Source: Roseomonas sp. OT10 (GTDB lineage Bacteria; Pseudomonadota; Alphaproteobacteria; Acetobacterales; Acetobacteraceae). Taken from it: a stretch of DNA of 64,000 nucleotides. Position 1 is the first letter of the stretch, and the number at the start of each line of letters is the position of its first letter. Shown here piece after piece: positions 1-64,000 of the stretch. The DNA lies in NCBI RefSeq assembly GCF_020991085.1, contig NZ_CP087719.1, positions 2,128,001 through 2,192,000 on the forward strand, read 5' to 3'. Below the pieces are notes generated by a model that worked only from the letters and a program-made list of their open reading frames with translations, did no database searches and was not told the DNA's origin. A program made the position numbers and the translations under genes.

Positions 1-437
1 TCGCGGCCAACGACTGGGCCTTCGACCGCCGCTCGCCTGGCGAGATGGCCGCCGAGGCGCCGGGGAAGTGGTGCGACTACGGCCTGCACTTCGCCTGGTC
101 GGCGGAGATCAGCGCCATGCACTTCACCTGCGCCTTCGACATGAAGGTCCCGGCGGAGGCCCGTCCCAAGCTGTTCGAGCTGCTGGCCCTCGCCAATGAG
201 AGGCTGTGGATCGGCCATTTCGGGCTGGAGGGGGAGGACGGGATGCCCGTCTTCCGCCACGCGGTGCTGCTGCGCGGCGCCCCCGGCGCCTCGGCCGAAA
301 GCCTCGAGGACATGGTGGATATCGCCATCACCGAGTGCGAGCGCTTCTTCCCGGCCTTCCAGTTCGTCCTCTGGGGCGGACGCTCGGCCGAGGAGGCGCT
401 GCAGGCGGCGATGCTCGACTGCGCCGGCGAGGCATGA
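1..437 (+). CDS. YbjN domain-containing protein, 5' end outside window
   Basis: The reading frame is open from the first bases of the window, so the N terminus is missing. The visible part reads AANDWAFDRR and continues through WCDYGLHFAW and HFTCAFDM to a TGA at 435-437. This matches the YbjN family (a type III secretion chaperone-like fold), which is common in alphaproteobacteria as a protein of about 160-170 residues just upstream of proC. About 145 residues are visible, so only some 20 are lost. The ATG at 45 lies inside the conserved region and is not the real start. The biochemical role of the family is not established. The gene sits 13 bp before proC and probably shares its transcript. 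Confidence 0.8.
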   Translation, partial: AANDWAFDRRSPGEMAAEAPGKWCDYGLHFAWSAEISAMHFTCAFDMKVPAEARPKLFELLALANERLWIGHFGLEGEDGMPVFRHAVLLRGAPGASAESLEDMVDIAITECERFFPAFQFVLWGGRSAEEALQAAMLDCAGEA

Positions 438-450
438 TCCCCTCCGGGGG

Positions 451-1275
451 ATGAGCACGCCCGACTCCCCCCCCGCCCCCCTCCCCGCCGTCCTGTTGGT
501 CGGCTGCGGCAAGATGGGCGGGGCCATGCTCTCCGGCTGGCTGGCCCGCGGCGTGTCGCAGGCCATCGCCGTGGACCCCTACACGCCGGTGGACGCCTAC
601 CCCGGCGCCCAGCTGCTCCGCAGCCTGGACCAGGTGCCGGCCGACTTCGCGCCGCAGGCGGTGGTGCTGGCGATCAAGCCGCAGGAGGCGCCGAACGCCC
701 TGCCCGCCCTGGCGCGCTTCGCGCGGGACGGCGCGCTCTTCGTCTCCATCATGGCGGGCCGCACGGTGGCGGGCATGACCTCGCTCCTGGGCGGGGAAGC
801 CGCGGTGGTACGCGCCATGCCCAATACCCCGGCCGCGATCGGCCAGGGCTTCACCGCCGCGCATGCCGGATCCCGCGTGGCTCCCGCGCAGCGGACGCTG
901 GCGGATTCGCTCCTCGCCGCGGTGGGCGAGGTGGCGTGGGTTGAGGAGGAGGGCATGCTGGACGCCGTCACCGCCGTCTCGGGCGGCGGCCCGGCCTATG
1001 TCTTCCTCCTGGCGGAGCTGCTGGAGGCGGCCGCGCGGGAGCAGGGCCTGCCGCCGGAGCTGGCCCGGCGCATGGCCCGCGCCACCGTCTCCGGCTCCGG
1101 GGCGCTGCTCGCCGCCAGCACCGAGGATGCCGCGGTGCTGCGGAAGAACGTCACCAGTCCGAAGGGCACCACGGAGCGGGCGCTGGCCGTGCTGATGGCC
1201 GAGACCGCCTGGCCGCGGCTGATCCCGCAGGCCATCGCCGCCGCCGCCGCGCGCTCGCGCGAGCTGGCGAGCTGA
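451..1275 (+). CDS. proC: pyrroline-5-carboxylate reductase
   Basis: This enzyme reduces 1-pyrroline-5-carboxylate to L-proline with NAD(P)H in the cytoplasm. The 274-residue product opens with a Rossmann dinucleotide-binding motif (VGCGKMGGAMLSGW, about residues 17-30). It carries the MPNTPAAIGQG segment, the VSGGGPAYVFLLAE segment, and the C-terminal TSPKGTTERAL substrate-binding signature. The length is normal for ProC. A longer frame exists back to position 196 but would overlap the YbjN gene by 240 bp; the ATG at 451 follows a G-rich stretch and fits the family N terminus. Confidence 0.95.
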   Translation: MSTPDSPPAPLPAVLLVGCGKMGGAMLSGWLARGVSQAIAVDPYTPVDAYPGAQLLRSLDQVPADFAPQAVVLAIKPQEAPNALPALARFARDGALFVSIMAGRTVAGMTSLLGGEAAVVRAMPNTPAAIGQGFTAAHAGSRVAPAQRTLADSLLAAVGEVAWVEEEGMLDAVTAVSGGGPAYVFLLAELLEAAAREQGLPPELARRMARATVSGSGALLAASTEDAAVLRKNVTSPKGTTERALAVLMAETAWPRLIPQAIAAAAARSRELAS

Positions 1276-1317
1276 GGGGGGCTGGCGAAAGCCGCAGGGG
1301 GCGCCAACCTCTCCGTC

Positions 1318-2046
1318 ATGCAGAATGATCCCGCAATCGATCCGGACGCCCTGAACGCCTTCTGGCGGGTGGTGGCCGAGCATGGCTGGCATGGGGTGAG
1401 CTTCCGCCGCGTCGCCCAGGGCAGCGGCCGCACCCTCGAGGCCCTGCGCGCCCGCTACGCTTCGCCGATGGGCCTGCTGCGCGAGCATACGCGCGCCGTG
1501 GACCGCCAGGTGCTGGCCGGGACGCTGGACGGCCAGGGCGGCTCCGTCCGCGACCGGCTCTTCGACCTGCTGATGCGCCGCTTCGACGCGCTGCAGCCGA
1601 ATCGGGCCGGCATCCTGCGGCTTCGGTCCGACATGCGACGGGACCCGCTGCTCGCCCTGGCGCTCTGGCCGCAGCTCCTCGCCTCGATGGCCTGGATGCT
1701 GGAGGGGGCGGAGGTCGACACCGCCGGCCCCAAGGGCCTGCTCCGGGTGAAGGGGCTGGCCGCCGTCTGGCTGGCCGCCGCGCAGGCCTGGGCGAAGGAT
1801 GAAAGCCCCGATCTGGGGCAGACCATGGCGGCGCTCGACAAGGCGCTGGATCGAGCCGAGGGCTTCGCCCGGCGGCTGCGCCTGGATGATGGCGACCTCG
1901 AGGGCGGCACCGGCCGCGACTCGCCCGACACGGCGTCGACGGAGGCCGCGGCTGGCTCCCCGTCCCCTGGTCCCGCCCCCTTCCCGCACGGTTCCCCGGC
2001 CCCGCCGGCGGACCCGCCCGAGGCGACCGATCCCGCACTCGGCTGA
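1318..2046 (+). CDS. TetR-like (COQ9-like) transcriptional regulator
   Basis: The 242-residue product has an N-terminal helix-turn-helix arrangement (GWHGVSFRRVAQGSGRTLEAL, about residues 22-42). A helical all-alpha core follows that resembles TetR regulators, including the COQ9-like group seen in alphaproteobacteria. The last 40 residues or so are rich in proline, serine and acidic residues and look disordered. It lies 65 bp upstream of the phasin gene, so a link with polyhydroxyalkanoate or membrane-lipid metabolism is possible but inferred only from position. The TetR-like fold is fairly sure; the ligand and target are unknown. Confidence 0.7.
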   Translation: MQNDPAIDPDALNAFWRVVAEHGWHGVSFRRVAQGSGRTLEALRARYASPMGLLREHTRAVDRQVLAGTLDGQGGSVRDRLFDLLMRRFDALQPNRAGILRLRSDMRRDPLLALALWPQLLASMAWMLEGAEVDTAGPKGLLRVKGLAAVWLAAAQAWAKDESPDLGQTMAALDKALDRAEGFARRLRLDDGDLEGGTGRDSPDTASTEAAAGSPSPGPAPFPHGSPAPPADPPEATDPALG

Positions 2047-2111
2047 CCGCGCCCAGGGCGTGGCCAGGGAGACAAGGATCGCCACGACGACGACCCCACG
2101 GAGCATCCGCC

Positions 2112-2537
2112 ATGTCCGACCGCCCCCCCTCGGATTTCGACCCCGCCCGCTTCTTCGCGGAGATGCGCCTGCCCGGCCTGCCGGACATGGAGGCGCTGGC
2201 CGCGGCGCAGCGGCGCAACCTCGAGGCGCTCTCCGCGGCGAACCGGGTGGCGCTGGAGGGAGCCCAGGCCGTCGCGAAGCGGCACGCCGAGATCCTGCAG
2301 CAATCCATGTCCGAGATGACGGACGCGATGCGCTCCGTCGCCGGGGAGGCCGACCCGCAGGGCAAGGCGGCGAAGCAGGCGGAGGTGCTGAAGGCGACCT
2401 ACGAGCGCGCCGTCAGCAACATGAAGGAGCTGGCCGACCTCATCCAGCGGTCGAACACCGAGGCCCTGTCACTGCTGAACCGCCGCTTCACGGAGGCGAT
2501 GGACGAGGTCCGCAGCCTGGTCGCGAAGAAGGGCTGA
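2112..2537 (+). CDS. phasin family protein
   Basis: Phasins coat polyhydroxyalkanoate granules. The 141-residue product is almost wholly helical and amphipathic, with few aromatic residues. It has the phasin-type segments LPDMEALAAAQRRNLEALSAAN (about residues 23-44), a coiled-coil-like middle, and a C-terminal stretch NTEALSLLNRRFTEAMDEVRSL. Length and composition fit the PHA-granule phasins of alphaproteobacteria. No PHA synthase is present in the window, so storage polymer metabolism is inferred from the family alone. It may share a transcript with the TetR-like gene before it. Confidence 0.8.
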   Translation: MSDRPPSDFDPARFFAEMRLPGLPDMEALAAAQRRNLEALSAANRVALEGAQAVAKRHAEILQQSMSEMTDAMRSVAGEADPQGKAAKQAEVLKATYERAVSNMKELADLIQRSNTEALSLLNRRFTEAMDEVRSLVAKKG

Positions 2538-2612
2538 GCGGGACATCCGCCCCCGGGGCATGGGCCTTGGCCCATGCCCGTCGCGCCGGCGGCCGCGCGA
2601 ATCGGCTGCCGG

Positions 2613-2813
2613 TCAGCTCCCGTCCCGCTCCGGCCCGGCGTCATCGAGCCTGGCGCCATCCAGCATGGCGTGGCGGCGCGCCTCGGCCATCCGGTCCTGC
2701 TCCTTCTCCGCCCGCGTGCGTCCGTGCTTCGCGCGGTTCGCGGCGGCCTGTTCCGCCGCCGCCTGGCGGTCCTGGCGCTTTCGGTGCAGTCGAAGGTTGA
2801 CGATCTCCGCCAT
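2613..2813 (-). CDS. DUF4169 family small protein
   Basis: The 66-residue product begins MAEIVNLRLHRKRQDRQ and continues with AANRAKHGRTRAEK and a C-terminal LDGARLDD. This is the pattern of the short, highly charged DUF4169 family found in alphaproteobacteria. The protein is basic, probably helical and cytoplasmic; no function is known for the family. A much longer frame upstream on this strand reads through the dienelactone hydrolase gene and is spurious, so the ATG at 2811-2813 is the correct start. The gene is convergent with the phasin gene. Confidence 0.8.
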   Translation of the reverse strand: MAEIVNLRLHRKRQDRQAAAEQAAANRAKHGRTRAEKEQDRMAEARRHAMLDGARLDDAGPERDGS

Positions 2814-2921
2814 GGCGCGACCATAGTCTGAATCGCCGCCGGTCCCAACGCTTGCGCGACGGACCGGCCGGCGGACGGCCCCCGCCCGCCGGTACCGACC
2901 AGGGCGCGACACGGAGACATC

Positions 2922-3587
2922 ATGACGATCGAGCTGACCGCCGACGATGGCCACCGCCTGTCCGCCTATCGGGCAGGACCGGAGGACGCGACGCGCGGCC
3001 TGGTGCTGATCCAGGAGATCTTCGGCGTGAACGGCCATATCCGCCGCCTCTGCGACCATTTCGGCGCGCTGGGCTGGGCGGTGGTCGCCCCTGCCCTGTT
3101 CGACCGGGCGGAGCGGAACGTGGAGCTGGGCTACGGCCCCGACGACCGTGCCAGGGGCATGGCGCTGCGGGCCCGGGTACCGGATGCCGGCGCCCTGGCG
3201 GATGTCGAGGCAGCGGCCGCCGCGCTGCCCGCCGGGGCGCGCAAGGCGATCATCGGCTATTGCTGGGGCGGCACCGTCGCCTGGTGGGGGGCGACCCGCA
3301 CCGGCCTGTTCCAGGCCGCGGTGGGCTACTACGGCGGCGGCATCGCCGCGGCACGCGAGGAGGTGCCACGCTGCCCCGTGCAGCTGCATTTCGGCGAGAA
3401 GGACGGCGGCATCCCCCTTTCCGACGTGGAGGCGATCCGGGCCGCGCGGCCCGAGGTGGAGGTCCTGGTCTATGCCGGGGCAGGGCACGGCTTCGCCTGC
3501 GAGGAGCGCGACTCCTACAGCCCGCCCAACGCCACGGTGGCGCAGGCCCGGACCGAGGCCTTCCTCGACTCGCACGTCGCCCGATGA
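2922..3587 (+). CDS. dienelactone hydrolase family protein
   Basis: An alpha/beta hydrolase of 221 residues, normal for the family. The expected catalytic triad is visible: Cys114 in GYCWGG, Asp161 in GEKDGGIP and His189 in GAGHGF. It also has the family segment LVLIQEIFGVNGHIR. True dienelactone hydrolases open dienelactone to maleylacetate in chloroaromatic breakdown, but most chromosomal members act on unknown esters or lactones, and no aromatic catabolic genes are nearby. The start follows GGAG with a 5-base spacer. Its stop overlaps the start of the next small gene (ATGA), suggesting coupled translation. Confidence 0.88.
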   Translation: MTIELTADDGHRLSAYRAGPEDATRGLVLIQEIFGVNGHIRRLCDHFGALGWAVVAPALFDRAERNVELGYGPDDRARGMALRARVPDAGALADVEAAAAALPAGARKAIIGYCWGGTVAWWGATRTGLFQAAVGYYGGGIAAAREEVPRCPVQLHFGEKDGGIPLSDVEAIRAARPEVEVLVYAGAGHGFACEERDSYSPPNATVAQARTEAFLDSHVAR

Positions 3588-3748
3588 TCGGGCGCCTCAC
3601 CCTCTTCGCGGTGCTGGTCGGGCTGCTGGCCTGGATTCCGACCGCGGCCACGCAGGGCTTCGAGACGCGGCCGGTGGTGGTGACCGCGCTGCTCGGGATC
3701 GCGGCGCTGATGACCTTCTGGCGCCATCATCCCACCGACGACGGCTGA
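3584..3748 (+). CDS. small two-helix membrane protein
   Basis: A 54-residue open frame begins with ATG inside the ATGA overlap at the end of the dienelactone hydrolase gene. It encodes two hydrophobic segments, about residues 5-20 and 30-45, joined by a short polar loop and ending in a charged tail, so it is probably an inner-membrane protein. I do not recognise a family. The overlap and the membrane-protein pattern support a real gene, but it is short and the function is unknown. Confidence 0.55.
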   Translation: MIGRLTLFAVLVGLLAWIPTAATQGFETRPVVVTALLGIAALMTFWRHHPTDDG

Positions 3749-3793
3749 GGATGGTGCGGGGGGCTGACCCTCCCGCCCCTCCCCCGCCGCGGG

Positions 3794-4681
3794 TCAGCCG
3801 GACGCGAGGACCCGCCCGGCCACGGCGTCCAGCTTCGCCATCAGGGCGGAGTCGCGCTTCTCCGGCGGCGTGACGAGCGCGTATTCCAGCGCCCGGTCGC
3901 AGCCCGCCGGGCAGGGTCCGCGCGGTGCGCCGAGCATCGGGACGACGGCCCGCACCAGGGCGCGGGCGCGGCTGGCGTTCTCGTACATGACCTTCACCAC
4001 CGCCTCGACCGAGACGGCATCGTGGTCCGGGTGCCAGCAGTCGAAATCGGTGACCATGGCGATGGTGGCGTAGCAGAGCTCCGCCTCGCGGGCGAGCTTG
4101 GCCTCCGGCATGTTCGTCATGCCGATCACGTCGCAGCCCCAGGCGCGGTACAGCTCGCTCTCCGCCTTGGTGGAGAATTGCGGGCCTTCCATGACTAGGT
4201 AGGTGCCGCCGCGCTTGTACCTCAGCCCGATCTGCCGCGCGGCCTCCTCCGCCGCGTCGCCCAGGCGCGGGCAGACGGGGTGGGCGACGGAGACGTGGGC
4301 GACGCAGCCCGTCTCGAAGAAGGACTTCTTCCGGGCGAAGGTGCGGTCGATGAACTGGTCGACGATGACGAAGGTGCCGGGCGGCAGGTCGCCGTTCAGG
4401 CTGCCCACGGCGGAGAGGGAGAGGATCTCCGTGACGCCGGCGCGCTTCAGCACGTCGATGTTGGCGCGGTAGTTCAGCTCGCTCGGCGGCACGCGGTGGC
4501 CGCGGCCGTGGCGCGGCAGGAAGACGCAGCGCACGCCGTCCAGCCGGCCGAAGAGCAGCTCGTCCGAGGGCTCGCCCCAGGGGCTCTCCACCCGGCGCCA
4601 CTCGCGCTCCTCCAGCCCCTCCACGTCATAGAGGCCGGAGCCGCCGATCAGGCCGATGACGGGTTCGATCAGGTCGGACAT
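3794..4681 (-). CDS. mtnP: S-methyl-5'-thioadenosine phosphorylase
   Basis: This enzyme splits methylthioadenosine with phosphate to adenine and 5-methylthioribose-1-phosphate, the first step of methionine salvage after polyamine synthesis. The 295-residue product has the phosphorylase pattern: IGGSGLYD near the N terminus, FLPRHGRGHRVPPSELNYRANI, LSAVGSLNGDLPPG, and MEGPQFSTKAES with GCDVIGMTNMPEA in the nucleoside site. Length and motifs fit MtnP better than purine nucleoside phosphorylase. It lies downstream of petABC on the same strand but is separated by a candidate terminator. Confidence 0.93.
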   Translation of the reverse strand: MSDLIEPVIGLIGGSGLYDVEGLEEREWRRVESPWGEPSDELLFGRLDGVRCVFLPRHGRGHRVPPSELNYRANIDVLKRAGVTEILSLSAVGSLNGDLPPGTFVIVDQFIDRTFARKKSFFETGCVAHVSVAHPVCPRLGDAAEEAARQIGLRYKRGGTYLVMEGPQFSTKAESELYRAWGCDVIGMTNMPEAKLAREAELCYATIAMVTDFDCWHPDHDAVSVEAVVKVMYENASRARALVRAVVPMLGAPRGPCPAGCDRALEYALVTPPEKRDSALMAKLDAVAGRVLASG

Positions 4682-4704
4682 GCGATGGACCTCCGCACAA
4701 GGAA

Positions 4705-4725
4705 ACGGCCGCCCGGGGCGGCCGT
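4705..4725 (-). terminator. candidate intrinsic terminator of petABC
   Basis: An 8-bp perfect inverted repeat (4705-4712 with 4718-4725) has a 5-base loop. On the minus strand the hairpin is followed by TTTCCTT. It lies about 100 bp after the petC stop and just before mtnP, the right place to end the petABC transcript. The stem could be lengthened with a smaller loop. The T-run is interrupted, so termination strength is uncertain. Confidence 0.55.
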
Positions 4726-4828
4726 GAGGGAGAGATGGTCCGGACCCTCAGGCGGGTCCAGGGGGGCGCCCCCTGCCGTCCGGGAAGGTGGGGCCGGTGT
4801 GGCGGCTCCCCTCCCCGGCGGCAGGAGC

Positions 4829-5614
4829 TCAGTGCACGTCGGCCCAGATCTTCCGCTTCACCGCATAGACCAGGCCGCCCAGGATGGTGAGGAAGATTAC
4901 CATCCGCACGCCCATGGCACGGCGCTGCTCCAGCTCCGGCTCGGCGGCCCAGGCCAGGAAGGTGGCGACATCGCGGGCCATCTGGTCCGTGGTGGCGTTG
5001 GTGCCGTCCGCGAAGGTCTGCGACCCGTCGGAGAGCGGCGGCGCCATGCCGATCAGGTGGCCGGGGAAGTACTTGTTGTAGTACATGCCGTTCGGCACGG
5101 TGACGCCCGCCGGCGGCTCCTCGTAGCCCGTCAGCAGCGCATGGATGTAGTTCGCGCCGTCGTGCCGCGCCTTCACCATCACCGACAGGTCGGGCGGATA
5201 GGCGCCGCCATTGGCCGCCCGCGCCGCGTTCTCGTTCGCGAAGGGGCTGCGGAACCGGTCGGAGGGGCGGCCCGGGCGCTGGTTCACGATGCCCTCGTCA
5301 TTGGGGGCGTCGTTCACCTGCACCGAGGCGGCGATGGCCGCCACCTGCGCCTCGGACAGCCCGATGTCGCGCAGGTTGCGGTAGGAGAGCTGGTGCAGCG
5401 CGTGGCAATTGGCGCAGACCGCCGTGTAGATCTGCGCGCCGCGCTGCAGCGCCGCCCGGTCGAAGGTGCCGAACGGCCCCGCGAAGGAGAAGTGCGCGTC
5501 CGGGATATGGACCTCCGCCTCGGCCGCGCGCGGCGCCGCGGCGGGGGTGGCGGCGATCGCCAGGGCGGCCACCGCCCCCATCAGCCAGTTGCGAGCGGAC
5601 ATGCTGGGGCGCAT
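4829..5614 (-). CDS. petC: cytochrome c1 of the bc1 complex
   Basis: This is the electron-accepting haem subunit of ubiquinol-cytochrome c reductase, exposed to the periplasm. The 261-residue product has a signal peptide (about residues 1-31), the haem-binding CANCH motif at residues 67-71 and a likely axial methionine in GMAPPL. A C-terminal membrane anchor (MVIFLTILGGLVYAV) precedes a basic tail. The ATG overlaps the petB stop by one base (TGATG), so the two are translationally coupled. Because petB is not fused to petC, this is the separate-subunit form of the operon. Confidence 0.95.
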   Translation of the reverse strand: MRPSMSARNWLMGAVAALAIAATPAAAPRAAEAEVHIPDAHFSFAGPFGTFDRAALQRGAQIYTAVCANCHALHQLSYRNLRDIGLSEAQVAAIAASVQVNDAPNDEGIVNQRPGRPSDRFRSPFANENAARAANGGAYPPDLSVMVKARHDGANYIHALLTGYEEPPAGVTVPNGMYYNKYFPGHLIGMAPPLSDGSQTFADGTNATTDQMARDVATFLAWAAEPELEQRRAMGVRMVIFLTILGGLVYAVKRKIWADVH

Positions 5615-6891
5615 CACGCCTTCTCCATCGGCTTGGCCGCGGCCCCGGCCGGCAGGGGGCCGCCGCCCCGGTGCGCGACCGGCCGGCTGATGCTTTCCGG
5701 CAGCGGCAAGGGCCGCTCCAGCTTCGCGAGCGCGGGCAGGATCACCAGGAAGTACAGGAAGTAGTAGGCCGTCGCGATCCGGCTGGTCGTGACGTAGGGC
5801 TCCTCGGCCGGCTTGCCGCCGGTCCACATGAGCACGCCGAAGGCGATCACCCACAGGAAGAAGAACCACTTCGCCAGCGGGCGGAAGCGCATGGAGCGCA
5901 CCGGCGAGCTGTCCAGCCAGGGCAGGACGAACAGCACGGCGATGGCGCCGAACATCATCAGCACGCCGCCGAGCTTGTTCGGGACCGCGCGCAGGATCGC
6001 GTAGAAGGGCAGGAAGTACCATTCCGGCACGATGTGCGCGGGCGTCACCAGCGGGTTCGCCGGGATGTAGTTGTCCGGGTGGCCGAGGTAGTTGGGCGCG
6101 AAGAACACCAGCAGGGAGAAGACCAGCAGGTAGACGACGATGCCGACGCTGTCCTTCGCCGTGTAGTAGGGGTGGAAGGGCACCGTGTCCTGCGGCCCCT
6201 TGGGCTGGATGCCCAGCGGGTTGTTGGAGCCCGTGATGTGCAGCGCGGCGATGTGCAGGAACACGACGCCGGTGATCACGAAGGGCAGCAGGTAGTGCAG
6301 GGAGAAGAAGCGGTTCAGCGTGGGGTTGTCGACCGAGAAGCCGCCCCACAGCCAGGTCACGATGTGCTCGCCGACGATCGGGAAGGCCGAGAACAGGTTG
6401 GTGATGACCGTGGCGCCCCAGAAGGACATCTGGCCCCAGGGCAGCACGTAGCCCATGAAGGCGGTCGCCATCATCAGCAGGAAGATGACCACGCCCAGGA
6501 TCCACAGCAGCTCGCGCGGGGTCTTGTAGGAGCCGTAGTAGAGGCCGCGGTACATGTGGATGTAGACGACGATGAAGAACATCGACGCGCCGTTGGCATG
6601 GGCGTAGCGCAGCAGCCAGCCGTAGTTCACGTCGCGCATGATGCGCTCGACGCTGTCGAAGGCGTAGTTGACGTGCGGCGTGTAGTTCATCGCCAGGAAG
6701 ATGCCGGTGGCGATCATGATCACGAGGTTGATCATCGCCAGGGCGCCGAAGTTCCAGAAGTAGTTGAAGTTCTTCGGCGTCGGGAACGTCCCGTACTCCT
6801 TCTCCATCATGGAGAAGACCGGCAGGCGCTGGTCCACCCAGCGCAGCACGGGGTTCTTGATGTCGCTCTCGATCAGGCCCGGGGCGGCCAT
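5614..6891 (-). CDS. petB: cytochrome b of the bc1 complex
   Basis: This is the membrane core of ubiquinol-cytochrome c reductase and carries the two b haems and both quinone sites. The 425-residue product has the usual eight hydrophobic helices. Probable haem ligands are His98 and His112 in the second helix region and His199 and His213 in the fourth. The Qo-site PEWY motif is at residues 289-292. The C-terminal 30 residues after the last helix are polar and rich in proline and alanine. It is the second gene of petABC. Confidence 0.96.
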
Positions 6892-6960
6892 GGATTGCTC
6901 CTCACACTGGAAGGGGCGGATGCCGGGAGGGGCGCGTCGCCACCCCCCGGGCGGTCCCCG

Positions 6961-7599
6961 TTAGCCCACGCGGATCTTGGTATCGGCGGTGAAGGCGTAG
7001 GCCGGCACGGCCAGGTTCAGCGGTGCCGGGCCGCGGCGGATACGGCCGGAGGTGTCGTAGTGGCTGCCGTGGCAGGGGCAGAACCACCCGCCGTAGTCGC
7101 CGCGCGGATCGGTGGACTTCTGCCCCAGGGGCACGCAGCCCAGATGCGTGCAGACGCCGACCACGATCAGCCACTCGTCCTTGCCCGGCTTCACCCGGGA
7201 CTGGTCCGTCGCCGGGTCTCGCAGCTCGGAGACGTTCACGGCCTGGGCGGCGCGGATCTCCTCCGCCGTGCGGCGCCGGACGAAGACCGGCTTGCCGCGC
7301 CACATGACGGTCACCGCCTGCCCGACCGCGACGGGGGCGAGGTCCACGTCGGTGGAGGCCAGGGCCAGCACGTCGCGGGAGGGGTTCATCGAGTGCACGA
7401 AGGGCCAGGCGATCACGCCCGTCCCCACCGCCGCGAAGGAGATGGTCACGAGCTTCAGGAAGTCGCGCCGCCCGTCGCCCTCCGGATGCGCGGGCGGCAG
7501 CCCCTGACGCTCGCTCTGGGAGGTGGGAGAGCCCGTCAGGCCGGGGATCGATCCCCCGGCTCCGCCGGCAGCCCCCGCGGTCGCCAATTGGTCCGCCAT
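6961..7599 (-). CDS. petA: Rieske iron-sulfur protein of the bc1 complex
   Basis: This subunit carries the 2Fe-2S cluster that takes the first electron from ubiquinol. The 212-residue product has a 43-residue polar leader, a twin-arginine motif (RRDFLK, residues 44-49) and one membrane helix. The two cluster-binding boxes are CTHLGC (150-155) and CPCHGSHYD (174-182), giving Cys150, His152, Cys174 and His177 as ligands and Cys155-Cys176 as the probable disulfide. The leader before the RR motif is longer than usual. It heads the petABC operon, divergent from hemF. Confidence 0.95.
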
Positions 7600-7770
7600 C
7601 TATTCCGTCGCCCCACTCACACCCGTTTGGTCGGCCCGACCACCGCTCCCCGGGTATCTGGGGGCCATGGCGGCCGCCAGCCGCATCCCGGTCCCGACAC
7701 GCCGGCAATCCTGGGCCGGCGGATCGGAGGACGGGCGCGGCAGCCGGGGCCATGACGGCCCGGCTATCGC

Positions 7771-7798
7771 GCCCGCTTCAGGCCCATATAAAGCGGGC
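7771..7798. promoter_or_regulatory. inverted repeat in the petA-hemF divergent promoter region
   Basis: A perfect 8-bp inverted repeat (GCCCGCTT at 7771-7778 and AAGCGGGC at 7791-7798) flanks an AT-rich centre containing CATATA. It is the most AT-rich patch in the 251-bp gap between two divergent genes. It ends 52 bp before hemF and starts 171 bp before petA. It could be an operator or a promoter element for hemF. The binding factor is unknown. Confidence 0.35.
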
Positions 7799-7850
7799 CT
7801 CCGACAGGTGGCAACGGCCGGCGGGCCACACTCGTGCCCGGTAGCAGGAG

Positions 7851-8756
7851 ATGCAAACCATTCTCAACAAAGAGGAAGTCCCACGGCCGGCGCATCCGCT
7901 GGCCCAGCCGGCGCAGGCGTGGTTCGAGGCGCTGCGCGACCGTCTCTGCGCCGCCTTCGAGGCGATCGAGGACGGGCTGGCCGCCGGGCCGCACCTCTCC
8001 CTGCCCCCCGGGCGCTTCGTCCGGACGCCCTGGAGCCGGGCGGAAGGGGGTGGCGGGGTCATGTCCGTCATGCGCGGCCGGGTCTTCGAGAAGGTGGGGG
8101 TGAACGTCTCCACCGTCTGGGGAGAGTTCTCCCCGGAGTTCCGCAAGCAGATCCCGGGCGCCGATTCGGACCCGCGGTTCCTCGCCACGGGCGTCTCGCT
8201 GGTCGCGCACCTGCGCAGCCCGCGCGTGCCGGCGGCCCACATGAACACCCGCTTCATCCTCACCAACCGCGGCTGGTTCGGCGGCGGCGGGGACCTGACG
8301 CCGATGTTTCCCGATTCGCCCGAGGCGGCGGAGGATGCCGCCGCCTTCCACGCCGCGCTCCGGGATGCCTGCGACCGGCATGATCCCGGCTACTACCCGC
8401 GCTTCAAGCAGTGGTGCGACGAGTACTTCTACCTGCCGCACCGCCAGGAGCCGCGGGGCCTCGGCGGCATCTTCTACGACTGGCTGGGGCGGGACGAGGC
8501 GACGGACCGGCTGGCGGAGCACTTCGCATTCACCCGGGACGTGGGCGAGGCCTTCCTCGCCGCCTATCCGGCCATCGTGCGGCGACGGATGCATGAGCCC
8601 TGGACGGAGGCGGAGCGGGAACAGCAACTGATCCGCCGCGGCCGCTATGTCGAGTTCAACCTGATCCACGACCGCGGCACCCTCTTCGGCCTCCGGACCG
8701 GCGGGAACACCGAGGCGATCCTCATGTCCCTCCCGCCCGAGGTCCGCTGGCCGTAG
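7851..8756 (+). CDS. hemF: oxygen-dependent coproporphyrinogen-III oxidase
   Basis: This enzyme oxidatively decarboxylates coproporphyrinogen III to protoporphyrinogen IX using O2. The 301-residue product has the family blocks [28 protein letters not shown], the long central [18 protein letters not shown] block (GIFYDWL follows) and [14 protein letters not shown]. Length is normal. An in-frame TAG at 7842-7844 fixes the start at the ATG at 7851, although the purine-rich AGGAG abuts this ATG with almost no spacer, which is unusual. It is divergent from petABC and close to hemA. Confidence 0.95.
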
Positions 8757-8768
8757 CCGCCCGGCCGC

Positions 8769-8799
8769 GCCCTGCCCGGCGCCTTACGCCGGACAGGGC
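8769..8799. terminator. hairpin between convergent hemF and small gene
   Basis: Two 12-base arms (8769-8780 and 8788-8799) pair with one mismatch around a 7-base loop, in the 58-bp gap between the convergent stops of hemF and the small gene at 8815. There is no T-run on either side. It may act as a bidirectional transcription end or protect the 3' ends. Confidence 0.45.
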
Positions 8800-8814
8800 C
8801 GGGGGCGCCGCGGC

Positions 8815-9006
8815 TCAGCGGTCCTGCTGGTAACCCTGGTGGGTCGTGTTCTGGTGGGTATTGCCCTGGCGGCCCTCCTGCTCGGGGTTGCGGTCCCGCC
8901 TGGCCTCCCGCACCTCCTGGGGCGAAAGCTGCCCGTCATGCGACGTCGCGCTGCCATGCGGGCTGCGGTTCTGCGGCGGGACGGGGGGTAGCTGGGCCTT
9001 GGTCAC
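8815..9006 (-). CDS. small conserved hydrophilic protein ending in NTTHQGYQQDR
   Basis: The product is 63 residues from a GTG start at 9004-9006. A perfect AGGAGG lies 5 bases upstream of that GTG, which decides the start over the longer frame to 9204. The peptide has no hydrophobic segment, begins TKAQLPPVPPQNRSP and ends GNTHQNTTHQGYQQDR. Small proteins with the same C-terminal ending recur, from memory, in methylobacteria and acetic-acid-type alphaproteobacteria, but the function is unknown. Composition (Gln, Asn, Arg, Pro, no Cys) suggests a disordered, perhaps stress-related peptide. It is convergent with hemF. Confidence 0.72.
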   Translation of the reverse strand: MTKAQLPPVPPQNRSPHGSATSHDGQLSPQEVREARRDRNPEQEGRQGNTHQNTTHQGYQQDR

Positions 9007-9061
9007 GGCGTCCTCCTGCTTGTCCGGGGGTCCGCCCTGAACGTGCGGGGCGCCCCCGGCG

Positions 9062-9793
9062 TTGCCGGCCGCCTTGCCCCGGCCGGCCGCCGACCCCATA
9101 CCGCCGCCCGTGTCACGCGACCCCTCGACCCCCGCCGGCCGGCGCTCCGCCTGGACGGACAGCCTGCTGCGCGACCATGCCGTGCTGCGCACCGGATGGC
9201 GCAACTGGGGCGTGGTGGCGCCCGGCCGCCTCTACCGCTCCAACCACCCGCAGCCCTGGCAGCTCCGGCAGGCCGCCTCCCGCTTCGGGCTGCGGACGGT
9301 GATCAACCTGCGCGGCCACCGGGCGGAATGCGGCTCGGACGCCCTCTCACGCGCCGAGGCGACCGCCCTCGGCCTCGTGCATGTCGATGCCCCCTTCGAA
9401 AGCCGGGGCGCCCCGCACAAGGACCGGATCCTGCGGCTGGCGCAGATCCTGGAGCGGGTGGAGGAGCCGGTGCTGATCCACTGCAAGTCCGGCGCGGACC
9501 GCACGGGGCTGGCGGCCGGCCTCTGGCTGCTGCTGCAGGGCCGCCCCGTGGAGGAGGCGAAGGCGCAGCTCTCCCTGCGCTGGGGGCACGTCCGTGCCAG
9601 CCGCACCGGCATCCTGGATGCCTTCTTCGACGCCTATGCCCGCTCCGCCGCGCCCGGCGGAACCCGCAAGCCCTTCCTCGACTGGCTGCGCGAGGATTAC
9701 GACGAGGCCGGGCTGCGCCGCGACTTCGACGCCCGCCCGGCCCTGTCCCGCTGGGCGGACGGGCTGGTGGACCGCGTGCTCCGCCGGGAATAG
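9062..9793 (+). CDS. tyrosine/dual-specificity phosphatase family protein
   Basis: The product has the cysteine-phosphatase signature HCKSGADRTG (a CX5R loop) in a fold with VINLRGHRAE upstream, as in bacterial DSP/PTP-like phosphatases. The fold begins about residue 40 with the GVVAPGRLYRSNHPQP segment typical of the family. The start is uncertain: the frame opens with TTG at 9062 and has a GTG at 9110, and neither has a clear ribosome-binding site. It overlaps no other likely gene and lies between the small peptide gene and hemA. The substrate could be a phosphoprotein, lipid or inositol phosphate; nothing in the sequence decides. Confidence 0.85.
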   Translation: MPAALPRPAADPIPPPVSRDPSTPAGRRSAWTDSLLRDHAVLRTGWRNWGVVAPGRLYRSNHPQPWQLRQAASRFGLRTVINLRGHRAECGSDALSRAEATALGLVHVDAPFESRGAPHKDRILRLAQILERVEEPVLIHCKSGADRTGLAAGLWLLLQGRPVEEAKAQLSLRWGHVRASRTGILDAFFDAYARSAAPGGTRKPFLDWLREDYDEAGLRRDFDARPALSRWADGLVDRVLRRE

Positions 9794-9908
9794 GAGGCTG
9801 CCCGGTGCGGCGGGCGATGGACGGCACCCCTCTCCCGGAGGTAAGCGCGGCCGCCATCGGCCCGCGGCCACGGTAGCAGGTGACCGCCGCGCCCAGGCTG
9901 GAGGCCCT

Positions 9909-11123
9909 ATGCACCCGTTCCAGGCTTACTGCCGCGATCAGCTCACCCGGATGCGGGCGGAGGGGCGCTACCGCAGCTTCGCCGCCCTGACCAAGTCCCG
10001 CCGCGGCTTCCCGCGCTATGCCATGCCCGACGGGCGGGAGGTGCTGGTCTGGTCCTCGAACGACTATCTCGGCCTCGGCGGTTCCGACATCCTCGCCCGC
10101 GCCGCGGCGGAGGCGATCGAGGCGCACGGCGTCGGCTCGGGCGGCACCCGCAACATCTCCGGCAACACCCCCTACCACGTCGCGCTGGAGCGCGAGCTGG
10201 CGGGCTGGCATGGCAAGGAGGCGGCGCTGGTCTTCACCTCCGGCTACGTCGCCAACCAGGCGGCGCTGGGGACCATCCTGGCCAGCCTGGACGGCAACTG
10301 GCAGGTCTTCTCGGACGAGAAGAACCACAACTCGATGATCGCCGGCATGCGCAACGCCCGGGCCAAGGCGATCTGGCGGCACAACGACGTGGCGCACCTG
10401 GACGCCCTGCTGGCTGCGGCGCCGGCCGGGGTCAACAAGCTGGTGGCCTTCGAATCCGTCTATTCCATGGACGGCGACATCGCCCCGATCGGCGAGATCG
10501 TCGCCGTCGCCCGCCGGCACGGCGCCCTGACGTACCTGGACGAGGTCCATGCCGTCGGCATGTACGGCGCCACCGGCTCCGGCGTGGCCGAGCGCGACGG
10601 GGTGGCCGGCCAGGTGGACCTGATCCAGGGCACGCTCGCCAAGGCGGTCGGCACCCATGGCGGGTACGTCGCCGGCCAGGCGGAGGTGATCGACTGGCTG
10701 CGCTCGGCGGCGGCGGGCTTCATCTTCACCACCTCCCTGCCGCCCTGCATCGCCGCCGCCGCCCTGGCCAGCATCCGGCACCTGCGCGGCGCGACGGCGC
10801 TGCGGGAGCGGCAGCAGCAGCGCGCCGCCCAGCTCAAGGCCGCCTTCCGGGCCCAGGGGATCGAGCCCCTGCCCTCCGTCAGCCACATCGTGCCCGTCCC
10901 CGTACCGGGCGCCGGGCTGGTGCGCGAGGTCAGCCGGGTGCTGCTGGAGGAGCACGGCCTCTACGTCACCCCGATCAACTACCCCACCGTGCCGCGTGGC
11001 GCCGAGCGGCTGCGCTTTACCCCCACCCCGCTGCATGGCGAGGCGGAGATTGCCCAGGCCGCGACGGTGCTGGCCGGCGTGATGCGCCGCCTGGGGGCCT
11101 TCCCATCGGCGGACGCGGCCTGA
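9909..11123 (+). CDS. hemA: 5-aminolevulinate synthase
   Basis: This PLP enzyme condenses glycine and succinyl-CoA to 5-aminolevulinate, the committed step of haem synthesis in alphaproteobacteria. The 404-residue product has the alpha-oxoamine synthase blocks SSNDYLGLG, GSGGTRNISGN, ESVYSMDGDIAP, LDEVHAVGMYG and GTLAKAVGTHGG, with the PLP lysine at about residue 245. The N terminus MHPFQAYCRDQL is characteristic of ALAS and separates it from related acyltransferases. GGAGG lies 4 bases upstream of the ATG at 9909; the longer frame from 9594 overlaps the phosphatase gene and is rejected. Together with hemF it makes a local haem cluster. Confidence 0.95.
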   Translation: MHPFQAYCRDQLTRMRAEGRYRSFAALTKSRRGFPRYAMPDGREVLVWSSNDYLGLGGSDILARAAAEAIEAHGVGSGGTRNISGNTPYHVALERELAGWHGKEAALVFTSGYVANQAALGTILASLDGNWQVFSDEKNHNSMIAGMRNARAKAIWRHNDVAHLDALLAAAPAGVNKLVAFESVYSMDGDIAPIGEIVAVARRHGALTYLDEVHAVGMYGATGSGVAERDGVAGQVDLIQGTLAKAVGTHGGYVAGQAEVIDWLRSAAAGFIFTTSLPPCIAAAALASIRHLRGATALRERQQQRAAQLKAAFRAQGIEPLPSVSHIVPVPVPGAGLVREVSRVLLEEHGLYVTPINYPTVPRGAERLRFTPTPLHGEAEIAQAATVLAGVMRRLGAFPSADAA

Positions 11124-11309
11124 ACCCGTCCGGCACGCCTTCACCACGCGCGGCGCCTTTCCCATCTGCAGGGGATGGAGCAGAAGCGCCCGTCGGCCCG
11201 CGTTCAACCTTCCGCAACGGGTGGGGTTAAGCGTTGACGCCATGCAGCACCCCGTGAACCATCCCGTCATCCCCGGACCCGCGCCGCGGGCCAGCCGGAG
11301 CCGCCCCGC

Positions 11310-12191
11310 ATGCTGATGCGCACGCCGCAGCGTACCGCGCGATCAGCCCTGCAGCGCCTCCGCGACGTCACCGGGCGCGACCGTTCGTCCCGGGCGCCCG
11401 GCGGGCCGGTAGGGAACGAGCCCGGTTCGGGCGGGTCGCTGAAGGTCGCCTCCTACAACGTCCACAAATGCGTCGGCCGCGACGGCCGCTTCGACCCGGG
11501 CCGGATCGCCGCCGTGATCGGCGAGATGGATGCGGATCTGGTGGCGGTGCAGGAGGCGGATCGCCGCTTCGGGCGCCGCTATGGCCTGCTGGATGCCGCC
11601 ACCCTCCAGCGGGAGAGCGGCCTCACCCTGCTCGGTGTCTCCGACCTGCCGGATGGGCACGGCTGGCATGGCAATGCCCTCCTGGTGCGCCACCCGCCCG
11701 GCCAGGCGCCCCGGTTGCACCTCCGCCGGCTCGCCCTGCCCGGGGCGGAGCCCCGCGGCGCGGTGATCGCCGAGCTCCAGCTCCCGGCCGGGAAGCTGCG
11801 CGTGGTGGCGGCGCATTTCGGCCTGCTGCGGCGCTGCCGGGTCCGGCAGGCCGCCACCATCCTGCGCGCCATCACGGAGGGGGAGCCCATGCCGACCCTG
11901 ATGATGGGCGACCTCAACGAGTGGCGCCCCGGCCCGCGGTCCTCGCTGCGGGCGCTGGAGCATGTCTTCGGCCCGCTCTCGGCCAGCCCGCCGAGCTTCC
12001 CCGCGCGGCGGCCGCTGCTGGCCCTGGACCGCATCCTCGGCTGGCCGCAGGGGATCCTCGGCGAGGTCGCGGCGCACGACACCCCCCTCGCTCGCCTCGC
12101 CTCCGACCACCTCCCCCTCACCGCGCGCGTGGACCTCGCGGCGGCGGCGGGGGCAGAGCTGGGCGGCCGGGCGCTGGCCGCCGCCGCCTGA
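11310..12191 (+). CDS. endonuclease/exonuclease/phosphatase family protein
   Basis: The 293-residue product has the EEP metal-dependent phosphoesterase pattern: ASYNVHKCVG (first Asn) at about residues 50-59, VAVQEADRR with the metal-binding Glu, MMGDLNEW, and a C-terminal LASDHLPLTA with the catalytic Asp-His. The N-terminal 45 residues are basic and low in complexity. The next gene, 31 bp downstream, encodes a phospholipase D-like protein. This EEP-PLD pairing is common in proteobacteria and suggests shared work on phospholipids or envelope repair; the actual substrate is not known. Confidence 0.85.
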   Translation: MLMRTPQRTARSALQRLRDVTGRDRSSRAPGGPVGNEPGSGGSLKVASYNVHKCVGRDGRFDPGRIAAVIGEMDADLVAVQEADRRFGRRYGLLDAATLQRESGLTLLGVSDLPDGHGWHGNALLVRHPPGQAPRLHLRRLALPGAEPRGAVIAELQLPAGKLRVVAAHFGLLRRCRVRQAATILRAITEGEPMPTLMMGDLNEWRPGPRSSLRALEHVFGPLSASPPSFPARRPLLALDRILGWPQGILGEVAAHDTPLARLASDHLPLTARVDLAAAAGAELGGRALAAAA

Positions 12192-12222
12192 GCGGCGCCG
12201 CCGGCTTCCAGGGCTCCGCGCC

Positions 12223-13719
12223 GTGGTGAGCGTCACCCTCCCCCGCACCGACCCGCCGCCGGCCCCTGCCGCGGGGCAGCCGTCGCTCGGGCAGTCGGTC
12301 CACCGCCTCCTGCACCGGATCGGTGCCCGCAGCGGCGTGGCGCTGGTGGTGGACGGGCTGGACGCGCTGGCGCTGCGCGTCGCGGCCGCCCGCACCGCCA
12401 CGCACCGGCTCGACCTGCAATACTACGCCTGGCATGCGGACGTGACCGGGCTGCTGCTGGCGCGCGAAGTCCTGCACGCGGCCGACCGGGGCGTGCGGGT
12501 GCGGCTCCTGCTCGACGACAGCGGCGTGCTGGCGGATGACTCCGCCGTCTCGGACCTCGCGCTGATGGGCGCGCATCCCCGCATCGAGGTCCGCCTGTTC
12601 AACACCCACCGCTGGCGCGCCTGGGGCCGCCTCGGCTTCATGCTGGAGTTCCTGCTCGGCGGCGGCAACCTGAACCGGCGGATGCACAACAAGGCCTGGA
12701 TCGCCGACCGGCAGCTGGCCGTGGTGGGCGGCCGCAACATCGGCAACGAGTATTTCGACGCCGCCGGCGAGTTCAACTTCCGCGACCTGGACATCGCCAT
12801 CGCCGGGCAGTCGGCCGACCAGGCCCAGGGCGTGTTCGAGCGCTACTGGAACCATCGCCTGGCCATGCCCGCCACCGGCTGCGACGGGCACCACCCGGGG
12901 CCGGCCGAGCTCGACGCGCTGCGGGAGCGGCTGGAGCAGAACCTGGCCTGCGGCGAGGCGCAGCCCTACCTCCGCCGCCTGCATGCCTCCCTGGAGGCCG
13001 GCGAGATCCTCAGCGGCGAGACCGGCCTGCTCCCCGCCGACCATGACCTCCGCGTCGCCGCCGACCCGCCGGAGAAGGCGGCCGGCGAGGAGCATGAGGA
13101 GGACAAGCTGGTCCACGCCGTGGCCGGCGCCCTGGCGGAGGCGAGGCGGGAGGCGCTGCTGATCTCCCCCTACTTCGTCCCCGGCGAAGGCGGCACCGAG
13201 GCGATGATCCGGCTGGTCCGGCAGGGGGTGCGGGTCCGCGTGGTGACCAACTCGCTCGCCGCGACGGACGTGGTGGCGGTCCATGGCGGCTATGCCCGCT
13301 ACCGCCGGAAGCTGCTCCGGGCGGGGGTGGAGATCTTCGAGCTGAAGCGCAGCGGCGAGGAGGATGGCGGCGTGCTCGGCTCCAAGGGCGCCAGCCTGCA
13401 CACCAAGGCCTTCGTCATCGACGGGCGGCTCGTCTTCGTGGGGTCCTTCAACCTCGACCCGCGCTCGGCCAACCTCAACACGGAGATGGGCGCCTTCGTG
13501 CGCCAGTCCCGTCTGGCCCGGCGCCTGCGCGAGGAGCAGGCCCGGCTTGCCGATCCCGCGCGCAGCTACCGCGTGCTGCTGAAGGGCGGCAAGATGTGCT
13601 GGCAGGACATCGGCCGGACGGGCCGCCGGCGGCGCCAGTGGGGCGAGCCAGATGCGAGCTGGCGGCGGCGATTCCTGGCGCAGATCGTGAAGTGGCTGCC
13701 GGTGGAATCCCAGCTCTGA
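12223..13719 (+). CDS. phospholipase D / cardiolipin synthase-like protein
   Basis: The 498-residue product has two HKD catalytic motifs, HNKAWIAD at 155-162 (followed by GGRNIGNEYF) and HTKAFVID at 393-400 (followed by GSFNLDPRS). It is a full-length two-domain PLD enzyme. No strong N-terminal membrane helices are seen, unlike ClsA, so it resembles the ClsB/ClsC or PLD-like envelope proteins. Probable activity is phosphatidyl transfer to form cardiolipin, or phospholipid hydrolysis. The start is one of two adjacent GTG codons (12223 or 12226) just after the EEP gene; longer frames overlap that gene. Confidence 0.88.
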   Translation: MVSVTLPRTDPPPAPAAGQPSLGQSVHRLLHRIGARSGVALVVDGLDALALRVAAARTATHRLDLQYYAWHADVTGLLLAREVLHAADRGVRVRLLLDDSGVLADDSAVSDLALMGAHPRIEVRLFNTHRWRAWGRLGFMLEFLLGGGNLNRRMHNKAWIADRQLAVVGGRNIGNEYFDAAGEFNFRDLDIAIAGQSADQAQGVFERYWNHRLAMPATGCDGHHPGPAELDALRERLEQNLACGEAQPYLRRLHASLEAGEILSGETGLLPADHDLRVAADPPEKAAGEEHEEDKLVHAVAGALAEARREALLISPYFVPGEGGTEAMIRLVRQGVRVRVVTNSLAATDVVAVHGGYARYRRKLLRAGVEIFELKRSGEEDGGVLGSKGASLHTKAFVIDGRLVFVGSFNLDPRSANLNTEMGAFVRQSRLARRLREEQARLADPARSYRVLLKGGKMCWQDIGRTGRRRRQWGEPDASWRRRFLAQIVKWLPVESQL

Positions 13720-13738
13720 CGCCGGCCCCGGCCGACCG

Positions 13739-15580
13739 TCAGCCCGGCACGAAGGCCTGGGTCCGCACCAGCCGGGCGTAGAGCCCGTCCCTGGCCATCA
13801 GCTCGGCATGGGTGCCCTGCTCGGCCACCTGCCCGGCCTCCATCGCCACGATCCGGTCGGCGTCGCGCACCGTGGAGAGGCGGTGCGCCACCACGAGCGT
13901 CGTCCGCCCCGCCCGCAGCCGGGCCAGCGCCGCCTGCACCAGCGCCTCGTTCTCCGCGTCCAGCGCGCTGGTCGCCTCGTCCAGCAGCAGCACGCGCGGG
14001 TCACGCAGCAGCGCGCGGGCCAGCGCGATGCGCTGCCGTTGGCCGCCCGAGAGGCGGGACCCGCCGGGGCCCAGCACCGTGTCGTAGCCCCGCGGCAGCG
14101 CGGCGATGAACTCGTGCGCGGCCGCGGCGCGGGCGGCCTCCTCCACGGCCTCCCGCGTGGCACCCCAGGGGGTACCCGAGGGGGCGCCCGAGGGGACGCC
14201 GGCGCGGCCGGCGGCGATGTTGGCGAAGGCGGTGTCGTCGAAGATCACCGCCTCCTGCCCGACATAGGCGATGGCGTCGCGCAGCGAGGCGAGCGACACG
14301 GCGCGCACATCCGCCCCGTCGAGCAGCACCGCGCCGCCGGTGGCGTCGTACAACCGCGGCACCAGGGCCAGGGCGGTGGACTTCCCCGCACCGGACGGCC
14401 CGACCAGCGCCACGGTCTGCCCCGGCTCAGCCAGGAAGGAGACGCCGCGCAGGGCCGCCGCCCGATCGTTCCCCGGATTCTCCCGGTCCCCCTCATAGGA
14501 GAAGGCGACGCCGCGGAACTCCACCCGTCCCCGGCCGGACGGCAGCGCGGGGGCCCCGGGCGGATCGGCGATGGCCGGGCGCGTGTCCATCACCCCGAAG
14601 ACGCGGGCGAGCCCCGCCAGCCCCTCCTGCAAGGCGGCGTTCAGGCTGCCCAGGGCGCGCACGGGGCGCGAGGCGATCAGCAGCGCGGCGACGAAGCCGG
14701 TGAACTCGCCCACCGTGCCGTAGCCCTGGCTCACCCGCCAGCCGACGAATCCCAGCACGGCGGCGACGGCGACGCCGCCGAGCACCTCCAGCATCGGATC
14801 GAGGCTGGCGCGGGTGCGGGCGATGGCGAGCAGGCTGGCGCGCAGATGGGCGAAGGCCCCGGCCGCGCGGGCCTCCTCGGCCGCCTCGAGGCGGTAGGAG
14901 CGGACGACCCGGGCGGCGCTGAAGGATTCGGTCAGGGTGGCGGCCAGCTCCCCCACCCGCTCCTGCATGCCGCCGGAGGCACGGCGGATCCTCTTGCCCA
15001 GCTTCAGCACCGGCACCACCGCGATGGGGTAGAGGAGCGCGGCCACCAGGCTCATCTGCCAGTCCAGCCAGACCATCGAGGCGACGAGGCCCACCACGGT
15101 CAGCAGGTCGGCGACGCCGTTGATCGACTTGGTCAGCGCCTCGCGGATCGCCTGGGCATCGGCGGTGAAGCGGGCGGCGTGGCGGGCGGGTGCCTCGCGC
15201 GCCACGACGGCGAGGTCGGCGCGGGTCAGCGCCCGGAACAGGTCGTTCTGGAGGGATTCGATCACCCGCAGCACCACGGACTGCACGGAGACCGCCTGCC
15301 CGTACTGCGCCGCGGCCTTGCCGACCGTCAGCACGACGATGACGGGCGGCGCCAGCCAGGTGATCTGGGGATCGCCCGTGGTGAAGAGGTCGAAGGCCTG
15401 CTGGATCACCACCGGATAGAGGGCGGTCAGCCCCGCGACCGCCAGGGTGCAGAGCAGGGCCATCGCGATCCCGCCCGGGTGATGGCGGACGTAGTCGCGC
15501 CACAGGCGGGACAGCAGCCGGCGGGAGGTCTCGCCATCCCTGCCAGGGATCGGGGGAAGCGGGCCGGAACGGGGAGGCAT
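13739..15580 (-). CDS. ABC exporter, fused membrane and ATPase domains (MsbA-like)
   Basis: A 613-residue half-transporter that would work as a homodimer in the inner membrane. Residues 30-320 hold about six membrane helices. The ATPase domain has Walker [10 protein letters not shown] (394-402), signature LSGGQRQ (510-516) and Walker [12 protein letters not shown] (531-541). The overall pattern resembles MsbA and lipid or multidrug exporters. A short Gly/Ser/Pro-rich insert ([13 protein letters not shown], about 461-473) lies between the Q-loop and the signature; its DNA is repetitive. The substrate is not determined. It is convergent with the phospholipase D-like gene. Confidence 0.9.
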
Positions 15581-15637
15581 GCGCCGCGGGCTAGCGCAGT
15601 TTGCCCGCGGCGCGAACCCGTGCCGTCGCCCGGCCGG

Positions 15638-16036
15638 TCAGCGGCGCCGGTTGTCCAGCGCCCAGGCGCCGGGGCCGGCGAAGACCAGATAGAAGAAGAC
15701 GAAGCAGTACAGAATCGCCGCATCGCCGCCATTCAGCAGCGGGTAGACGCTCCGCGGGGCATGCATGAACCAGTAGGCATAGGCCATCTCGCCGGCGAGG
15801 AGAAAGGCCACGGGCCGGGTGAAGAGGCCCAGGACCAGCAGCACGCCGCCCGCGAGCTCCATGATGCCGCCGATCCAGTAGAGGCTCAGCACGGGCGGCA
15901 TGCCGCTGGACGGCGGGGCGGGCCAGCCGAGGATCTTCTGGGCGCCGTGCAGCAGGAAGATCAGCGCGGCGGCGATCCGGAGCAACGCCAGCGCGTAGGG
16001 CGCGAAGGGCTGCAGCCGGCTTGCGAGAGCGGACAT
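15638..16036 (-). CDS. DoxX family membrane protein
   Basis: The 132-residue product has four hydrophobic segments and the DoxX pattern LLRIAAALIFLLHGAQKILGW at the start, GGIMELAGGVLLVLGLFTRPVA in the middle, and YCFVFFYLVFAGPGAWALD near the end. DoxX proteins are inner-membrane proteins linked in some species to redox or thiosulfate metabolism; most have no known role. An iron-regulator-like palindrome lies 72 bp upstream on this strand. The 57 bp to the ABC exporter gene downstream contains no clear terminator. Confidence 0.88.
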   Translation of the reverse strand: MSALASRLQPFAPYALALLRIAAALIFLLHGAQKILGWPAPPSSGMPPVLSLYWIGGIMELAGGVLLVLGLFTRPVAFLLAGEMAYAYWFMHAPRSVYPLLNGGDAAILYCFVFFYLVFAGPGAWALDNRRR

Positions 16037-16107
16037 GCGATATCGATTCCCAATGATGATGGCTCAATCTACCTGGGCGTCGGTCGCGGGCGAAACCATG
16101 CCCTGCG

Positions 16108-16120
16108 AATGAGTCTCATT
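16108..16120. promoter_or_regulatory. candidate Fur-type palindrome upstream of the DoxX gene
   Basis: The 13-bp sequence AATGAGTCTCATT is a perfect palindrome around a central T. It resembles the core of Fur-family iron boxes (AATGAnnnTCATT). It overlaps the end of ung and lies 72 bp upstream of the DoxX start on the minus strand, in a patch less GC-rich than its surroundings. Similarity is by eye only; no other Fur-box-like site was found nearby. Confidence 0.35.
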
Positions 16121-16859
16121 GGTCTCGGGGATGATCCACCCCGCCCGCCCCGGGGTGCCAGTCGATCTCGCCGCGCCCCCACGACCGCAGAAAGGTATTG
16201 GCCCGCGAGAAGGGACGCGAGCCGAAGAAGCCGCGATGGGCCGAAAGGCCGGATGGATGGGGCGAACGCAACACGGCGTGGCGGCCTTCCCGCACCATGG
16301 CTGCCTTGCGCTGGGCATGGGCGCCCCAGAGGATGAAGACGGCATGCGGCGCGGCCTGGTCCGCCGCCGCGATCACCGCGTCGGTGAAATGCTCCCAGCC
16401 CTTCCCGGCATGGCTGCCCGCCCGGCCCGGCGAGACGGACAGCACCGTGTTGAGCAGCAGCACACCCTGCCTGGCCCAGCCCGTGAGGGTTCCGTCTGCC
16501 GGAGGTGGGATGCCAAGATCGTCGCGCAATTCCTTGAAGATATTCCTGAGTGACGATGGTATCGCCACGCCGGGCCGGACCGAGAAGGACAGGCCGTGCG
16601 CCTGTCCCGGCCCGTGGTAAGGGTCCTGCCCGAGGATCACGACGCGCAGATCGGCCAAGGGGGTCTGGTCCAGCGCGGCGAAGAGGCAGCCCGGCTCCGG
16701 CAGAAAGCCGCTGCCGGCCTCCAGCTCGCCGGCAAGGAAGCGGCGCAGCGGCGCCATGCGGCCCAGATCCAGGCGTGGCCGCAGCGCCTCCGCCCAGCCC
16801 GGCTCCAGCCGGTTCAGCGGCCAGCCGGCAGAGGGGCCCAGAAGGGTCTCCGCGCTCAT
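16116..16859 (-). CDS. ung: uracil-DNA glycosylase
   Basis: This enzyme removes uracil from DNA to start base-excision repair. The 247-residue product has the family-1 water-activating motif GQDPYHG (77-83, catalytic Asp79), the uracil-pocket segment GLSFSV, LLLNTVLSV, and the DNA-intercalation loop SPHPSGLSAH. A C-terminal tail after WGRGEIDW is slightly longer than typical. Its ATG overlaps the stop of the upstream CCA-adding gene (ATGA), so it is the last member of a coupled operon. Confidence 0.95.
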   Translation of the reverse strand: MSAETLLGPSAGWPLNRLEPGWAEALRPRLDLGRMAPLRRFLAGELEAGSGFLPEPGCLFAALDQTPLADLRVVILGQDPYHGPGQAHGLSFSVRPGVAIPSSLRNIFKELRDDLGIPPPADGTLTGWARQGVLLLNTVLSVSPGRAGSHAGKGWEHFTDAVIAAADQAAPHAVFILWGAHAQRKAAMVREGRHAVLRSPHPSGLSAHRGFFGSRPFSRANTFLRSWGRGEIDWHPGAGGVDHPRDQ

Positions 16860-18079
16860 TCGCCGAGCTTCATCCGACGTTCAAGCTCATCCATGCAATC
16901 CTTTGTTCCTGCAACACACCCGCCCGCCAGCCACCAGTCACGCACGGCCTGTAGCAGCCGGCCCACGGCCGGGCCGGGAGGCACGCCGAGCGCCAGGACA
17001 TCGCGGCCCTGCAAGGGGAACACCGGCCGCGCCAGGCTGGCGAGGCGGCGCCGCAGCTCCGTCCGGTCCTGGCCGTCCCGTGCCTGCGCGAGCCACGCCG
17101 CCGCCAGCGCCGCCGCCGTATCGGGCAGGCCGGCGAGCCAGCGACGAAGCCAGCCATCCGACGGCGCCGGCGCGGGGGCCTCCCCGGCCAGCAGCAGGCG
17201 AAGCATGCCGCGCTCCTCATTCGACAGGCGCAGCGCCTCCGCCAGCCTCTCCGCCAGGGCCGGATCGGGCGGCAGCAGGGCGGCGAGACGAAGGATGGGC
17301 TCCGCCGGCATGCCGGTATCGACGGCGGCCGCAAGGCCGGGCAGGCGCGCGGGCGCGACCGCCGGCAGGACCGCGGCGAGCACCCCGGTCCGCTGCATCA
17401 ACCGCACCGCCCCCGCCGCGCCCTCCGTCGCGAGGATGCGCTTGCACTCGCTCCAGACCCGCTCGGCTGAGAGGCGCGCCATGTGCGGGACGGCGGCCGC
17501 GATGGCCCGCAGCGCGCCGGCATCCGGCTCGCCCCGCCCGTAGCGTGCCTGGAAGCGGAAGAAGCGCAGGGCCCGGAGGTAGTCCTCCGCGAGCCGCACC
17601 TCCGGCTCGCCCACGAAGCGCACCCGCCCCGCCGCGAGGTCCGCGCGCCCGCCGAACCAGTCCCAGAGTCCGCCATCCGCATCCAGCGACATGGCGTTGA
17701 TCGTGAAGTCGCGCCGCGCCGCGTCCTCCCGCCAGTCCGTCGTCCACTCCACCACGGCATGGCGTCCGTCCGTCGCGACGTCGCGGCGCAGGCTGGTGAC
17801 CTCGACCGGCTCGCGGTCCAGCACGGCGGTCAGCGTGCCGTGCGCCAGCCCGGTGTCGAAGACCCGCAGCCCTGCGGCGCGCAGCAGCGGGGCCACCGCG
17901 TCCGGCGGGAGCGGCACGCCGATGTCGACGTCGGCGATCGGGCGCCCCGCCAGGGCATCGCGCACGCAGCCGCCCACCGCCCGCGCGCCCGGCAGCGCCG
18001 CCAGCACGGCCCGCGGGGCGCCGCGCGAGAGCCGATCGGGAACCGGGGCCCGGGCATGGGGCGGTTCGGCCGGGCTCAC
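16856..18079 (-). CDS. cca: CCA tRNA nucleotidyltransferase / poly(A) polymerase family
   Basis: This enzyme adds or repairs the 3' CCA of tRNAs. The 407-residue product has the class II nucleotidyltransferase motifs AVGGCVRDAL, the metal-binding DVDIG, ARRDFTINAMS, and EDYLRALRFFRFQARYG with the RNA-head domain following. A longer frame to 18403 exists, but the GTG at 18077-18079 overlaps the stop of the DUF6111 gene (GTGA) and starts just before the conserved region, so it is chosen. The single tRNA in this window has CCA encoded, so here the enzyme would act in repair for that tRNA. Confidence 0.9.
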   Translation of the reverse strand: MSPAEPPHARAPVPDRLSRGAPRAVLAALPGARAVGGCVRDALAGRPIADVDIGVPLPPDAVAPLLRAAGLRVFDTGLAHGTLTAVLDREPVEVTSLRRDVATDGRHAVVEWTTDWREDAARRDFTINAMSLDADGGLWDWFGGRADLAAGRVRFVGEPEVRLAEDYLRALRFFRFQARYGRGEPDAGALRAIAAAVPHMARLSAERVWSECKRILATEGAAGAVRLMQRTGVLAAVLPAVAPARLPGLAAAVDTGMPAEPILRLAALLPPDPALAERLAEALRLSNEERGMLRLLLAGEAPAPAPSDGWLRRWLAGLPDTAAALAAAWLAQARDGQDRTELRRRLASLARPVFPLQGRDVLALGVPPGPAVGRLLQAVRDWWLAGGCVAGTKDCMDELERRMKLGE

Positions 18080-18330
18080 GGCCGCGGCTCCGTATGGCCG
18101 CTCTCGATCCGGCCATCCGACCCCATCCGGGCGGGCACGTAGACCGTGCCGGATTCCATCTGGCGCGACAGGCCATAGACGGCCGCCATGCCGGCGCCGA
18201 GCAGGATGCCGGCCAGGGCCAGCCACAGGGTCCGCCCCTCCGGCGGCTTGCGGCCCGGGTTCAGGCGCCGCCAGACCCCGTAGAGCGCGAAGGGGGTCAG
18301 GAAGAGCAGAATCTCGGCCAGCCAGGGCAT
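18076..18330 (-). CDS. DUF6111 family small membrane protein
   Basis: The 84-residue product starts MPWLAEILLFLTPFALYGVWRR, has a second hydrophobic helix (LWLALAGILLGAGMAAVYGL) and ends in a polar tail. This is the pattern of DUF6111, a family found in alphaproteobacteria between the NUDIX and CCA-adding genes. The function is unknown. Its start overlaps the NUDIX stop by one base and its stop overlaps the cca start, so expression is probably coupled. Confidence 0.8.
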   Translation of the reverse strand: MPWLAEILLFLTPFALYGVWRRLNPGRKPPEGRTLWLALAGILLGAGMAAVYGLSRQMESGTVYVPARMGSDGRIESGHTEPRP

Positions 18331-19031
18331 CAGGACGGCGTGCCGGTCTCCGGCGAATCCCGCAAGACCAGGGCGAGGTTGCGCAGCATGGCCGCGGTCG
18401 CACCCCAGATCAGATGGCGCGGATGCGGCCAGACCCAGAACTCCCGCTCCAGGCCACGCACCAGCCGGGCGCGCCGCTGCGGCTGGGCCGGGTCCAGCAG
18501 CACGGCAAGGTCCAGCTCGAAGGCTTCCGCCACCTCCCCCGGGTCGGGCGTCAGCACCAGCGGCGGGTGCAGCAGGGCGACGACGGGGGTGACGTGGAAG
18601 CCCGTGCCGGTGCGGTGCTCCGGCAGGCGGCCGACGATCTCGGGCAGGCGCGGGTCCAGCCCCACCTCCTCCGCCGCCTCGCGGACCGCGGCGGCCTCGG
18701 GCGTCTCGCCCGCCTCGATCCCGCCGCCCGGAAAGGCCACCTGCCCGGCATGGGAGGAGAGCGTCGCCGCCCGCAGGGTCAGCAGCACGCTCGGCCGCTC
18801 GCCCAGCACCACGGGCACCAGCACGGCGGCGCGGCGCTCCGCACGCTCGCCCGGGGCGGGCTCCAGCCCCTCGGCCCGGGGGCTGGTGCTGGGGTGGAGG
18901 GCGGCGGGGCGGTCAGGGTCGGCAGGCCCCTCGCCCAGGGCGCGGACCAGCCGGCGCGCCACCTCCTGCGCGCCCAGGAACGCTGGCTGAGCCTCGTCGA
19001 GCGGGACCGGGACGACGGCGCGGCCGCTCAC
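18330..19031 (-). CDS. NUDIX hydrolase, CoA pyrophosphatase type
   Basis: The 233-residue product contains a complete NUDIX box, running from GGGIEAGETPEAA to REAAEEVGL, about 18 residues after VLLTLRAATLSSHAGQVAFP. The latter segment is characteristic of the CoA-diphosphatase (NudL) group, which hydrolyses CoA to 3',5'-ADP and phosphopantetheine. The first 70 residues are a divergent leader. It begins with GTG overlapping the stop of the DUF1285 gene (GTGA). The position before cca matches other alphaproteobacteria. Confidence 0.88.
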   Translation of the reverse strand: MSGRAVVPVPLDEAQPAFLGAQEVARRLVRALGEGPADPDRPAALHPSTSPRAEGLEPAPGERAERRAAVLVPVVLGERPSVLLTLRAATLSSHAGQVAFPGGGIEAGETPEAAAVREAAEEVGLDPRLPEIVGRLPEHRTGTGFHVTPVVALLHPPLVLTPDPGEVAEAFELDLAVLLDPAQPQRRARLVRGLEREFWVWPHPRHLIWGATAAMLRNLALVLRDSPETGTPS

Positions 19032-19678
19032 GCCGCGTCGTCGTCGGGGCCAGGATCGTCCAGCCCGGCGTCGTCGCCCTCATCCTCGCCGATCGGGAAG
19101 AAGACGCCCTCGCTCCAGACGCCGAGGACGGGGCGGCCATCGACCACCTCACGCTCGGCCAGGGCCACCAGCTCGTAGAAGACCGCGCGGCAGATGCGCG
19201 CCTCCAGCCCGGGGCGGATGGTGACATAGGGGCGCGGCTCCCCGGTGCGCGGGTCGTGCTCGACGCGGATCGGGTGCTCCGCTCCCGCCGTGACGACCTG
19301 GTCCAGGTTGGTGCGGAAGGTCAGGCACTGCTGCTTTGCGGTGCCGTGGTCGCAGTCGCAATGGCGCCAGACCAGCTCCACCGCGACGAAAGGGGCGTCG
19401 TCCACCTCGATGCGGCCGCGTTCCGCCGGGGTCTCCAGGACATAGCCGCCGTCCGGCTCGCGCTTCAGCACGCTGGCGAAGAGGCAGACCAGCTCCTTCC
19501 GGCCGATCGGCGAGCCCCGGTAATGCCAGGTGCCGTCGCGGGCGATGCGCATGTCGAAATGGCCGCAATCCGTGCGCGGGCGTCGCGGCAGGGCCGCAGC
19601 GGGGCCGGAGCCGTCCGCTCCGCCGGCCGTTACCAGCGGTAGCGCTTTCGTTCTTTCCTCTCGCGCGGCTGCGATCAT
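19028..19678 (-). CDS. DUF1285 domain-containing protein
   Basis: The product (216 residues from the ATG at 19676-19678) has the DUF1285 pattern: CGHFDMRIARDGTWHYRGSPI, RKELVCLFASVL, a central VEVDDAPFVAVE-like segment, and FRTNLDQVV with a Cys-containing loop (HCDCDHGTAKQQC). The longer frame to 19768 runs into the promoter region of the divergent moxR gene and is disfavoured. The family is a cytoplasmic fold of unknown function. It is the first gene of the minus-strand operon ending in ung. Confidence 0.82.
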   Translation of the reverse strand: MIAAAREERTKALPLVTAGGADGSGPAAALPRRPRTDCGHFDMRIARDGTWHYRGSPIGRKELVCLFASVLKREPDGGYVLETPAERGRIEVDDAPFVAVELVWRHCDCDHGTAKQQCLTFRTNLDQVVTAGAEHPIRVEHDPRTGEPRPYVTIRPGLEARICRAVFYELVALAEREVVDGRPVLGVWSEGVFFPIGEDEGDDAGLDDPGPDDDAA

Positions 19679-19785
19679 AGGCTGGCACCTGCCTTGCACG
19701 TCGGGTTCCTGGAAAGGGCCTCGGTCGGACCGGTTCCGGCGGCATCCGGCCGCCAAGCTCGGGCACATATGGAAGGGGGCAGTGC

Positions 19786-20815
<1,030 letters not shown>

Positions 20816-20823
<8 letters not shown>

Positions 20824-21706
20824 ACGGCCCGCCCCCGGCTTCTCCCCCCGGGACGCGGCCGCCCGCGCCCAGGCCGCGGCGAGCGCCCTGCCGCCGCTCG
20901 CCGTCGCCGCCGAGCGCGTGGCGGCCACCGTGATGCAGGGCGTCCACGGGCGCCGCCGCGCCGGCCAGGGCGACGCGTTCTGGCAGTTCCGCCCCTTCGT
21001 CACCGGCGACGGCGCGGCCCGGGTGGACTGGCGGCAGAGCGCCAAGTCCGACCGGCTGTTCGTGCGCGAGACGGAGTGGGAGGCGGCGCAGACCGTCGGG
21101 CTGTGGCGTGACGCCTCGCCCGGGATGGCCTGGTCCGGCCATGCCGCGCGCGGCACCAAGAAGGAGCGCGCGGAGCTGCTGCTGCTCGCCCTGGCCGCGC
21201 TCCTGCTGCGCGGCGGCGAGCGGGTGCGGCTGCTGGGCGAACGCCGCGCCCTGGCCGGGCGCGGCGCGCTGCCCGCGCTCGCCGACTCGCTCGGCCGCGC
21301 CGCGGGACCGCCTGCCGATCCCCGCCTGCCGCGCCACGCCCGCGCCGTGCTGTTCGGCGATTTCCTGGCGCCGCTGGAGGACACGCGGGCCACGGTCGCG
21401 GCCCTGGCGGCGCAGGGGGTGCAGGGCCATCTCGTGGAGGTGCTGGACCCCGCGGAGGAGACCCTGCCCTTTGCCGGCCGCGTGCGCTTCGAGCCCCTCA
21501 CGCCCGGTGAGGCGACGCTGGTCCCCCGTGTCGAGGGGGTGCGGGAGCTCTATGCCGAACGCCTGCGCCTGCACCGCGAGGGGCTGGCCGCCATCGCCTC
21601 GGCCGCCGGCTGGCGGCTGCTGTCGCATCGGACCGACCAGCCTCCGCAGACGGCGCTGCTCGCCCTGTGGCAGGGGCTGGCCCCCCAGCGCGGCGGGAGG
21701 GCCTGA
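20816..21706 (+). CDS. DUF58 domain-containing protein
   Basis: The 296-residue product has the DUF58 core: HGRRRAGQGDAFWQFRPFVTGD, RVDWRQSAKSDRLFVRETEWE, and a VWA-like C-terminal half. The frame starts with TTG at 20816, overlapping the end of the moxR gene by 8 bp, which fits translational coupling. No membrane segment is seen. DUF58 proteins are usual partners of MoxR ATPases; the molecular task is unknown. Confidence 0.87.
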
Positions 21707-21772
21707 TGCGCCTGGGCGCCGCCCCGCGCCCCGGGGGGGATGGCCTCGGGGGGGACGCATGAGGGAGCGCGC

Positions 21773-24505
21773 ATGAACCTGGGGCCCCTGCTCTTCGCCT
21801 CCCCCTGGCTTCTGGTCGCCCTGCCGGCGCTGCCGGCCCTGTGGTGGCTCCTGCGCGTCACCCCGCCCAGCCCGAGGCGCCAGCCCTTTCCCCCTGCCCG
21901 GCTCCTGCGCGACCTCTCGCCCATGGAGGAGACCCCGGCGCGCACCCCCTGGTGGCTGCTGCTGCTGCGCCTGGCCGCCGCCGCGCTGATCATCCTCGGC
22001 CTCGCCCGCCCGGTCTGGGAGCCGGTGGCGGGGGCCGGCGGCTCCGGCCCGCTGCTGCTGGTGATGGATGACGGCTGGGCCTCGGCCTCCGACTGGCCGG
22101 ACCGGCTCGCCGTCGCCCGGGCCGGGCTGGACGCCGCCGCGCGGGAGGGCCGCTCCGTCGCCCTGCTTGCCACGGCGCCCTCCGTCACCGGCGAGCCCCC
22201 GCGCCCGACCACGCCGCTGCCGGCCGAGGAGGCGCGGGCACGGCTGGCGGCGCTGCGCCCCAAGCCCTGGTCGCCCGACCGCATCGCGGCCGCCGCCGCC
22301 ATCCCGGACTGGGCGCGGGCGCAGGGAGGAGAGGCCGCCTCGCTCTTCGTGACCGACGGGCTGGCGCATGATGCGGCCGACCGACCGGGCGGCGACGGGC
22401 TGATGGCGGCGCTCGCCGGGCTGGGGCCGCTGAGCGTGGCGCGGCGCGATGCCGGCCACCCCATCCGCATCCTGCCGCCGCCGCGGGCCGAGGCGGACCG
22501 GCTGCGGCTCACCCTGCGCCAGCCGCCGGCGCCCACCGCGACGGAGGCCGGGGTGCTGGCCCGGACGGGCGACGGCCGCACCCTGGCCCGTGCCGCCCTG
22601 ACCATCCCGGCGGGCGCGATCGAGGCGGAGGGGGCGCTGGAGCTGCCGATCGAGATCCGCGAGCAGGTGGTGCGCCTCGACCTGGAGGAAGCCTCCGGGG
22701 CGGCGGGCACGGTGCTGCTGGACGAGCGGTTCCGCCGCCGCCCGGTCGGGCTGCTGGCCGGCGACGAGGCCGCCTCCGACGCGCCCCTGACCGGCGCGCT
22801 CTACTACCTGGACCGCGGCCTGGCCCCCTATGCCGAAATCCGGCGCGGCAGCCTGGAGAGCCTGCTCTCCCGCAAGCTGGCGGTGCTGGTCCTGGCCGAC
22901 CGGCCGCTGACCGAGGCGCGGGAGATCCAGGCCGTCACCCGCTTCGTGGAGGAGGGCGGGCTGCTGCTGCGCTTTGCCGGGCCGCGCATGGCCGAGCATC
23001 CCGACCCGCTGCTGCCGGTCACCCTGCGCGCGGGGGAGCGGCAGCTCGGCGGCTCGCTTTCCTGGGAGCAGCCGCAGCGCCTCGCGCCCTTCCCCGACAA
23101 CTCCCCCTTCGCCGGGCTGCCGGTCCCGCCCGAGGTCACGGTCTCCACCCAGGTCCTGGCCGAGCCGGCGCCGCGCCTGGCGGAGCGGAGCTGGGCGCGG
23201 CTGGCGGACGGCACGCCGCTGGTCACCGGGGCCAGCCAGGGCGCCGGGCGGATCGTGCTGGTGCACGTCACGTCCAATGCCGACTGGTCCGACCTGCCGC
23301 TCTCCGGCCTGTTCGTAGACATGCTGCGGCGGCTGGTCACCCTTTCGGCGGGGGTGACCGGGGCGGAGGGGACGCAGCCCCTGGCGCCGCTAGAGACGCT
23401 GGACGGCTTCGGCCATCTCGGCGCCCCGCCGCCGGTCGCGGCCCCCATCGCGGCCTCCGCCTTCGCCGAGACCGTGCCCGGGCCGCGCCATCCGCCCGGC
23501 TGGTACGGCGTGCCGGGCGAGGGCGGCGAGCGCCGGGCGCTGAACCTCTCCGCCTCCCTGCCGCCGCCGCGCCTCGCTGCGCCGCCGCCGCCCGACGCGC
23601 GGGTGCTGGCCATCGGCGGCGTGCCGGCCGAGCGCGACCTGGGCCCCTGGCTGCTGGCGGCGGCGCTGCTGCTGCTGGCGGTCGACCTGATCGCCTCGCT
23701 GGCGCAACGCGGGCTGCTGCCGGCCGGCCGGACCGCGAGGGCGGCGGCCATGGCCCTGGCGCTGCTGCTGCCCGCGGCCGCGCAGGCACAGCCGGCGGGG
23801 GACGGGTCGCAGGCCCTGGCGACGCGGCTGGCCTTCATCGCGACCGGCGACGCCGGGACGGACGACACCGCCCGGGCCGGGCTGGTCGGGCTGTCGGACT
23901 ACGTGAACCGGCGGACGGCGGCATCGCTGGCCGATCCCGCCGCGGTACGGCCGGGGGTGGACGACCTCTCCTTCTATCCCCTGCTCTACTGGATCGTCCT
24001 GCCGGACGCGCCGGATCTCGACCCGGCGGCGGCGGCGGCGCTGAACGCCTACATGCGGCTCGGCGGCATCGTGCTGTTCGACACGCGCGACGAAGGGTCC
24101 GGCGAAGGGACCTCCCCCGGCTCGCGCGAGGCGCTGCGGCGGGTGACGCGCGACCTCTCCATCCCGCCGCTGGCGCCGATCCCCGAGGACCACGTGCTGC
24201 GCCGGTCCTTCTACCTGCTGCCGGAGCTGCCGGGGCGCTGGGCCGGCGGCACCGTCTGGGTGGCGCGCGACCAGGACCGGGCGAATGACAGCGTCAGCCC
24301 CGCGATCATCGGCGGGCACGACTGGGCCTCGGCCTGGGCGATCGACGCCCGGGGGAACAACCCGCACGCCGTGGTGCCGGGCGGCGCGCGGCAGCGCACC
24401 CTCGCCTACCGCTTCGGGGTGAACCTCGTGATCTACGCCCTCACCGGCAACTACAAGGGGGACCAGGTGCATGTCCCCGCCATCCTCGAACGCCTCGGGA
24501 ACTGA
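21773..24505 (+). CDS. large membrane protein with BatA-type N terminus and C-terminal DUF4159
   Basis: The 910-residue product begins with two hydrophobic helices of the BatA/aerotolerance type (SPWLLVALPALPALWWLL, then a second near residues 60-80). A large region follows with a VWA-like start (LLLVMDDGWASASDW) and an amidotransferase-like fold. One or two helices lie near residues 625-660, and the C-terminal DUF4159 domain covers about 683-905, with SFYPLLYWIVLPDAP and RLGGIVLFDTRDEG. GGGAG lies 5 bases upstream of the ATG at 21773. It is probably anchored in the inner membrane with its main domain in the periplasm. Confidence 0.85.
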   Translation: MNLGPLLFASPWLLVALPALPALWWLLRVTPPSPRRQPFPPARLLRDLSPMEETPARTPWWLLLLRLAAAALIILGLARPVWEPVAGAGGSGPLLLVMDDGWASASDWPDRLAVARAGLDAAAREGRSVALLATAPSVTGEPPRPTTPLPAEEARARLAALRPKPWSPDRIAAAAAIPDWARAQGGEAASLFVTDGLAHDAADRPGGDGLMAALAGLGPLSVARRDAGHPIRILPPPRAEADRLRLTLRQPPAPTATEAGVLARTGDGRTLARAALTIPAGAIEAEGALELPIEIREQVVRLDLEEASGAAGTVLLDERFRRRPVGLLAGDEAASDAPLTGALYYLDRGLAPYAEIRRGSLESLLSRKLAVLVLADRPLTEAREIQAVTRFVEEGGLLLRFAGPRMAEHPDPLLPVTLRAGERQLGGSLSWEQPQRLAPFPDNSPFAGLPVPPEVTVSTQVLAEPAPRLAERSWARLADGTPLVTGASQGAGRIVLVHVTSNADWSDLPLSGLFVDMLRRLVTLSAGVTGAEGTQPLAPLETLDGFGHLGAPPPVAAPIAASAFAETVPGPRHPPGWYGVPGEGGERRALNLSASLPPPRLAAPPPPDARVLAIGGVPAERDLGPWLLAAALLLLAVDLIASLAQRGLLPAGRTARAAAMALALLLPAAAQAQPAGDGSQALATRLAFIATGDAGTDDTARAGLVGLSDYVNRRTAASLADPAAVRPGVDDLSFYPLLYWIVLPDAPDLDPAAAAALNAYMRLGGIVLFDTRDEGSGEGTSPGSREALRRVTRDLSIPPLAPIPEDHVLRRSFYLLPELPGRWAGGTVWVARDQDRANDSVSPAIIGGHDWASAWAIDARGNNPHAVVPGGARQRTLAYRFGVNLVIYALTGNYKGDQVHVPAILERLGN

Positions 24506-24518
24506 GACGGGACCTGCG

Positions 24519-25028
24519 ATGACCACGCTGGCGATGCCGATCATCCACGACCTGCGCGACCACCCGGAGCACGCGGCGCTGGCCGCCGACCGGATCTGGA
24601 ACGCCACCTGGCGGGACGGCGGCGAGCCGCCGGCGGCGGGAGGGACGGTGCTGGACGCGCATCTCGACGCCTCGCCCGTGCCCCTGACCCTGATCGCCCT
24701 GGACGAGAAGGGCCGCTTCCTCGGCACCATCTCCATCGTCGCCTCCGGCCATCCCGACCGGACGGCGCTGACCCCCTGGGTGAACGCGCTCTGGGTCGAG
24801 GCGGAGCAGCGCGAGCGCGGCATCGGGGGCGCCTTGCTGCGCGCCGTGACGCAGCGGGCGCGGGAGCTGGGGATCGCGCGCCTCTACCTCTGCACCGGCC
24901 CGCACCGCCGCAACTTCTACGAGCGCAACGGCTGGACGCTCGTGGAAGCCGATCTGGACGACAGCGGCCTGTGCATCCTGGGCTGGGAATCGGCCGAGGC
25001 GGCCGGGCGCGCGGCGATGGATGCCTGA
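24519..25028 (+). CDS. GNAT family N-acetyltransferase inside the MoxR operon
   Basis: The 169-residue product has the acetyl-CoA loop pattern RERGIGGALLRAVTQRARELG and the C-terminal GPHRRNFYERNGW segment of the GNAT fold, with the beta4 strand NALWVEAEQ before it. A second ATG 15 bases downstream is a possible start. It is placed between two large membrane-protein genes, 13 bp after one and 6 bp before the next, so it belongs to the same transcript. Acceptor unknown. It could be a recent insertion in the operon or a functional modifier. Confidence 0.85.
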   Translation: MTTLAMPIIHDLRDHPEHAALAADRIWNATWRDGGEPPAAGGTVLDAHLDASPVPLTLIALDEKGRFLGTISIVASGHPDRTALTPWVNALWVEAEQRERGIGGALLRAVTQRARELGIARLYLCTGPHRRNFYERNGWTLVEADLDDSGLCILGWESAEAAGRAAMDA

Positions 25029-25034
25029 TTCCGC

Positions 25035-27134
25035 ATGACGCGGACCCTCTCCGGCCTCGACTTCGCCCCGATCCTGCCCTCCTGGCTGCTCGTCGCCCTG
25101 GCGCTGGTGGCGCTGGCGACGCTGGCGGTGGCGCTGTGGCGGAAGGCCCGCGGCACCTGGTGGCGGGCCCTGGCCTTCGCCCTGGTGCTGGGGGCGCTGG
25201 CCAATCCCCGGCTGGTCGAGGAAACCCGGGAGACCCGCCCGGACATCGCCCTGCTGCTGCTGGACCGCACGGACAGCGCCCGGCTCGGCGCGCGCGGCGC
25301 CCAGATCGAGGCGGCACGCGCGGCGCTGGAAGCCCGGCTGGGCCGGCTGCCGGAGCTGGAGGTCCGGACCGCCATCGTCGAGGAGGGCGGCAACCGCGGC
25401 ACCCGGCTGAACGAGGCGATGGAGCGCGCGCTGGCCGACATCCCGCGCGCCCGCCTCGCCGGGGTGATCGCCCTGACCGACGGGCAGGTCCATGACATGC
25501 CCGCAAGCCCCGCGCTGGAGGCCCCGTTCCACGCGCTGCTGCCTGGCCGGCCCGGGGAGATCGACCGCCGGCTGCGGGTGATCGAGGCGCCCGGCTTCGG
25601 CATCGTCGGCCGCACCGTCGAACTGCGCGTGGCGGTGGAGGATCTCGGCGCCCCGTCTTCGGCGAATGGCGCGGTGCGGCTGACCATCCGGCGTGACGGC
25701 GCCCCGGCGCGGGTGGAGAGCGTGCCGCTGGGCCGCGAGCACCGCATCGCCGTGCCCATCGAGCGCGGCGGCCCCACCGTGGTCGAGGTCGCGGCGGAGG
25801 AGCGGCCGGGCGAGGTCTCCACCCTGAACAACCGCGCCGTGGTGACGGTGAACGGCGTGCGCGACCGGCTGCGCGTGCTCCTCGTCTCCGGCGAGCCGCA
25901 TGCGGGGGAGCGCACCTGGCGGCGGCTGCTGAAGGCCGATCCGAACGTGGACCTGGTCCACTTCACCATCCTGCGCCCGCCCGAGAAGGACGACCTGACG
26001 CCGCTGAACGAGCTGGCGCTGATCGCCTTCCCGGTGCGCGAGCTGTTCCAGCAGAAGCTGCGCGAGTTCGACCTGATCGTCTTCGACCGCTTCTCCAACC
26101 GCGGCATCCTGCCGCCGCAGTACCTGCGCAACATCGCCGACCACGTGCGCGGCGGCGGGGCCCTGCTGCTGTCGGTGGGGCCCGAGTTCAGCGGCGCGGC
26201 CAGCCTGTCCGTGACGCCGCTGGGGCAGGTGCTGCCCGCCCGGCTCTCCCCCGGGGGCAGCGCGGTGGTGGAGGCGCCCTATCGCGCCCATGTCACCGAG
26301 GCGGGGCAGCGCCACCCCGTCACCGAGGGGCTGACCGGCGCCAACCAGGCGGCCGAAGGCGGCGAGAGGACGGCGAGCTGGGGCCGCTGGTACCGCTACC
26401 TGCGCGCCGACCCGCGCGGCGGCACCACGGTGATGGATGCGCCCGGCGGCGCGCCGCTGCTGCAGCTCGACCGCGTCGGCGAGGGGCGCGTCGCGCTGCT
26501 GCTCTCCGACCATATCTGGCTCTGGGCGCGCGGACATGACGGCGGCGGGCCCCAGGCGGAGCTGCTGCGCCGCATCGCGCACTGGCTGATGCGCGAGCCG
26601 GAGCTGGAGGAGGAGGATCTGACCGCGACCCTGCTCGACGGGCAGATGACGGTCACCCGCCGCAGCGTCGACCCCGCCAACACGCCGGAGATCACCGTGA
26701 CCGCCCCGGACGGGACGGTGACGCGCCTGCCCTCCCGCGCGGCGGGCGGCGGGCGTTCGACGGCGGAGCTGCCGGCCGCCCAGCCAGGGGTCTGGCAGGC
26801 CACGGACGGGCGGCGCACCGCCTATGTCGCGGCCGTCGCGCAGAACCCGGCGGAGATCGCCGACCTGCGCGCCAATGCCGCGCCGCTGGAGCCGCTGGTC
26901 CGCGCCTCGGGGGGCGCCGTGCGCTGGCTGGGCACGGGCGAGGCGCCCACCCTTCCGGAGGTGCGGCGCGTCGCCCTCGGGCGCGATGCGCAGGGGCCCG
27001 GCTGGATCGGCCTGCGCCGCAACGAGGACCACACGGTGACGGGGCTGTCCGCCTTACCGCTGCTGCCGCCCTGGCTGGCCCTGCTGCTGGTGCTGGGCAC
27101 GGCGGTGATCGCCTGGCGCCGGGAGGGACGCTGA
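25035..27134 (+). CDS. large membrane protein of the MoxR operon (glutamine amidotransferase-like)
   Basis: The 699-residue product has two N-terminal membrane helices (about 16-37 and 45-60) and a VWA-like start with LLLLDRTDSARLGARG. It continues with beta-rich repeats, an amidotransferase-like segment around RVLLVSGEPHAGER and FDRFSNRGILPPQYLRNI, and a final helix near residues 675-692 before a short basic tail. It is likely bound in the inner membrane by both ends. In related operons a protein of this type follows the DUF4159 protein. No catalytic site can be assigned with confidence. Confidence 0.8.
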   Translation: MTRTLSGLDFAPILPSWLLVALALVALATLAVALWRKARGTWWRALAFALVLGALANPRLVEETRETRPDIALLLLDRTDSARLGARGAQIEAARAALEARLGRLPELEVRTAIVEEGGNRGTRLNEAMERALADIPRARLAGVIALTDGQVHDMPASPALEAPFHALLPGRPGEIDRRLRVIEAPGFGIVGRTVELRVAVEDLGAPSSANGAVRLTIRRDGAPARVESVPLGREHRIAVPIERGGPTVVEVAAEERPGEVSTLNNRAVVTVNGVRDRLRVLLVSGEPHAGERTWRRLLKADPNVDLVHFTILRPPEKDDLTPLNELALIAFPVRELFQQKLREFDLIVFDRFSNRGILPPQYLRNIADHVRGGGALLLSVGPEFSGAASLSVTPLGQVLPARLSPGGSAVVEAPYRAHVTEAGQRHPVTEGLTGANQAAEGGERTASWGRWYRYLRADPRGGTTVMDAPGGAPLLQLDRVGEGRVALLLSDHIWLWARGHDGGGPQAELLRRIAHWLMREPELEEEDLTATLLDGQMTVTRRSVDPANTPEITVTAPDGTVTRLPSRAAGGGRSTAELPAAQPGVWQATDGRRTAYVAAVAQNPAEIADLRANAAPLEPLVRASGGAVRWLGTGEAPTLPEVRRVALGRDAQGPGWIGLRRNEDHTVTGLSALPLLPPWLALLLVLGTAVIAWRREGR

Positions 27135-27222
27135 CGCGTCCCCGGCCCTTCCGCCGGGCAGGATCGTCCCAAGATGCTCACGGGCTGGTCCCGGTGGACC
27201 AGCGGCGAGGCCGGAGACCGAT

Positions 27223-27597
27223 ATGTCGTTGCGCATGGGCCGCCTTCTCATCCTCAGTCCCGCGCTGCTGGCGGCCTGTGCCCAGGGACCGACGCTGGAC
27301 CAGCGCCTCTCCACCTTCGTCGGCCGCTCCGAGCTGGACTTGGTCAACGCGCTGGGCGTGCCGGCGCGGACGCATCAGGTGGACGGCGTGCGATTCCTGG
27401 CGTTCGAGAGCCAGCGCACCATGGCCCTGCCGGGCGGCGGCGCCTGGGCGGGGCCCGGTCCCTGGGGGCCGTATGGCGGCGGTTGGGGGTGGGGCTGGAA
27501 CTCGACCTCCTATGCTGTCGTGAACTGCGACGTCACGTTCGCCCTCCGGGCCGACCGGGTGGAAAGCTTCAGCTACCGGGGCGAAGGCTGCCGCTAA
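27223..27597 (+). CDS. small lipoprotein
   Basis: The 124-residue product has a lipoprotein signal with lipobox LAAC (Cys19), so it is probably anchored in a membrane facing the periplasm. The mature part has GRSELDLVNALGVPARTHQVDG, which resembles a SmpA/BamE-like fold in other small lipoproteins, then a glycine- and tryptophan-rich linker (about 69-90), then NCDVTFALRADRVESFSYRGEGC. GGAG lies 6 bases before the ATG. Its stop is followed at once by the structured repeat at 27602. Confidence 0.75.
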   Translation: MSLRMGRLLILSPALLAACAQGPTLDQRLSTFVGRSELDLVNALGVPARTHQVDGVRFLAFESQRTMALPGGGAWAGPGPWGPYGGGWGWGWNSTSYAVVNCDVTFALRADRVESFSYRGEGCR

Positions 27598-27601
27598 TAC
27601 C

Positions 27602-28036
27602 GACGGCGGGATGACCTGATCCGTCGTGCTATGGTGTTCCGGCGTCGGACCGGGAGGGGACGCCGGCCTGCGGGATCGACGCCGTGCGTCGATCCCCGTC
27701 CCGGACCCTCCCCTGCCGGGGCCACAAGCGGGCCCCGGTCCCCGCTGGGAGCTTGGTGCTTCCGGTGGGCGTCAGCCTCCGGGCTGAACCCTGACGGAAC
27801 GTGGACAAGCGGGACTCCGAAAAGCTCATGAGGCTTCAGCGAGAACAGAGGCCGTGCCCGCCGAGGAGCATGGCTCCTCGGCGCCTTGACCCCGTGTCCG
27901 GCTGTCCCGCGGTAGCACTCATCGGGTCCAGGGCCCGCAGGGTCCTGGCGGAGTGGGGGTACGGGGGCGAGGCAGAGCCTTGCCCCCGGGCCACGGGCTC
28001 ACCCTACGCCGGCACGGATCAACGCATCCCGCCGTC
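27602..28036. repeat. structured intergenic repeat, copy 1
   Basis: A 435-bp element bounded by 23-base inverted ends (27602-27624 and 28014-28036; 20 of 23 pair). It is strongly similar along its length to 52467-52869. It holds perfect hairpins at 27672-27696 (10-bp stem, present only in this copy), 27716-27738 (8-bp stem) and 27859-27883 (11-bp stem, 3-base loop), and a G-rich/C-rich hairpin around 27965-27990. No convincing coding frame or transposase is present. It starts 4 bases after the stop codon of the lipoprotein gene. The remaining 83 bp to the next gene hold nothing recognised. Confidence 0.85.
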
Positions 28037-28119
28037 AGGATGAGACCCGGCCCGCCGGGGGCGGATGCGCGCATAAGTCGGTGGAATCCCCGGCGGCGAG
28101 GGGCTAGATAGGGCGCGCC

Positions 28120-28749
28120 ATGCGCCGCATCCTCGCTGCCCTCCCCGTGATCCTGCTGCCGCTGGGCGCAGCCCAGGCCCAGTCGGACTTCACCCGTCCG
28201 CGCGGCCCCCTCACGCCGCCGCAGCAGAACAACGCCTCACGTCCGCCTCCGGCCGCCCTGCCCGGCCTAGCGAACCGGCCGCGCAACGCGCCCATCGAGG
28301 CCGAAGTACCGTCCGCCACCCTGTCGCCCAATGCCGCGCTGTTCGACGCCATCAACCGTGGCGACCTGGCCGCGGCACGTGACGCCATGGCCCGCGGCGC
28401 CGACCTCGATGCCAGGAACGCGCTGGGCCTGGCGCCGATCGACGCGGCAGTGGACCAGGGGCGCAACGAGATCGCCTTCTACCTGCTCTCCGCACGCGGC
28501 ACCGTCCGCAGTTCGGCCCCGCCCCCGGACCAGGCGGCTGCCGCTCCCCCGCCGCGCAATGCCCGCGGCGCCTCCAGCCGGCCGGCGCCGGCACCGCGCA
28601 GCACGGCCCGCGACGCGCGGGATACGACGGTGACCCGGACCCGCCCGCCCGCCGAGTTGCGGGCGGCGGAGCGCGCGCCCGTGGGCGGCGGCGGCGCGCC
28701 GCGGCCCGAGGCCGGCTTCCTGGGTTTCGACGGCGGCCGCGGCGGCTGA
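28120..28749 (+). CDS. exported protein with one ankyrin-like repeat
   Basis: The 209-residue product has a signal peptide (MRRILAALPVILLPLGAAQAQ, cleavage near residue 20). One ankyrin-type unit covers about residues 72-125 (NAALFDAINRGDLAAARDAM, RGADLDARNALGLAPIDAAVD, GRNEIAFYLL). The rest is disordered and rich in Pro, Ala and Arg, ending FLGFDGGRGG. Only about one and a half ankyrin units are visible, which is too few for a long binding surface. Probably periplasmic; the function is not known. Confidence 0.75.
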   Translation: MRRILAALPVILLPLGAAQAQSDFTRPRGPLTPPQQNNASRPPPAALPGLANRPRNAPIEAEVPSATLSPNAALFDAINRGDLAAARDAMARGADLDARNALGLAPIDAAVDQGRNEIAFYLLSARGTVRSSAPPPDQAAAAPPPRNARGASSRPAPAPRSTARDARDTTVTRTRPPAELRAAERAPVGGGGAPRPEAGFLGFDGGRGG

Positions 28750-28867
28750 TCGCCCCGCCCAGCCTGGGCGGGACACGCGCTTTCGCACCTCCTCCGCAAC
28801 CCGTGACCATGCCGGGTCACGACCTCGGCCCGCCCGTCGCGTTGCAGTGCATCATGGAGGTGCTGCG

Positions 28868-29032
28868 ATGAAGGGTACGCCGATGAGCCTGTGGCTGAGC
28901 GCCGCGCACCGGGCCATGGGCTGGTGGCGCGGACAGGCCCTGGCCGAGATGGGCCGGCAGAAGGGCCGGCTGCTGAAGGCGGCGCTGCCCAAGGCCAGCA
29001 AGGCGCCCCGGCGGAAGCCACGCCGGAGCTGA
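28868..29032 (+). CDS. small basic protein
   Basis: A 54-residue frame with GGAGG 7 bases before its ATG. The product has an amphipathic start (MSLWLSAAHRAMGWWRGQALAEM) and a strongly basic tail (KASKAPRRKPRRS). I do not recognise a family. The clear ribosome-binding site is the main support. A nucleic-acid or membrane-surface role is possible but is only a guess from charge. Confidence 0.5.
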   Translation: MKGTPMSLWLSAAHRAMGWWRGQALAEMGRQKGRLLKAALPKASKAPRRKPRRS

Positions 29033-29074
29033 GGCCCGGAACGGCCGGGGACGATCACGGCCCCGGCCGGACGA

Positions 29075-30103
29075 TCAGCGCATCGGCGGCGGGTACTGAA
29101 GGCCGCCCTTGTTCCACAGGTTGTTCAGCCCGCGCTGCACACCCATCGGGGTGATGTTGCGGTCCCAGACCTCGCCGTAGTTGCCGACCTGCCGGATCAC
29201 CTGCACCGCCCAGTCCGGAGCGACACCCAGCATCTTCCCCAGATCGCCGGTCTTGCCCATGAAGCGCTGGATCTCGGGGTTGTTGTTGTCGACGAAGCTG
29301 TCGATGGTCTTGCTCGTCATCCCCAGCTCCTCGGCCGTGAGCTGCGCGAAGTGGGTCCAGCGCACGATGTCGAAGAACTTCCAGTCGCCCTTGCGCACCA
29401 TGGCGCCCAGCGGCTCCTTGGAGATGATCTCCGGCAGGATGGTGTACTGCGCCGCGTTCGTCCCCTGGGCGAAGCGGAAGGAGGCGAGCGAGGAGGCGTC
29501 GGTGGTGAAGGCGTCGCAGCGGCCGGCGATGAAGGCGCTGCGCAGCTCCTCGACGTTCTCGATCACCACCGGGGTGAAGCGCATGTTGTTGGTGCGGAAG
29601 TAGTCGGAGAGGTTCAGCTCGGTGGTCGAGCCGGGCTGGACGCAGACCGAGGCGCCGTCCAGCTCCTTCACCGACTTCACGCCAGAGGCCGTCTTCACGA
29701 TGAAGCCGGTGCCGTCGTAGAAGTTGACCGAGGCGAATTCCAGCCCCAGCGCCGCCTCGCGCCCGAGGGTCCAGGTGGTGCTGCGGACCAGCATGTCGAC
29801 CTCGCCCGACTGCAACGCGGTGAAGCGGTTCTGCGCCGTGGTCGGGATGAAGCGGACCTTGTTGGCATCGCCGAGGATCGCGGTCGCGACCGCGCGGCAG
29901 GTGTCGGAGTCGATGCCGCGCATCACGCCCTGGCTGTCCGGCAGGCTGAATCCCACCGTATTGGCGGCCACGCCGCAGAGCAGGTAGCCGCGCTGCTTGA
30001 TGGCCCCCATCGTGTCCGAGGCAGGCTGGGCCTGGGCGGCCGGCACGGCGGCCCAGGCGGCGGCGAACAGGGTCGCGGCGAGCGCCGCGGTCTTCAGGTT
30101 CAT
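29075..30103 (-). CDS. amino-acid ABC transporter substrate-binding protein (AapJ-like)
   Basis: A 342-residue periplasmic protein with a signal peptide (cleavage near AQAQ, residues 24-27). The type-3 solute-binding pattern is clear: IKQRGYLLCGVAANTVGFSLPD, GIDSDTCRAVATAILGD, TAQNRFTALQSGEVDML, and NYGEVWDRNITPMGVQRGLNNLW near the C terminus. The last block is typical of the general L-amino-acid binding protein AapJ/BztA. The matching permease and ATPase genes are not next to it. The ATG at 30103 is chosen because the signal peptide begins there. Confidence 0.88.
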   Translation of the reverse strand: MNLKTAALAATLFAAAWAAVPAAQAQPASDTMGAIKQRGYLLCGVAANTVGFSLPDSQGVMRGIDSDTCRAVATAILGDANKVRFIPTTAQNRFTALQSGEVDMLVRSTTWTLGREAALGLEFASVNFYDGTGFIVKTASGVKSVKELDGASVCVQPGSTTELNLSDYFRTNNMRFTPVVIENVEELRSAFIAGRCDAFTTDASSLASFRFAQGTNAAQYTILPEIISKEPLGAMVRKGDWKFFDIVRWTHFAQLTAEELGMTSKTIDSFVDNNNPEIQRFMGKTGDLGKMLGVAPDWAVQVIRQVGNYGEVWDRNITPMGVQRGLNNLWNKGGLQYPPPMR

Positions 30104-30186
30104 GGCAGCATCCCTGGTCCGGGGGGCGCGTTGCGCCCGGTGCACCAAGCTTCGCCGCCGGCCTCAGCCCGCCGCAACCACTCCGA

Positions 30187-31785
30187 TCACTCCCACTCGA
30201 TGGTTCCAGGCGGCTTGCTGGTCACGTCGTAGGCAACACGGTTGATTCCGCGCACCTCGTTGACGATTCGATTGGCAACCCGGGTCAGGAAGCTCATCTC
30301 GAAGGCAAAGACATCGGCCGTCATCCCGTCCGTGCTGGTCACGGCGCGGAGGGCGCAGGCCTGGTCGTAGGTGCGGCCATCGCCCATCACGCCGACCGTG
30401 CGGACCGGCAGCAGGACCACGAAGGCCTGCCAGATGGCGTCGTAAAGGCCGGCGTTCCGGATCTCCTCCAGGAAGATCGTGTCCGCCTTCTGGAGGATGG
30501 CGACCTTCTCCCGCGTCACCTCGCCCGGGATGCGGATGGCTAGGCCAGGCCCCGGGAAGGGGTGGCGGCCGACGATCGCCTCCGGCAGGCCCAGCTCGCG
30601 GCCCAGCGCGCGGACCTCGTCCTTGAACAGCTCGCGCAGCGGCTCGACCAGCCGCATCCGCATGTGCGCCGGCAGGCCGCCGACATTGTGGTGCGACTTG
30701 ATGGTGACGGAGGGGCCGCCGGTGGCGGAGACGCTCTCGATCACGTCGGGGTAGAGCGTGCCCTGGGCCAGGAAGTCGGCGCCGCCGAGCTTCGCCTGCT
30801 CCTCCTCGAAGACCTCGATGAACAGGCGGCCGATGGTCTTGCGCTTCACCTCCGGGTCGGTGGTGCCAGCGAGCTGGCCGAGGAACAGGTCCGAGGCGTC
30901 GCGATGCACCAGCTTCATGTTGAAGCGGCCGCGGAAGGTCTCCACCACCTGCTCCGCCTCGCCGCCGCGCAGCAGGCCATGGTCCACGAAGATGCAGGTG
31001 AGCTGGTCGCCGACCGCCTCGTGAATCAGCGCCGCCGCGACGGAGGAATCCACGCCGCCGGAGAGGCCGCAGATCACCCGCCCCGTGCCCACCTGGGCGC
31101 GGATCTTCGCGATCATCTCGGCGCGGAAGGCGCCCATGGTCCAGTCCCCGGCGCAGCCGCAGACCCCATGGGTGAAGTTCTTCAGCAGCGCCGCGCCGTG
31201 CGGGGTGTGGACGACCTCCGGGTGGAACTGCACCCCGTAGTAGCGGCGCGCGTCGTCGGCCACGATGGCCAGCGGCGCGCCTTCGCTGGTGCCCACCGGG
31301 CGGAAGCCGGCCGGCAGCGCCGTCACGCGGTCGCCATGGCTCATCCAGACCTGCTCGCGCGCGCCCTTCTCCCACAGCCCCTCGGTGATGGCGCAATGAT
31401 CCACCACGTCCACGAAGGCGCGGCCGAACTCCGCATGGTGGCCGGATTCCACGGTGCCGCCGAGCTGCGCCACCATGGTCTGCTGGCCATAGCAGATGCC
31501 CAGCACGGGCAGCCCGCTGTCGAAGACGAGTTGCGGCGCGCGCGGGCTGTCGCCCTCCGTCACGCTGGCCGGACCGCCGGAGAGGATGAAGCCGCGGGGG
31601 GCGAAGGCGCGGATGCGCTCCTCGGGAGCGTTGTTGAAGGGCCAGATCTCGCAATACACCCCGGCCTCGCGCAGGCGGCGCGCGATGAGCTGCGTCACCT
31701 GGCTGCCGAAGTCGAGGATCAGGATACGGTCGTGGTGCCCGGCGGCCTGGGGGGCGGCGGGCTGAGTCGTGTCGTGGTCGGCCAT
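30187..31785 (-). CDS. guaA: GMP synthase (glutamine-hydrolysing)
   Basis: This enzyme aminates XMP to GMP using glutamine and ATP. The 532-residue product has a class I glutamine amidotransferase domain (GICYGQQ with Cys98; QFHPE with His188 and Glu190), an ATP pyrophosphatase domain (P-loop SGGVDSS, 242-248) and the C-terminal dimerisation domain ending [23 protein letters not shown]. The ATG at 31785 is preferred to an upstream GTG. It is the last gene of the cluster that begins with guaB, 79 bp after the GNAT gene. Confidence 0.96.
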
Positions 31786-31864
31786 GGCGGCGTGCAGCAC
31801 GGGGGCGCCCCCGGCGTCAAGCGCGGCGACGCCGGGGCAGGCCGGCGCCGCCCGCGGGTGGGGG

Positions 31865-32416
31865 TCAGCCCTCCCGCTGCACGGCCGTGGCGGAGAGCAG
31901 GGTGCCGATCGGGTCCCAGGTCAGGGCGGTCTGCTGCACCTCCTGCCCGCCGACCCGGATCACCTCCTGCGCCGCCAGCCTCCCGCCCAGATGGCGGTAG
32001 AAGAAGCGGGCGTTGTTCCCGGAGAGCACCCACAGCATCGCGGAGCGGCAACCCACCGCCGCCAGATGCGCCGCGGCGGCGCGGAGCAGCCGGCGCCCGA
32101 CCCCCTGCTCCCGCCAGTCGGAGAGCACGTAGAGCGTCTCGATCTCGCCCTCCGCCAGCCCCTCCCGCCGGGCGGGGCCGGCGGAGGCAAAGCCGATCAC
32201 CACGGGACGCGGGCCGGAGGTTTCGGCCACGAACATCGCCTCCCCGTCGCGCCGGGCGACCAGGCCGCGCTGGTAGCCCGCCCCGATCCGGCCGGCGGAG
32301 AGGGCGGCGAGGTAGCTGTCGGGCAGCAGCCCCGCATAGGCATCGCGCCAGGCGGCGACATGCACCTGGCCGATCGCCCCGGCATCCTGCGGCTTCGCGC
32401 GCCGGACGCTGATCAC
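31865..32416 (-). CDS. GNAT family N-acetyltransferase
   Basis: The 183-residue product starts [31 protein letters not shown] and has the acetyl-CoA loop [22 protein letters not shown] followed by [18 protein letters not shown]. These are typical of the GNAT fold. Acceptor unknown. Its ATG overlaps the stop of the RsmB-like gene (ATGA), so it is co-translated with an rRNA-modifying enzyme; a ribosomal-protein target is possible but inferred from position only. Confidence 0.88.
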
Positions 32417-33726
32417 GCAGCCCCTCCCGCACGTTCGAGCACCGCGCAGAAGAAGCCGTCCGTGCCCTGAAGGCTGGGGGCGAGGGCCATGAACTCCCCC
32501 TCCCCCGGCGGCGGCACGGCCATGCCCGCTTCCGCCCAGGCCGTGGCCAGCGGCACGACACGGAACTCCGGCCGGTCTTCCAGCAGGGCGCTCACCTGTG
32601 CCTCGTCCTCCTCGGGCAGGACCGAACAGGTAGCGTAGACCAGCCTTCCGCCGGAACGCACGAGGGAAGCGGCGTGACGAAGGATTTCACGCTGCTTCGC
32701 TACCAGCTCCTCAAGGTCCCGCGCCCCGGTGCGCAGCCGCGCATCCGGGTTGCGTCGCCAGGTGCCCGTCCCCGTGCAGGGCGCGTCCACCAGCACCCGG
32801 TCGAACTGCCCGGCGCGGCGCTTGGCCCAGCGGTCGCCGGGCGCCAGCAGGTGCGTCTCCGCATTGTCCACCCCGGCGCGGCGCAGGCGCTGCGCCGCGC
32901 CGGCGAGGCGCGGAACGGAGACGTCGCAGGCGACGATGCGGCCCCGGTTGCGCATGGTGGCGGCCATGGCCAGGGTCTTGCCCGCGGCGCCGGCACAGTA
33001 GTCGGCGACCCGCATGCCCGGCCGGGCATCGGCAAGCAGGGCGATGAGCTGGCTGCCCTCGTCCTGCACCTCGACCAGCCCCTCGCGGTAGGCGCGGGTG
33101 GCCAGGATCGGCCGCCGCTCCACCAGGCGCAGCCCCCAGGGGGAGAAGGGGGTCGGCTCCGTCCCGATCCCCTCGGCCGCCAGGGCGGCGCGCGCCTGCT
33201 CGCGCGAGCCGCGCAGGAGGTTGACGCGCAGGTCGAGCGGAGCGGTGCCGGTCATCGCCTCCGCCGCGGCGGGCAGGTCGCGGCCGAAGCGCGCCCGGAA
33301 GCCGGGCAATGCCCAGCCGGGGATGTTGAGCTGCACCTCCTCCGGCATGTCCGGGCGCAGCAGCGGCGGGCGGATCGCCTCCACCACCCGGCGCTCGGCC
33401 TGGGTCAGCGGCGGCTCGTCATGGCGCTCGCCGCTGAAGGCCGCCGCCACGTCGCGGCCGGCCCAGCCCTCGGCCAGGATCAGGTGGGCGGCGAGGAGGA
33501 GGCGGGGCGTCGAGGCGCCGTCGGCCCGATCCAGGTGCCAGTCCAGCCGCATGCGCTCCCGCACCACGGCCCAGGCGCGTTCGGAGACGGCCCGGCGGTC
33601 GCCGCCGCCGATGTAGCGGCGAGCGCGGAAGAAGTCGTTGGCGATGGCGTCGGCCGGCCGCCGGGGCTGGGACTCGACGGCCTCCAGCAGGGCGATGGCG
33701 GCGGCGAGGCGGGCGTTCGGGGTCAC
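32413..33726 (-). CDS. RsmB/NOP family RNA cytosine-5 methyltransferase
   Basis: The 437-residue product has an N-terminal NusB-like helical part and a SAM-binding domain. The two cysteines of RNA m5C methyltransferases are present: DAPCTGTG (about residue 316) and VYATCSVLPEEDEAQV (about residue 363, the catalytic one). PCTG replaces the more common PCSG. The likely target is 16S rRNA, as for RsmB, but other NOP-type RNAs are possible. It starts with GTG overlapping the HAD gene stop (GTGA). Confidence 0.9.
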   Translation of the reverse strand: MTPNARLAAAIALLEAVESQPRRPADAIANDFFRARRYIGGGDRRAVSERAWAVVRERMRLDWHLDRADGASTPRLLLAAHLILAEGWAGRDVAAAFSGERHDEPPLTQAERRVVEAIRPPLLRPDMPEEVQLNIPGWALPGFRARFGRDLPAAAEAMTGTAPLDLRVNLLRGSREQARAALAAEGIGTEPTPFSPWGLRLVERRPILATRAYREGLVEVQDEGSQLIALLADARPGMRVADYCAGAAGKTLAMAATMRNRGRIVACDVSVPRLAGAAQRLRRAGVDNAETHLLAPGDRWAKRRAGQFDRVLVDAPCTGTGTWRRNPDARLRTGARDLEELVAKQREILRHAASLVRSGGRLVYATCSVLPEEDEAQVSALLEDRPEFRVVPLATAWAEAGMAVPPPGEGEFMALAPSLQGTDGFFCAVLERAGGAA

Positions 33727-34418
33727 CCGCGCATGCTTGCCGGGGCGAGCAGGCCCGGCAAGGCATCCAGGGACGGGATGATGGTGCCGAGGCGGTCCAG
33801 GCCATACTCGACGGGGCCGCCGGCCCGGTTCACCCAGACGGCGCGGAAGCCGAAGCGCGCGGCGCCGAAGGCGTCCCAGCCATTGGCGGAGACGAAGGCG
33901 ATCTCGCCCGGGTCGCAGCCGAACTGCTCCGTCGCCAGGGCATAGACCGCCGGCTCCGGCTTGTAGCGGCGCAGCGGATGGACGGAGAGGACGGCCTCCA
34001 GCAACCCGTCCAGCCCGGCGGAGGCGACCGCCTCGCGCAGCATGGCGGGTTCCCCGTTCGACAGGATCGCGGCGGGCACCCCGGCCCCGCGCAGCGCCGC
34101 CAGGGCCGGCATGGCGTCCGGGTAGGCCGCCAGGGCGCGATAGGCCCGCAGCAGGTCCGCGCGCAGGGTCGCATCCTGCGCGTCATGGACCGCCAGCGCG
34201 TGGTCCAGGGCACGCTCGGTCAGGACGGCGAAGTTCTCGTAGGCGCCGGTCGCGCTGAGGATCCAGCTCGCCTCCAGCTGCTTCGCCCGCCACAGGGCGG
34301 AGACCGGCCCGGCCGCCGCGCCGAGGCGCGCGGCGTGGCGCGCCACGGCGGAGTGGACGTCGAGCAGCGTGCCATAGGCGTCGAAGACGACGGCCTGGAC
34401 CTGCGTTCGCCGGCTCAT
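33723..34418 (-). CDS. haloacid dehalogenase type II (HAD superfamily)
   Basis: The 231-residue product has the HAD nucleophile motif [10 protein letters not shown] (Asp13), the [18 protein letters not shown] segment typical of L-2-haloacid dehalogenases, [10 protein letters not shown] (motif II), KPEPAVY (Lys) and [11 protein letters not shown] (motif IV). The overall pattern matches type II dehalogenases. In this location the true substrate could be another small organic acid or phosphate. Its ATG overlaps the guaB stop and its stop overlaps the next start. Confidence 0.88.
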
Positions 34419-35926
34419 CCCTCCGCCCGGTAGTTCGGCGCCTCGCGCGTGATGGCCACGTCGTGGACGTGGCTCTCGCGCAGCCCGGCGCCGGTGATGC
34501 GACGGAAGCGCGACCGCTGCTGCATGTCGGCGATGGTGGCGCTGCCGGTGTAGCCCATGGAGGAGCGCAGGCCGCCGACGAGCTGGTGGATCACCGCGCC
34601 GACCGGGCCCTTGTAGCCGACGCGGCCCTCGATGCCCTCCGGCACCAGCTTGAGCTGGTCGCTCACCTCCGCCTGGAAGTAGCGGTCGGCCGAGCCGCGC
34701 GCCATGGCGCCCAGGCTGCCCATGCCGCGGTACGACTTGTAGGAGCGGCCCTGGTAGAGGAACACCTCGCCCGGGGCCTCGTCCGTCCCGGCGAAGAGGC
34801 TGCCCATCATCACGCAGTCGGCGCCCGCCGCGATCGCCTTGGCCAGGTCGCCCGAGGAGCGCACGCCGCCATCGGCGATGGCCGGCACCCCGCGCGCCTT
34901 CGCCGCCGCGGCGCACTCCATCACCGCGGTGAGCTGCGGCACGCCGACGCCGGCCACGATCCGGGTGGTGCAGATGGAGCCCGGGCCGATGCCGATCTTC
35001 ACCGCATCCGCCCCCGCCTCGATCAGCGCCTCGACCGCTTCCGGCGTCGCGATGTTGCCGGCGACGATCTGCACGCTGTTGGACAGGCGCTTGATCCGCT
35101 CCACCGCGCCCAGCACGCCGGCGGAATGGCCATGGGCGGTGTCGACGACGATCACGTCCACCTCCGCGGCGACCAGCGCCTCGGCACGGCGCAGCCCGTC
35201 CTCGCCCGTGCCGGTGGCGGCGGCGACGCGCAGGCGGCCCATCGCGTCCTTCACCGCGTTCGGGTTGGCCTGGGCCTTGTCCATGTCCTTGACGGTGACG
35301 AGGCCGACGCAGCGGCCGCGCTCGTCCACCACCAGCAGCTTCTCGATGCGGTGCTTGTGCAGCAGGGCGCGGGCGCGGTCCGGCGTCACGTCGGCGGGGA
35401 CGGTGACCAGGTTCTCACGCGTCATCAGCTCGTAGACGCGCTGGTTCGGGTCGGTCGCGAAGCGCACGTCGCGCGAGGTGACGATACCGACCAGGCGCCC
35501 CGTCTCCGGCTCCACCACAGGGATGCCGCTGATGCGGTGCTGCTCCTGCAGGGCACGGACATCCGCCAGGGTCTGGTCGGGGTGGATGGTGACGGGGTTC
35601 ACCACCATGCCGCTCTCGAACTTCTTCACCCGGCGGACCTGCGCCGCCTGCTCCTCGGCGGTCATGTTCTTGTGGATCACGCCGATGCCGCCGGCCTGGG
35701 CCATGGCGATGGCCATCGGGCCCTCGGTGACCGTGTCCATCGCGGCCGCGATCAGCGGGATGTTCAGCGCGATCTCGCGGGTGAAGCGGGTGCGCGTGTC
35801 GGTCTGGGCCGGCAGCACGGTGGAGTAGGCGGGCACCAGCAGCACGTCGTCGAAGGCCAGCGCCTCCTCGATGCGGAAGCGGGGCGTGGGGGCGTCATCG
35901 GGGGCGGCAATGCTGTCGGGTGCCAT
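34415..35926 (-). CDS. guaB: IMP dehydrogenase
   Basis: This enzyme oxidises IMP to XMP, the first step towards GMP. The 503-residue product has the barrel start [15 protein letters not shown], a pair of CBS domains (about 106-222), the catalytic loop [11 protein letters not shown] (Cys319), and [12 protein letters not shown] with the flap RGMGSLGAM. The ATG at 35926 gives the normal length; the frame extends further upstream without homology. It leads a five-gene cluster that ends with guaA, the next enzyme of the pathway. Confidence 0.96.
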
Positions 35927-36065
35927 GGGCGGGAGCCTCTCGAAAGGAGCGGGCGCTGCGCGACCTTGGCGGCCCCTCCTACGCCCCGCCCCGTGGCCCT
36001 GTCCAGCGAGGAGGATATGACAAGCACGCGGGGCAACCGCGCGTCGCCGCAACCCGGGCCGTCGG

Positions 36066-36761
36066 TCAGGCGGCCCCGCCGCGCCCCCGGAAGCCCTGCG
36101 CCACGACATAGGCCTCGGCGCTGTCCTTGCGGCTCGCGGGCGGCTTGGCGTGGCGGACCTGGGCATAGTCGCGCTTCAGCATGGCCAGCAGCTCCCGCTC
36201 CGTCCCGCCCTGGAAGACCTTGGCCACGAAGGCGCCGCCCGGCACCAGCACCTGGTGGGCGAAATGCGCCGCCAGCTCGACCAACGCCATGATCCGCAGG
36301 TGATCGGTGGCGTTGTGCCCCGTGGTATTGGGCGCGATGTCCGACACGACCAGGTCGGCCGGGCCGTCCAGCGCGGCCAGCACCGCCCGCTCCGTCGCCT
36401 CCTCCTGGAAGTCGCCCTGCAGGACGGTCGCCCCCGGCACCGGGTCCATCGGCAGGATGTCGAGCGCGACGACCTTGCCGCCCTCGCCCGCCCGCTGCAC
36501 CGCGACCTGGGTCCAGCCGCCCGGCGCGGCGCCGAGGTCGACGATGCGCTGGCGGGGGCGGAGGAGGCGGAAGCGCTCGTCCAGCTCCAGCAGCTTGAAG
36601 GCGGCGCGCGACCGCCAGCCGGCCGCCTTCGCCGCCTGCACATAGGGGTCGTTGAGCTGGCGCTGCAGCCAGGCCTGGGAGGCGGTCGAACGCCCCTTGG
36701 CGGAGCGCAGGCGCGTGGCGAGGCCGCGCGCGGCGGGCGGCTTGGAGGGGGGAGTGGCCAT
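36066..36761 (-). CDS. rlmE: 23S rRNA 2'-O-ribose U2552 methyltransferase
   Basis: The 231-residue product has the FtsJ/RlmE pattern: [34 protein letters not shown]-binding [32 protein letters not shown], and [12 protein letters not shown] with [18 protein letters not shown]. The K-D-K-E catalytic tetrad residues are in the expected places. It methylates 2'-O of U2552 in the large-subunit A loop (E. coli numbering). It lies 94 bp after ppx/gppA on the same strand. Confidence 0.93.
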
Positions 36762-36855
36762 CGGGATGCCCTTCTACGGGCAGGCGGGCGGCGACCGCCA
36801 GCGTGCCGCCGGAGCCCGGCCCGGGACGGACGGGGCGGACATCAGGATGCGGGGA

Positions 36856-37935
36856 TCAGGAGACGGGGGCGGCGGGGCGCTGGCCCGGGCCCGGGGCGGT
36901 GCGCCAGGCGAGGCGGCGGGACGGGCCGCGTTGGCCGCGCATCAGCCGCAGCAGCATCCCCTCCCGCAGGCCACGGTCGCAGACCGTCAGCTCCTCCGTC
37001 GGCCAGATGTGCCGGATGCCGGCATAGATGGCGCAGCCGGGCAGCACGAACTCCGCCCGCTCCGGCCCGATGCAGGGGTGGCGCGCCATGCCGCAGGGGC
37101 CCATGGCGCGCAGCCGGTCCAGGGCGTCGTCCGCCTGGTCCGAGGCCAGCACCTGCCCATCCACCAGCGGCCGGGAGTAGCGCGGCAGCGCCAGGGCGAT
37201 CCCCGCCAGGGTGGTGACCGTGCCGCTGGTGCCCATCATCCGCACCCCACCCGCCCGGATCTCCTGCCGGATGCAGTGGACGGAGTCGAAGGCCTCCAGC
37301 CGGCGCCCGACCTCCTCCATCACCGCGGCGAAGCCCTCCGGCGCGGCGCAGGTGGGGCCCGGGCGCTCGGCCACCGTCACCACGCCGAGCGGGATGGACA
37401 CGTAGCCGATCAGGGAGGGGGATTCGCCCCAGTGCCGCGGGGCGCGGATCCAGGCGACCTCCGTGGAGCCGCCGCCGATATCGAAGAGCAGGGCGCGGCG
37501 GTCGCCCGGCTCCAGCAGCGGCGCGCAGGATTCCATGGCCAGCGCCGCCTCCTCCCGCGTGGAGATCAGCTCGATCGGCAGCCCCAGCGCCGTCTCGGCC
37601 CGCGCCAGGAAGGCGGCGCCGTTGGTGGCGCGGCGGCACGCCTCCGTGGCGACGGCCCGGGCGGCGCGGATCGGCCGGCGGGCCAGCTTGGCGCGGCAGA
37701 TGGCGAGCGCCCCGAGCGCCCGGTCCATCGCGGCGGGGGACATGGCGCCGGTGGCGCCGATCCCCTCGCCGAGGCGGACCATGCGGCTGAAGCTGTCCAG
37801 CACCCGGAAGCCGTCCGGCCCGCCCGGGGCGGCGAGCAGCAGGCGGCAGTTGTTGGTGCCCAGGTCGAGCGCGGCGTGCACCGGTGTCTCGGAGACCGGT
37901 TCGTGTCGGCGCGGGAAGGGGGACGCGGCGTTCAT
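36856..37935 (-). CDS. Ppx/GppA family phosphatase
   Basis: The 359-residue product has the actin-like ATPase fold of exopolyphosphatase / pppGpp phosphatase: AALDLGTNNCRLLLA, RAVATEACRRATNG, LLFDIGGGSTEVAW and GTSGTVTTLAG. It is shorter than full Ppx (about 500 residues) and lacks the C-terminal HD-like domain, as do many alphaproteobacterial members. A longer frame back to 38214 runs through the tRNA and is rejected. Probable roles are polyphosphate or (p)ppGpp turnover. Confidence 0.88.
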   Translation of the reverse strand: MNAASPFPRRHEPVSETPVHAALDLGTNNCRLLLAAPGGPDGFRVLDSFSRMVRLGEGIGATGAMSPAAMDRALGALAICRAKLARRPIRAARAVATEACRRATNGAAFLARAETALGLPIELISTREEAALAMESCAPLLEPGDRRALLFDIGGGSTEVAWIRAPRHWGESPSLIGYVSIPLGVVTVAERPGPTCAAPEGFAAVMEEVGRRLEAFDSVHCIRQEIRAGGVRMMGTSGTVTTLAGIALALPRYSRPLVDGQVLASDQADDALDRLRAMGPCGMARHPCIGPERAEFVLPGCAIYAGIRHIWPTEELTVCDRGLREGMLLRLMRGQRGPSRRLAWRTAPGPGQRPAAPVS

Positions 37936-37997
37936 GGGGGCTGGCCAGGATGATCGGGATGCTTGCGCCTCGGGGCAAGCGGTTTGTGGCGCGGGTG

Positions 37998-38026
37998 TTG
38001 CACCCCGAAAGAGTGCGTGGTAACCC
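37998..38026 (+). promoter_or_regulatory. candidate promoter of tRNA-Gln
   Basis: TTGCAC (37998-38003) and TAACCC (38021-38026) are separated by 17 bases, and the second lies 16 bases before the tRNA 5' end. The -35 match is partial and the -10 match is weak, so this is a placement guess supported mainly by spacing. Confidence 0.3.
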
Positions 38027-38042
38027 CCCGGCCACCGGCTGG

Positions 38043-38116
38043 TGGGGGATAGTTTAGCGGTAGAACTCCCGGCTCTGACCCGGGCAGCCTTGGTTCGAAT
38101 CCAGGTCCCCCAGCCA
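38043..38116 (+). tRNA. tRNA-Gln (anticodon CTG)
   Basis: A 74-base cloverleaf. The acceptor arms TGGGGGA (38043-38049) and TCCCCCA (38106-38112) pair fully. The anticodon stem CCCGG/CCGGG holds the loop CTCTGAC with anticodon CTG, reading CAG. The T loop is GGTTCGAATCC. The discriminator base is G and CCA is encoded. The first-base U pairing and G discriminator fit glutamine tRNAs. Confidence 0.95.
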
Positions 38117-38339
38117 CCGCTTCTCCCTTGAAATCGCTCGTTCCTTGGCCGCTTGCGACGCCATCGGCCGAAGGTTTGCGCATGGCCTCCCTGCCCTCCG
38201 CCCGCCTCGCCCACGGCCGCGCGACACGGCGCGCGGAGGCCGCCGAAGTGCTCCAGCCATGCGCGGGGCTCGGGGCGAGGCCGCCACCCCTGCGTGCCGC
38301 CCCGGTCCTGGCGGGCGAAGCAGTGCCGGGCTGCCGCGC

Positions 38340-40001
38340 CTAGCGGGGCCGCTTCACCCCCATGGCCACGGTGTACTCATCCGCCCGCGCCTCATAGGTC
38401 AGGCCGCCGCGCAGGGCCCAGATGTTCTTCTGCATGTGCAGGGTGATCAGGGCTACGTCGTCCATGGCCAGGCGCATCGCGTCCTTAAAGATCGACTCCC
38501 GCTTCTCGTCATCCGCCGTGCGCAGCCCCTCCTCGACCAGCGCATCCACCCTGGGGTTCGAGTAGCCGCTGAAGTTCACCGTGCCGAAGCCCTTCTCCGG
38601 GATCCGCGTGGTCAGGTTGCCGCGCAGCGCCGTGGACGGCTCGCCCGCGGTCGCCCAGCCGATCAGCATGGCAGACATGTCGTTGCGCGCCTGCCGCTGG
38701 GCGAGGACGGCGAAGGGCATCCCGTCCACGCGCGTGGTCACGCCGATACGCTGCCACATCTGGCCGACGGCCTGGATGATCTGCGCGTCGTTCACGTAGC
38801 GGTTGTTCGGGCCGATCAGGGTGATCTGGAACCCCTTGGGGTAGCCCGCCTCGGCCAGCAGGGCCTTCGCCCGCTCCACGTCGAAGCGCGGCGGCGGGTA
38901 GTCGGCGATGTAGCCGTTGGCGCCCGGCGGCATCATCTGCCCGGTCGGCGAGGCGGCGCCCTGCATCACCCGGTCCACGATCGCCTGCCGGTTGATCGCG
39001 ATCGACAGCGCCTGCCGCACCCGCAGGTCGCGCAGCGGGTTGCGGTCGAGCTTCCGGCCCTCGGCATCGGTGATGTAGGGCGAGACGTCGTGCGCCGTGT
39101 CGACCTTCAGATAGATGCAGCGCAGGCTGGGGATCTCGGCGAAGCCGACGCCCTGGGTGCCGCGCAGGCGCGGCGTGTCCGCGGGCGGCACCACGTCGAT
39201 CATCTGCACGTCGCCCGAGAGCAGCGCCGCCACCCGCACGCCGTCATTGGCGATGAAGCGGTAGACCACCTGCGACCAGTCGGGCTTCTCCCCCCAGTAG
39301 CCATCGTTCCGCGTCATCACCACCCGGTCGTCCGGGGTAAAGGAGGAGAGGCGGAAGGGGCCGGTGCCGATCACGGCCTTGCCGTTGTTGAAGTCGCCGG
39401 TGGTGACGCCATCCCCCACGGAATGGGAGATGATGTAGACTTGGCTCAGATCCTGCGGCAGCAGGGGATAGAGGCCGTTGGTCCGGAACCGGATGGTGTG
39501 CGGGTCGACCACCTCGGACCCCACGATGGCCTTCGTGTAGATCGCGAAGGAGCCGGGGCTGTTCACCACGTTCGGGATGCGCTTCAGGGTGAACAGCACA
39601 TCCTCGGCCGTGAACTCCTGGCCGTTGTGGAAGCGCACGCCCTTGCGGAGCTTGAACTCCCAGGTGGTGTCGTCGATCAGCTCCCAGGATTCCGCGAGCC
39701 CCGGCCGGAGCTGCGCCCTGGCATCGCGCCCGACGAGCTGGTCGAAGAAGTGCTCGGCCACCATGTTGTTGGGCGAGAGCGTATGGTAGTGCGGGTCGAG
39801 CGTGGTGGGCGGCGCCGCCACGGCGAGGTTCAGCATCGTGCCGGAGGCCTGCGCCCGGGCCCGCCCGGCGGCGCCCGGCGCCAGCAGCGCGGCGCCGGCC
39901 AGCGCCAGGCCGGCACGGCGGGTCAGGCCGGGGCCGTCATGCACCCGGGCGGCGGCCTTTCGGACCATGGCGGCATCCGGACGAGCGGGAATGGTCGACA
40001 T
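38340..40001 (-). CDS. oligopeptide-type ABC transporter substrate-binding protein
   Basis: A 553-residue family-5 solute-binding protein. It has a twin-arginine-like export signal (TRRAGLALAGAALLAPG), then TLDPHYHTLSPNNMVAEHFFDQL, WEFKLRKGVRFHNGQEFTAEDV and the C-terminal ALITLHMQKNIWALR segment. GGAGG lies 5 bases before the ATG at 40001. The ligand may be a di- or oligopeptide or glutathione-like. No permease genes are adjacent, but an oppBCDF-type set without a binding protein lies at 59407-63372. A functional link is possible and unproven. Confidence 0.9.
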   Translation of the reverse strand: MSTIPARPDAAMVRKAAARVHDGPGLTRRAGLALAGAALLAPGAAGRARAQASGTMLNLAVAAPPTTLDPHYHTLSPNNMVAEHFFDQLVGRDARAQLRPGLAESWELIDDTTWEFKLRKGVRFHNGQEFTAEDVLFTLKRIPNVVNSPGSFAIYTKAIVGSEVVDPHTIRFRTNGLYPLLPQDLSQVYIISHSVGDGVTTGDFNNGKAVIGTGPFRLSSFTPDDRVVMTRNDGYWGEKPDWSQVVYRFIANDGVRVAALLSGDVQMIDVVPPADTPRLRGTQGVGFAEIPSLRCIYLKVDTAHDVSPYITDAEGRKLDRNPLRDLRVRQALSIAINRQAIVDRVMQGAASPTGQMMPPGANGYIADYPPPRFDVERAKALLAEAGYPKGFQITLIGPNNRYVNDAQIIQAVGQMWQRIGVTTRVDGMPFAVLAQRQARNDMSAMLIGWATAGEPSTALRGNLTTRIPEKGFGTVNFSGYSNPRVDALVEEGLRTADDEKRESIFKDAMRLAMDDVALITLHMQKNIWALRGGLTYEARADEYTVAMGVKRPR

Positions 40002-40525
40002 GAGGGCCTCCGGCGAGGTGCGATCGTCTGCCGACCGGTGCGCTGGGCATGTCCCGTCGGCACGGGCCGTGATTGCGCACCGCGGCACGCGGCGCGGTCA
40101 ACGAGACTCTTGCCGTCGCCATCGCCGTTCCGCGCCGTGACTGCCCCCCAAAGGATCAGAACGCCTGCGCCGATGGCATCCTGAGCGGTGCCGCGCCATT
40201 CCCGCCCCGAGCCCGAGCCCGAGCCCGAGCCCGAACCGGCGATGCCGGGGGGCCGCGCCTCCATTCCATGACGCGGCGGCCGGGCGGCGCGGTGTCGCGG
40301 AAGGTCCACGGCGCCCACGTCGCCGCCGGATGATCGGCACCGCGAGGCCAGATGGCTTGCACCTGTCCCGAAGCCAGGCATCATGACGTGGCGGCAACGG
40401 GTTGCGGCGGCTCCCGCCTGGCTCGCTGGCCACATTCGGGGGGGGGCGACGGCCCGCCGAATCGCAAGGACCGGATGGCAGCGGACGGCCCGCCTGCCTC
40501 CCCCGGCAGGACGGAGGCGGGCAGC
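40002..40525. other. 524-bp divergent intergenic region before the giant adhesin
   Basis: This gap lies between the divergent oligopeptide-binding protein gene and the adhesin gene. It must hold both promoters, but no clear -35/-10 pair stands out. It contains the hexamer tandem repeat at 40206-40235. The adhesin frame stays open upstream to 40352, but that part lacks a signal peptide and has low-complexity basic coding, so it is treated as non-coding leader. Confidence 0.5.
40206..40235. repeat. hexanucleotide tandem repeat, five units
   Basis: Four units of CCCGAG are followed by CCCGAA. The tract lies 205 bp upstream of the binding-protein start (minus strand) and 291 bp upstream of the adhesin start (plus strand). 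Slipped-strand change of the copy number would alter promoter spacing without affecting a reading frame. Confidence 0.9.
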
Positions 40526-43500
40526 ATGGCGTGGCACCAAGAGGGTCCGGCGGGCGCGCTGCGTGCCATGCTGCTGTGCAGCACCGCCCTCCTGCCGGTT
40601 GGCATCCTCTCCTCCGCCGCCCTTGCCCAGGCCCCGAACGCCGCCCCGACCGGCGGACGCGTCACGGCGGGGGCCGCCGCGATCGCGGGCGGCGCGGCGC
40701 AGACCACCATCACCCAGTCGACCGACCGCGCCGCCATCGACTGGCAGCGCTTCGATGTCGGGCGCAACCACACCGTCACCTTCCAGCAGCCCACCGCCCA
40801 GTCCTGGACCCTGAACCGCGTCACCACGCCGGAGCCGTCGCAGATCGCAGGCCGCATCCAGGCCAATGGCGGCGTCGCCATCGTCAACCAGTCCGGCGTG
40901 GTCTTCACCGAGGGCGCGCAGGTCAATGTCGGCAGCCTGATCGCCTCCGCGGCGAACATCACCGACCAGAACTTCATGGCCGGCCGCATGGTCTTCGACG
41001 GGGCCGCCCGCCCCGGCGCGAAGGTGGAGAACCGCGGCAGCATCACCGTCGCCCAGCAGGGGCTGGTGGCGCTCGCCGGACCGCAGGTGGCGAATTCGGG
41101 CACGATCCGCGCGAAGCTGGGCCGCGTCGCCCTGGCCGGGGCGGAGACCTACGCGCTCGATCTCGCCGGCGACGGGCTGCTCTCGATCGACGTCACCCAG
41201 TCGGTGCGCAGCCGCCCGGAGGGCGGCGCGGCGCTGGTGACCAACAGCGGCACCATCGCCGCGGAGGGCGGCTCCGTCCTCCTCACCGCCTCGGCCGCCT
41301 CGGGGCTGGTCGAGGAGGTGGTGCGGCAGAGCGGCCGGATCGAGGCGAACACGCGTGGCGGCCGCACCGGGCAGGTGGCGCTGCGCGGCAGCGGCGGCGG
41401 CGTGCGGGTCGAGGGCAGCGTCGCCGCGACCGGCGGGGCGGGGCAGCAGGGCGGCCAGATCGAGGTGATGGCCCAGGGCGGCACGGCGCGCGTGGCGGCC
41501 GGGGCGCGGCTCGACGCCTCCGGAGGCGGCGGCGGCGGCCGGATCGCCGTCGGCGCCGACGTTGCGAGCCCGGCGGGCCGGCCCGCCCGCCGCTCCACCC
41601 GCACGGTGGTCGAGACGGGCGCGGAGCTGCGCGCGGACGCCACCGGGCGCGGGCGGGGCGGCACCGTGGTCGTCAACGGCGAGCAGTCGGTCGAGGCGCG
41701 CGGCCGCATCTCCGCCCGCGGCGGGCCGCAGGGCGGCGATGGCGGCCTGGTCGAGGCCTCCTCCGGCGGCACGCTGAACTTGGCCGCGCCGATCGACGTG
41801 ACGGCACCGGCCGGGACGGCGGGCAGCTTCCTCCTCGATCCCCAGCGCATCCGCGTCACCACGGACGCCGCCGATCCGGCCAACCCGGCCGGCACGCCCA
41901 ACGGCTCCGGCGTGGTGGCGGCCAACACCGCGCCCGATACGGGCGAGGTCCGCATCGCGCCCCTCACCATCGAGAACTTCAGCGGCACGGTGACGCTCCA
42001 GGCCGATCTGGGGGTGCGCGTCACCGCCGGGATCGCCAAGACCAATGGCGGGCTGACCCTCACCACCACGGCCGCGGCGGGGACGGCGGGCCTGACCGGC
42101 GTGTCGGTGGAGGCGAACGTCTCCGTCAGCGGCCGCCTCGGCATCACGACCGCGGGCGACGTCGCCGTCGGGGCGGGCGTCTCGGTCAACGCGGGCCAGT
42201 TCGCCGTGACCCAGGCGGCGAACGTCACCAACTCCGGCGCGATCAGCGCGCCGGACCTGTCCATCCTGGCCACCGGGGACGTGCTGAACGCGACCGGGGC
42301 GACCATGACGGCGCAGCAGTTCTCGGTCGGCCAGTCCGCGAACTTCACCAATTCCGGGACGATCACCGCGCCGGGCATCTTCGTCTCCGCCAGCGGCAGC
42401 ATCGTGAACACCGGGCAGATGCTGGCCTCCAACGACAGCTCCACCTTCACCGGCATCGGCCTGACCGCCGGAGGGCTGGTGCGCAACACCGGCACCATCA
42501 GCACCCTGGCGGGCTACGAGTCACCCTTCGACGGCGACATCACCATCACCGGCACCACGGTCGAGAACACGGGCACGATCACCGCCCTGCGCAACGCGGA
42601 GGTGCGCGCCACCTCGGGGACCCTCACCAACAGCGGACGGATCTCCTCCTCCGGCAGCTACAGCTTCGACAGTTCCAGCTTCATCGGCGCGAACCGCACC
42701 ACGGTCTCGGGCGAGGACGGCGTCGTCAACACCGGCATCATCACCGCCACCGGCTTCCTAACCTTCTCGGGCGTGGACTACGCCGCGACCACCAGCGTCA
42801 CCTCCTCGGGCGGCGTCACCAACGACACGGGCGGCACGATCAGCGCGCGGGGGGGAGTGACCGTCTCCGCCGGCGGCGAGGCGACCAATGCCGGCACCAT
42901 CGCCTCGACAGGCGCCAACATCGAGATCATCGCCGACGCCATCACGACCAGCGGCAGCATCACCGCAGGCGGCGATATCCGGCTGCAGGGTGGCAGGGAC
43001 ACGTCGCTCCTGATCGGTCTCGCCGCCGTGACGGGCGCCGTCGTCGTGTCCGGTCCTGTCTCCGCGACCGGCTCCGTGGACATCACCGGCGACAGCACGG
43101 TCACGCTGCAGAACGGCGCCGCCGTCCGCGGCAACGGCGGGGTGAGCATCTCCGGCGGCGCGGGAGTGACGCTGGAGGGCGGGTCGGGCGTCACGGCGGG
43201 AACGCCGTCCCTCGACGCGACGGCCCGCCTCTCCACCACGGGCGGCGACATCCAGACCCTGGCGGGGTCGAGCATCAGCGCCAACGCCATCATCCTGGAT
43301 TCGGCGCAGGACGTCCTGCACGGCGGCACCGCGACGGGGGGCGCGGGAAGCGCAGGCAGCGCCATCGAGATCACCGGCCGCAACCTGGTCCATACCGGCA
43401 GCCTGACCGGGGAGGCCAGCCTGTCCATCTCGATGGACGGCACCATCGACACCAGCGGCACCATCCGCTCCGACGCCGGCAACCTGTACCTCTCCGCCGG

Positions 43501-46500
43501 CGGCACCGGCCGGCCCGCAGGCCAGGCCTGGTCGATCCGCCAGACCGGCGGGACCATCGCCGCGGTCACCGACCCGTCTGCCCCCTCCCCCGACGATTCC
43601 GGCCGGGTGGATCTCTACACCGGCTCCGGCGGGGTTCTGCAGACGGGCGGCAGCGTGGTGGCCGCCTACCTGACCGGCGAGGTCGCCACGACGCTGTCGC
43701 TGGAAAGCGCGACCAACCAGATCGACGCGCTGGGCGCCGGGTCGTTCCGCGGCCTCCACGCCGGGCAGCAGGCCGCCACGCCGGCGGAGGCCAGCCTGAG
43801 CCTGCGCACGGCACGCCCCCTGGAGGTGGCGGGCGAGGTCTCCGTCGGCATCGATTCCGCCAGCTTCATCGTCCGGCGCGGCGGCACGATCAGCCTCGCC
43901 ATGGATGCGCTGAGCTTCAGCGGGACGGGCACGCTGCGCGCCCCGGACGGGCTGGTCGCGCTGACCCCCGCGACCGACGGGCTGCATGTCGCCATCGGCC
44001 GGCTCGGCACGCCCACGGGCCCGGGCGCGGAGCTGGCCCTGAGCGCCGCGGAGCTGGAGGGGAACATCCTCGCCGGCACGCTGCGCCTCGGCGCCGGGGC
44101 GGCCGGCACCACCCTCCCCCGCGCCGGCAGCATCCGGCAGTACGCGGACAGCCTGGACCTCGTGACGGGGGGCTCCGTCCCCGGCTCCACCGAGGGCCGC
44201 GCCAGCAACCTCCAGCTCTACGCGGGCGGCGCGATCCAGCAGCGCGGGCGCAGCGGCACCGTCGCGGCGGAGACGGAGGGGGCCGGTCCCGACACGGCGG
44301 ATGGCGCCCGCGGCACGCTGCGCGTGGCCAGCCTTTCCGGCGAGGCTGGCACCTTCGCCTGGTTCGGCGCGGACAACCGGATCGCCTCGGTGGGCGACTT
44401 CGCGGCACCCGAGGGCTTCACCCTGCGCAACGCCCCCGGCAGCTATCCCGGCCCGGTCGCCGGCGCCAATGCGAACGGCGTGGCGGTGGACGGAGAGGTC
44501 CGGGTGGCGGCCGGCCGGCGCATCGTGCTGGCGGCGGACCAGATCTCGATCGATTCCGCCACGGGGCGGCTGCTGGCCCCGGCGGGCGAGGTGGACCTCC
44601 TCCCCGCCACCCTCGGCCGGGCCGTGGTGCTGGGCGGTACCGTCGCGGCCACCGCCGGCCTCTCGCTCTCGGACCTGTCCCTGGCGCGGATCGGAGAGGC
44701 CGGCAGCCCGGTGGCGGTGCTGCGCATCGGCCGCTCCGAGGACAGCGCGGTGCAGGGCAACCCGGACTGGCCGGCGGCCTTCGCCCTGGGCCGCAGCGAG
44801 GCCGCCGGCTCCACCGCCGCCGGGCCGCGCACGGCGGGCGACATCGCGGTGAGCGGAGACGTGATCCTGCGCGCCGGGACCGCCGACCGGGTGGCGCGGC
44901 TGGAGCTCTATGCGGGCGTCGAGGCCACGGCGACCGGCACCGTCACGCAGACGGCCGGGACGCGCATCGACGTCGCCACCCTGTCCGGCGAGGCGCGGGA
45001 ATCGGCGCTGCTGACCTCGGCACAGAATCGCGTCGACGTGCTGGACGGCTTCCGCGCGGGCACCGGCCCCTCCTCCGGCACGGACAGCGACTTCGCGCTC
45101 TACAGCCGCCTGACGCCGCGCGGCGGCGACGCGGCGGGCGATGCCGCCACGCCGCTGGCGGTGACCGGCGAGGTCTCGGTGAACCGCCGCGCCGACGGCA
45201 CGGCCGCCACGGGCGGCGGTCCCGGCACGATCGCCCTGGCCGGGCCGTCGCTGGAGCTGGGCGCCGACATCACCGCGCCGCCGGCCGCCGGCAGCGTGCT
45301 GACCGGCACGGGCGCGGTGCGGACGGACACCAGCCGCACGGTGCTGGAGGCGACGCTGGGCGACATCGTCCAGACCGCCGGACGGCTCCTGACCGGGCGG
45401 CTGTCCACGCGCTCCGCCGGGGACACGACCCTCACCGCCGGAACCAACCAGGTCCAGGCGCTGGTGGCGATGGGGCCCCCGCCTTCCGGCGCCGTCTCCA
45501 CCCAGGCGGAGAGCATGCTCTCCACCGGCGGCGACATCGCCCTGACCACCCTGCTGAACACCGCGGGCGGCGTCAGCGCGGGCGAGCGCGCGCTGGTGGT
45601 GCAGGATGCGGTGCGCGTGGCCGCCGGCGGCACCCTGACCCTGCGCGCGGACGACCTGACCCTGCGCGCGGCGCTGTCCGCGGCCGGCGGCACCATCGTC
45701 ATCGCGCCGCTGACGGAGGACGGCTCGGTCGGCATCGCCCTGGGCGGAGCGGCGGGCAGCTTCAGCGCGGCCGAGCTGACACTGGACACGGACGAGATCG
45801 CGCTGCTGCCGCGCGCCGCCGGCACGGGGGCGGCGCTGCTCGCCCTCGGCACCTCCTCGACGGGCGAGATCGCCATCCGCGGCGTGGCCGATTTCGGCGA
45901 GCCCACGGGTACGGCCCGCGCCGCCGACCTGGTGAGCCTGCAGGGCGCCGGGGGCGTCACGCAGGAGGCAGGCACGCAGCTCCTCGCACCGGCGCTCACC
46001 GCGCGGGTCGAGGACGCGGTACGGCTCGACCCGGGCAGCGGCGACAACCGCGTGGGAGAGCTGCGCGACGTCAGCGCGCCGGGCGGGCTGGCGTATCGCG
46101 GCGGCGGGACTCTGCAACTGACGGCCGCCACCGCCGGCGGGCCGGCCGTGACGGTGGCAAGCGGCGCCACGGTGCGGCTGCGGGTGGGCGACCTCGACAT
46201 CCTCGCCCCGCTGGTCGCACCGGGGGGGACGGTGGAAATCCTGCCGGAGACCGCCGGCGGTCTCATGGCCCTGGGCGGGACGGTGGCGGGCGCCCTGTCC
46301 CTCACCGCAGCGGAGCTGGAACGGATCCAGGGCAGCGGCGGCATCGCGGTCGCGCTGCTGCGCCTCGGCGGCTCGGTGGCGGACGGCACCACGGCGGGCG
46401 ACATCGCCATCCCCGGCACCCTTGCCCTGCGTGACGCCTCGGGGAACCGCGTGGCGGCGCTGGCGCTGCTGTCGACGGGCAACGTCACCCAGGGCGGCGG

Positions 46501-49500
46501 CTCGGTCATCGACCTGGCGCAGCTCTCCATCGCGGCGGACGGCGCCGTCTCGCTCGACCCCGGCAATGCGGCCAACCGGATCGACCTGCTCTCCGGCGCG
46601 ACGGCCGGGGGCGGCTTCGCGTTGCGGGCGGGCGGACCGGGGATCGTCGTCGGCAGCGGCGGCATCACCGCCGGCTCCGGAACGGACATCCGGCTGCGGG
46701 CGGATGCGCTGTCGCTTGGCGGTCCGCTCGCTGCCCCGGCGGGCACGATCAGCCTGCTGCCCGAGACGAGCGGGCTGGGCATGACCCTGGGCGGCACGGT
46801 GGCCGGGACCCTCTCCCTGGACGCCCCCGGGCTGGCGCTGCTGGGCGGCGACGGCACCACCCCGGCGGCACGGCTGCAACTCGGCGGGTCGGGGGTGGAC
46901 GGCACCACGGCCGGCGACATCGCCATCCTCGGCAACGTCGTCCTGCGCGATTCCGGCGGCGAGCGTGTCGAGGCGCTCGACCTGCAGGCGCTGGGCAACG
47001 TGACGCAAGCGGCGGGCACGGCGGTGACCGTGGCCAGCCTCTCCGCCGCGATCGGCGGGGCGGCGACGCTGGACCCCGGCAACGACGCCAACCGGATCGA
47101 CACGGTGAGCGGCGTGACGGCGGCCGGCGGCTTCAGCCTGCGGGCTGGCGGGGCGGGCGTGACGGTGGGCAACGACGGCATCGCCGTCGGCACCGGCACG
47201 GAGGCCCGGCTGCGGGCGGATGCCATCACCCTGTCCGGCGACATCAGCGCCGCCGGTGGCACCATCACCCTGCTGCCGGAGACGAGCGGCCTCGGCATGA
47301 CGCTGGGCGGCACGGCCCCCGGCACGCTGTCGCTGGACAGCGCCGGCCTGGCGCGTCTCGGCGGCGACGGCAGCACCCCGGCGGCCCTGCTCCAGCTCGG
47401 CGGCTATCCGGCGGATGGCAGCACGCCCGGCCTCACCACCGCGGGCGACATCGGCATCACGGGTGCCGTCGCGCTGCGCGATGCGTCCGGCGAGCGGGTG
47501 CAGGCCCTGGCGCTGCGGGCGCAGGGGAGCGTGGCCCAGGCCGCGGGGACCTCGCTGGATGTGGCGGCCCTCTCGGCCCATGTCGGCGGCACGGCCTCGT
47601 TCGACCCCGGCAGCGCCGCGAACCGCGTCGACGTGCTGCGCGACAGCTCGGCTGGCGCGTTGCTGTCCTATCGCGGCGGCCTTCCGCTGCAACTGATCAG
47701 CGCCACGTCGGGTGGCGCGGCGGTCACGCTGGGCAGCGGCGGCGAGGTGCGGCTGCGGGTGGACTCGCTGTCCGTCCTGGCCCCGGTGGTGGCGCCGGAC
47801 GGGACGATCACCCTGCTGCCCGAGACCAGCGGCCTGGCGATGACGCTGGGCGACACGGCCCCCGGCACGCTGTCGCTGGACAGCGCGGCGCTGGCGTTGC
47901 TGGGTGGCGACGGCACCACTCCCGCCGCGCAACTCCAGCTCGGCGGCTACCCGGCGGATGGCGGCACGCCGGGCCTCACCACCGCGGGCGATATCGGCCT
48001 CTCTGGCACCGTCGCCCTGCGCGACTCCTCAGGCAGCCGGGTACAGGCACTTACGCTGCGCACGCAGGGCGACGTGAGCCAGGCCGCCGGCTCGGCCCTG
48101 GACGTCGCGATTCTCTCGGCCGAGGCCGCCGGGCTCGTCCGCCTCGACCCCGGTAGCGCCGCCAACCGCGTGGACGTGCTGCGCGACACCAGCGTGGGTG
48201 ACGGCCTGTCCTACCGCGGCGGCGTGCCGCTCCAGCTGAGCGCCTCCACCCCGGGCAGCCCCGCCATCGTCGCGGGAAGCGGGACGGAGGTGCGGCTGCG
48301 GGTGGACTCGCTGTCCATCCTGGCCCCGGTGGTGGCGCCGGACGGGACGATCACCCTGCTGCCCGAGACCGGCGGCCTGGCCATGACGCTGGGCGGCACG
48401 GCGCCCGGCACGCTGTCGCTGGACAGCGGGGCGCTGGCGTTGCTCGGCGGCGAAGGCGCCACCCCCGCCGCCCTGCTCCAGCTCGGCGGCTATCCGGCGG
48501 ATGGCAGCACGCCGGGCCTGACGACGGCGGGCGACATCGGCATCACCGGCGCCGTCGCGCTGCGCGATTCGGCGGGACCGCGGGTGGCGGCGCTGGACCT
48601 GCGGGCGCAGGGCGACGTGACCCAGACGGCCGGGTCGCTGAACGTGGCGACGCTCTCAGCCCAGGCCGGCGGCACGGTGGCGCTGGACCCCGGGACCAGC
48701 GCCAACCAGGTGGATGTCCTGCGCGACAGCTCCGCCGCCACAGGTTTCTCGTATCGCGGCGGCATCCCCTTGCAGCTCGGCGGCACGCCGTCGGATGGCG
48801 CGGCCATCACCCTTGGCAGCGGCGGCGAGGTCCGGCTGCGGGTGGACTCGCTGTCCATCCTGACGCCCGTGGTGGCGCCGGGCGGGACCATCACCCTGCT
48901 ACCCGAGACGAGCGGGCGAGCGGTGACGCTGGGCGCCGAGATGGCCGGGACGCTGTCGCTGGACGGCGCAGAATTGGTAAGACTGCAGGGTCGTACAGCC
49001 GTCTTCCCGTCCTACACCTGCCCCAGTCCTAGCTGCTTCGTCCCCGCGCAGCCGGCGGCCGTCCTGCGGATCGGTGGGTCGGTTGTGGACAGCACAACTG
49101 CCGGAGACATCACCATCGCCGGCAACGTTGCACTGCGCGACGCCAGCGGGGAGCGTATCCGCGCGCTGGCGTTGCAGTCCCAGGGCAACGTGGCCCAGGG
49201 GGCCGGGACGTCACTGGACGTGGCGGCCCTCTCGGCCCATGTCGGCGGCACGGCCTCGTTCGACCCCGGCAGCGCCGCGAACCGCGTCGACGTGCTGCGC
49301 GACAGCTCCGCAGGCACGTTGCTGTCCTATCGCGGTGGCGTGCCCTTGCATCTGAGCAGCGCCACGCCGGGCGGCGCGGCGGTCACGCTGGGCAGCGGCG
49401 GCGAGGTGCGGCTGCGGGTGGACTCGCTGTCCGTCCTGGCCCCGGTGGTGGCGCCGGACGGGACGATCACCCTGCTGCCCGAAACCAGTGGTCTGGCGAT

Positions 49501-52462
49501 GACGCTGGGCGGCACGGCCCCCGGCTCGCTGTCGCTGGACAGCGCGGCGCTAGCGTTGCTGGGCGGAAACGGCGCCATCCCCGCCGCCCTGCTGCGGCTG
49601 GGCGGCTCGGACGCGGACGGGACCACGGCCGGCCCCATCGCCATCTCCGGCCCCGTTGCCCTGCGCGCCGGCGGCACGGATCGCGTCCGCGCGCTGGAGC
49701 TGCGGTCCCAGGCGGATGTCGTCCAGGCCGCCGGCACCTCGCTCGACCTCGCCAGCCTCTCGACGCGCGTCGACGGCGCCGTGTCGCTCGATCCCGGCAC
49801 CGGCGCGAACCGGGTGGATGCGGTGGACGGCGCCATCGCCCAGGGCGGCTTCGCCCTGCGGACCGGCGGCGCGGGCGTGACCGTCGGCACCGGGGGCATC
49901 GTCATCGGCCCCGGCGGCGAGATCCGCCTGCGCGCCGATGCCGTGACCCTGCTGGGCAGCCTCGTCGCCCCGGCGGGCACCATCACCCTGCTGCCGGAGA
50001 CGGTCGGGACCACGATGGTCCTCGGTGGTTCCCTGTCCGGGACACTGCCGGTGGATGTCGGGCCACTCGGCGGCGCGGCGGGGGTGCCGGCGACGCTTCT
50101 GCAGCTCGGCGGCTCGGCCGTGGACGGCACCACGGCGGGGGCGATCCTCATCACCGGGAACATCGCCCTGCGGGACGCCTCGGGAGAGCGGGTACGGGCG
50201 CTGTCGCTGCTGTCGCAGGGCGCGGTGACGCAGGCGGCCGGGTCCTCGCTGAACGTGGCCACCGTGTCCGCCGCCGCGGGCGGGCCGGTGTCGCTCGACC
50301 CCGGGACGGGGGCGAACCGCATCGACGTCATCAGCGGCGTGGGCGCCGGCGGCTTCGCGTTGCGCGCGGGCGGTCCCGGCGTGACGGTCGGCGCGGAGGG
50401 AATCTCCGCCGGCAATGGCGGCGAGGTCCGGCTGCGCGCCGACGCCGTCACCCTGGCGGGCAGCATCGCCGCCCCGGCGGGCAGCATCATCCTGCTGCCG
50501 GAGACGAACGGCCTGGCCATGACGCTGGGCGGCACGGCCCCCGGCACGCTGTCGGTGGACACGACGCGGCTCGGCGGGGAGGGCGACGTCCCGGCCGCAC
50601 GGCTCCAGCTGGGCGGCTCGGCGACCGATGGCACCACGGCGGGGGCGGTCACCATCGCCGGGCCCGTGGCTCTGCGCGATGCCGCCGGGGACCGCATCCA
50701 GGCGCTGGCGCTGCTGGCCCAGGGCGGCGTGACCCAGGCCGCCGGCACGTCGCTGGACGTGGGCAGCCTGTCCGCCGTTGCGGGCGGTGCGGTGAGCCTC
50801 GATCCCGGAACCGGCGCCAACCGCATCGACACGCTGACCGGCCTCGCGGCCGGGGGCGGCGTCGCGCTGCGGGCGGGCGGCGCCGGGGTGACCGTGGCGG
50901 GCGACGGCATCCTGGCGGGCCGCGGCAGCGAGATCCGGCTGCGGGCCGATGGCATCGGGCTGGAAGCGCCGATCCTGGTCCCCGGGGGCACGGTCTCGCT
51001 CCTGCCGGAGACCGCGGGCTTGGCCATGGTGCTGGGCGGCGATGCGACGGGAGCCCTGTCGCTGGATGCGGCGGGGCTGGCCCGGATCGGCGGCGGGGGC
51101 GGCCCGGCCGCGCTGCTGCGGCTCGGCGGCTCGGCGGCGGACGGCACGACCGCCGGCGACATCCTGATCCCCGGCGCGGTCGCGCTGCGCGATGCCGCGG
51201 GCGAGCGGGTGCAGGCCCTGGCGCTGCTGGCCAATGGCTCGGTGACCCAGGGCAGCGGCGGCGGGCTGGCTGTGGCCGGCCTGACCGCCAATGCGGGGGG
51301 CGCGGTGTCGCTGGACGGCACCGGGAACCGGGTGGACCTGCTGGGCGCCAGCAGCGCGGGCGGCGGCTTCTCCCTGACCAACGGGCTGGGCCTCCTCGTC
51401 AGCGGCCCGGCCGTGACCGCGGGCGGGGCCCTGCGCCTCTCCGCCTCGGGCGGGATGCTGCTGCCGGGGGTGACGCTGCGCGGCCAGAGCCTCGCCCTGT
51501 CCGCCGGCGGTGGCCTGGCCGCACAGGGTGCCGTGCTCCAGGCCGTGAACGACGCCACTCTCTCCTCCGGCCTCGCCACCGCGCTCGACGCGACGGTGGC
51601 CGAGGCCGGCGGGGAGGTGCGGATCGAGGCGGCCGGGCAGGCCGCCATCGCGCGCAGCGGCATCGCCGCCGAGACCCTGGTGGTGCGGGCCGGGGTCGGT
51701 GGCGACATGGGCGCGACGCTCTCGCTGGATGGCGCCACCTTCACGCTCGGCCGGGCGGTGCTGCTCGCGGCCGGCGGCGGCATCACCATGGGCGAGACTT
51801 CGGCAGTGGTGTCGCGGGACGGGTCCCGGCGGCCGGCGGTGCTGCTGGACACCCGTCGCGGCGGTGCCCTGACCGGCCTCCCCGAGGCGGTGCAGGCCGA
51901 CAGCCCGCTGCTGCCGGATGCGGCGCAGGCCACGCAGGTGCGGGAGCCGGGCATCGACGCGCCGGGCAGCTTCGGGGCCGCCAGCTTCGCCGCGGCCGGC
52001 CCGATGAACCTGCATCTGGAGGCGGGCCAAAGCCCGGTCTTCCTGCTGCTGGACGGCGGCACGGCCAATGGCACGCTCGGCGCCGGGCGGCTGGGCGTGC
52101 AGGGCACGGGCGGCGCGATGGCGCTGACCGGCCGCCTGGGCACCCGGATCGACGGCACCGCGGCGCAACTCGGCGACATCACCCGGCCCGTCGCGGAATC
52201 CGTGCGGGTGAACTACCTGTTCAACGGCTGCGTCATCGCCTCCTCCACCTGCGCCCTGATCCCCGCGCTGGTGGAGCTGCCGGCCCCGCTGGTCCGCATC
52301 CAGGAGGGGGTGGACCGGATGGAGGTGGAGGTCCTGCTGTCGGGCAACCCGTTCAGACAGCTTCTGCCGCCGCCGGAGCTCTACCGCCGCGAGGAGGAGA
52401 CCAAGCGCAGTATCCAGGATCCGGACGTGCCGCTGCCGAATGTTGGCGAGGTGGACTACTGA
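40526..52462 (+). CDS. giant filamentous-haemagglutinin-like secreted protein (TpsA type)
   Basis: A product of about 3978 residues. It has a signal peptide (about 1-36, ending AALAQA) and a haemagglutination-activity/TPS domain (about 41-160) with the motif QIAGRIQANGGVAIVNQSGVVF. A Gly/Ala/Thr-rich beta-helix region follows. A tandem array of about ten modules covers roughly residues 1875-3590, and the C-terminal region has the cysteine pair GCVIASSTC (3902 and 3909). No autotransporter barrel is seen, so it should need a TpsB pore, which is not in this window. GGAGG lies 8 bases before the ATG at 40526. The likely role is adhesion or biofilm formation on the cell surface. Confidence 0.85.
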   Translation: MAWHQEGPAGALRAMLLCSTALLPVGILSSAALAQAPNAAPTGGRVTAGAAAIAGGAAQTTITQSTDRAAIDWQRFDVGRNHTVTFQQPTAQSWTLNRVTTPEPSQIAGRIQANGGVAIVNQSGVVFTEGAQVNVGSLIASAANITDQNFMAGRMVFDGAARPGAKVENRGSITVAQQGLVALAGPQVANSGTIRAKLGRVALAGAETYALDLAGDGLLSIDVTQSVRSRPEGGAALVTNSGTIAAEGGSVLLTASAASGLVEEVVRQSGRIEANTRGGRTGQVALRGSGGGVRVEGSVAATGGAGQQGGQIEVMAQGGTARVAAGARLDASGGGGGGRIAVGADVASPAGRPARRSTRTVVETGAELRADATGRGRGGTVVVNGEQSVEARGRISARGGPQGGDGGLVEASSGGTLNLAAPIDVTAPAGTAGSFLLDPQRIRVTTDAADPANPAGTPNGSGVVAANTAPDTGEVRIAPLTIENFSGTVTLQADLGVRVTAGIAKTNGGLTLTTTAAAGTAGLTGVSVEANVSVSGRLGITTAGDVAVGAGVSVNAGQFAVTQAANVTNSGAISAPDLSILATGDVLNATGATMTAQQFSVGQSANFTNSGTITAPGIFVSASGSIVNTGQMLASNDSSTFTGIGLTAGGLVRNTGTISTLAGYESPFDGDITITGTTVENTGTITALRNAEVRATSGTLTNSGRISSSGSYSFDSSSFIGANRTTVSGEDGVVNTGIITATGFLTFSGVDYAATTSVTSSGGVTNDTGGTISARGGVTVSAGGEATNAGTIASTGANIEIIADAITTSGSITAGGDIRLQGGRDTSLLIGLAAVTGAVVVSGPVSATGSVDITGDSTVTLQNGAAVRGNGGVSISGGAGVTLEGGSGVTAGTPSLDATARLSTTGGDIQTLAGSSISANAIILDSAQDVLHGGTATGGAGSAGSAIEITGRNLVHTGSLTGEASLSISMDGTIDTSGTIRSDAGNLYLSAGGTGRPAGQAWSIRQTGGTIAAVTDPSAPSPDDSGRVDLYTGSGGVLQTGGSVVAAYLTGEVATTLSLESATNQIDALGAGSFRGLHAGQQAATPAEASLSLRTARPLEVAGEVSVGIDSASFIVRRGGTISLAMDALSFSGTGTLRAPDGLVALTPATDGLHVAIGRLGTPTGPGAELALSAAELEGNILAGTLRLGAGAAGTTLPRAGSIRQYADSLDLVTGGSVPGSTEGRASNLQLYAGGAIQQRGRSGTVAAETEGAGPDTADGARGTLRVASLSGEAGTFAWFGADNRIASVGDFAAPEGFTLRNAPGSYPGPVAGANANGVAVDGEVRVAAGRRIVLAADQISIDSATGRLLAPAGEVDLLPATLGRAVVLGGTVAATAGLSLSDLSLARIGEAGSPVAVLRIGRSEDSAVQGNPDWPAAFALGRSEAAGSTAAGPRTAGDIAVSGDVILRAGTADRVARLELYAGVEATATGTVTQTAGTRIDVATLSGEARESALLTSAQNRVDVLDGFRAGTGPSSGTDSDFALYSRLTPRGGDAAGDAATPLAVTGEVSVNRRADGTAATGGGPGTIALAGPSLELGADITAPPAAGSVLTGTGAVRTDTSRTVLEATLGDIVQTAGRLLTGRLSTRSAGDTTLTAGTNQVQALVAMGPPPSGAVSTQAESMLSTGGDIALTTLLNTAGGVSAGERALVVQDAVRVAAGGTLTLRADDLTLRAALSAAGGTIVIAPLTEDGSVGIALGGAAGSFSAAELTLDTDEIALLPRAAGTGAALLALGTSSTGEIAIRGVADFGEPTGTARAADLVSLQGAGGVTQEAGTQLLAPALTARVEDAVRLDPGSGDNRVGELRDVSAPGGLAYRGGGTLQLTAATAGGPAVTVASGATVRLRVGDLDILAPLVAPGGTVEILPETAGGLMALGGTVAGALSLTAAELERIQGSGGIAVALLRLGGSVADGTTAGDIAIPGTLALRDASGNRVAALALLSTGNVTQGGGSVIDLAQLSIAADGAVSLDPGNAANRIDLLSGATAGGGFALRAGGPGIVVGSGGITAGSGTDIRLRADALSLGGPLAAPAGTISLLPETSGLGMTLGGTVAGTLSLDAPGLALLGGDGTTPAARLQLGGSGVDGTTAGDIAILGNVVLRDSGGERVEALDLQALGNVTQAAGTAVTVASLSAAIGGAATLDPGNDANRIDTVSGVTAAGGFSLRAGGAGVTVGNDGIAVGTGTEARLRADAITLSGDISAAGGTITLLPETSGLGMTLGGTAPGTLSLDSAGLARLGGDGSTPAALLQLGGYPADGSTPGLTTAGDIGITGAVALRDASGERVQALALRAQGSVAQAAGTSLDVAALSAHVGGTASFDPGSAANRVDVLRDSSAGALLSYRGGLPLQLISATSGGAAVTLGSGGEVRLRVDSLSVLAPVVAPDGTITLLPETSGLAMTLGDTAPGTLSLDSAALALLGGDGTTPAAQLQLGGYPADGGTPGLTTAGDIGLSGTVALRDSSGSRVQALTLRTQGDVSQAAGSALDVAILSAEAAGLVRLDPGSAANRVDVLRDTSVGDGLSYRGGVPLQLSASTPGSPAIVAGSGTEVRLRVDSLSILAPVVAPDGTITLLPETGGLAMTLGGTAPGTLSLDSGALALLGGEGATPAALLQLGGYPADGSTPGLTTAGDIGITGAVALRDSAGPRVAALDLRAQGDVTQTAGSLNVATLSAQAGGTVALDPGTSANQVDVLRDSSAATGFSYRGGIPLQLGGTPSDGAAITLGSGGEVRLRVDSLSILTPVVAPGGTITLLPETSGRAVTLGAEMAGTLSLDGAELVRLQGRTAVFPSYTCPSPSCFVPAQPAAVLRIGGSVVDSTTAGDITIAGNVALRDASGERIRALALQSQGNVAQGAGTSLDVAALSAHVGGTASFDPGSAANRVDVLRDSSAGTLLSYRGGVPLHLSSATPGGAAVTLGSGGEVRLRVDSLSVLAPVVAPDGTITLLPETSGLAMTLGGTAPGSLSLDSAALALLGGNGAIPAALLRLGGSDADGTTAGPIAISGPVALRAGGTDRVRALELRSQADVVQAAGTSLDLASLSTRVDGAVSLDPGTGANRVDAVDGAIAQGGFALRTGGAGVTVGTGGIVIGPGGEIRLRADAVTLLGSLVAPAGTITLLPETVGTTMVLGGSLSGTLPVDVGPLGGAAGVPATLLQLGGSAVDGTTAGAILITGNIALRDASGERVRALSLLSQGAVTQAAGSSLNVATVSAAAGGPVSLDPGTGANRIDVISGVGAGGFALRAGGPGVTVGAEGISAGNGGEVRLRADAVTLAGSIAAPAGSIILLPETNGLAMTLGGTAPGTLSVDTTRLGGEGDVPAARLQLGGSATDGTTAGAVTIAGPVALRDAAGDRIQALALLAQGGVTQAAGTSLDVGSLSAVAGGAVSLDPGTGANRIDTLTGLAAGGGVALRAGGAGVTVAGDGILAGRGSEIRLRADGIGLEAPILVPGGTVSLLPETAGLAMVLGGDATGALSLDAAGLARIGGGGGPAALLRLGGSAADGTTAGDILIPGAVALRDAAGERVQALALLANGSVTQGSGGGLAVAGLTANAGGAVSLDGTGNRVDLLGASSAGGGFSLTNGLGLLVSGPAVTAGGALRLSASGGMLLPGVTLRGQSLALSAGGGLAAQGAVLQAVNDATLSSGLATALDATVAEAGGEVRIEAAGQAAIARSGIAAETLVVRAGVGGDMGATLSLDGATFTLGRAVLLAAGGGITMGETSAVVSRDGSRRPAVLLDTRRGGALTGLPEAVQADSPLLPDAAQATQVREPGIDAPGSFGAASFAAAGPMNLHLEAGQSPVFLLLDGGTANGTLGAGRLGVQGTGGAMALTGRLGTRIDGTAAQLGDITRPVAESVRVNYLFNGCVIASSTCALIPALVELPAPLVRIQEGVDRMEVEVLLSGNPFRQLLPPPELYRREEETKRSIQDPDVPLPNVGEVDY
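46150..51300 (+). repeat. tandem array of about ten 168-192 residue modules in the adhesin
   Basis: The anchor LPE(T) recurs in frame at 46241, 46757, 47273, 47816, 48359, 48899, 49475, 49991, 50495 and 51002, giving periods of 504-576 bp. Each module contains LGGT-(x)n-LSL, a LQLGG or LRLGG strand, TTAGDI, ALRD, TQAAGT-like, LDPG-(x)n-NR(V/I)D and LR(A/V)D segments. Three earlier segments (near 43970, 44600 and 45700) look like worn copies of the same unit. Modules 4 to 7 are most alike at DNA level. Confidence 0.88.
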
Positions 52463-52466
52463 TACC

Positions 52467-52869
52467 GACGGCGGGATGCCCTGATCCGTTGTGCTGTCGT
52501 GTTCGGGCGGTGGACCGGAAGGGGACGCTGTCCCCTCCCAGACCCTCCCCTGCCGGGGCCACAAGCGGGCCCCGGACCCCGCTGGGAGTCTGGTGCTTCC
52601 GGTGGGCGTCAGCCTCCGGGCTGAACCCTGACGGAACGTGGATAAGCGGGACTCCAGAATAGCTTTGAAGGCGTCAGCGAATGCTGCGGCCGTACCCGCC
52701 GAGGAGCATGGCTCCTCGGCGCCGTGACCCCGTCGCAGGCGGTCCCGCGGCAGCGCCAAATGGGTCCAGGGCCCGCAGGGTCCTGGCGGAGTGGGGGTAC
52801 GGGGGCGAGGCAGCGCCTTGCCCCCGGGCCACGGGTACCACCCCGCACGGATCAGGGCATCCCGCCGTC
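52467..52869. repeat. structured intergenic repeat, copy 2
   Basis: A 403-bp element bounded by perfect 23-base inverted ends (52467-52489 and 52847-52869). It is similar throughout to 27602-28036 in the same orientation but lacks the 27672-27696 hairpin. The 11-bp hairpin is conserved at 52697-52721, as is the GCCGGGGCC/GGCCCCGG hairpin. It starts 4 bases after the adhesin stop codon and ends 47 bp before the stop of the convergent glycosyltransferase-like gene. No coding frame is convincing. Confidence 0.88.
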
Positions 52870-52916
52870 CGTATGAACCGGCCGGGTCCCGCGCGGCGCG
52901 GGCAGGCGTGCCGCCC

Positions 52917-53660
52917 TCACCCCGTGGGACGCAGGCGCGCCATCAGGCTGCCGCGATAGGCCATCTCCCCGACATGGGCGATGGGGGCGTCGAGGATGGC
53001 CCAGATCTCGGCGCCGGGCAGGCCGTTCCAGCGTTCGCAGAAGGAGTAGTCCTCGGACAGGCGGTCGCCATCCGGCAGGGACAGCTCCCCGAAGAAGTCG
53101 TGCACCGGGCCTTCCAGGCCCAGCGCGGCCAGCCGCCGGTCCGGGCGCACCGGGGCGAGGCCGGAGGCCACGAGCCGCTCCAGCACCTCGCGGTGCAGCA
53201 GCATGCAGCCGCAGCCGACCCAGCGGGCCCGGCAGACGCCATCCGTCACCGACGTCTCGCCCGGGTCAAGCTGCAGGGTCTGTTCCGCCACCAGCCCGGC
53301 CAGCATCGCGGCCGGGCGCGGATCGCTGCGGGCCGCGGCGGCAAAGGCATCCAGGTCCAGCGCCCGCTTCGGGTAGGAGGCCGCGACGAAGGGCTTGCCC
53401 ATCCCCAGCATCCGGAGGACCAGCGCCCCGTCGAAGGCCATGTCGCTGTCGATCATCAGCAGGTGGCTGAAGCCCGGCTGGCGCAGGAACAGGTTGGCGA
53501 AGTGGTTGCGCGCCACCGCCGGGCTGCTGCCGTCCAGCCCGACATACTGCACGCGGTGGCCGGCGTTCTTCAGGGCCGTCACGACATGGACGAGGGTGAA
53601 GGCATAAGCCGCGCGCACCGTGCCGCCGGCGGTGGGGGTGGCGATCAGGATGTCGGTCAA
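52917..53660 (-). CDS. glycosyltransferase-like protein (GT-A type)
   Basis: The 247-residue product opens TDILIATPTAGGTVRAAYAFTL. A metal-binding DxD-type motif (MIDSDM, 70-74) lies after RNHFANLFLRQPGFSHLL, and SEDYSFCERW lies near the C terminus, as in family-2-like GT-A transferases. The start is TTG at 53658-53660, preceded by GGAGG with a 5-base spacer; longer frames run into creA and ftsH on the opposite or same strand and are spurious. The sugar and acceptor are unknown. It is convergent with the adhesin and could act on surface structures, but that is inference. Confidence 0.72.
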   Translation of the reverse strand: MTDILIATPTAGGTVRAAYAFTLVHVVTALKNAGHRVQYVGLDGSSPAVARNHFANLFLRQPGFSHLLMIDSDMAFDGALVLRMLGMGKPFVAASYPKRALDLDAFAAAARSDPRPAAMLAGLVAEQTLQLDPGETSVTDGVCRARWVGCGCMLLHREVLERLVASGLAPVRPDRRLAALGLEGPVHDFFGELSLPDGDRLSEDYSFCERWNGLPGAEIWAILDAPIAHVGEMAYRGSLMARLRPTG

Positions 53661-53879
53661 GGCTGCCTCCGGCCGCGGGCCGGCGCTGTGCCGCCCCACC
53701 CTGCCCGCCAGACTGCGCAGCGACGCGCCGCGCGCCAAGCCCGTCGTGGGGGATGCAGCCCCGGCCGGGGAAGCGGCATTGTGGTCGGCAGGCGGACCGC
53801 GCCCCGGCGACGCGAATCCGCCCCCTTCGCCCCGACGGGCCGGACCGGCCGGCATGCCACGCGCAATCAGGAAGACCCG

Positions 53880-54374
53880 ATGACCCGCAGCCCCTCCCTC
53901 CCCCGCCGCATCGGCACCTGGGCCGCCCTGGCCCTGCTGGTGTCGCCGGTCGCCGCCTCGGCCGAGGAGACGCGGCAGATCGGCTACGTGAACACAGCGC
54001 TGACCAATCTCGGCCTGACGCGCAGCCACCGCGTGGTGGTCGAGCGCTTCGACGACCCGGAGGTGAAGGGCGTCTCCTGCTACATCAGCCAGGCGCGGAC
54101 GGGCGGCATGTCCGGCATGGTGGGGCTGGCCGAGGACCCGGCGCGCTTCGGGCTGAACTGCATCGCCACCGGCCCGGTGCAGGTGACCGATGCCGCCCGC
54201 CGCGGCGAGCGGGGCGAGCAGATCTTCGAGAGCAACACCAGCCTGTTCTTCAAGGAGACCCGCGTCCACCGCTTCATCGACGAGGAGCGCGGCGTGGTGG
54301 TCTACCTCGCCTGGTCGACGAAGCTGGTGGACGGCTCGCCCTACAACGCCGTCGCCAGCGTGCCCGTGCGGTAG
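53880..54374 (+). CDS. creA: CreA family protein
   Basis: The 164-residue product has a signal peptide (about 1-28, ending ASA) and the CreA pattern: FDDPEVKGVSCYISQARTGGMSG, LAEDPARFGLNC, RRGEQIFESNTSLFFKETRVHRFID and VVYLAWSTKLVDGSPYNAVASVPV. The protein is probably periplasmic; the family's function is unknown. AGGA lies 7 bases before the ATG. It is convergent with ftsH with only 10 bp between the stops. Confidence 0.9.
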   Translation: MTRSPSLPRRIGTWAALALLVSPVAASAEETRQIGYVNTALTNLGLTRSHRVVVERFDDPEVKGVSCYISQARTGGMSGMVGLAEDPARFGLNCIATGPVQVTDAARRGERGEQIFESNTSLFFKETRVHRFIDEERGVVVYLAWSTKLVDGSPYNAVASVPVR

Positions 54375-54384
54375 GCGCGGGCCG

Positions 54385-56241
54385 TCAGCCTTCCCCGACC
54401 GGCGCGGGCATGGGCATGGCCGGCGCGGGACCGGCCAGGGCGCGCAGGTCGGTCTCGTCCAGCGTCTCCTTCTCCAGGAGCAGCTTCGCCGAGCGCTCCA
54501 GCAGCGGCTGGCGCTCGCGCAGCAGCGCCACGGTGCGGTCAAAGGTGTCGTCCACGATCCGCCGTACCTCCTCGTCCACCGCGGCCGCCGTCTCGTCGGA
54601 GTAGCTGCGCTCCTGCGGCCCGTAATAGGGCTGTTCGGTCGCAAGCAGGGAGCGGCGGTCGCGCTCCAGCGCGACATGCCCCAGCCGCTCCGTCATGCCG
54701 TAGCGGGTGACGATGGCCCGGGCGATGTCGGTGACCTTCGCCAGGTCGTCCGCCGCGCCGGTGGACAGGTGCCGGAAGACGATCCACTCCGCCGCGCGCC
54801 CGCCCAGCAGCACGGCCATCTTGTTCTCCAGCTCCTCGCGCGTCATCAGGAAGCGGTCCTCGGTCGGGCGCTGGATGGTGTAGCCCAGGGCGCCGATGCC
54901 GCGCGGGATGATGGACACCTTGTGCACCGGATCGACCCCCGGCAGAGCCAGCGCGACCAGCGCATGGCCCATCTCGTGATAGGCGACGATCGTGCGCTCG
55001 CGCGGGTTCAGCAGGCGGTTGCGCTTCTCCAGACCCGCGATCATGCGCTCGATGGCGTTGTTGAAATCCGCCATGGTCACAGAAACGCCGCCGCGCCGTG
55101 TGGCCAGCAGCGCCGCCTCGTTCACCAGGTTGGCGAGGTCGGCGCCGGTGAAGCCCGGCGTCAGCGCCGCGATCTGCTCGGGCTTCACATCCGGCGCCAG
55201 CTTCGTCTGGCGCAGGTGCACCTCCAGGATCTGGATGCGCCCCGCCTTGTCCGGCCGGTCCACCAGCACCTGCCGGTCGAAGCGCCCGGCGCGCAGCAGC
55301 GCGGGATCGAGGATCTCCGGCCGGTTCGTCGCCGCCAGCAGCACGAGGCCGGTGGAGGAATCGAAGCCGTCCAGCTCCACCAGGAGCTGGTTCAGGGTCT
55401 GCTCCTTCTCGTCGTGCCCGCCGGCCATCGGGCCGATGCCGCGGGCGCGGCCGAGCGCGTCCAGCTCGTCGATGAAAATGATCGCCGGGGCGCGGGCGCG
55501 CGCCTGCTCGAACAGGTCACGCACACGGGCGGCGCCCACGCCCACGAACATCTCGACGAACTCCGAGCCGGAGATGGAGAAGAAGGGCACCCCCGCCTCG
55601 CCCGCCACGGCCTTGGCCAGCAGCGTCTTGCCCGTCCCGGGCGGGCCGACCAGCAGCACCCCCTTGGGCATCCGCCCGCCCAGGCGGCCATAGCCCTTCG
55701 GGTCCTTCAGGAAGTCCACGATCTCCTTCAGCTCGTCCTTGGCCTCATCCACCCCGGCCACGTCCTTGAAGGTCACGCCCGTGTCGGACTGGACGTAGAC
55801 CTTGGCCTTGCTCTTGCCGATCTGCATGAGCCCTCCGCCCATGCCGCCGCCGATCCGCCGCAGGACGAAGATCCAGACGCCGAGGAACAGCACCATCGGC
55901 ACGATCCAGGACAGGATGTCGCGCAGGAAGGTGCTCTCGATCTCCCCCGTCACGATGACGTTGTGCTGCTGCAGCTGCTGGGCGAAGTCCGGATCGACGC
56001 GGGTGGTGCGGAACGCCGACCGGCCGTCCTGCGGCTCCTTGAAGCGGCCCTGGATGAAGCGGTCGGAGACGGCGACGTCCGCGACCTTTCCCTGGTTCAG
56101 GTAGGTCTCGAACTGGCTGTAGGGGATGGTCGCGACCTGGTTGGCGCCGGCGAAGAGGTACTGGAACAGCAACAGGCCGACGAAGGCCGCCACCCAGTAC
56201 CATGCGCTGAACTGCGTCTTCCGGTTCGGTTCCAGTGCCAT
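54385..56241 (-). CDS. ftsH: ATP-dependent zinc metalloprotease FtsH
   Basis: A membrane-anchored AAA protease that degrades damaged membrane proteins and selected regulators. The 618-residue product has two membrane helices (about 14-32 and 111-128) with a periplasmic domain between them. Walker A is GPPGTGKT (199-206), Walker B IIFIDELD (254-261), SRH is [23 protein letters not shown], and the zinc site is HEMGH (422-426). AGGAGA lies 6 bases before the ATG at 56241. The C-terminal tail is short and Pro/Met-rich. A longer frame upstream is antisense to the next gene and rejected. Confidence 0.95.
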
Positions 56242-57514
56242 GGCGCCTCTCCTGTCCGATCGTTCGCAACGCCCCGGCCTCCCAGGGGTTCTACCGCCGG
56301 CCACGCCGTCGCAGGATAGGGAGCGGCCGGCGCCCCGCAACCGGGGGAGGCCGGGACCGGGGGCGCCGGGCCCGGGGGATGGTCCCTGGCGGACTCCGCG
56401 CTTCCCGGGCCTGCATCCGGCGGCCCCTACGGGTGACCCGGCCGCGGCCGGCACGACGCCAACGACCCCTGCCAGCGAGGACACACGACCATGACCACAC
56501 GGCCCCACTTCACCGCGGCACGGCGTGACCTTATCGCCTCCCTCGGCATCGCCTCCCTGGGCGGCGCCGCCCTGCTGCCCGCTGCCTCGCCCGGCGGCGC
56601 CCTGGCGCAAGGCGCGGCTCCCGCCCCTGCCGCGCCGCCACCGCCCGGCACGGCCGCCGCCGCCCGCGCCGTGGCGGGGGTCCGGGACGCCATCCTGCGC
56701 CTCTCGCGCGAGGTCTGGGCCGAGGCGGAGCTGAGCCGGCACGAGGTGCGGTCGGCGGCGATCCACCTGCGCGAGCTGGAGGCGGCGGGCTTCCGAGTCG
56801 TCAGCCGCGGCACCTCCGGCGTGCCCACCGCCTTCGTGGCGGAATGGAGCGCCGGCTCCGGCGGGCCCATCCTCGGCTACATGCCGGAATACGACGCGCT
56901 GCCCGGCCTGGGGAATGCCGCGGAACCGCGCCAGGCGCCCGGCCCCACCGGCACGGAGAGAGGGCATGGCTGCGGCCACAACATGCTGGGTGCCGGCTGC
57001 ACCGGCGGGGCCATCGCCCTGAAGGCCATGATGCAGGAGGCCGGCACCCCCGGTACCATCCGCGTCTATGGCTGCGCCGCCGAGGAGACGGAGGGCGCCA
57101 AGGTCTACATGGCGCGGGACAGGCTGTTCGAGGATTGCGACGCCGTCCTCGCCTGGCACCCCGCCCCCTTCGCCGGCGCCGGGATCGTCCGGCTGAACGC
57201 GGTCGACAAGGTCCGGGTGATATTCCACGGCCGCACCGCCCATGCCGGGATCGCCCCCTGGGAGGGGCGCAGCGCCCTCAAGGCGGCGGAGATGTTCGGC
57301 ATCGGCGTGCAGATGATGCGCGAGCACATCCTGCCCAGCGCGCGGATGCACTACATCTACGAGCAGGCGGGGGTGGCGCCGAACGTCATCCCCGATGTCG
57401 CGCAGGTCTGGATCCTCCTGCGCGACCTCGACCGGGAGAAGGTGGGCACGCTGACCGCCTGGATCCGGCAGGTGGCCGACGGCGCGGCCATGGCCACGCA
57501 GACCCGGGCGGAGG

Positions 57515-57544
57515 CGATTGAACCGCGCCGGGTTTGGCGGAGGC
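57515..57544. repeat. left target duplication and left inverted repeat of the IS
   Basis: CGAT at 57515-57518 is the left copy of the 4-bp target duplication; the 26-bp left inverted repeat follows at 57519-57544. The partner repeat is at 58817-58842 and the right CGAT at 58843-58846. Confidence 0.93.
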
Positions 57545-57568
57545 TCCAACCGTTGAGAGGATGGAGCG

Positions 57569-57901
57569 ATGACGGCGAAGAAGACGGCGGCGAGCTACTC
57601 GCCTGAGGTTCGGGAGCGGTCGGTGCGGCTGGTGCTGGACGGCGCCGGGGAGCATGGCTCGCAATGGGCGGCGATCGGCTCGATCGCGGCGAAGATCGGC
57701 TGCACGGCGGAGACGCTGCGTCGCTGGGTCCGGCAGGCCGAGCGTGACCGCGGCAAGCGTGCCGGGCCCACGAGCGAGGATCGGGATCGCATCAAGGCGC
57801 TGGAGCGGGAGAACCGCGAGCTGCGCCAGGCGAACGAGATCCTGCGCAAGGCATCAGCGTATTTTGCCCTGGCGGAGCTCGACCGCCGGTCGAAGCCATG
57901 A
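57569..57901 (+). CDS. IS3-family transposase OrfA
   Basis: The 110-residue product has the HTH_Tnp_1 pattern ([16 protein letters not shown], then [20 protein letters not shown]). A leucine-zipper-like stretch follows ([22 protein letters not shown]), which in IS3 elements mediates dimerisation. It ends in an ATGA overlap with OrfB. Confidence 0.92.
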
Positions 57902-58803
57902 TCGCCTTCATCGACGATCATCGGGGCGTGTACGGGGTCGAGTCGATCTGCCGGGTTCTGCCGATCGCCCCGTCCACCTACCACGCCCATGCCGCGCGCC
58001 GCGCCGATCCCACTCTGGGCTCGGCCAGGTCGCAGCGGGACAGCATGCTGCGGGCGGAGGTGCGGCGGGTCCACGCCGAGAACTTCGGCGTCTACGGCGT
58101 GCGGAAGGTCTGGCGCCAGCTCGGCCGCGAGGGGACGTCGGTCGCCCGCTGCACGGTGGCGCGGCTGATGCGCCAGATGGGCCTGCGCGGCGTGGTGCGT
58201 GGCAAGGAGACCAGGACGACGGTGCCCGACAAGGGCGCGCCATGCCCGGCCGACCGGGTAAACCGGCAGTTCCTGGCGCCGCGGCCGAACCTGCTCTGGG
58301 TGTCGGACTTCACCTACGTCGCGACCTGGCAGGGCTTCGTCTACGTCGCCTTCGTCATCGACACCTTCGCGCGGCGGATCGTCGGCTGGCGGGTGTCGCG
58401 CACCTCCCATGCTGGCTTCGTCCTGGATGCCCTGGAGCAGGCGCTGCATGACCGGCGGCCTGTCCAGGGCATGGGGCTGATCCATCACAGCGATCGCGGG
58501 GTCCAATACGTGTCTATCCGCTACACCGAGCGCCTGGCGGAAGCGGGCATCGAGCCGTCGGTCGGCAGCGTCGGCGACAGCTACGACAACGCGCTGGCCG
58601 AGAGCGTCATCGGCCTGTTCAAGACCGAGGTCATTCGGCGCCGCGGCCCGTGGCGCAGCCTGGAGGGCGTCGAGTTCGCCACCCTCGAATGGGTGGACTG
58701 GTTCAACAACCGCCGCCTCCTCGAGCCGATCGGAAACATCCCGCCCGCCGAGGCGGAGGCGCGCTACTATGCCGCCCAGGAGGCCATAGCCCTGGCGGCC
58801 TGA
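57898..58803 (+). CDS. IS3-family transposase OrfB (DDE integrase domain)
   Basis: The 301-residue product has the HTH_21 region ([17 protein letters not shown]) and the rve integrase core with the DDE residues Asp137 (WVSDFTY), Asp199 (HHSDRG) and Glu235 (NALAES). It lies in the -1 frame relative to OrfA. The frame is open upstream of its ATG, so either independent start by the ATGA overlap or a -1 frameshift near TATTTTGCC (57860-57868) could produce it. The catalytic residues are intact. Confidence 0.93.
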
Positions 58804-58816
58804 CTCACGCCAAACA

Positions 58817-58846
58817 GCCTCCGCCAAACCCGGCGCGGTTCACGAT
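58817..58846. repeat. right inverted repeat and right target duplication of the IS
   Basis: The 26-bp right inverted repeat is at 58817-58842 and is a perfect reverse complement of the left one. CGAT at 58843-58846 is the right copy of the target duplication. Confidence 0.93.
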
Positions 58847-59406
58847 CCACTTCTTCGGCATGCACGACCTGCTGCCGAACGAGCCCCTGGCGCGGCTCCT
58901 CCACCGCCACCTCGCCGCCGTGCCGCTCGAATGGACAGCCGAGGAGCAGGATTTCGCCCGCGCCTGCCAGCGGGAGGCGAAGCTGCCCGAGGCGGGGATG
59001 GCGCCCGGGCCCCTGCCCTTCCTGCACGATATCTCGGCCGGCGGCTCCACGGATGTGGGCGAGGTGAGCTACCAGGCGCCGGTGGGGGTCTTCGCCTGGC
59101 CGACCATGCCGCTGGGGGTCGGGCTGCACACCTGGCCGGTGACGGCCTGCGGCGGCATGTCGATCGGCGACAAGGGATCGCTGAACACCGCGCGCATCCT
59201 GGCGTCGGCCGGCTACGAGCTGATGACGGACGCCGCGCTGCGGGAGGCAGCGAAGGCGGATTTCCGGGCGCGGCGCGGCGACCGCCCCTTCGTCCCCTCC
59301 CTGCCGGCCTCGCAGCTCCGGCCGATGGGCCTGCCCGCCTTCATGACCCGCACGGCGGATGACGAGATGGTGACCGGCATCGGCGGCGCCTGACGCGCGG
59401 GCCGGC

Positions 59407-60444
59407 TCAGGCCGCCAGCGCCGTCTCCCGCGGCACGGGCGGCGGGTCCCGCCCTTCCTCCACCGCGTGGCAGGCGACCAGCGTCTCCGCCGTGCCTCGC
59501 GCCGGCAGCAGCTTCGGCTTCTCCACGCGGCAGCGGTCGTTGGCCCAGGGGCAGCGCGGGTGGAAGGTGCAGCCGGGCGGCGGCGAGATCGGGCTCGGCA
59601 CCTCGCCGCCCACGGGGATGCGCTGGCGCCCGGTCATCTCCAGGTCCGGGATCGCCTCCATCAGGGCGCGCGTGTAGGGGTGGCGCGGGGTGGTGAAGAG
59701 GGTCTCCGAGGGCGCCGTCTCGACCAGATGGCCGAGATACATCACCCCCACCCGGTCGCTGACCTGCCGCACCACGGCGAGGTTGTGGCTGATGAACAGG
59801 TAGGTCAGCCCGAGGTCGCGCTGCAGCGCCTTCATCAGGTTCAGGATCTGCGCCTGGACGGAGACATCCAGCGCGCTGGTCGGCTCGTCGCAGACCAGGA
59901 ACTCCGGGTTGGAGGAGAGCGCGCGGGCGATCGAGATGCGCTGCCGCTGCCCGCCGGAGAATTCGTGCGGGAACTTCTGCCCGTCCAGCGGCGAGAGATT
60001 CACCTGGGTCAGCAGCTCTCCCACCCGCGCCGTCACGGCGGCCTCGCCCTTCGCCAGCCCGAAGGCGCGGATCGGCTCGGCGACGATGTCGCGCACCCGC
60101 CAGCGCGGGTTCAGGCTGGCATAGGGGTCCTGGAAGATCATCTGCATCCGCCGGCGCTGCGCCGGCGAAGCGCGGGCGGCGCCAAGATCCTGCCCGTCGA
60201 AGGCCACCGTCCCGCGCGTGGGCGGGTAGAGGCCCACCGCCATCCGGGCCACCGTGGACTTGCCGCAGCCGGATTCCCCCACCAGCGAGAGCGTCGTGCC
60301 CTTCGGGATGCTGAAGGAGATGCCGTCCACGGCGCGCAGGGTCCGCTTGCCCTCCCGCGCGATCAGCCGTTGCAGCAGCGGGCGGGAGACGTCGAAGTGG
60401 CGGGCGAGGTCCCGCGCCTCGAACATCGGCGTCGCGTCAGCCAT
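59407..60444 (-). CDS. peptide ABC transporter ATP-binding protein (OppF-like)
   Basis: The 345-residue product has Walker A GESGCGKST (56-64), signature [14 protein letters not shown], Walker B LVCDEPTSALD, and the C-terminal oligopeptide-transporter extension with GCTFHPRCPWANDRC, whose cysteines fit the iron-sulfur-type cluster described in related proteins. It overlaps the end of the OppD-like gene by 8 bp; a start three codons further up (60453) is also possible. It is the last gene of the four-gene operon. Confidence 0.92.
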   Translation of the reverse strand: MADATPMFEARDLARHFDVSRPLLQRLIAREGKRTLRAVDGISFSIPKGTTLSLVGESGCGKSTVARMAVGLYPPTRGTVAFDGQDLGAARASPAQRRRMQMIFQDPYASLNPRWRVRDIVAEPIRAFGLAKGEAAVTARVGELLTQVNLSPLDGQKFPHEFSGGQRQRISIARALSSNPEFLVCDEPTSALDVSVQAQILNLMKALQRDLGLTYLFISHNLAVVRQVSDRVGVMYLGHLVETAPSETLFTTPRHPYTRALMEAIPDLEMTGRQRIPVGGEVPSPISPPPGCTFHPRCPWANDRCRVEKPKLLPARGTAETLVACHAVEEGRDPPPVPRETALAA

Positions 60445-61486
60445 GCGGCGCATCCCCCCGCACATCCTCCGGCGCGAGGCCGGGCGCCTCGTGCAGCGGG
60501 TCGGCATAGGCGGCCCGGTGCGCGTCGTCATAGAGCCAGCAGGCCGCGAGGTTCGTCCCCGCCGCCATCAGCTCCGGCCGCTCGACCCGGCAATGGTCGA
60601 AGACCTTCGGGCAGCGCGGGTTGTAGGCGCAGCCGGGCGGGATGGCGGTCAGCCGCGGCATGGCGCCGTCGATCTGCGCCAGACGCTCCACCCGCCGGTC
60701 CAGCGGCGGGATCGAGGCCATCAGCCCCGCCGTGTAGGGGTGGCGGGCATGCTTCACCACCTCCCGCACCGGGCCGATCTCGGCGATGCGGCCGGCATAC
60801 ATCACGGCGACGCGGTCCGCCGTCTCGGCGATCACGCCCATGTCGTGGGTGACCAGCATCACCGCCGTCCCCTTTTCCCGCGTCAGCCCCTTGAGCAGCG
60901 CGATCACCTGCGCCTGGATGGAGACGTCCAGCGCCGTGGTCGGCTCGTCCGCCACCACCAGCTTCGGCTCGGCGCAGAGGGCGAGGGCGATCACCACCCG
61001 CTGGCGCATGCCGCCGGAGAATTCGTGCGGGTAGCTGTCGATGCGCTGCGCCGCCGCCGGGATGCCCACCATCTCCAGCCACTCGATCGCGCGCTTGCGC
61101 GCCTGGGCGTCGGAGAGCGGCAGGTGGGTCTGCATCGTCTCCGTGAGCTGGCGGCCGACGGTGTAGAGCGGGTTCAGCGTGGTCAGCGGGTCCTGGAAGA
61201 TCGCGCCGATCTCCTTGCCGCGGATGCGCCGCATCTGCTCGTAGCGCAGGTTGTCGATGCGCCGGCCGTTCAGCAGGATCTGCCCCGCCGCGATGCGGCC
61301 CGGCGGCTCCAGCAGCCCGATGATGGCGGCGCCGGTCATCGACTTGCCGGCGCCGGATTCGCCCACCACGCCCAGCACCTCGCCCGGCTCGATGGTGAAG
61401 GAGACACTGTCCAGCGCGCGCAGCGTGCCGCGCCGGGTCGGGAATTCCACGCGGAGGTCGCGGACCTCCAGGAGCGGCGGGCTCAT
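60437..61486 (-). CDS. peptide ABC transporter ATP-binding protein (OppD-like)
   Basis: The 349-residue product has Walker [10 protein letters not shown] (42-50), Q-loop [11 protein letters not shown], signature [14 protein letters not shown], Walker [13 protein letters not shown] and the C-terminal [15 protein letters not shown] extension. Its ATG overlaps the OppC-like stop (ATGA). Together with OppF it would power a dipeptide/oligopeptide importer. Confidence 0.93.
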
Positions 61487-62397
61487 CGCAGCCTCGGGTT
61501 CAGCGCGTCGCGCAGCCAGTCGCCCAGCAGGTTCACGGACAGCACCAGCATCACCAGCGCCGCCCCGGGAAAGAGGGTGATCCACCATTCGCCGCTGAAC
61601 AGGAAGTCGTTGCCGATGCGGATGAGCGTGCCCAGCGAAGGCTGGGTGGGCGGCACGCCGACGCCGAGGAAGGAGAGCGTCGCCTCCGCCAGGATCGCGA
61701 ATCCCAGGTTCAGCGTCGCGATCACCAGCACCGGCCCCATCACGTTGGGCAGGACGTGGGTCAGCATGATCCGCGCGTTGGAGATGCCGATCACCCGCGC
61801 GGCGAGGACGTATTCCTTGTTGCGCTCGACCAGGGTGGAGCCGCGGACGGTGCGGGCGAATTGCGGCCAGTTGCTGATGCCGATGGCGAAGACCACGACG
61901 TAGAGCGCGATCTGGTCATGCACCTCGCGCGGCAGGGCGGCCCGGACCACGCCGTCGACCAGCAGGGCGACGAGGATGGAGGGGAAGGTGAGCTGGATGT
62001 CGGCGATGCGCATCAGCACCGCGTCCACGGTGCCGCCGAGATAGCCGGCCAGCAGCCCGACGCCCACGCCGAGCAGGGTCGAGAAGATCACCGCGCAGAC
62101 GCCGACGAGCAGGGAAATGCGCGCCCCGAACATGATCGCCGACAGCACGTCGCGCCCCTGGTCGTCCGTCCCCAGCGGGAAGGCCCGCTGCCCGCCTTCC
62201 TCCCAGGCCGGGGGGCTGAAGGCGTCGGAGAGGTTCAGGGTCGCGAGGTCGAACGGGTTGTGCGGCGCCAGCCAGGGGGCGAAGACCGCCCCGGCGACGC
62301 AGATGAAGGCCACGACGGCCGAGACGACGGTGATCGGGCTGCGCGAGAAGGACCACCAGAGGTCGGAATCCAGCGCGCGGGCGATGGGGCCGGCCAT
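61483..62397 (-). CDS. peptide ABC transporter permease (OppC-like)
   Basis: The 304-residue product has about six membrane helices, an N-terminal OppC-type segment with a periplasmic loop containing LGTDDQGRDVLSAIMFGARISLLVG, and the EAA-type loop EYVLAARVIGISNARIMLTHVLPN for contact with the ATPases. It starts 3 bp after the OppB-like stop. Confidence 0.93.
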   Translation of the reverse strand: MAGPIARALDSDLWWSFSRSPITVVSAVVAFICVAGAVFAPWLAPHNPFDLATLNLSDAFSPPAWEEGGQRAFPLGTDDQGRDVLSAIMFGARISLLVGVCAVIFSTLLGVGVGLLAGYLGGTVDAVLMRIADIQLTFPSILVALLVDGVVRAALPREVHDQIALYVVVFAIGISNWPQFARTVRGSTLVERNKEYVLAARVIGISNARIMLTHVLPNVMGPVLVIATLNLGFAILAEATLSFLGVGVPPTQPSLGTLIRIGNDFLFSGEWWITLFPGAALVMLVLSVNLLGDWLRDALNPRLR

Positions 62398-62400
62398 GGC

Positions 62401-63372
62401 TCAGTGCTTCCCCACGCGCAGCCGCGGGTCCACCGCGTAGTAGAGCAGGTCCACCACCAGGTTGATCCCCACGAAGATCGCCGCGATCAGCAGCAGGTAG
62501 GCCGCCATCACCGGGATGTCCGCCGCGCCGACGGACTGGATGAACAGCAGCCCCATGCCCGGCCACTGGAACACCGTCTCGGTGACGATGGCGAAGGCGA
62601 TGATGGAGCCGAGCTGGAGGCCGGCGACGGTGATCACCGGCACCATCGTGTTCTTCAGCGCGTGGCCGAAATAGATGGCGCGGTTGCGCAGCCCGCGCGC
62701 GCGGGCGAACTTGATGTAGTCCGTCCGCAGCACCTCCAGCATCTCCGCCCGCACCAGGCGCATGATGAGGGTGAGCTGGAACAGCCCCAGCGTGATCGCC
62801 GGCAGCACCAGCGCCTTGAGTCCGGAGACGGTCAGGAAGCCCGTGGACCAGCCGCCGATCTGCACCGTATCGCCGCGCCCGAAGGAGGGCAGCCAGCCCA
62901 GCCAGACGGAGAAGCACAGGATCAGGAGGATGCCGATCAGGAAGGTCGGCAGCGACACCCCGACGAGGGAAAAGGTCAGGAAGGCGCGGCTGAGCCAGGA
63001 ATTGCGGTACAGCCCGGCATAGACCCCCATCGGCACGCCCAGCACCAGCGACAGGCCGGCGGCGACGAAGGCCAGCTCCAGCGTCGCCGGCGCGCGCTCG
63101 GCGATCAGGTCGGCCACGGGGCGGGAGAGGCGGTAGGACAGGCCGAACTCGCCGCGCAGCGCGTTGCCGACGAACTTCGCGAACTGCACGAAGAAGGGCT
63201 GGTCCAGCCCCAGGCTGGCCACCAGCGCGTCGCGCTGGGCGGGCGTGTAGTCCTGCCCCAGCATGATCGCGACCGGGTCGCCGACATAGGAGAACATGGC
63301 GAAGGAGATCAGGGCCACCGCGAGCATGACCGGAATGGCCTGCAGGATGCGCGAGAGGATGAAGGCGGGCAT
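62401..63372 (-). CDS. peptide ABC transporter permease (OppB-like)
   Basis: The 323-residue product has the OppB pattern: an N-terminal helix (ILSRILQAIPVMLAVALISFAMF), the PVAIMLGQDYTPAQRDAL loop, and the ATPase-contact segment YIKFARARGLRNRAIYFGHALKN. It is the first gene of the operon. No binding protein is encoded before it in the 180 bp that separates it from the next gene. Confidence 0.93.
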   Translation of the reverse strand: MPAFILSRILQAIPVMLAVALISFAMFSYVGDPVAIMLGQDYTPAQRDALVASLGLDQPFFVQFAKFVGNALRGEFGLSYRLSRPVADLIAERAPATLELAFVAAGLSLVLGVPMGVYAGLYRNSWLSRAFLTFSLVGVSLPTFLIGILLILCFSVWLGWLPSFGRGDTVQIGGWSTGFLTVSGLKALVLPAITLGLFQLTLIMRLVRAEMLEVLRTDYIKFARARGLRNRAIYFGHALKNTMVPVITVAGLQLGSIIAFAIVTETVFQWPGMGLLFIQSVGAADIPVMAAYLLLIAAIFVGINLVVDLLYYAVDPRLRVGKH

Positions 63373-63552
63373 CGGCCGCTAGCCCCCTGGCCGCATCAGT
63401 CGTATCGCCATGCAATCCTTACCTTCCCACCTCGCCCGCGCAGAGCGGGCACGGCCCGTCCCGGCTCCGGCGGGTCGGCGGGAGCCGGGGTCCGTCCGCA
63501 AGCCAGCGAGCCACCTGCTGCCAAACCATGGGCCCTGCCGGCCCGCAAGGGG

Positions 63553-64000
63553 CTACATCAGCCGCGAGCGCCGCAGGCTGCCGTCATCCGCCCATTCCTT
63601 GAGCAGGGTGAAGCCCAGCGCAAGCAGGACCGGCCCCAGGAAAAGGCCCAGGAAACCGAAGGCCAGCGCGCCCCCCAGGGCGCCCAGGATGGTCAGCAGC
63701 AGCGGCAGGTCCGCCCCCCGCGCGATCAGCCAGGGCCGGATGAAGTTGTCCACCGAGGAGATGCCGAAGAAGCCGTAGAGCGCCATGAAGATGCCCCAGC
63801 CGGTGCGCCCGTCGACGAACAGCCAGATGGCGGCCGGGATCCAGACCACCGGCGCGCCCACCGGCAGGATCGAGATCACGCCGGCCACCACGCCGAGCAG
63901 CACCGGCTGCGGGATGCCGGCCAGCCACAGGCCGAAGCCGGTCATGGCGCCCTGCACCACGGCGGTGCCCAGCAGGCCGTAGACCACGCCCTGGGTCACG
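63553..64000 (-). CDS. AI-2E family transporter, 5' end outside window
   Basis: The visible part (about 149 residues) shows at least four membrane segments. It has the family blocks GVVAGVISILPVGAPVVWIPAAIWLF and YGFFGISSVDNFIRPWLIARGADLPLLLTILGALGGALAFGFLGLFLGPVLLAL near the C terminus. These belong to the AI-2E/PerM family of permeases, whose substrates differ between members. The frame is open to the window end, so the N-terminal half lies outside. Confidence 0.88.
   Translation of the reverse strand, partial: VTQGVVYGLLGTAVVQGAMTGFGLWLAGIPQPVLLGVVAGVISILPVGAPVVWIPAAIWLFVDGRTGWGIFMALYGFFGISSVDNFIRPWLIARGADLPLLLTILGALGGALAFGFLGLFLGPVLLALGFTLLKEWADDGSLRRSRLM

Follow-up and report, generated by a model that had tools for sequence, protein, structure and literature searches.

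A dispersed, hairpin-rich MITE-like element found mostly at stop codons between convergent genes in Roseomonas sp. OT10

The window analyzed here, a 64,000-nucleotide stretch of the Roseomonas sp. OT10 genome (NZ_CP087719.1, positions 2,128,001 to 2,192,000), contains two similar segments with inverted ends and a series of hairpins, which raise the question of what such an element is, how it came to lie where it does, and what its hairpins are kept for. An earlier note, made from the sequence alone, had described 27602-28036 and 52467-52869 as two copies related over their full length; both are present and the alignment agrees, but at either side the true boundary is 4 bp outside the one given there. 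In the printed sequence, copy 1 is a long form of 443 bp (27598..28040, plus strand) and copy 2 a short form of 411 bp (52463..52873, plus strand). The 23-bp inverted ends that the note had reported are real as an inverted repeat, but form only part of a longer imperfect repeat starting TACSGACGGCGGGATG. In copy 1, the terminal inverted repeats occupy 27598..27613 and 28025..28040 (both plus strand), the outermost 4 bases of the right one being partly decayed. The consensus of 120 left ends is TACCGACGGCGGGATG and that of 128 right ends, given as the reverse complement, is TACGGACGGCGGGATG.

The two copies differ in their surroundings. Copy 1 lies between tandem genes (27235-27597 and 28120-28749, both plus strand); its left flank is TAA (27595..27597, plus strand), with which the gene upstream ends, and its right flank (28041-28043) is TGA, one transition away, so that this copy has no exact duplication. 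Copy 2 is flanked by convergent genes and by TGA on both sides, the left duplicate (52460..52462, plus strand) being the stop codon of a 4,036-amino-acid frame and the right one lying at 52874..52876 (plus strand). This frame (40352-52462, plus strand), at whose stop codon copy 2 directly begins, carries a TPS secretion domain (PF05860) and is likely a two-partner-secretion exoprotein. Elsewhere in the window, a 1,054-amino-acid frame (54385-57549, minus strand) matches the FtsH-type protease domains Peptidase_M41, AAA, and FtsH_ext, and an ALIL pseudoknot (RF01497, 114.7 bits), a frameshift signal of IS3-type elements, lies at 57856-57972 on the plus strand.

Both copies carry a series of hairpins (all plus strand), including the two that had been singled out in the earlier note. 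The GCCGGGGCC-type hairpin, or hairpin 2 (CCGGGGCC stem in copy 1), is found at 27716..27738 and 52553..52575, and the hairpin with an 11-bp stem and a 3-base loop, or hairpin 3, at 27859..27883, near the center of two-fold symmetry of copy 1, and at 52697..52721. Hairpin 1 of copy 2 lies at 52517..52539, hairpin 4 (9-bp stem and 3-base loop in copy 1) at 27928..27948 and 52766..52786, and hairpin 5 (12-bp stem and 3-base loop in copy 1) at 27962..27988 and 52800..52826. The long form differs at 27640-27705: in place of the GGGGACGCTGTCCCC hairpin of copy 2, it has an additional hairpin stretch, GGGATCGACGC-CGT-GCGTCGATCCC, and a comparable stretch occurs in L003. Folding of 52463-52872 yields z-scores of −8.8 on the plus strand and −7.3 on the minus strand, with none of 100 shuffled sequences folding as well. 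Over the whole window, the only Rfam matches are ALIL and one tRNA, both outside the element copies, and in a permissive scan of copy 1 the best match (E value of 0.21) fell under the curated cutoff, assigning it to no family.

The prediction that two copies in one window imply many in the genome is amply borne out. The genome of 5.69 Mb comprises contigs of 5.33 Mb, 286 kb, and 73 kb, and the 40 BLAST candidates that were scored, of 367, were all long matches. A core 27-mer has 134 matches at up to 3 mismatches, as opposed to 1 for its reversed control; for the end motif at up to 2 mismatches, the corresponding counts are 186 and 2. In all, 152 distinct copies were fetched and placed. The window together with 19 stretches of 20 kb, 444 kb in all that were not selected for the element, contains 16 copies, partial ones included, from which we estimate by extrapolation about 190 copies per chromosome. 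A covariance model of the element (R1, built from copies in this genome and in Roseomonas mucosa) has at least 150 matches in the genome, both halves of some elements being counted. It places two copies on the 286-kb contig and none on the 73-kb contig, and the initial view that the smaller contigs lack the element was accordingly rejected. A search of a plasmid collection for the element gave no match, as did a search of viral contigs with an exact 29-mer; the conserved 29-mer does match R. mucosa ATCC BAA-692 (28 stretches). Two copies are themselves interrupted, one (L057) by about 150 bp and the other (L162) by a sequence whose end resembles a resident insertion sequence (IS) of loci L121 to L124.

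These copies were inserted, with duplication of 3 bp, TGA or TCA. Identical 3-bp flanks border 61 of the 102 copies in which both ends were found (TGA in 34, TCA in 26, and TAA in 1; the other 50 of the 152 copies, each lacking an identified end, do not enter these counts), whereas other flank widths match in 0 to 2 copies. When TSA is present at both ends (65 copies), the two are concordant in 60 and discordant in 5 (Fisher P = 1.7 × 10^−13). The target context is palindromic, approximately CNGNC-TSA-GNCNG at the 51 sites that have an intact duplication and abut a stop codon (see below), and CTSAG proper occurs in 27 of the 61 copies with an exact duplication, the TSA otherwise standing in a CTSAG-like context. 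The 102 two-ended copies range from 382 to 450 bp, with many length steps that are not multiples of 3, which upholds the earlier view that the element is noncoding. Of the features that define a MITE, the element has terminal inverted repeats, a fixed-length target-site duplication (3 bp in 61 of 102), and no transposase gene in copies of varying length (382 to 450 bp), and the terminal repeats and target duplications support the MITE-like half of what the note had proposed; an autonomous partner and an empty site were not found in the regions examined. For the empty site, the right flank of copy 2, a single flank compared with one genome per species, had no homologue in 14 relatives of the genus.

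The full-length insertion sequence with the same 23-bp ends that the earlier note had anticipated did not appear in the regions examined in this genome. These 20 regions, covering 23 of 30 listed end sites far from a listed core (sites taken from 100 of the 186 end-motif matches), each hold an element copy, in one case (L087) only in part, and nothing else bounded by these ends. At 30 of the 34 matches to PF01609 that were examined, the end motif is absent at fewer than 3 mismatches, and 16 end-motif matches in relatives, judged by motif position and open-frame length, revealed no IS with the ends of the element. The genome does harbor an IS in 12 copies (L100 to L111), of which the 286-kb contig carries 9; its transposase matches an IS5-family model, and we take it to be of the IS1031 type. 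Duplication of TNA is the rule of the IS5/IS1031 group, and the TSA of the element follows it. Judged by visual inspection of its ends, the resident IS likewise has TNA flanks in a CTNAG-like context. Within its end, GAGCCTGATCCGAAA, it has CCTGATCCG in common with the inner ends of the element, both in the right-end consensus and at the left ends of the two window copies; its outer ends, however, are unlike the TACSGACGGCGGGATG of the element, so the two do not have the same terminus.

The position of the duplicated triplet is far from arbitrary. A left TGA is flush with a GC3-phased open frame, as its in-frame stop, in 45 of 60 cases and a right TGA in 46 of 59, as opposed to 1 of 36 and 2 of 43 for TCA and to 0 of 119 and 1 of 119 when the frame is shifted. 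Altogether, 75 of the 102 two-ended copies abut the in-frame stop codon of a neighboring gene at one or both ends, the duplication being intact in 51 of the 75, and both orientations of the element occur at stop codons (42 versus 33). Active targeting of stop codons was considered and dropped as the main cause, since 47 to 64% of the suitable sites in element-free convergent gaps are already stop codons (64 of 137 for TSA and 16 of 25 for CTSAG), these gaps being short. Among convergent insertions with an intact duplication, 31 of 38 are flush, which exceeds the TSA background but not clearly the CTSAG background, and much of the stop-codon pattern follows from the shortness of convergent gaps.

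The second regularity concerns gene orientation, which was assigned with a codon model whose training set was the flush genes adjoining the element. In this genome, 94 copies lie between convergent genes, 19 between tandem genes, and none between divergent genes (39 of 152 are unclassified), against a background of 55 convergent pairs in 374 (15%); copy 1 of the window, between tandem genes, is unlike most copies. In the unbiased sample, about one-fifth of convergent gaps hold an element (11 of 50), as opposed to 3 of 258 tandem gaps and 1 of 48 divergent gaps, the single divergent gap being occupied by a partial copy (L262), and the window element shared with an overlapping stretch (L267) being corrected for. 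Defined by the covariance model (n = 19), elements are convergent in 12 cases (one of them entered by both halves), tandem in 5, divergent in none, and unplaced in 2, and in 400 kb from three relatives (G003, G004, and G012), the element is present in 7 of 43 convergent, 6 of 236 tandem, and 0 of 41 divergent gaps. Convergent gaps are therefore preferred over tandem gaps about six- to nineteenfold. In R. mucosa, sites found by exact pattern show a weaker bias (6 convergent, 9 tandem, 1 divergent, and 6 unclear, of 22). Survivorship may account for the bias, as insertions at other places would be harmful. In relatives, too, elements occur at the gene ends that adjoin L003 and L030; the relatives' loci had been selected for holding elements, and we accordingly dropped the claim that position is conserved across species.

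What sets the element apart from an ordinary decaying insertion is the contrast between its ends and its hairpins. The 101 full copies that were aligned (one of the 102 two-ended copies being left out by length) have a mean pairwise identity of 0.857, and their nearest-neighbor identities are 0.867 to 0.940, so with no pair above 94%, none of these copies looks recent. Deviation from the consensus is 0.2 to 0.7% for the stems of hairpins 2, 3, and 5 and for the core containing hairpin 4, and 2.8% for the less conserved hairpin 1, but 16% for the ends and 13 to 23% for the remaining parts, including 13% for the segment separating hairpins 2 and 3. The linkers joining hairpins 4 and 5 are as conserved as the hairpins. 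Random pairs of copies are 98.5% identical in the conserved blocks and 79% identical elsewhere. Among the 24 copies whose ends are worst preserved, with 27% mismatches there, the deviation is still 0.0 to 0.8% for the four hairpin blocks and 3.8% for hairpin 1. Because plain decay after insertion would strike hairpins and ends alike, this pattern argues for constraint at each locus. The loop of hairpin 3 reads ATG in 60, CAA in 18, and CAT in 16 of the 101 copies, as if the hairpin were sometimes inverted. The stop-codon flank, the convergent setting, the symmetry described below, and the independence of the hairpins from the ends had escaped the earlier note, as other copies are needed to see them.

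We lean, if only slightly, toward regarding the element as an old family of nonautonomous, MITE-like insertions whose hairpin core would be kept as a bidirectional 3′-end structure. That the family is instead purely selfish, with hairpins needed for transposition, spread confined to active lineages, and survival at harmless sites, we consider unlikely. Terminal repeats, target duplications, a high copy number, and both orientations at stop codons (42 versus 33) are what such a family would display, and insertions at a stop codon or in a convergent gap would be harmless. But it would not be expected to lack recent copies (nearest-neighbor identity of at most 94% among the 101), to have lost its ends, which mobility requires, while keeping its hairpins, or to appear as it does in R. 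mucosa (G004), in which the hairpins are abundant yet the end motif, read from few copies, has 4 matches at up to 1 mismatch. In the favored reading, the hairpins would be kept for something other than mobility.

Comparison across species bears on the level at which the hairpins act. R1 matches 14 of 15 genomes of the genus, this one included, with 139, 124, and 120 matches in G004, G012, and G003 (upper bounds, as both halves of some elements are counted), and, of 100 genomes sampled from the family, 11 that represent ten genera including Roseomonas, those of other genera scoring 45 to 57 bits. A second model, R2, matched this genome alone among 240 genomes of the class (up to 14 candidates scored per genome). 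In an alignment of 27 sequences from 12 genomes (A3), pairing holds in 98.8% of the 844 cells of three triloop hairpins (stems of 11, 9, and 12 bp), although the stems differ between species at most positions; both sides have changed in 19 of 32 pairs, there are 134 double-change cells, no shuffle among 500 attains any of the five measures, and sliding the partners lowers pairing to 37 to 56%. The rows were hand-picked (6 from this genome, 6 from R. mucosa, and 15 of 18 relatives' loci, with L289, L297, and L302 omitted by eye because their central hairpin is different or missing), and 11 of the 27 come from matches to R1, which scores this very structure, so these figures lean high. Two further alignments (A1 and A2) combine copies taken at even steps from 150 in this genome with R. 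mucosa copies, and badly aligning rows (L162 and L157 in A1 and L287 in A3) were retained in the counts. The strong compensatory changes in hairpins across species favor the structured-RNA half of the earlier proposal.

The element is also roughly two-fold symmetric. A covariance model of the 3′ half recognizes the 5′ half on the minus strand, in copy 2 at 52513..52633 (27.3 bits; E value of 4.7e-4) and in relatives with up to 69 bits, although the corresponding region of copy 1 (27669-27796) reaches only 14.4 bits (E value of 0.17), and the element would consequently look alike to transcription arriving from either side.

A further alternative is a DNA-level role comparable to that of BIMEs: as a cruciform or as a binding site for gyrase or a nucleoid protein, the element would relieve the positive supercoils that accumulate between convergent genes. 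Folding is good on each strand (−269.9 and −257.4 kcal/mol), the conservation extends to linkers beyond the stems, and in the Watson-Crick-only fold of the 101 copies there is little excess of GU over AC (571 versus 488). Counted by hairpin, GU against AC is 8 versus 0 in hairpins 4 and 5 and 4 versus 26 in hairpins 1 and 2. The count over the Watson-Crick-only fold undid a hint from alifold (53 pairs, 13 with double changes), and we no longer hold the hairpins to prove an RNA from one strand. But between species, whole stem sequences are swapped almost completely with pairing kept, unusual for a sequence-specific protein site, and GU exceeds AC, weakly (35 cells versus 2, three columns that share their state through common descent supplying 27 of the 35), and we rate a DNA-level role as improbable. 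Least probable is that gene conversion or template-switch correction, for which perfect palindromes are known substrates, rather than selection preserves the hairpins: the alternating loop of hairpin 3 is what occasional inversion would give, but the tracts would have to be very short, limited to the hairpins and stopping at their borders (mismatches reach 13% in the stretch from hairpin 2 to hairpin 3), conservation is just as high in the linkers that join hairpins 4 and 5, and such correction would keep pairing but not one identical stem sequence, as hairpin 3 has in 97 of 101 copies.

Under the favored reading, of MITE-like insertions with a retained 3′-end structure, a reaction duplicating TGA or TCA in the GC-rich palindromic context inserted the copies, most of them at the stop codon of a gene and mainly among convergent genes; as the flanking TGA falls exactly on the stop codon, insertion re-creates the stop and leaves the protein intact. 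The ends then decayed freely, whereas the hairpin blocks and their linkers, nearly fixed, would have been held by selection. With the two halves approximately reverse complements, RNA from either neighboring gene would fold into a similar string of hairpins just past the stop codon of that gene, and the element would most likely end or stall transcription, protect mRNA 3′ ends, or both, separating two colliding transcription units. A search for intrinsic terminators (a hairpin followed by a T-run) gave none at either window copy on either strand, which ruled out that identity, and no sigma-70-like promoter was found at either copy. Without a U-tract, termination would probably involve Rho, and Rho-dependent termination or 3′ protection fits the sequence better than an intrinsic terminator does. 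In gaps of at least 30 bp that lack the element, stems of at least 8 bp are present in 8 of 20 convergent gaps (1 when shuffled), 21 of 140 tandem gaps (8 when shuffled), and 7 of 45 divergent gaps (2 when shuffled).

A bolder version, possible rather than probable, is that the element is a transposon-derived two-way 3′-end cassette that lands on a stop codon, regenerates it, and is subsequently selected as the terminator or insulator of both genes, persisting across the genus, more weakly in other genera of the family, and swapping whole stems while keeping its fold. U-tract terminators are few in high-GC bacteria, and how convergent genes are kept separate in them is poorly known, a question on which the element bears. 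Its approximately 190 near-replicate sites, variable outside the hairpins and nearly invariant within them, together with the stem-swapped homologues, constitute a ready test set for termination, mRNA 3′-end protection, insulation, and the domestication of mobile elements at stop codons.

Among known systems, a search of titles, abstract beginnings, and passages in three papers found no paper on this element; one passage mentions a MITE of about 400 bp in Methylobacterium, in a mention that includes no hairpins (PMC2680597). Bacterial MITEs such as YPAL and ERIC are described, in passages of PMC3733652, as small (70 to 300 bp), noncoding sequences with terminal repeats that lie near coding sequences and whose folded transcripts affect mRNA, and a terminator-like function is treated as conceivable, with SPRITE as the example, in a passage of PMC10969869. 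Like YPAL/ERIC, the NEMIS of Neisseria, and the pneumococcal RUP/SPRITE, the element has no coding capacity, bears terminal repeats, and lies near coding sequences; it is set apart, by descriptions rather than sequence comparison, by its greater length (410 to 450 bp, versus 70 to 300 bp), its string of triloop hairpins, which is two-fold symmetric and has entire stems replaced from one species to another, and its 3-bp target, usually a stop codon. YPAL, too, makes target duplications and sits just behind stop codons. REP/BIME sequences, according to passages of PMC3733652, are high-copy, intergenic, and mostly between convergent or unidirectional genes, with short loops, ends that often provide a stop codon, and alternative complementary stems, and CGTC repeats are given there as missing from Acetobacteraceae. 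Identity with REP (GTAG or CGTC) was rejected, the element being 382 to 450 bp long with TAC...GTA ends: REP units are 20 to 40 bp, tagged GTAG or CGTC, whereas the element, at about 410 to 450 bp, has terminal repeats and a target duplication. In its copy number, intergenic and convergent setting, short loops, and stop codon at the ends, it nonetheless resembles REP/BIME, and by analogy, its behavior would be that of REP/BIME sequences and of the MITEs that settle behind genes.
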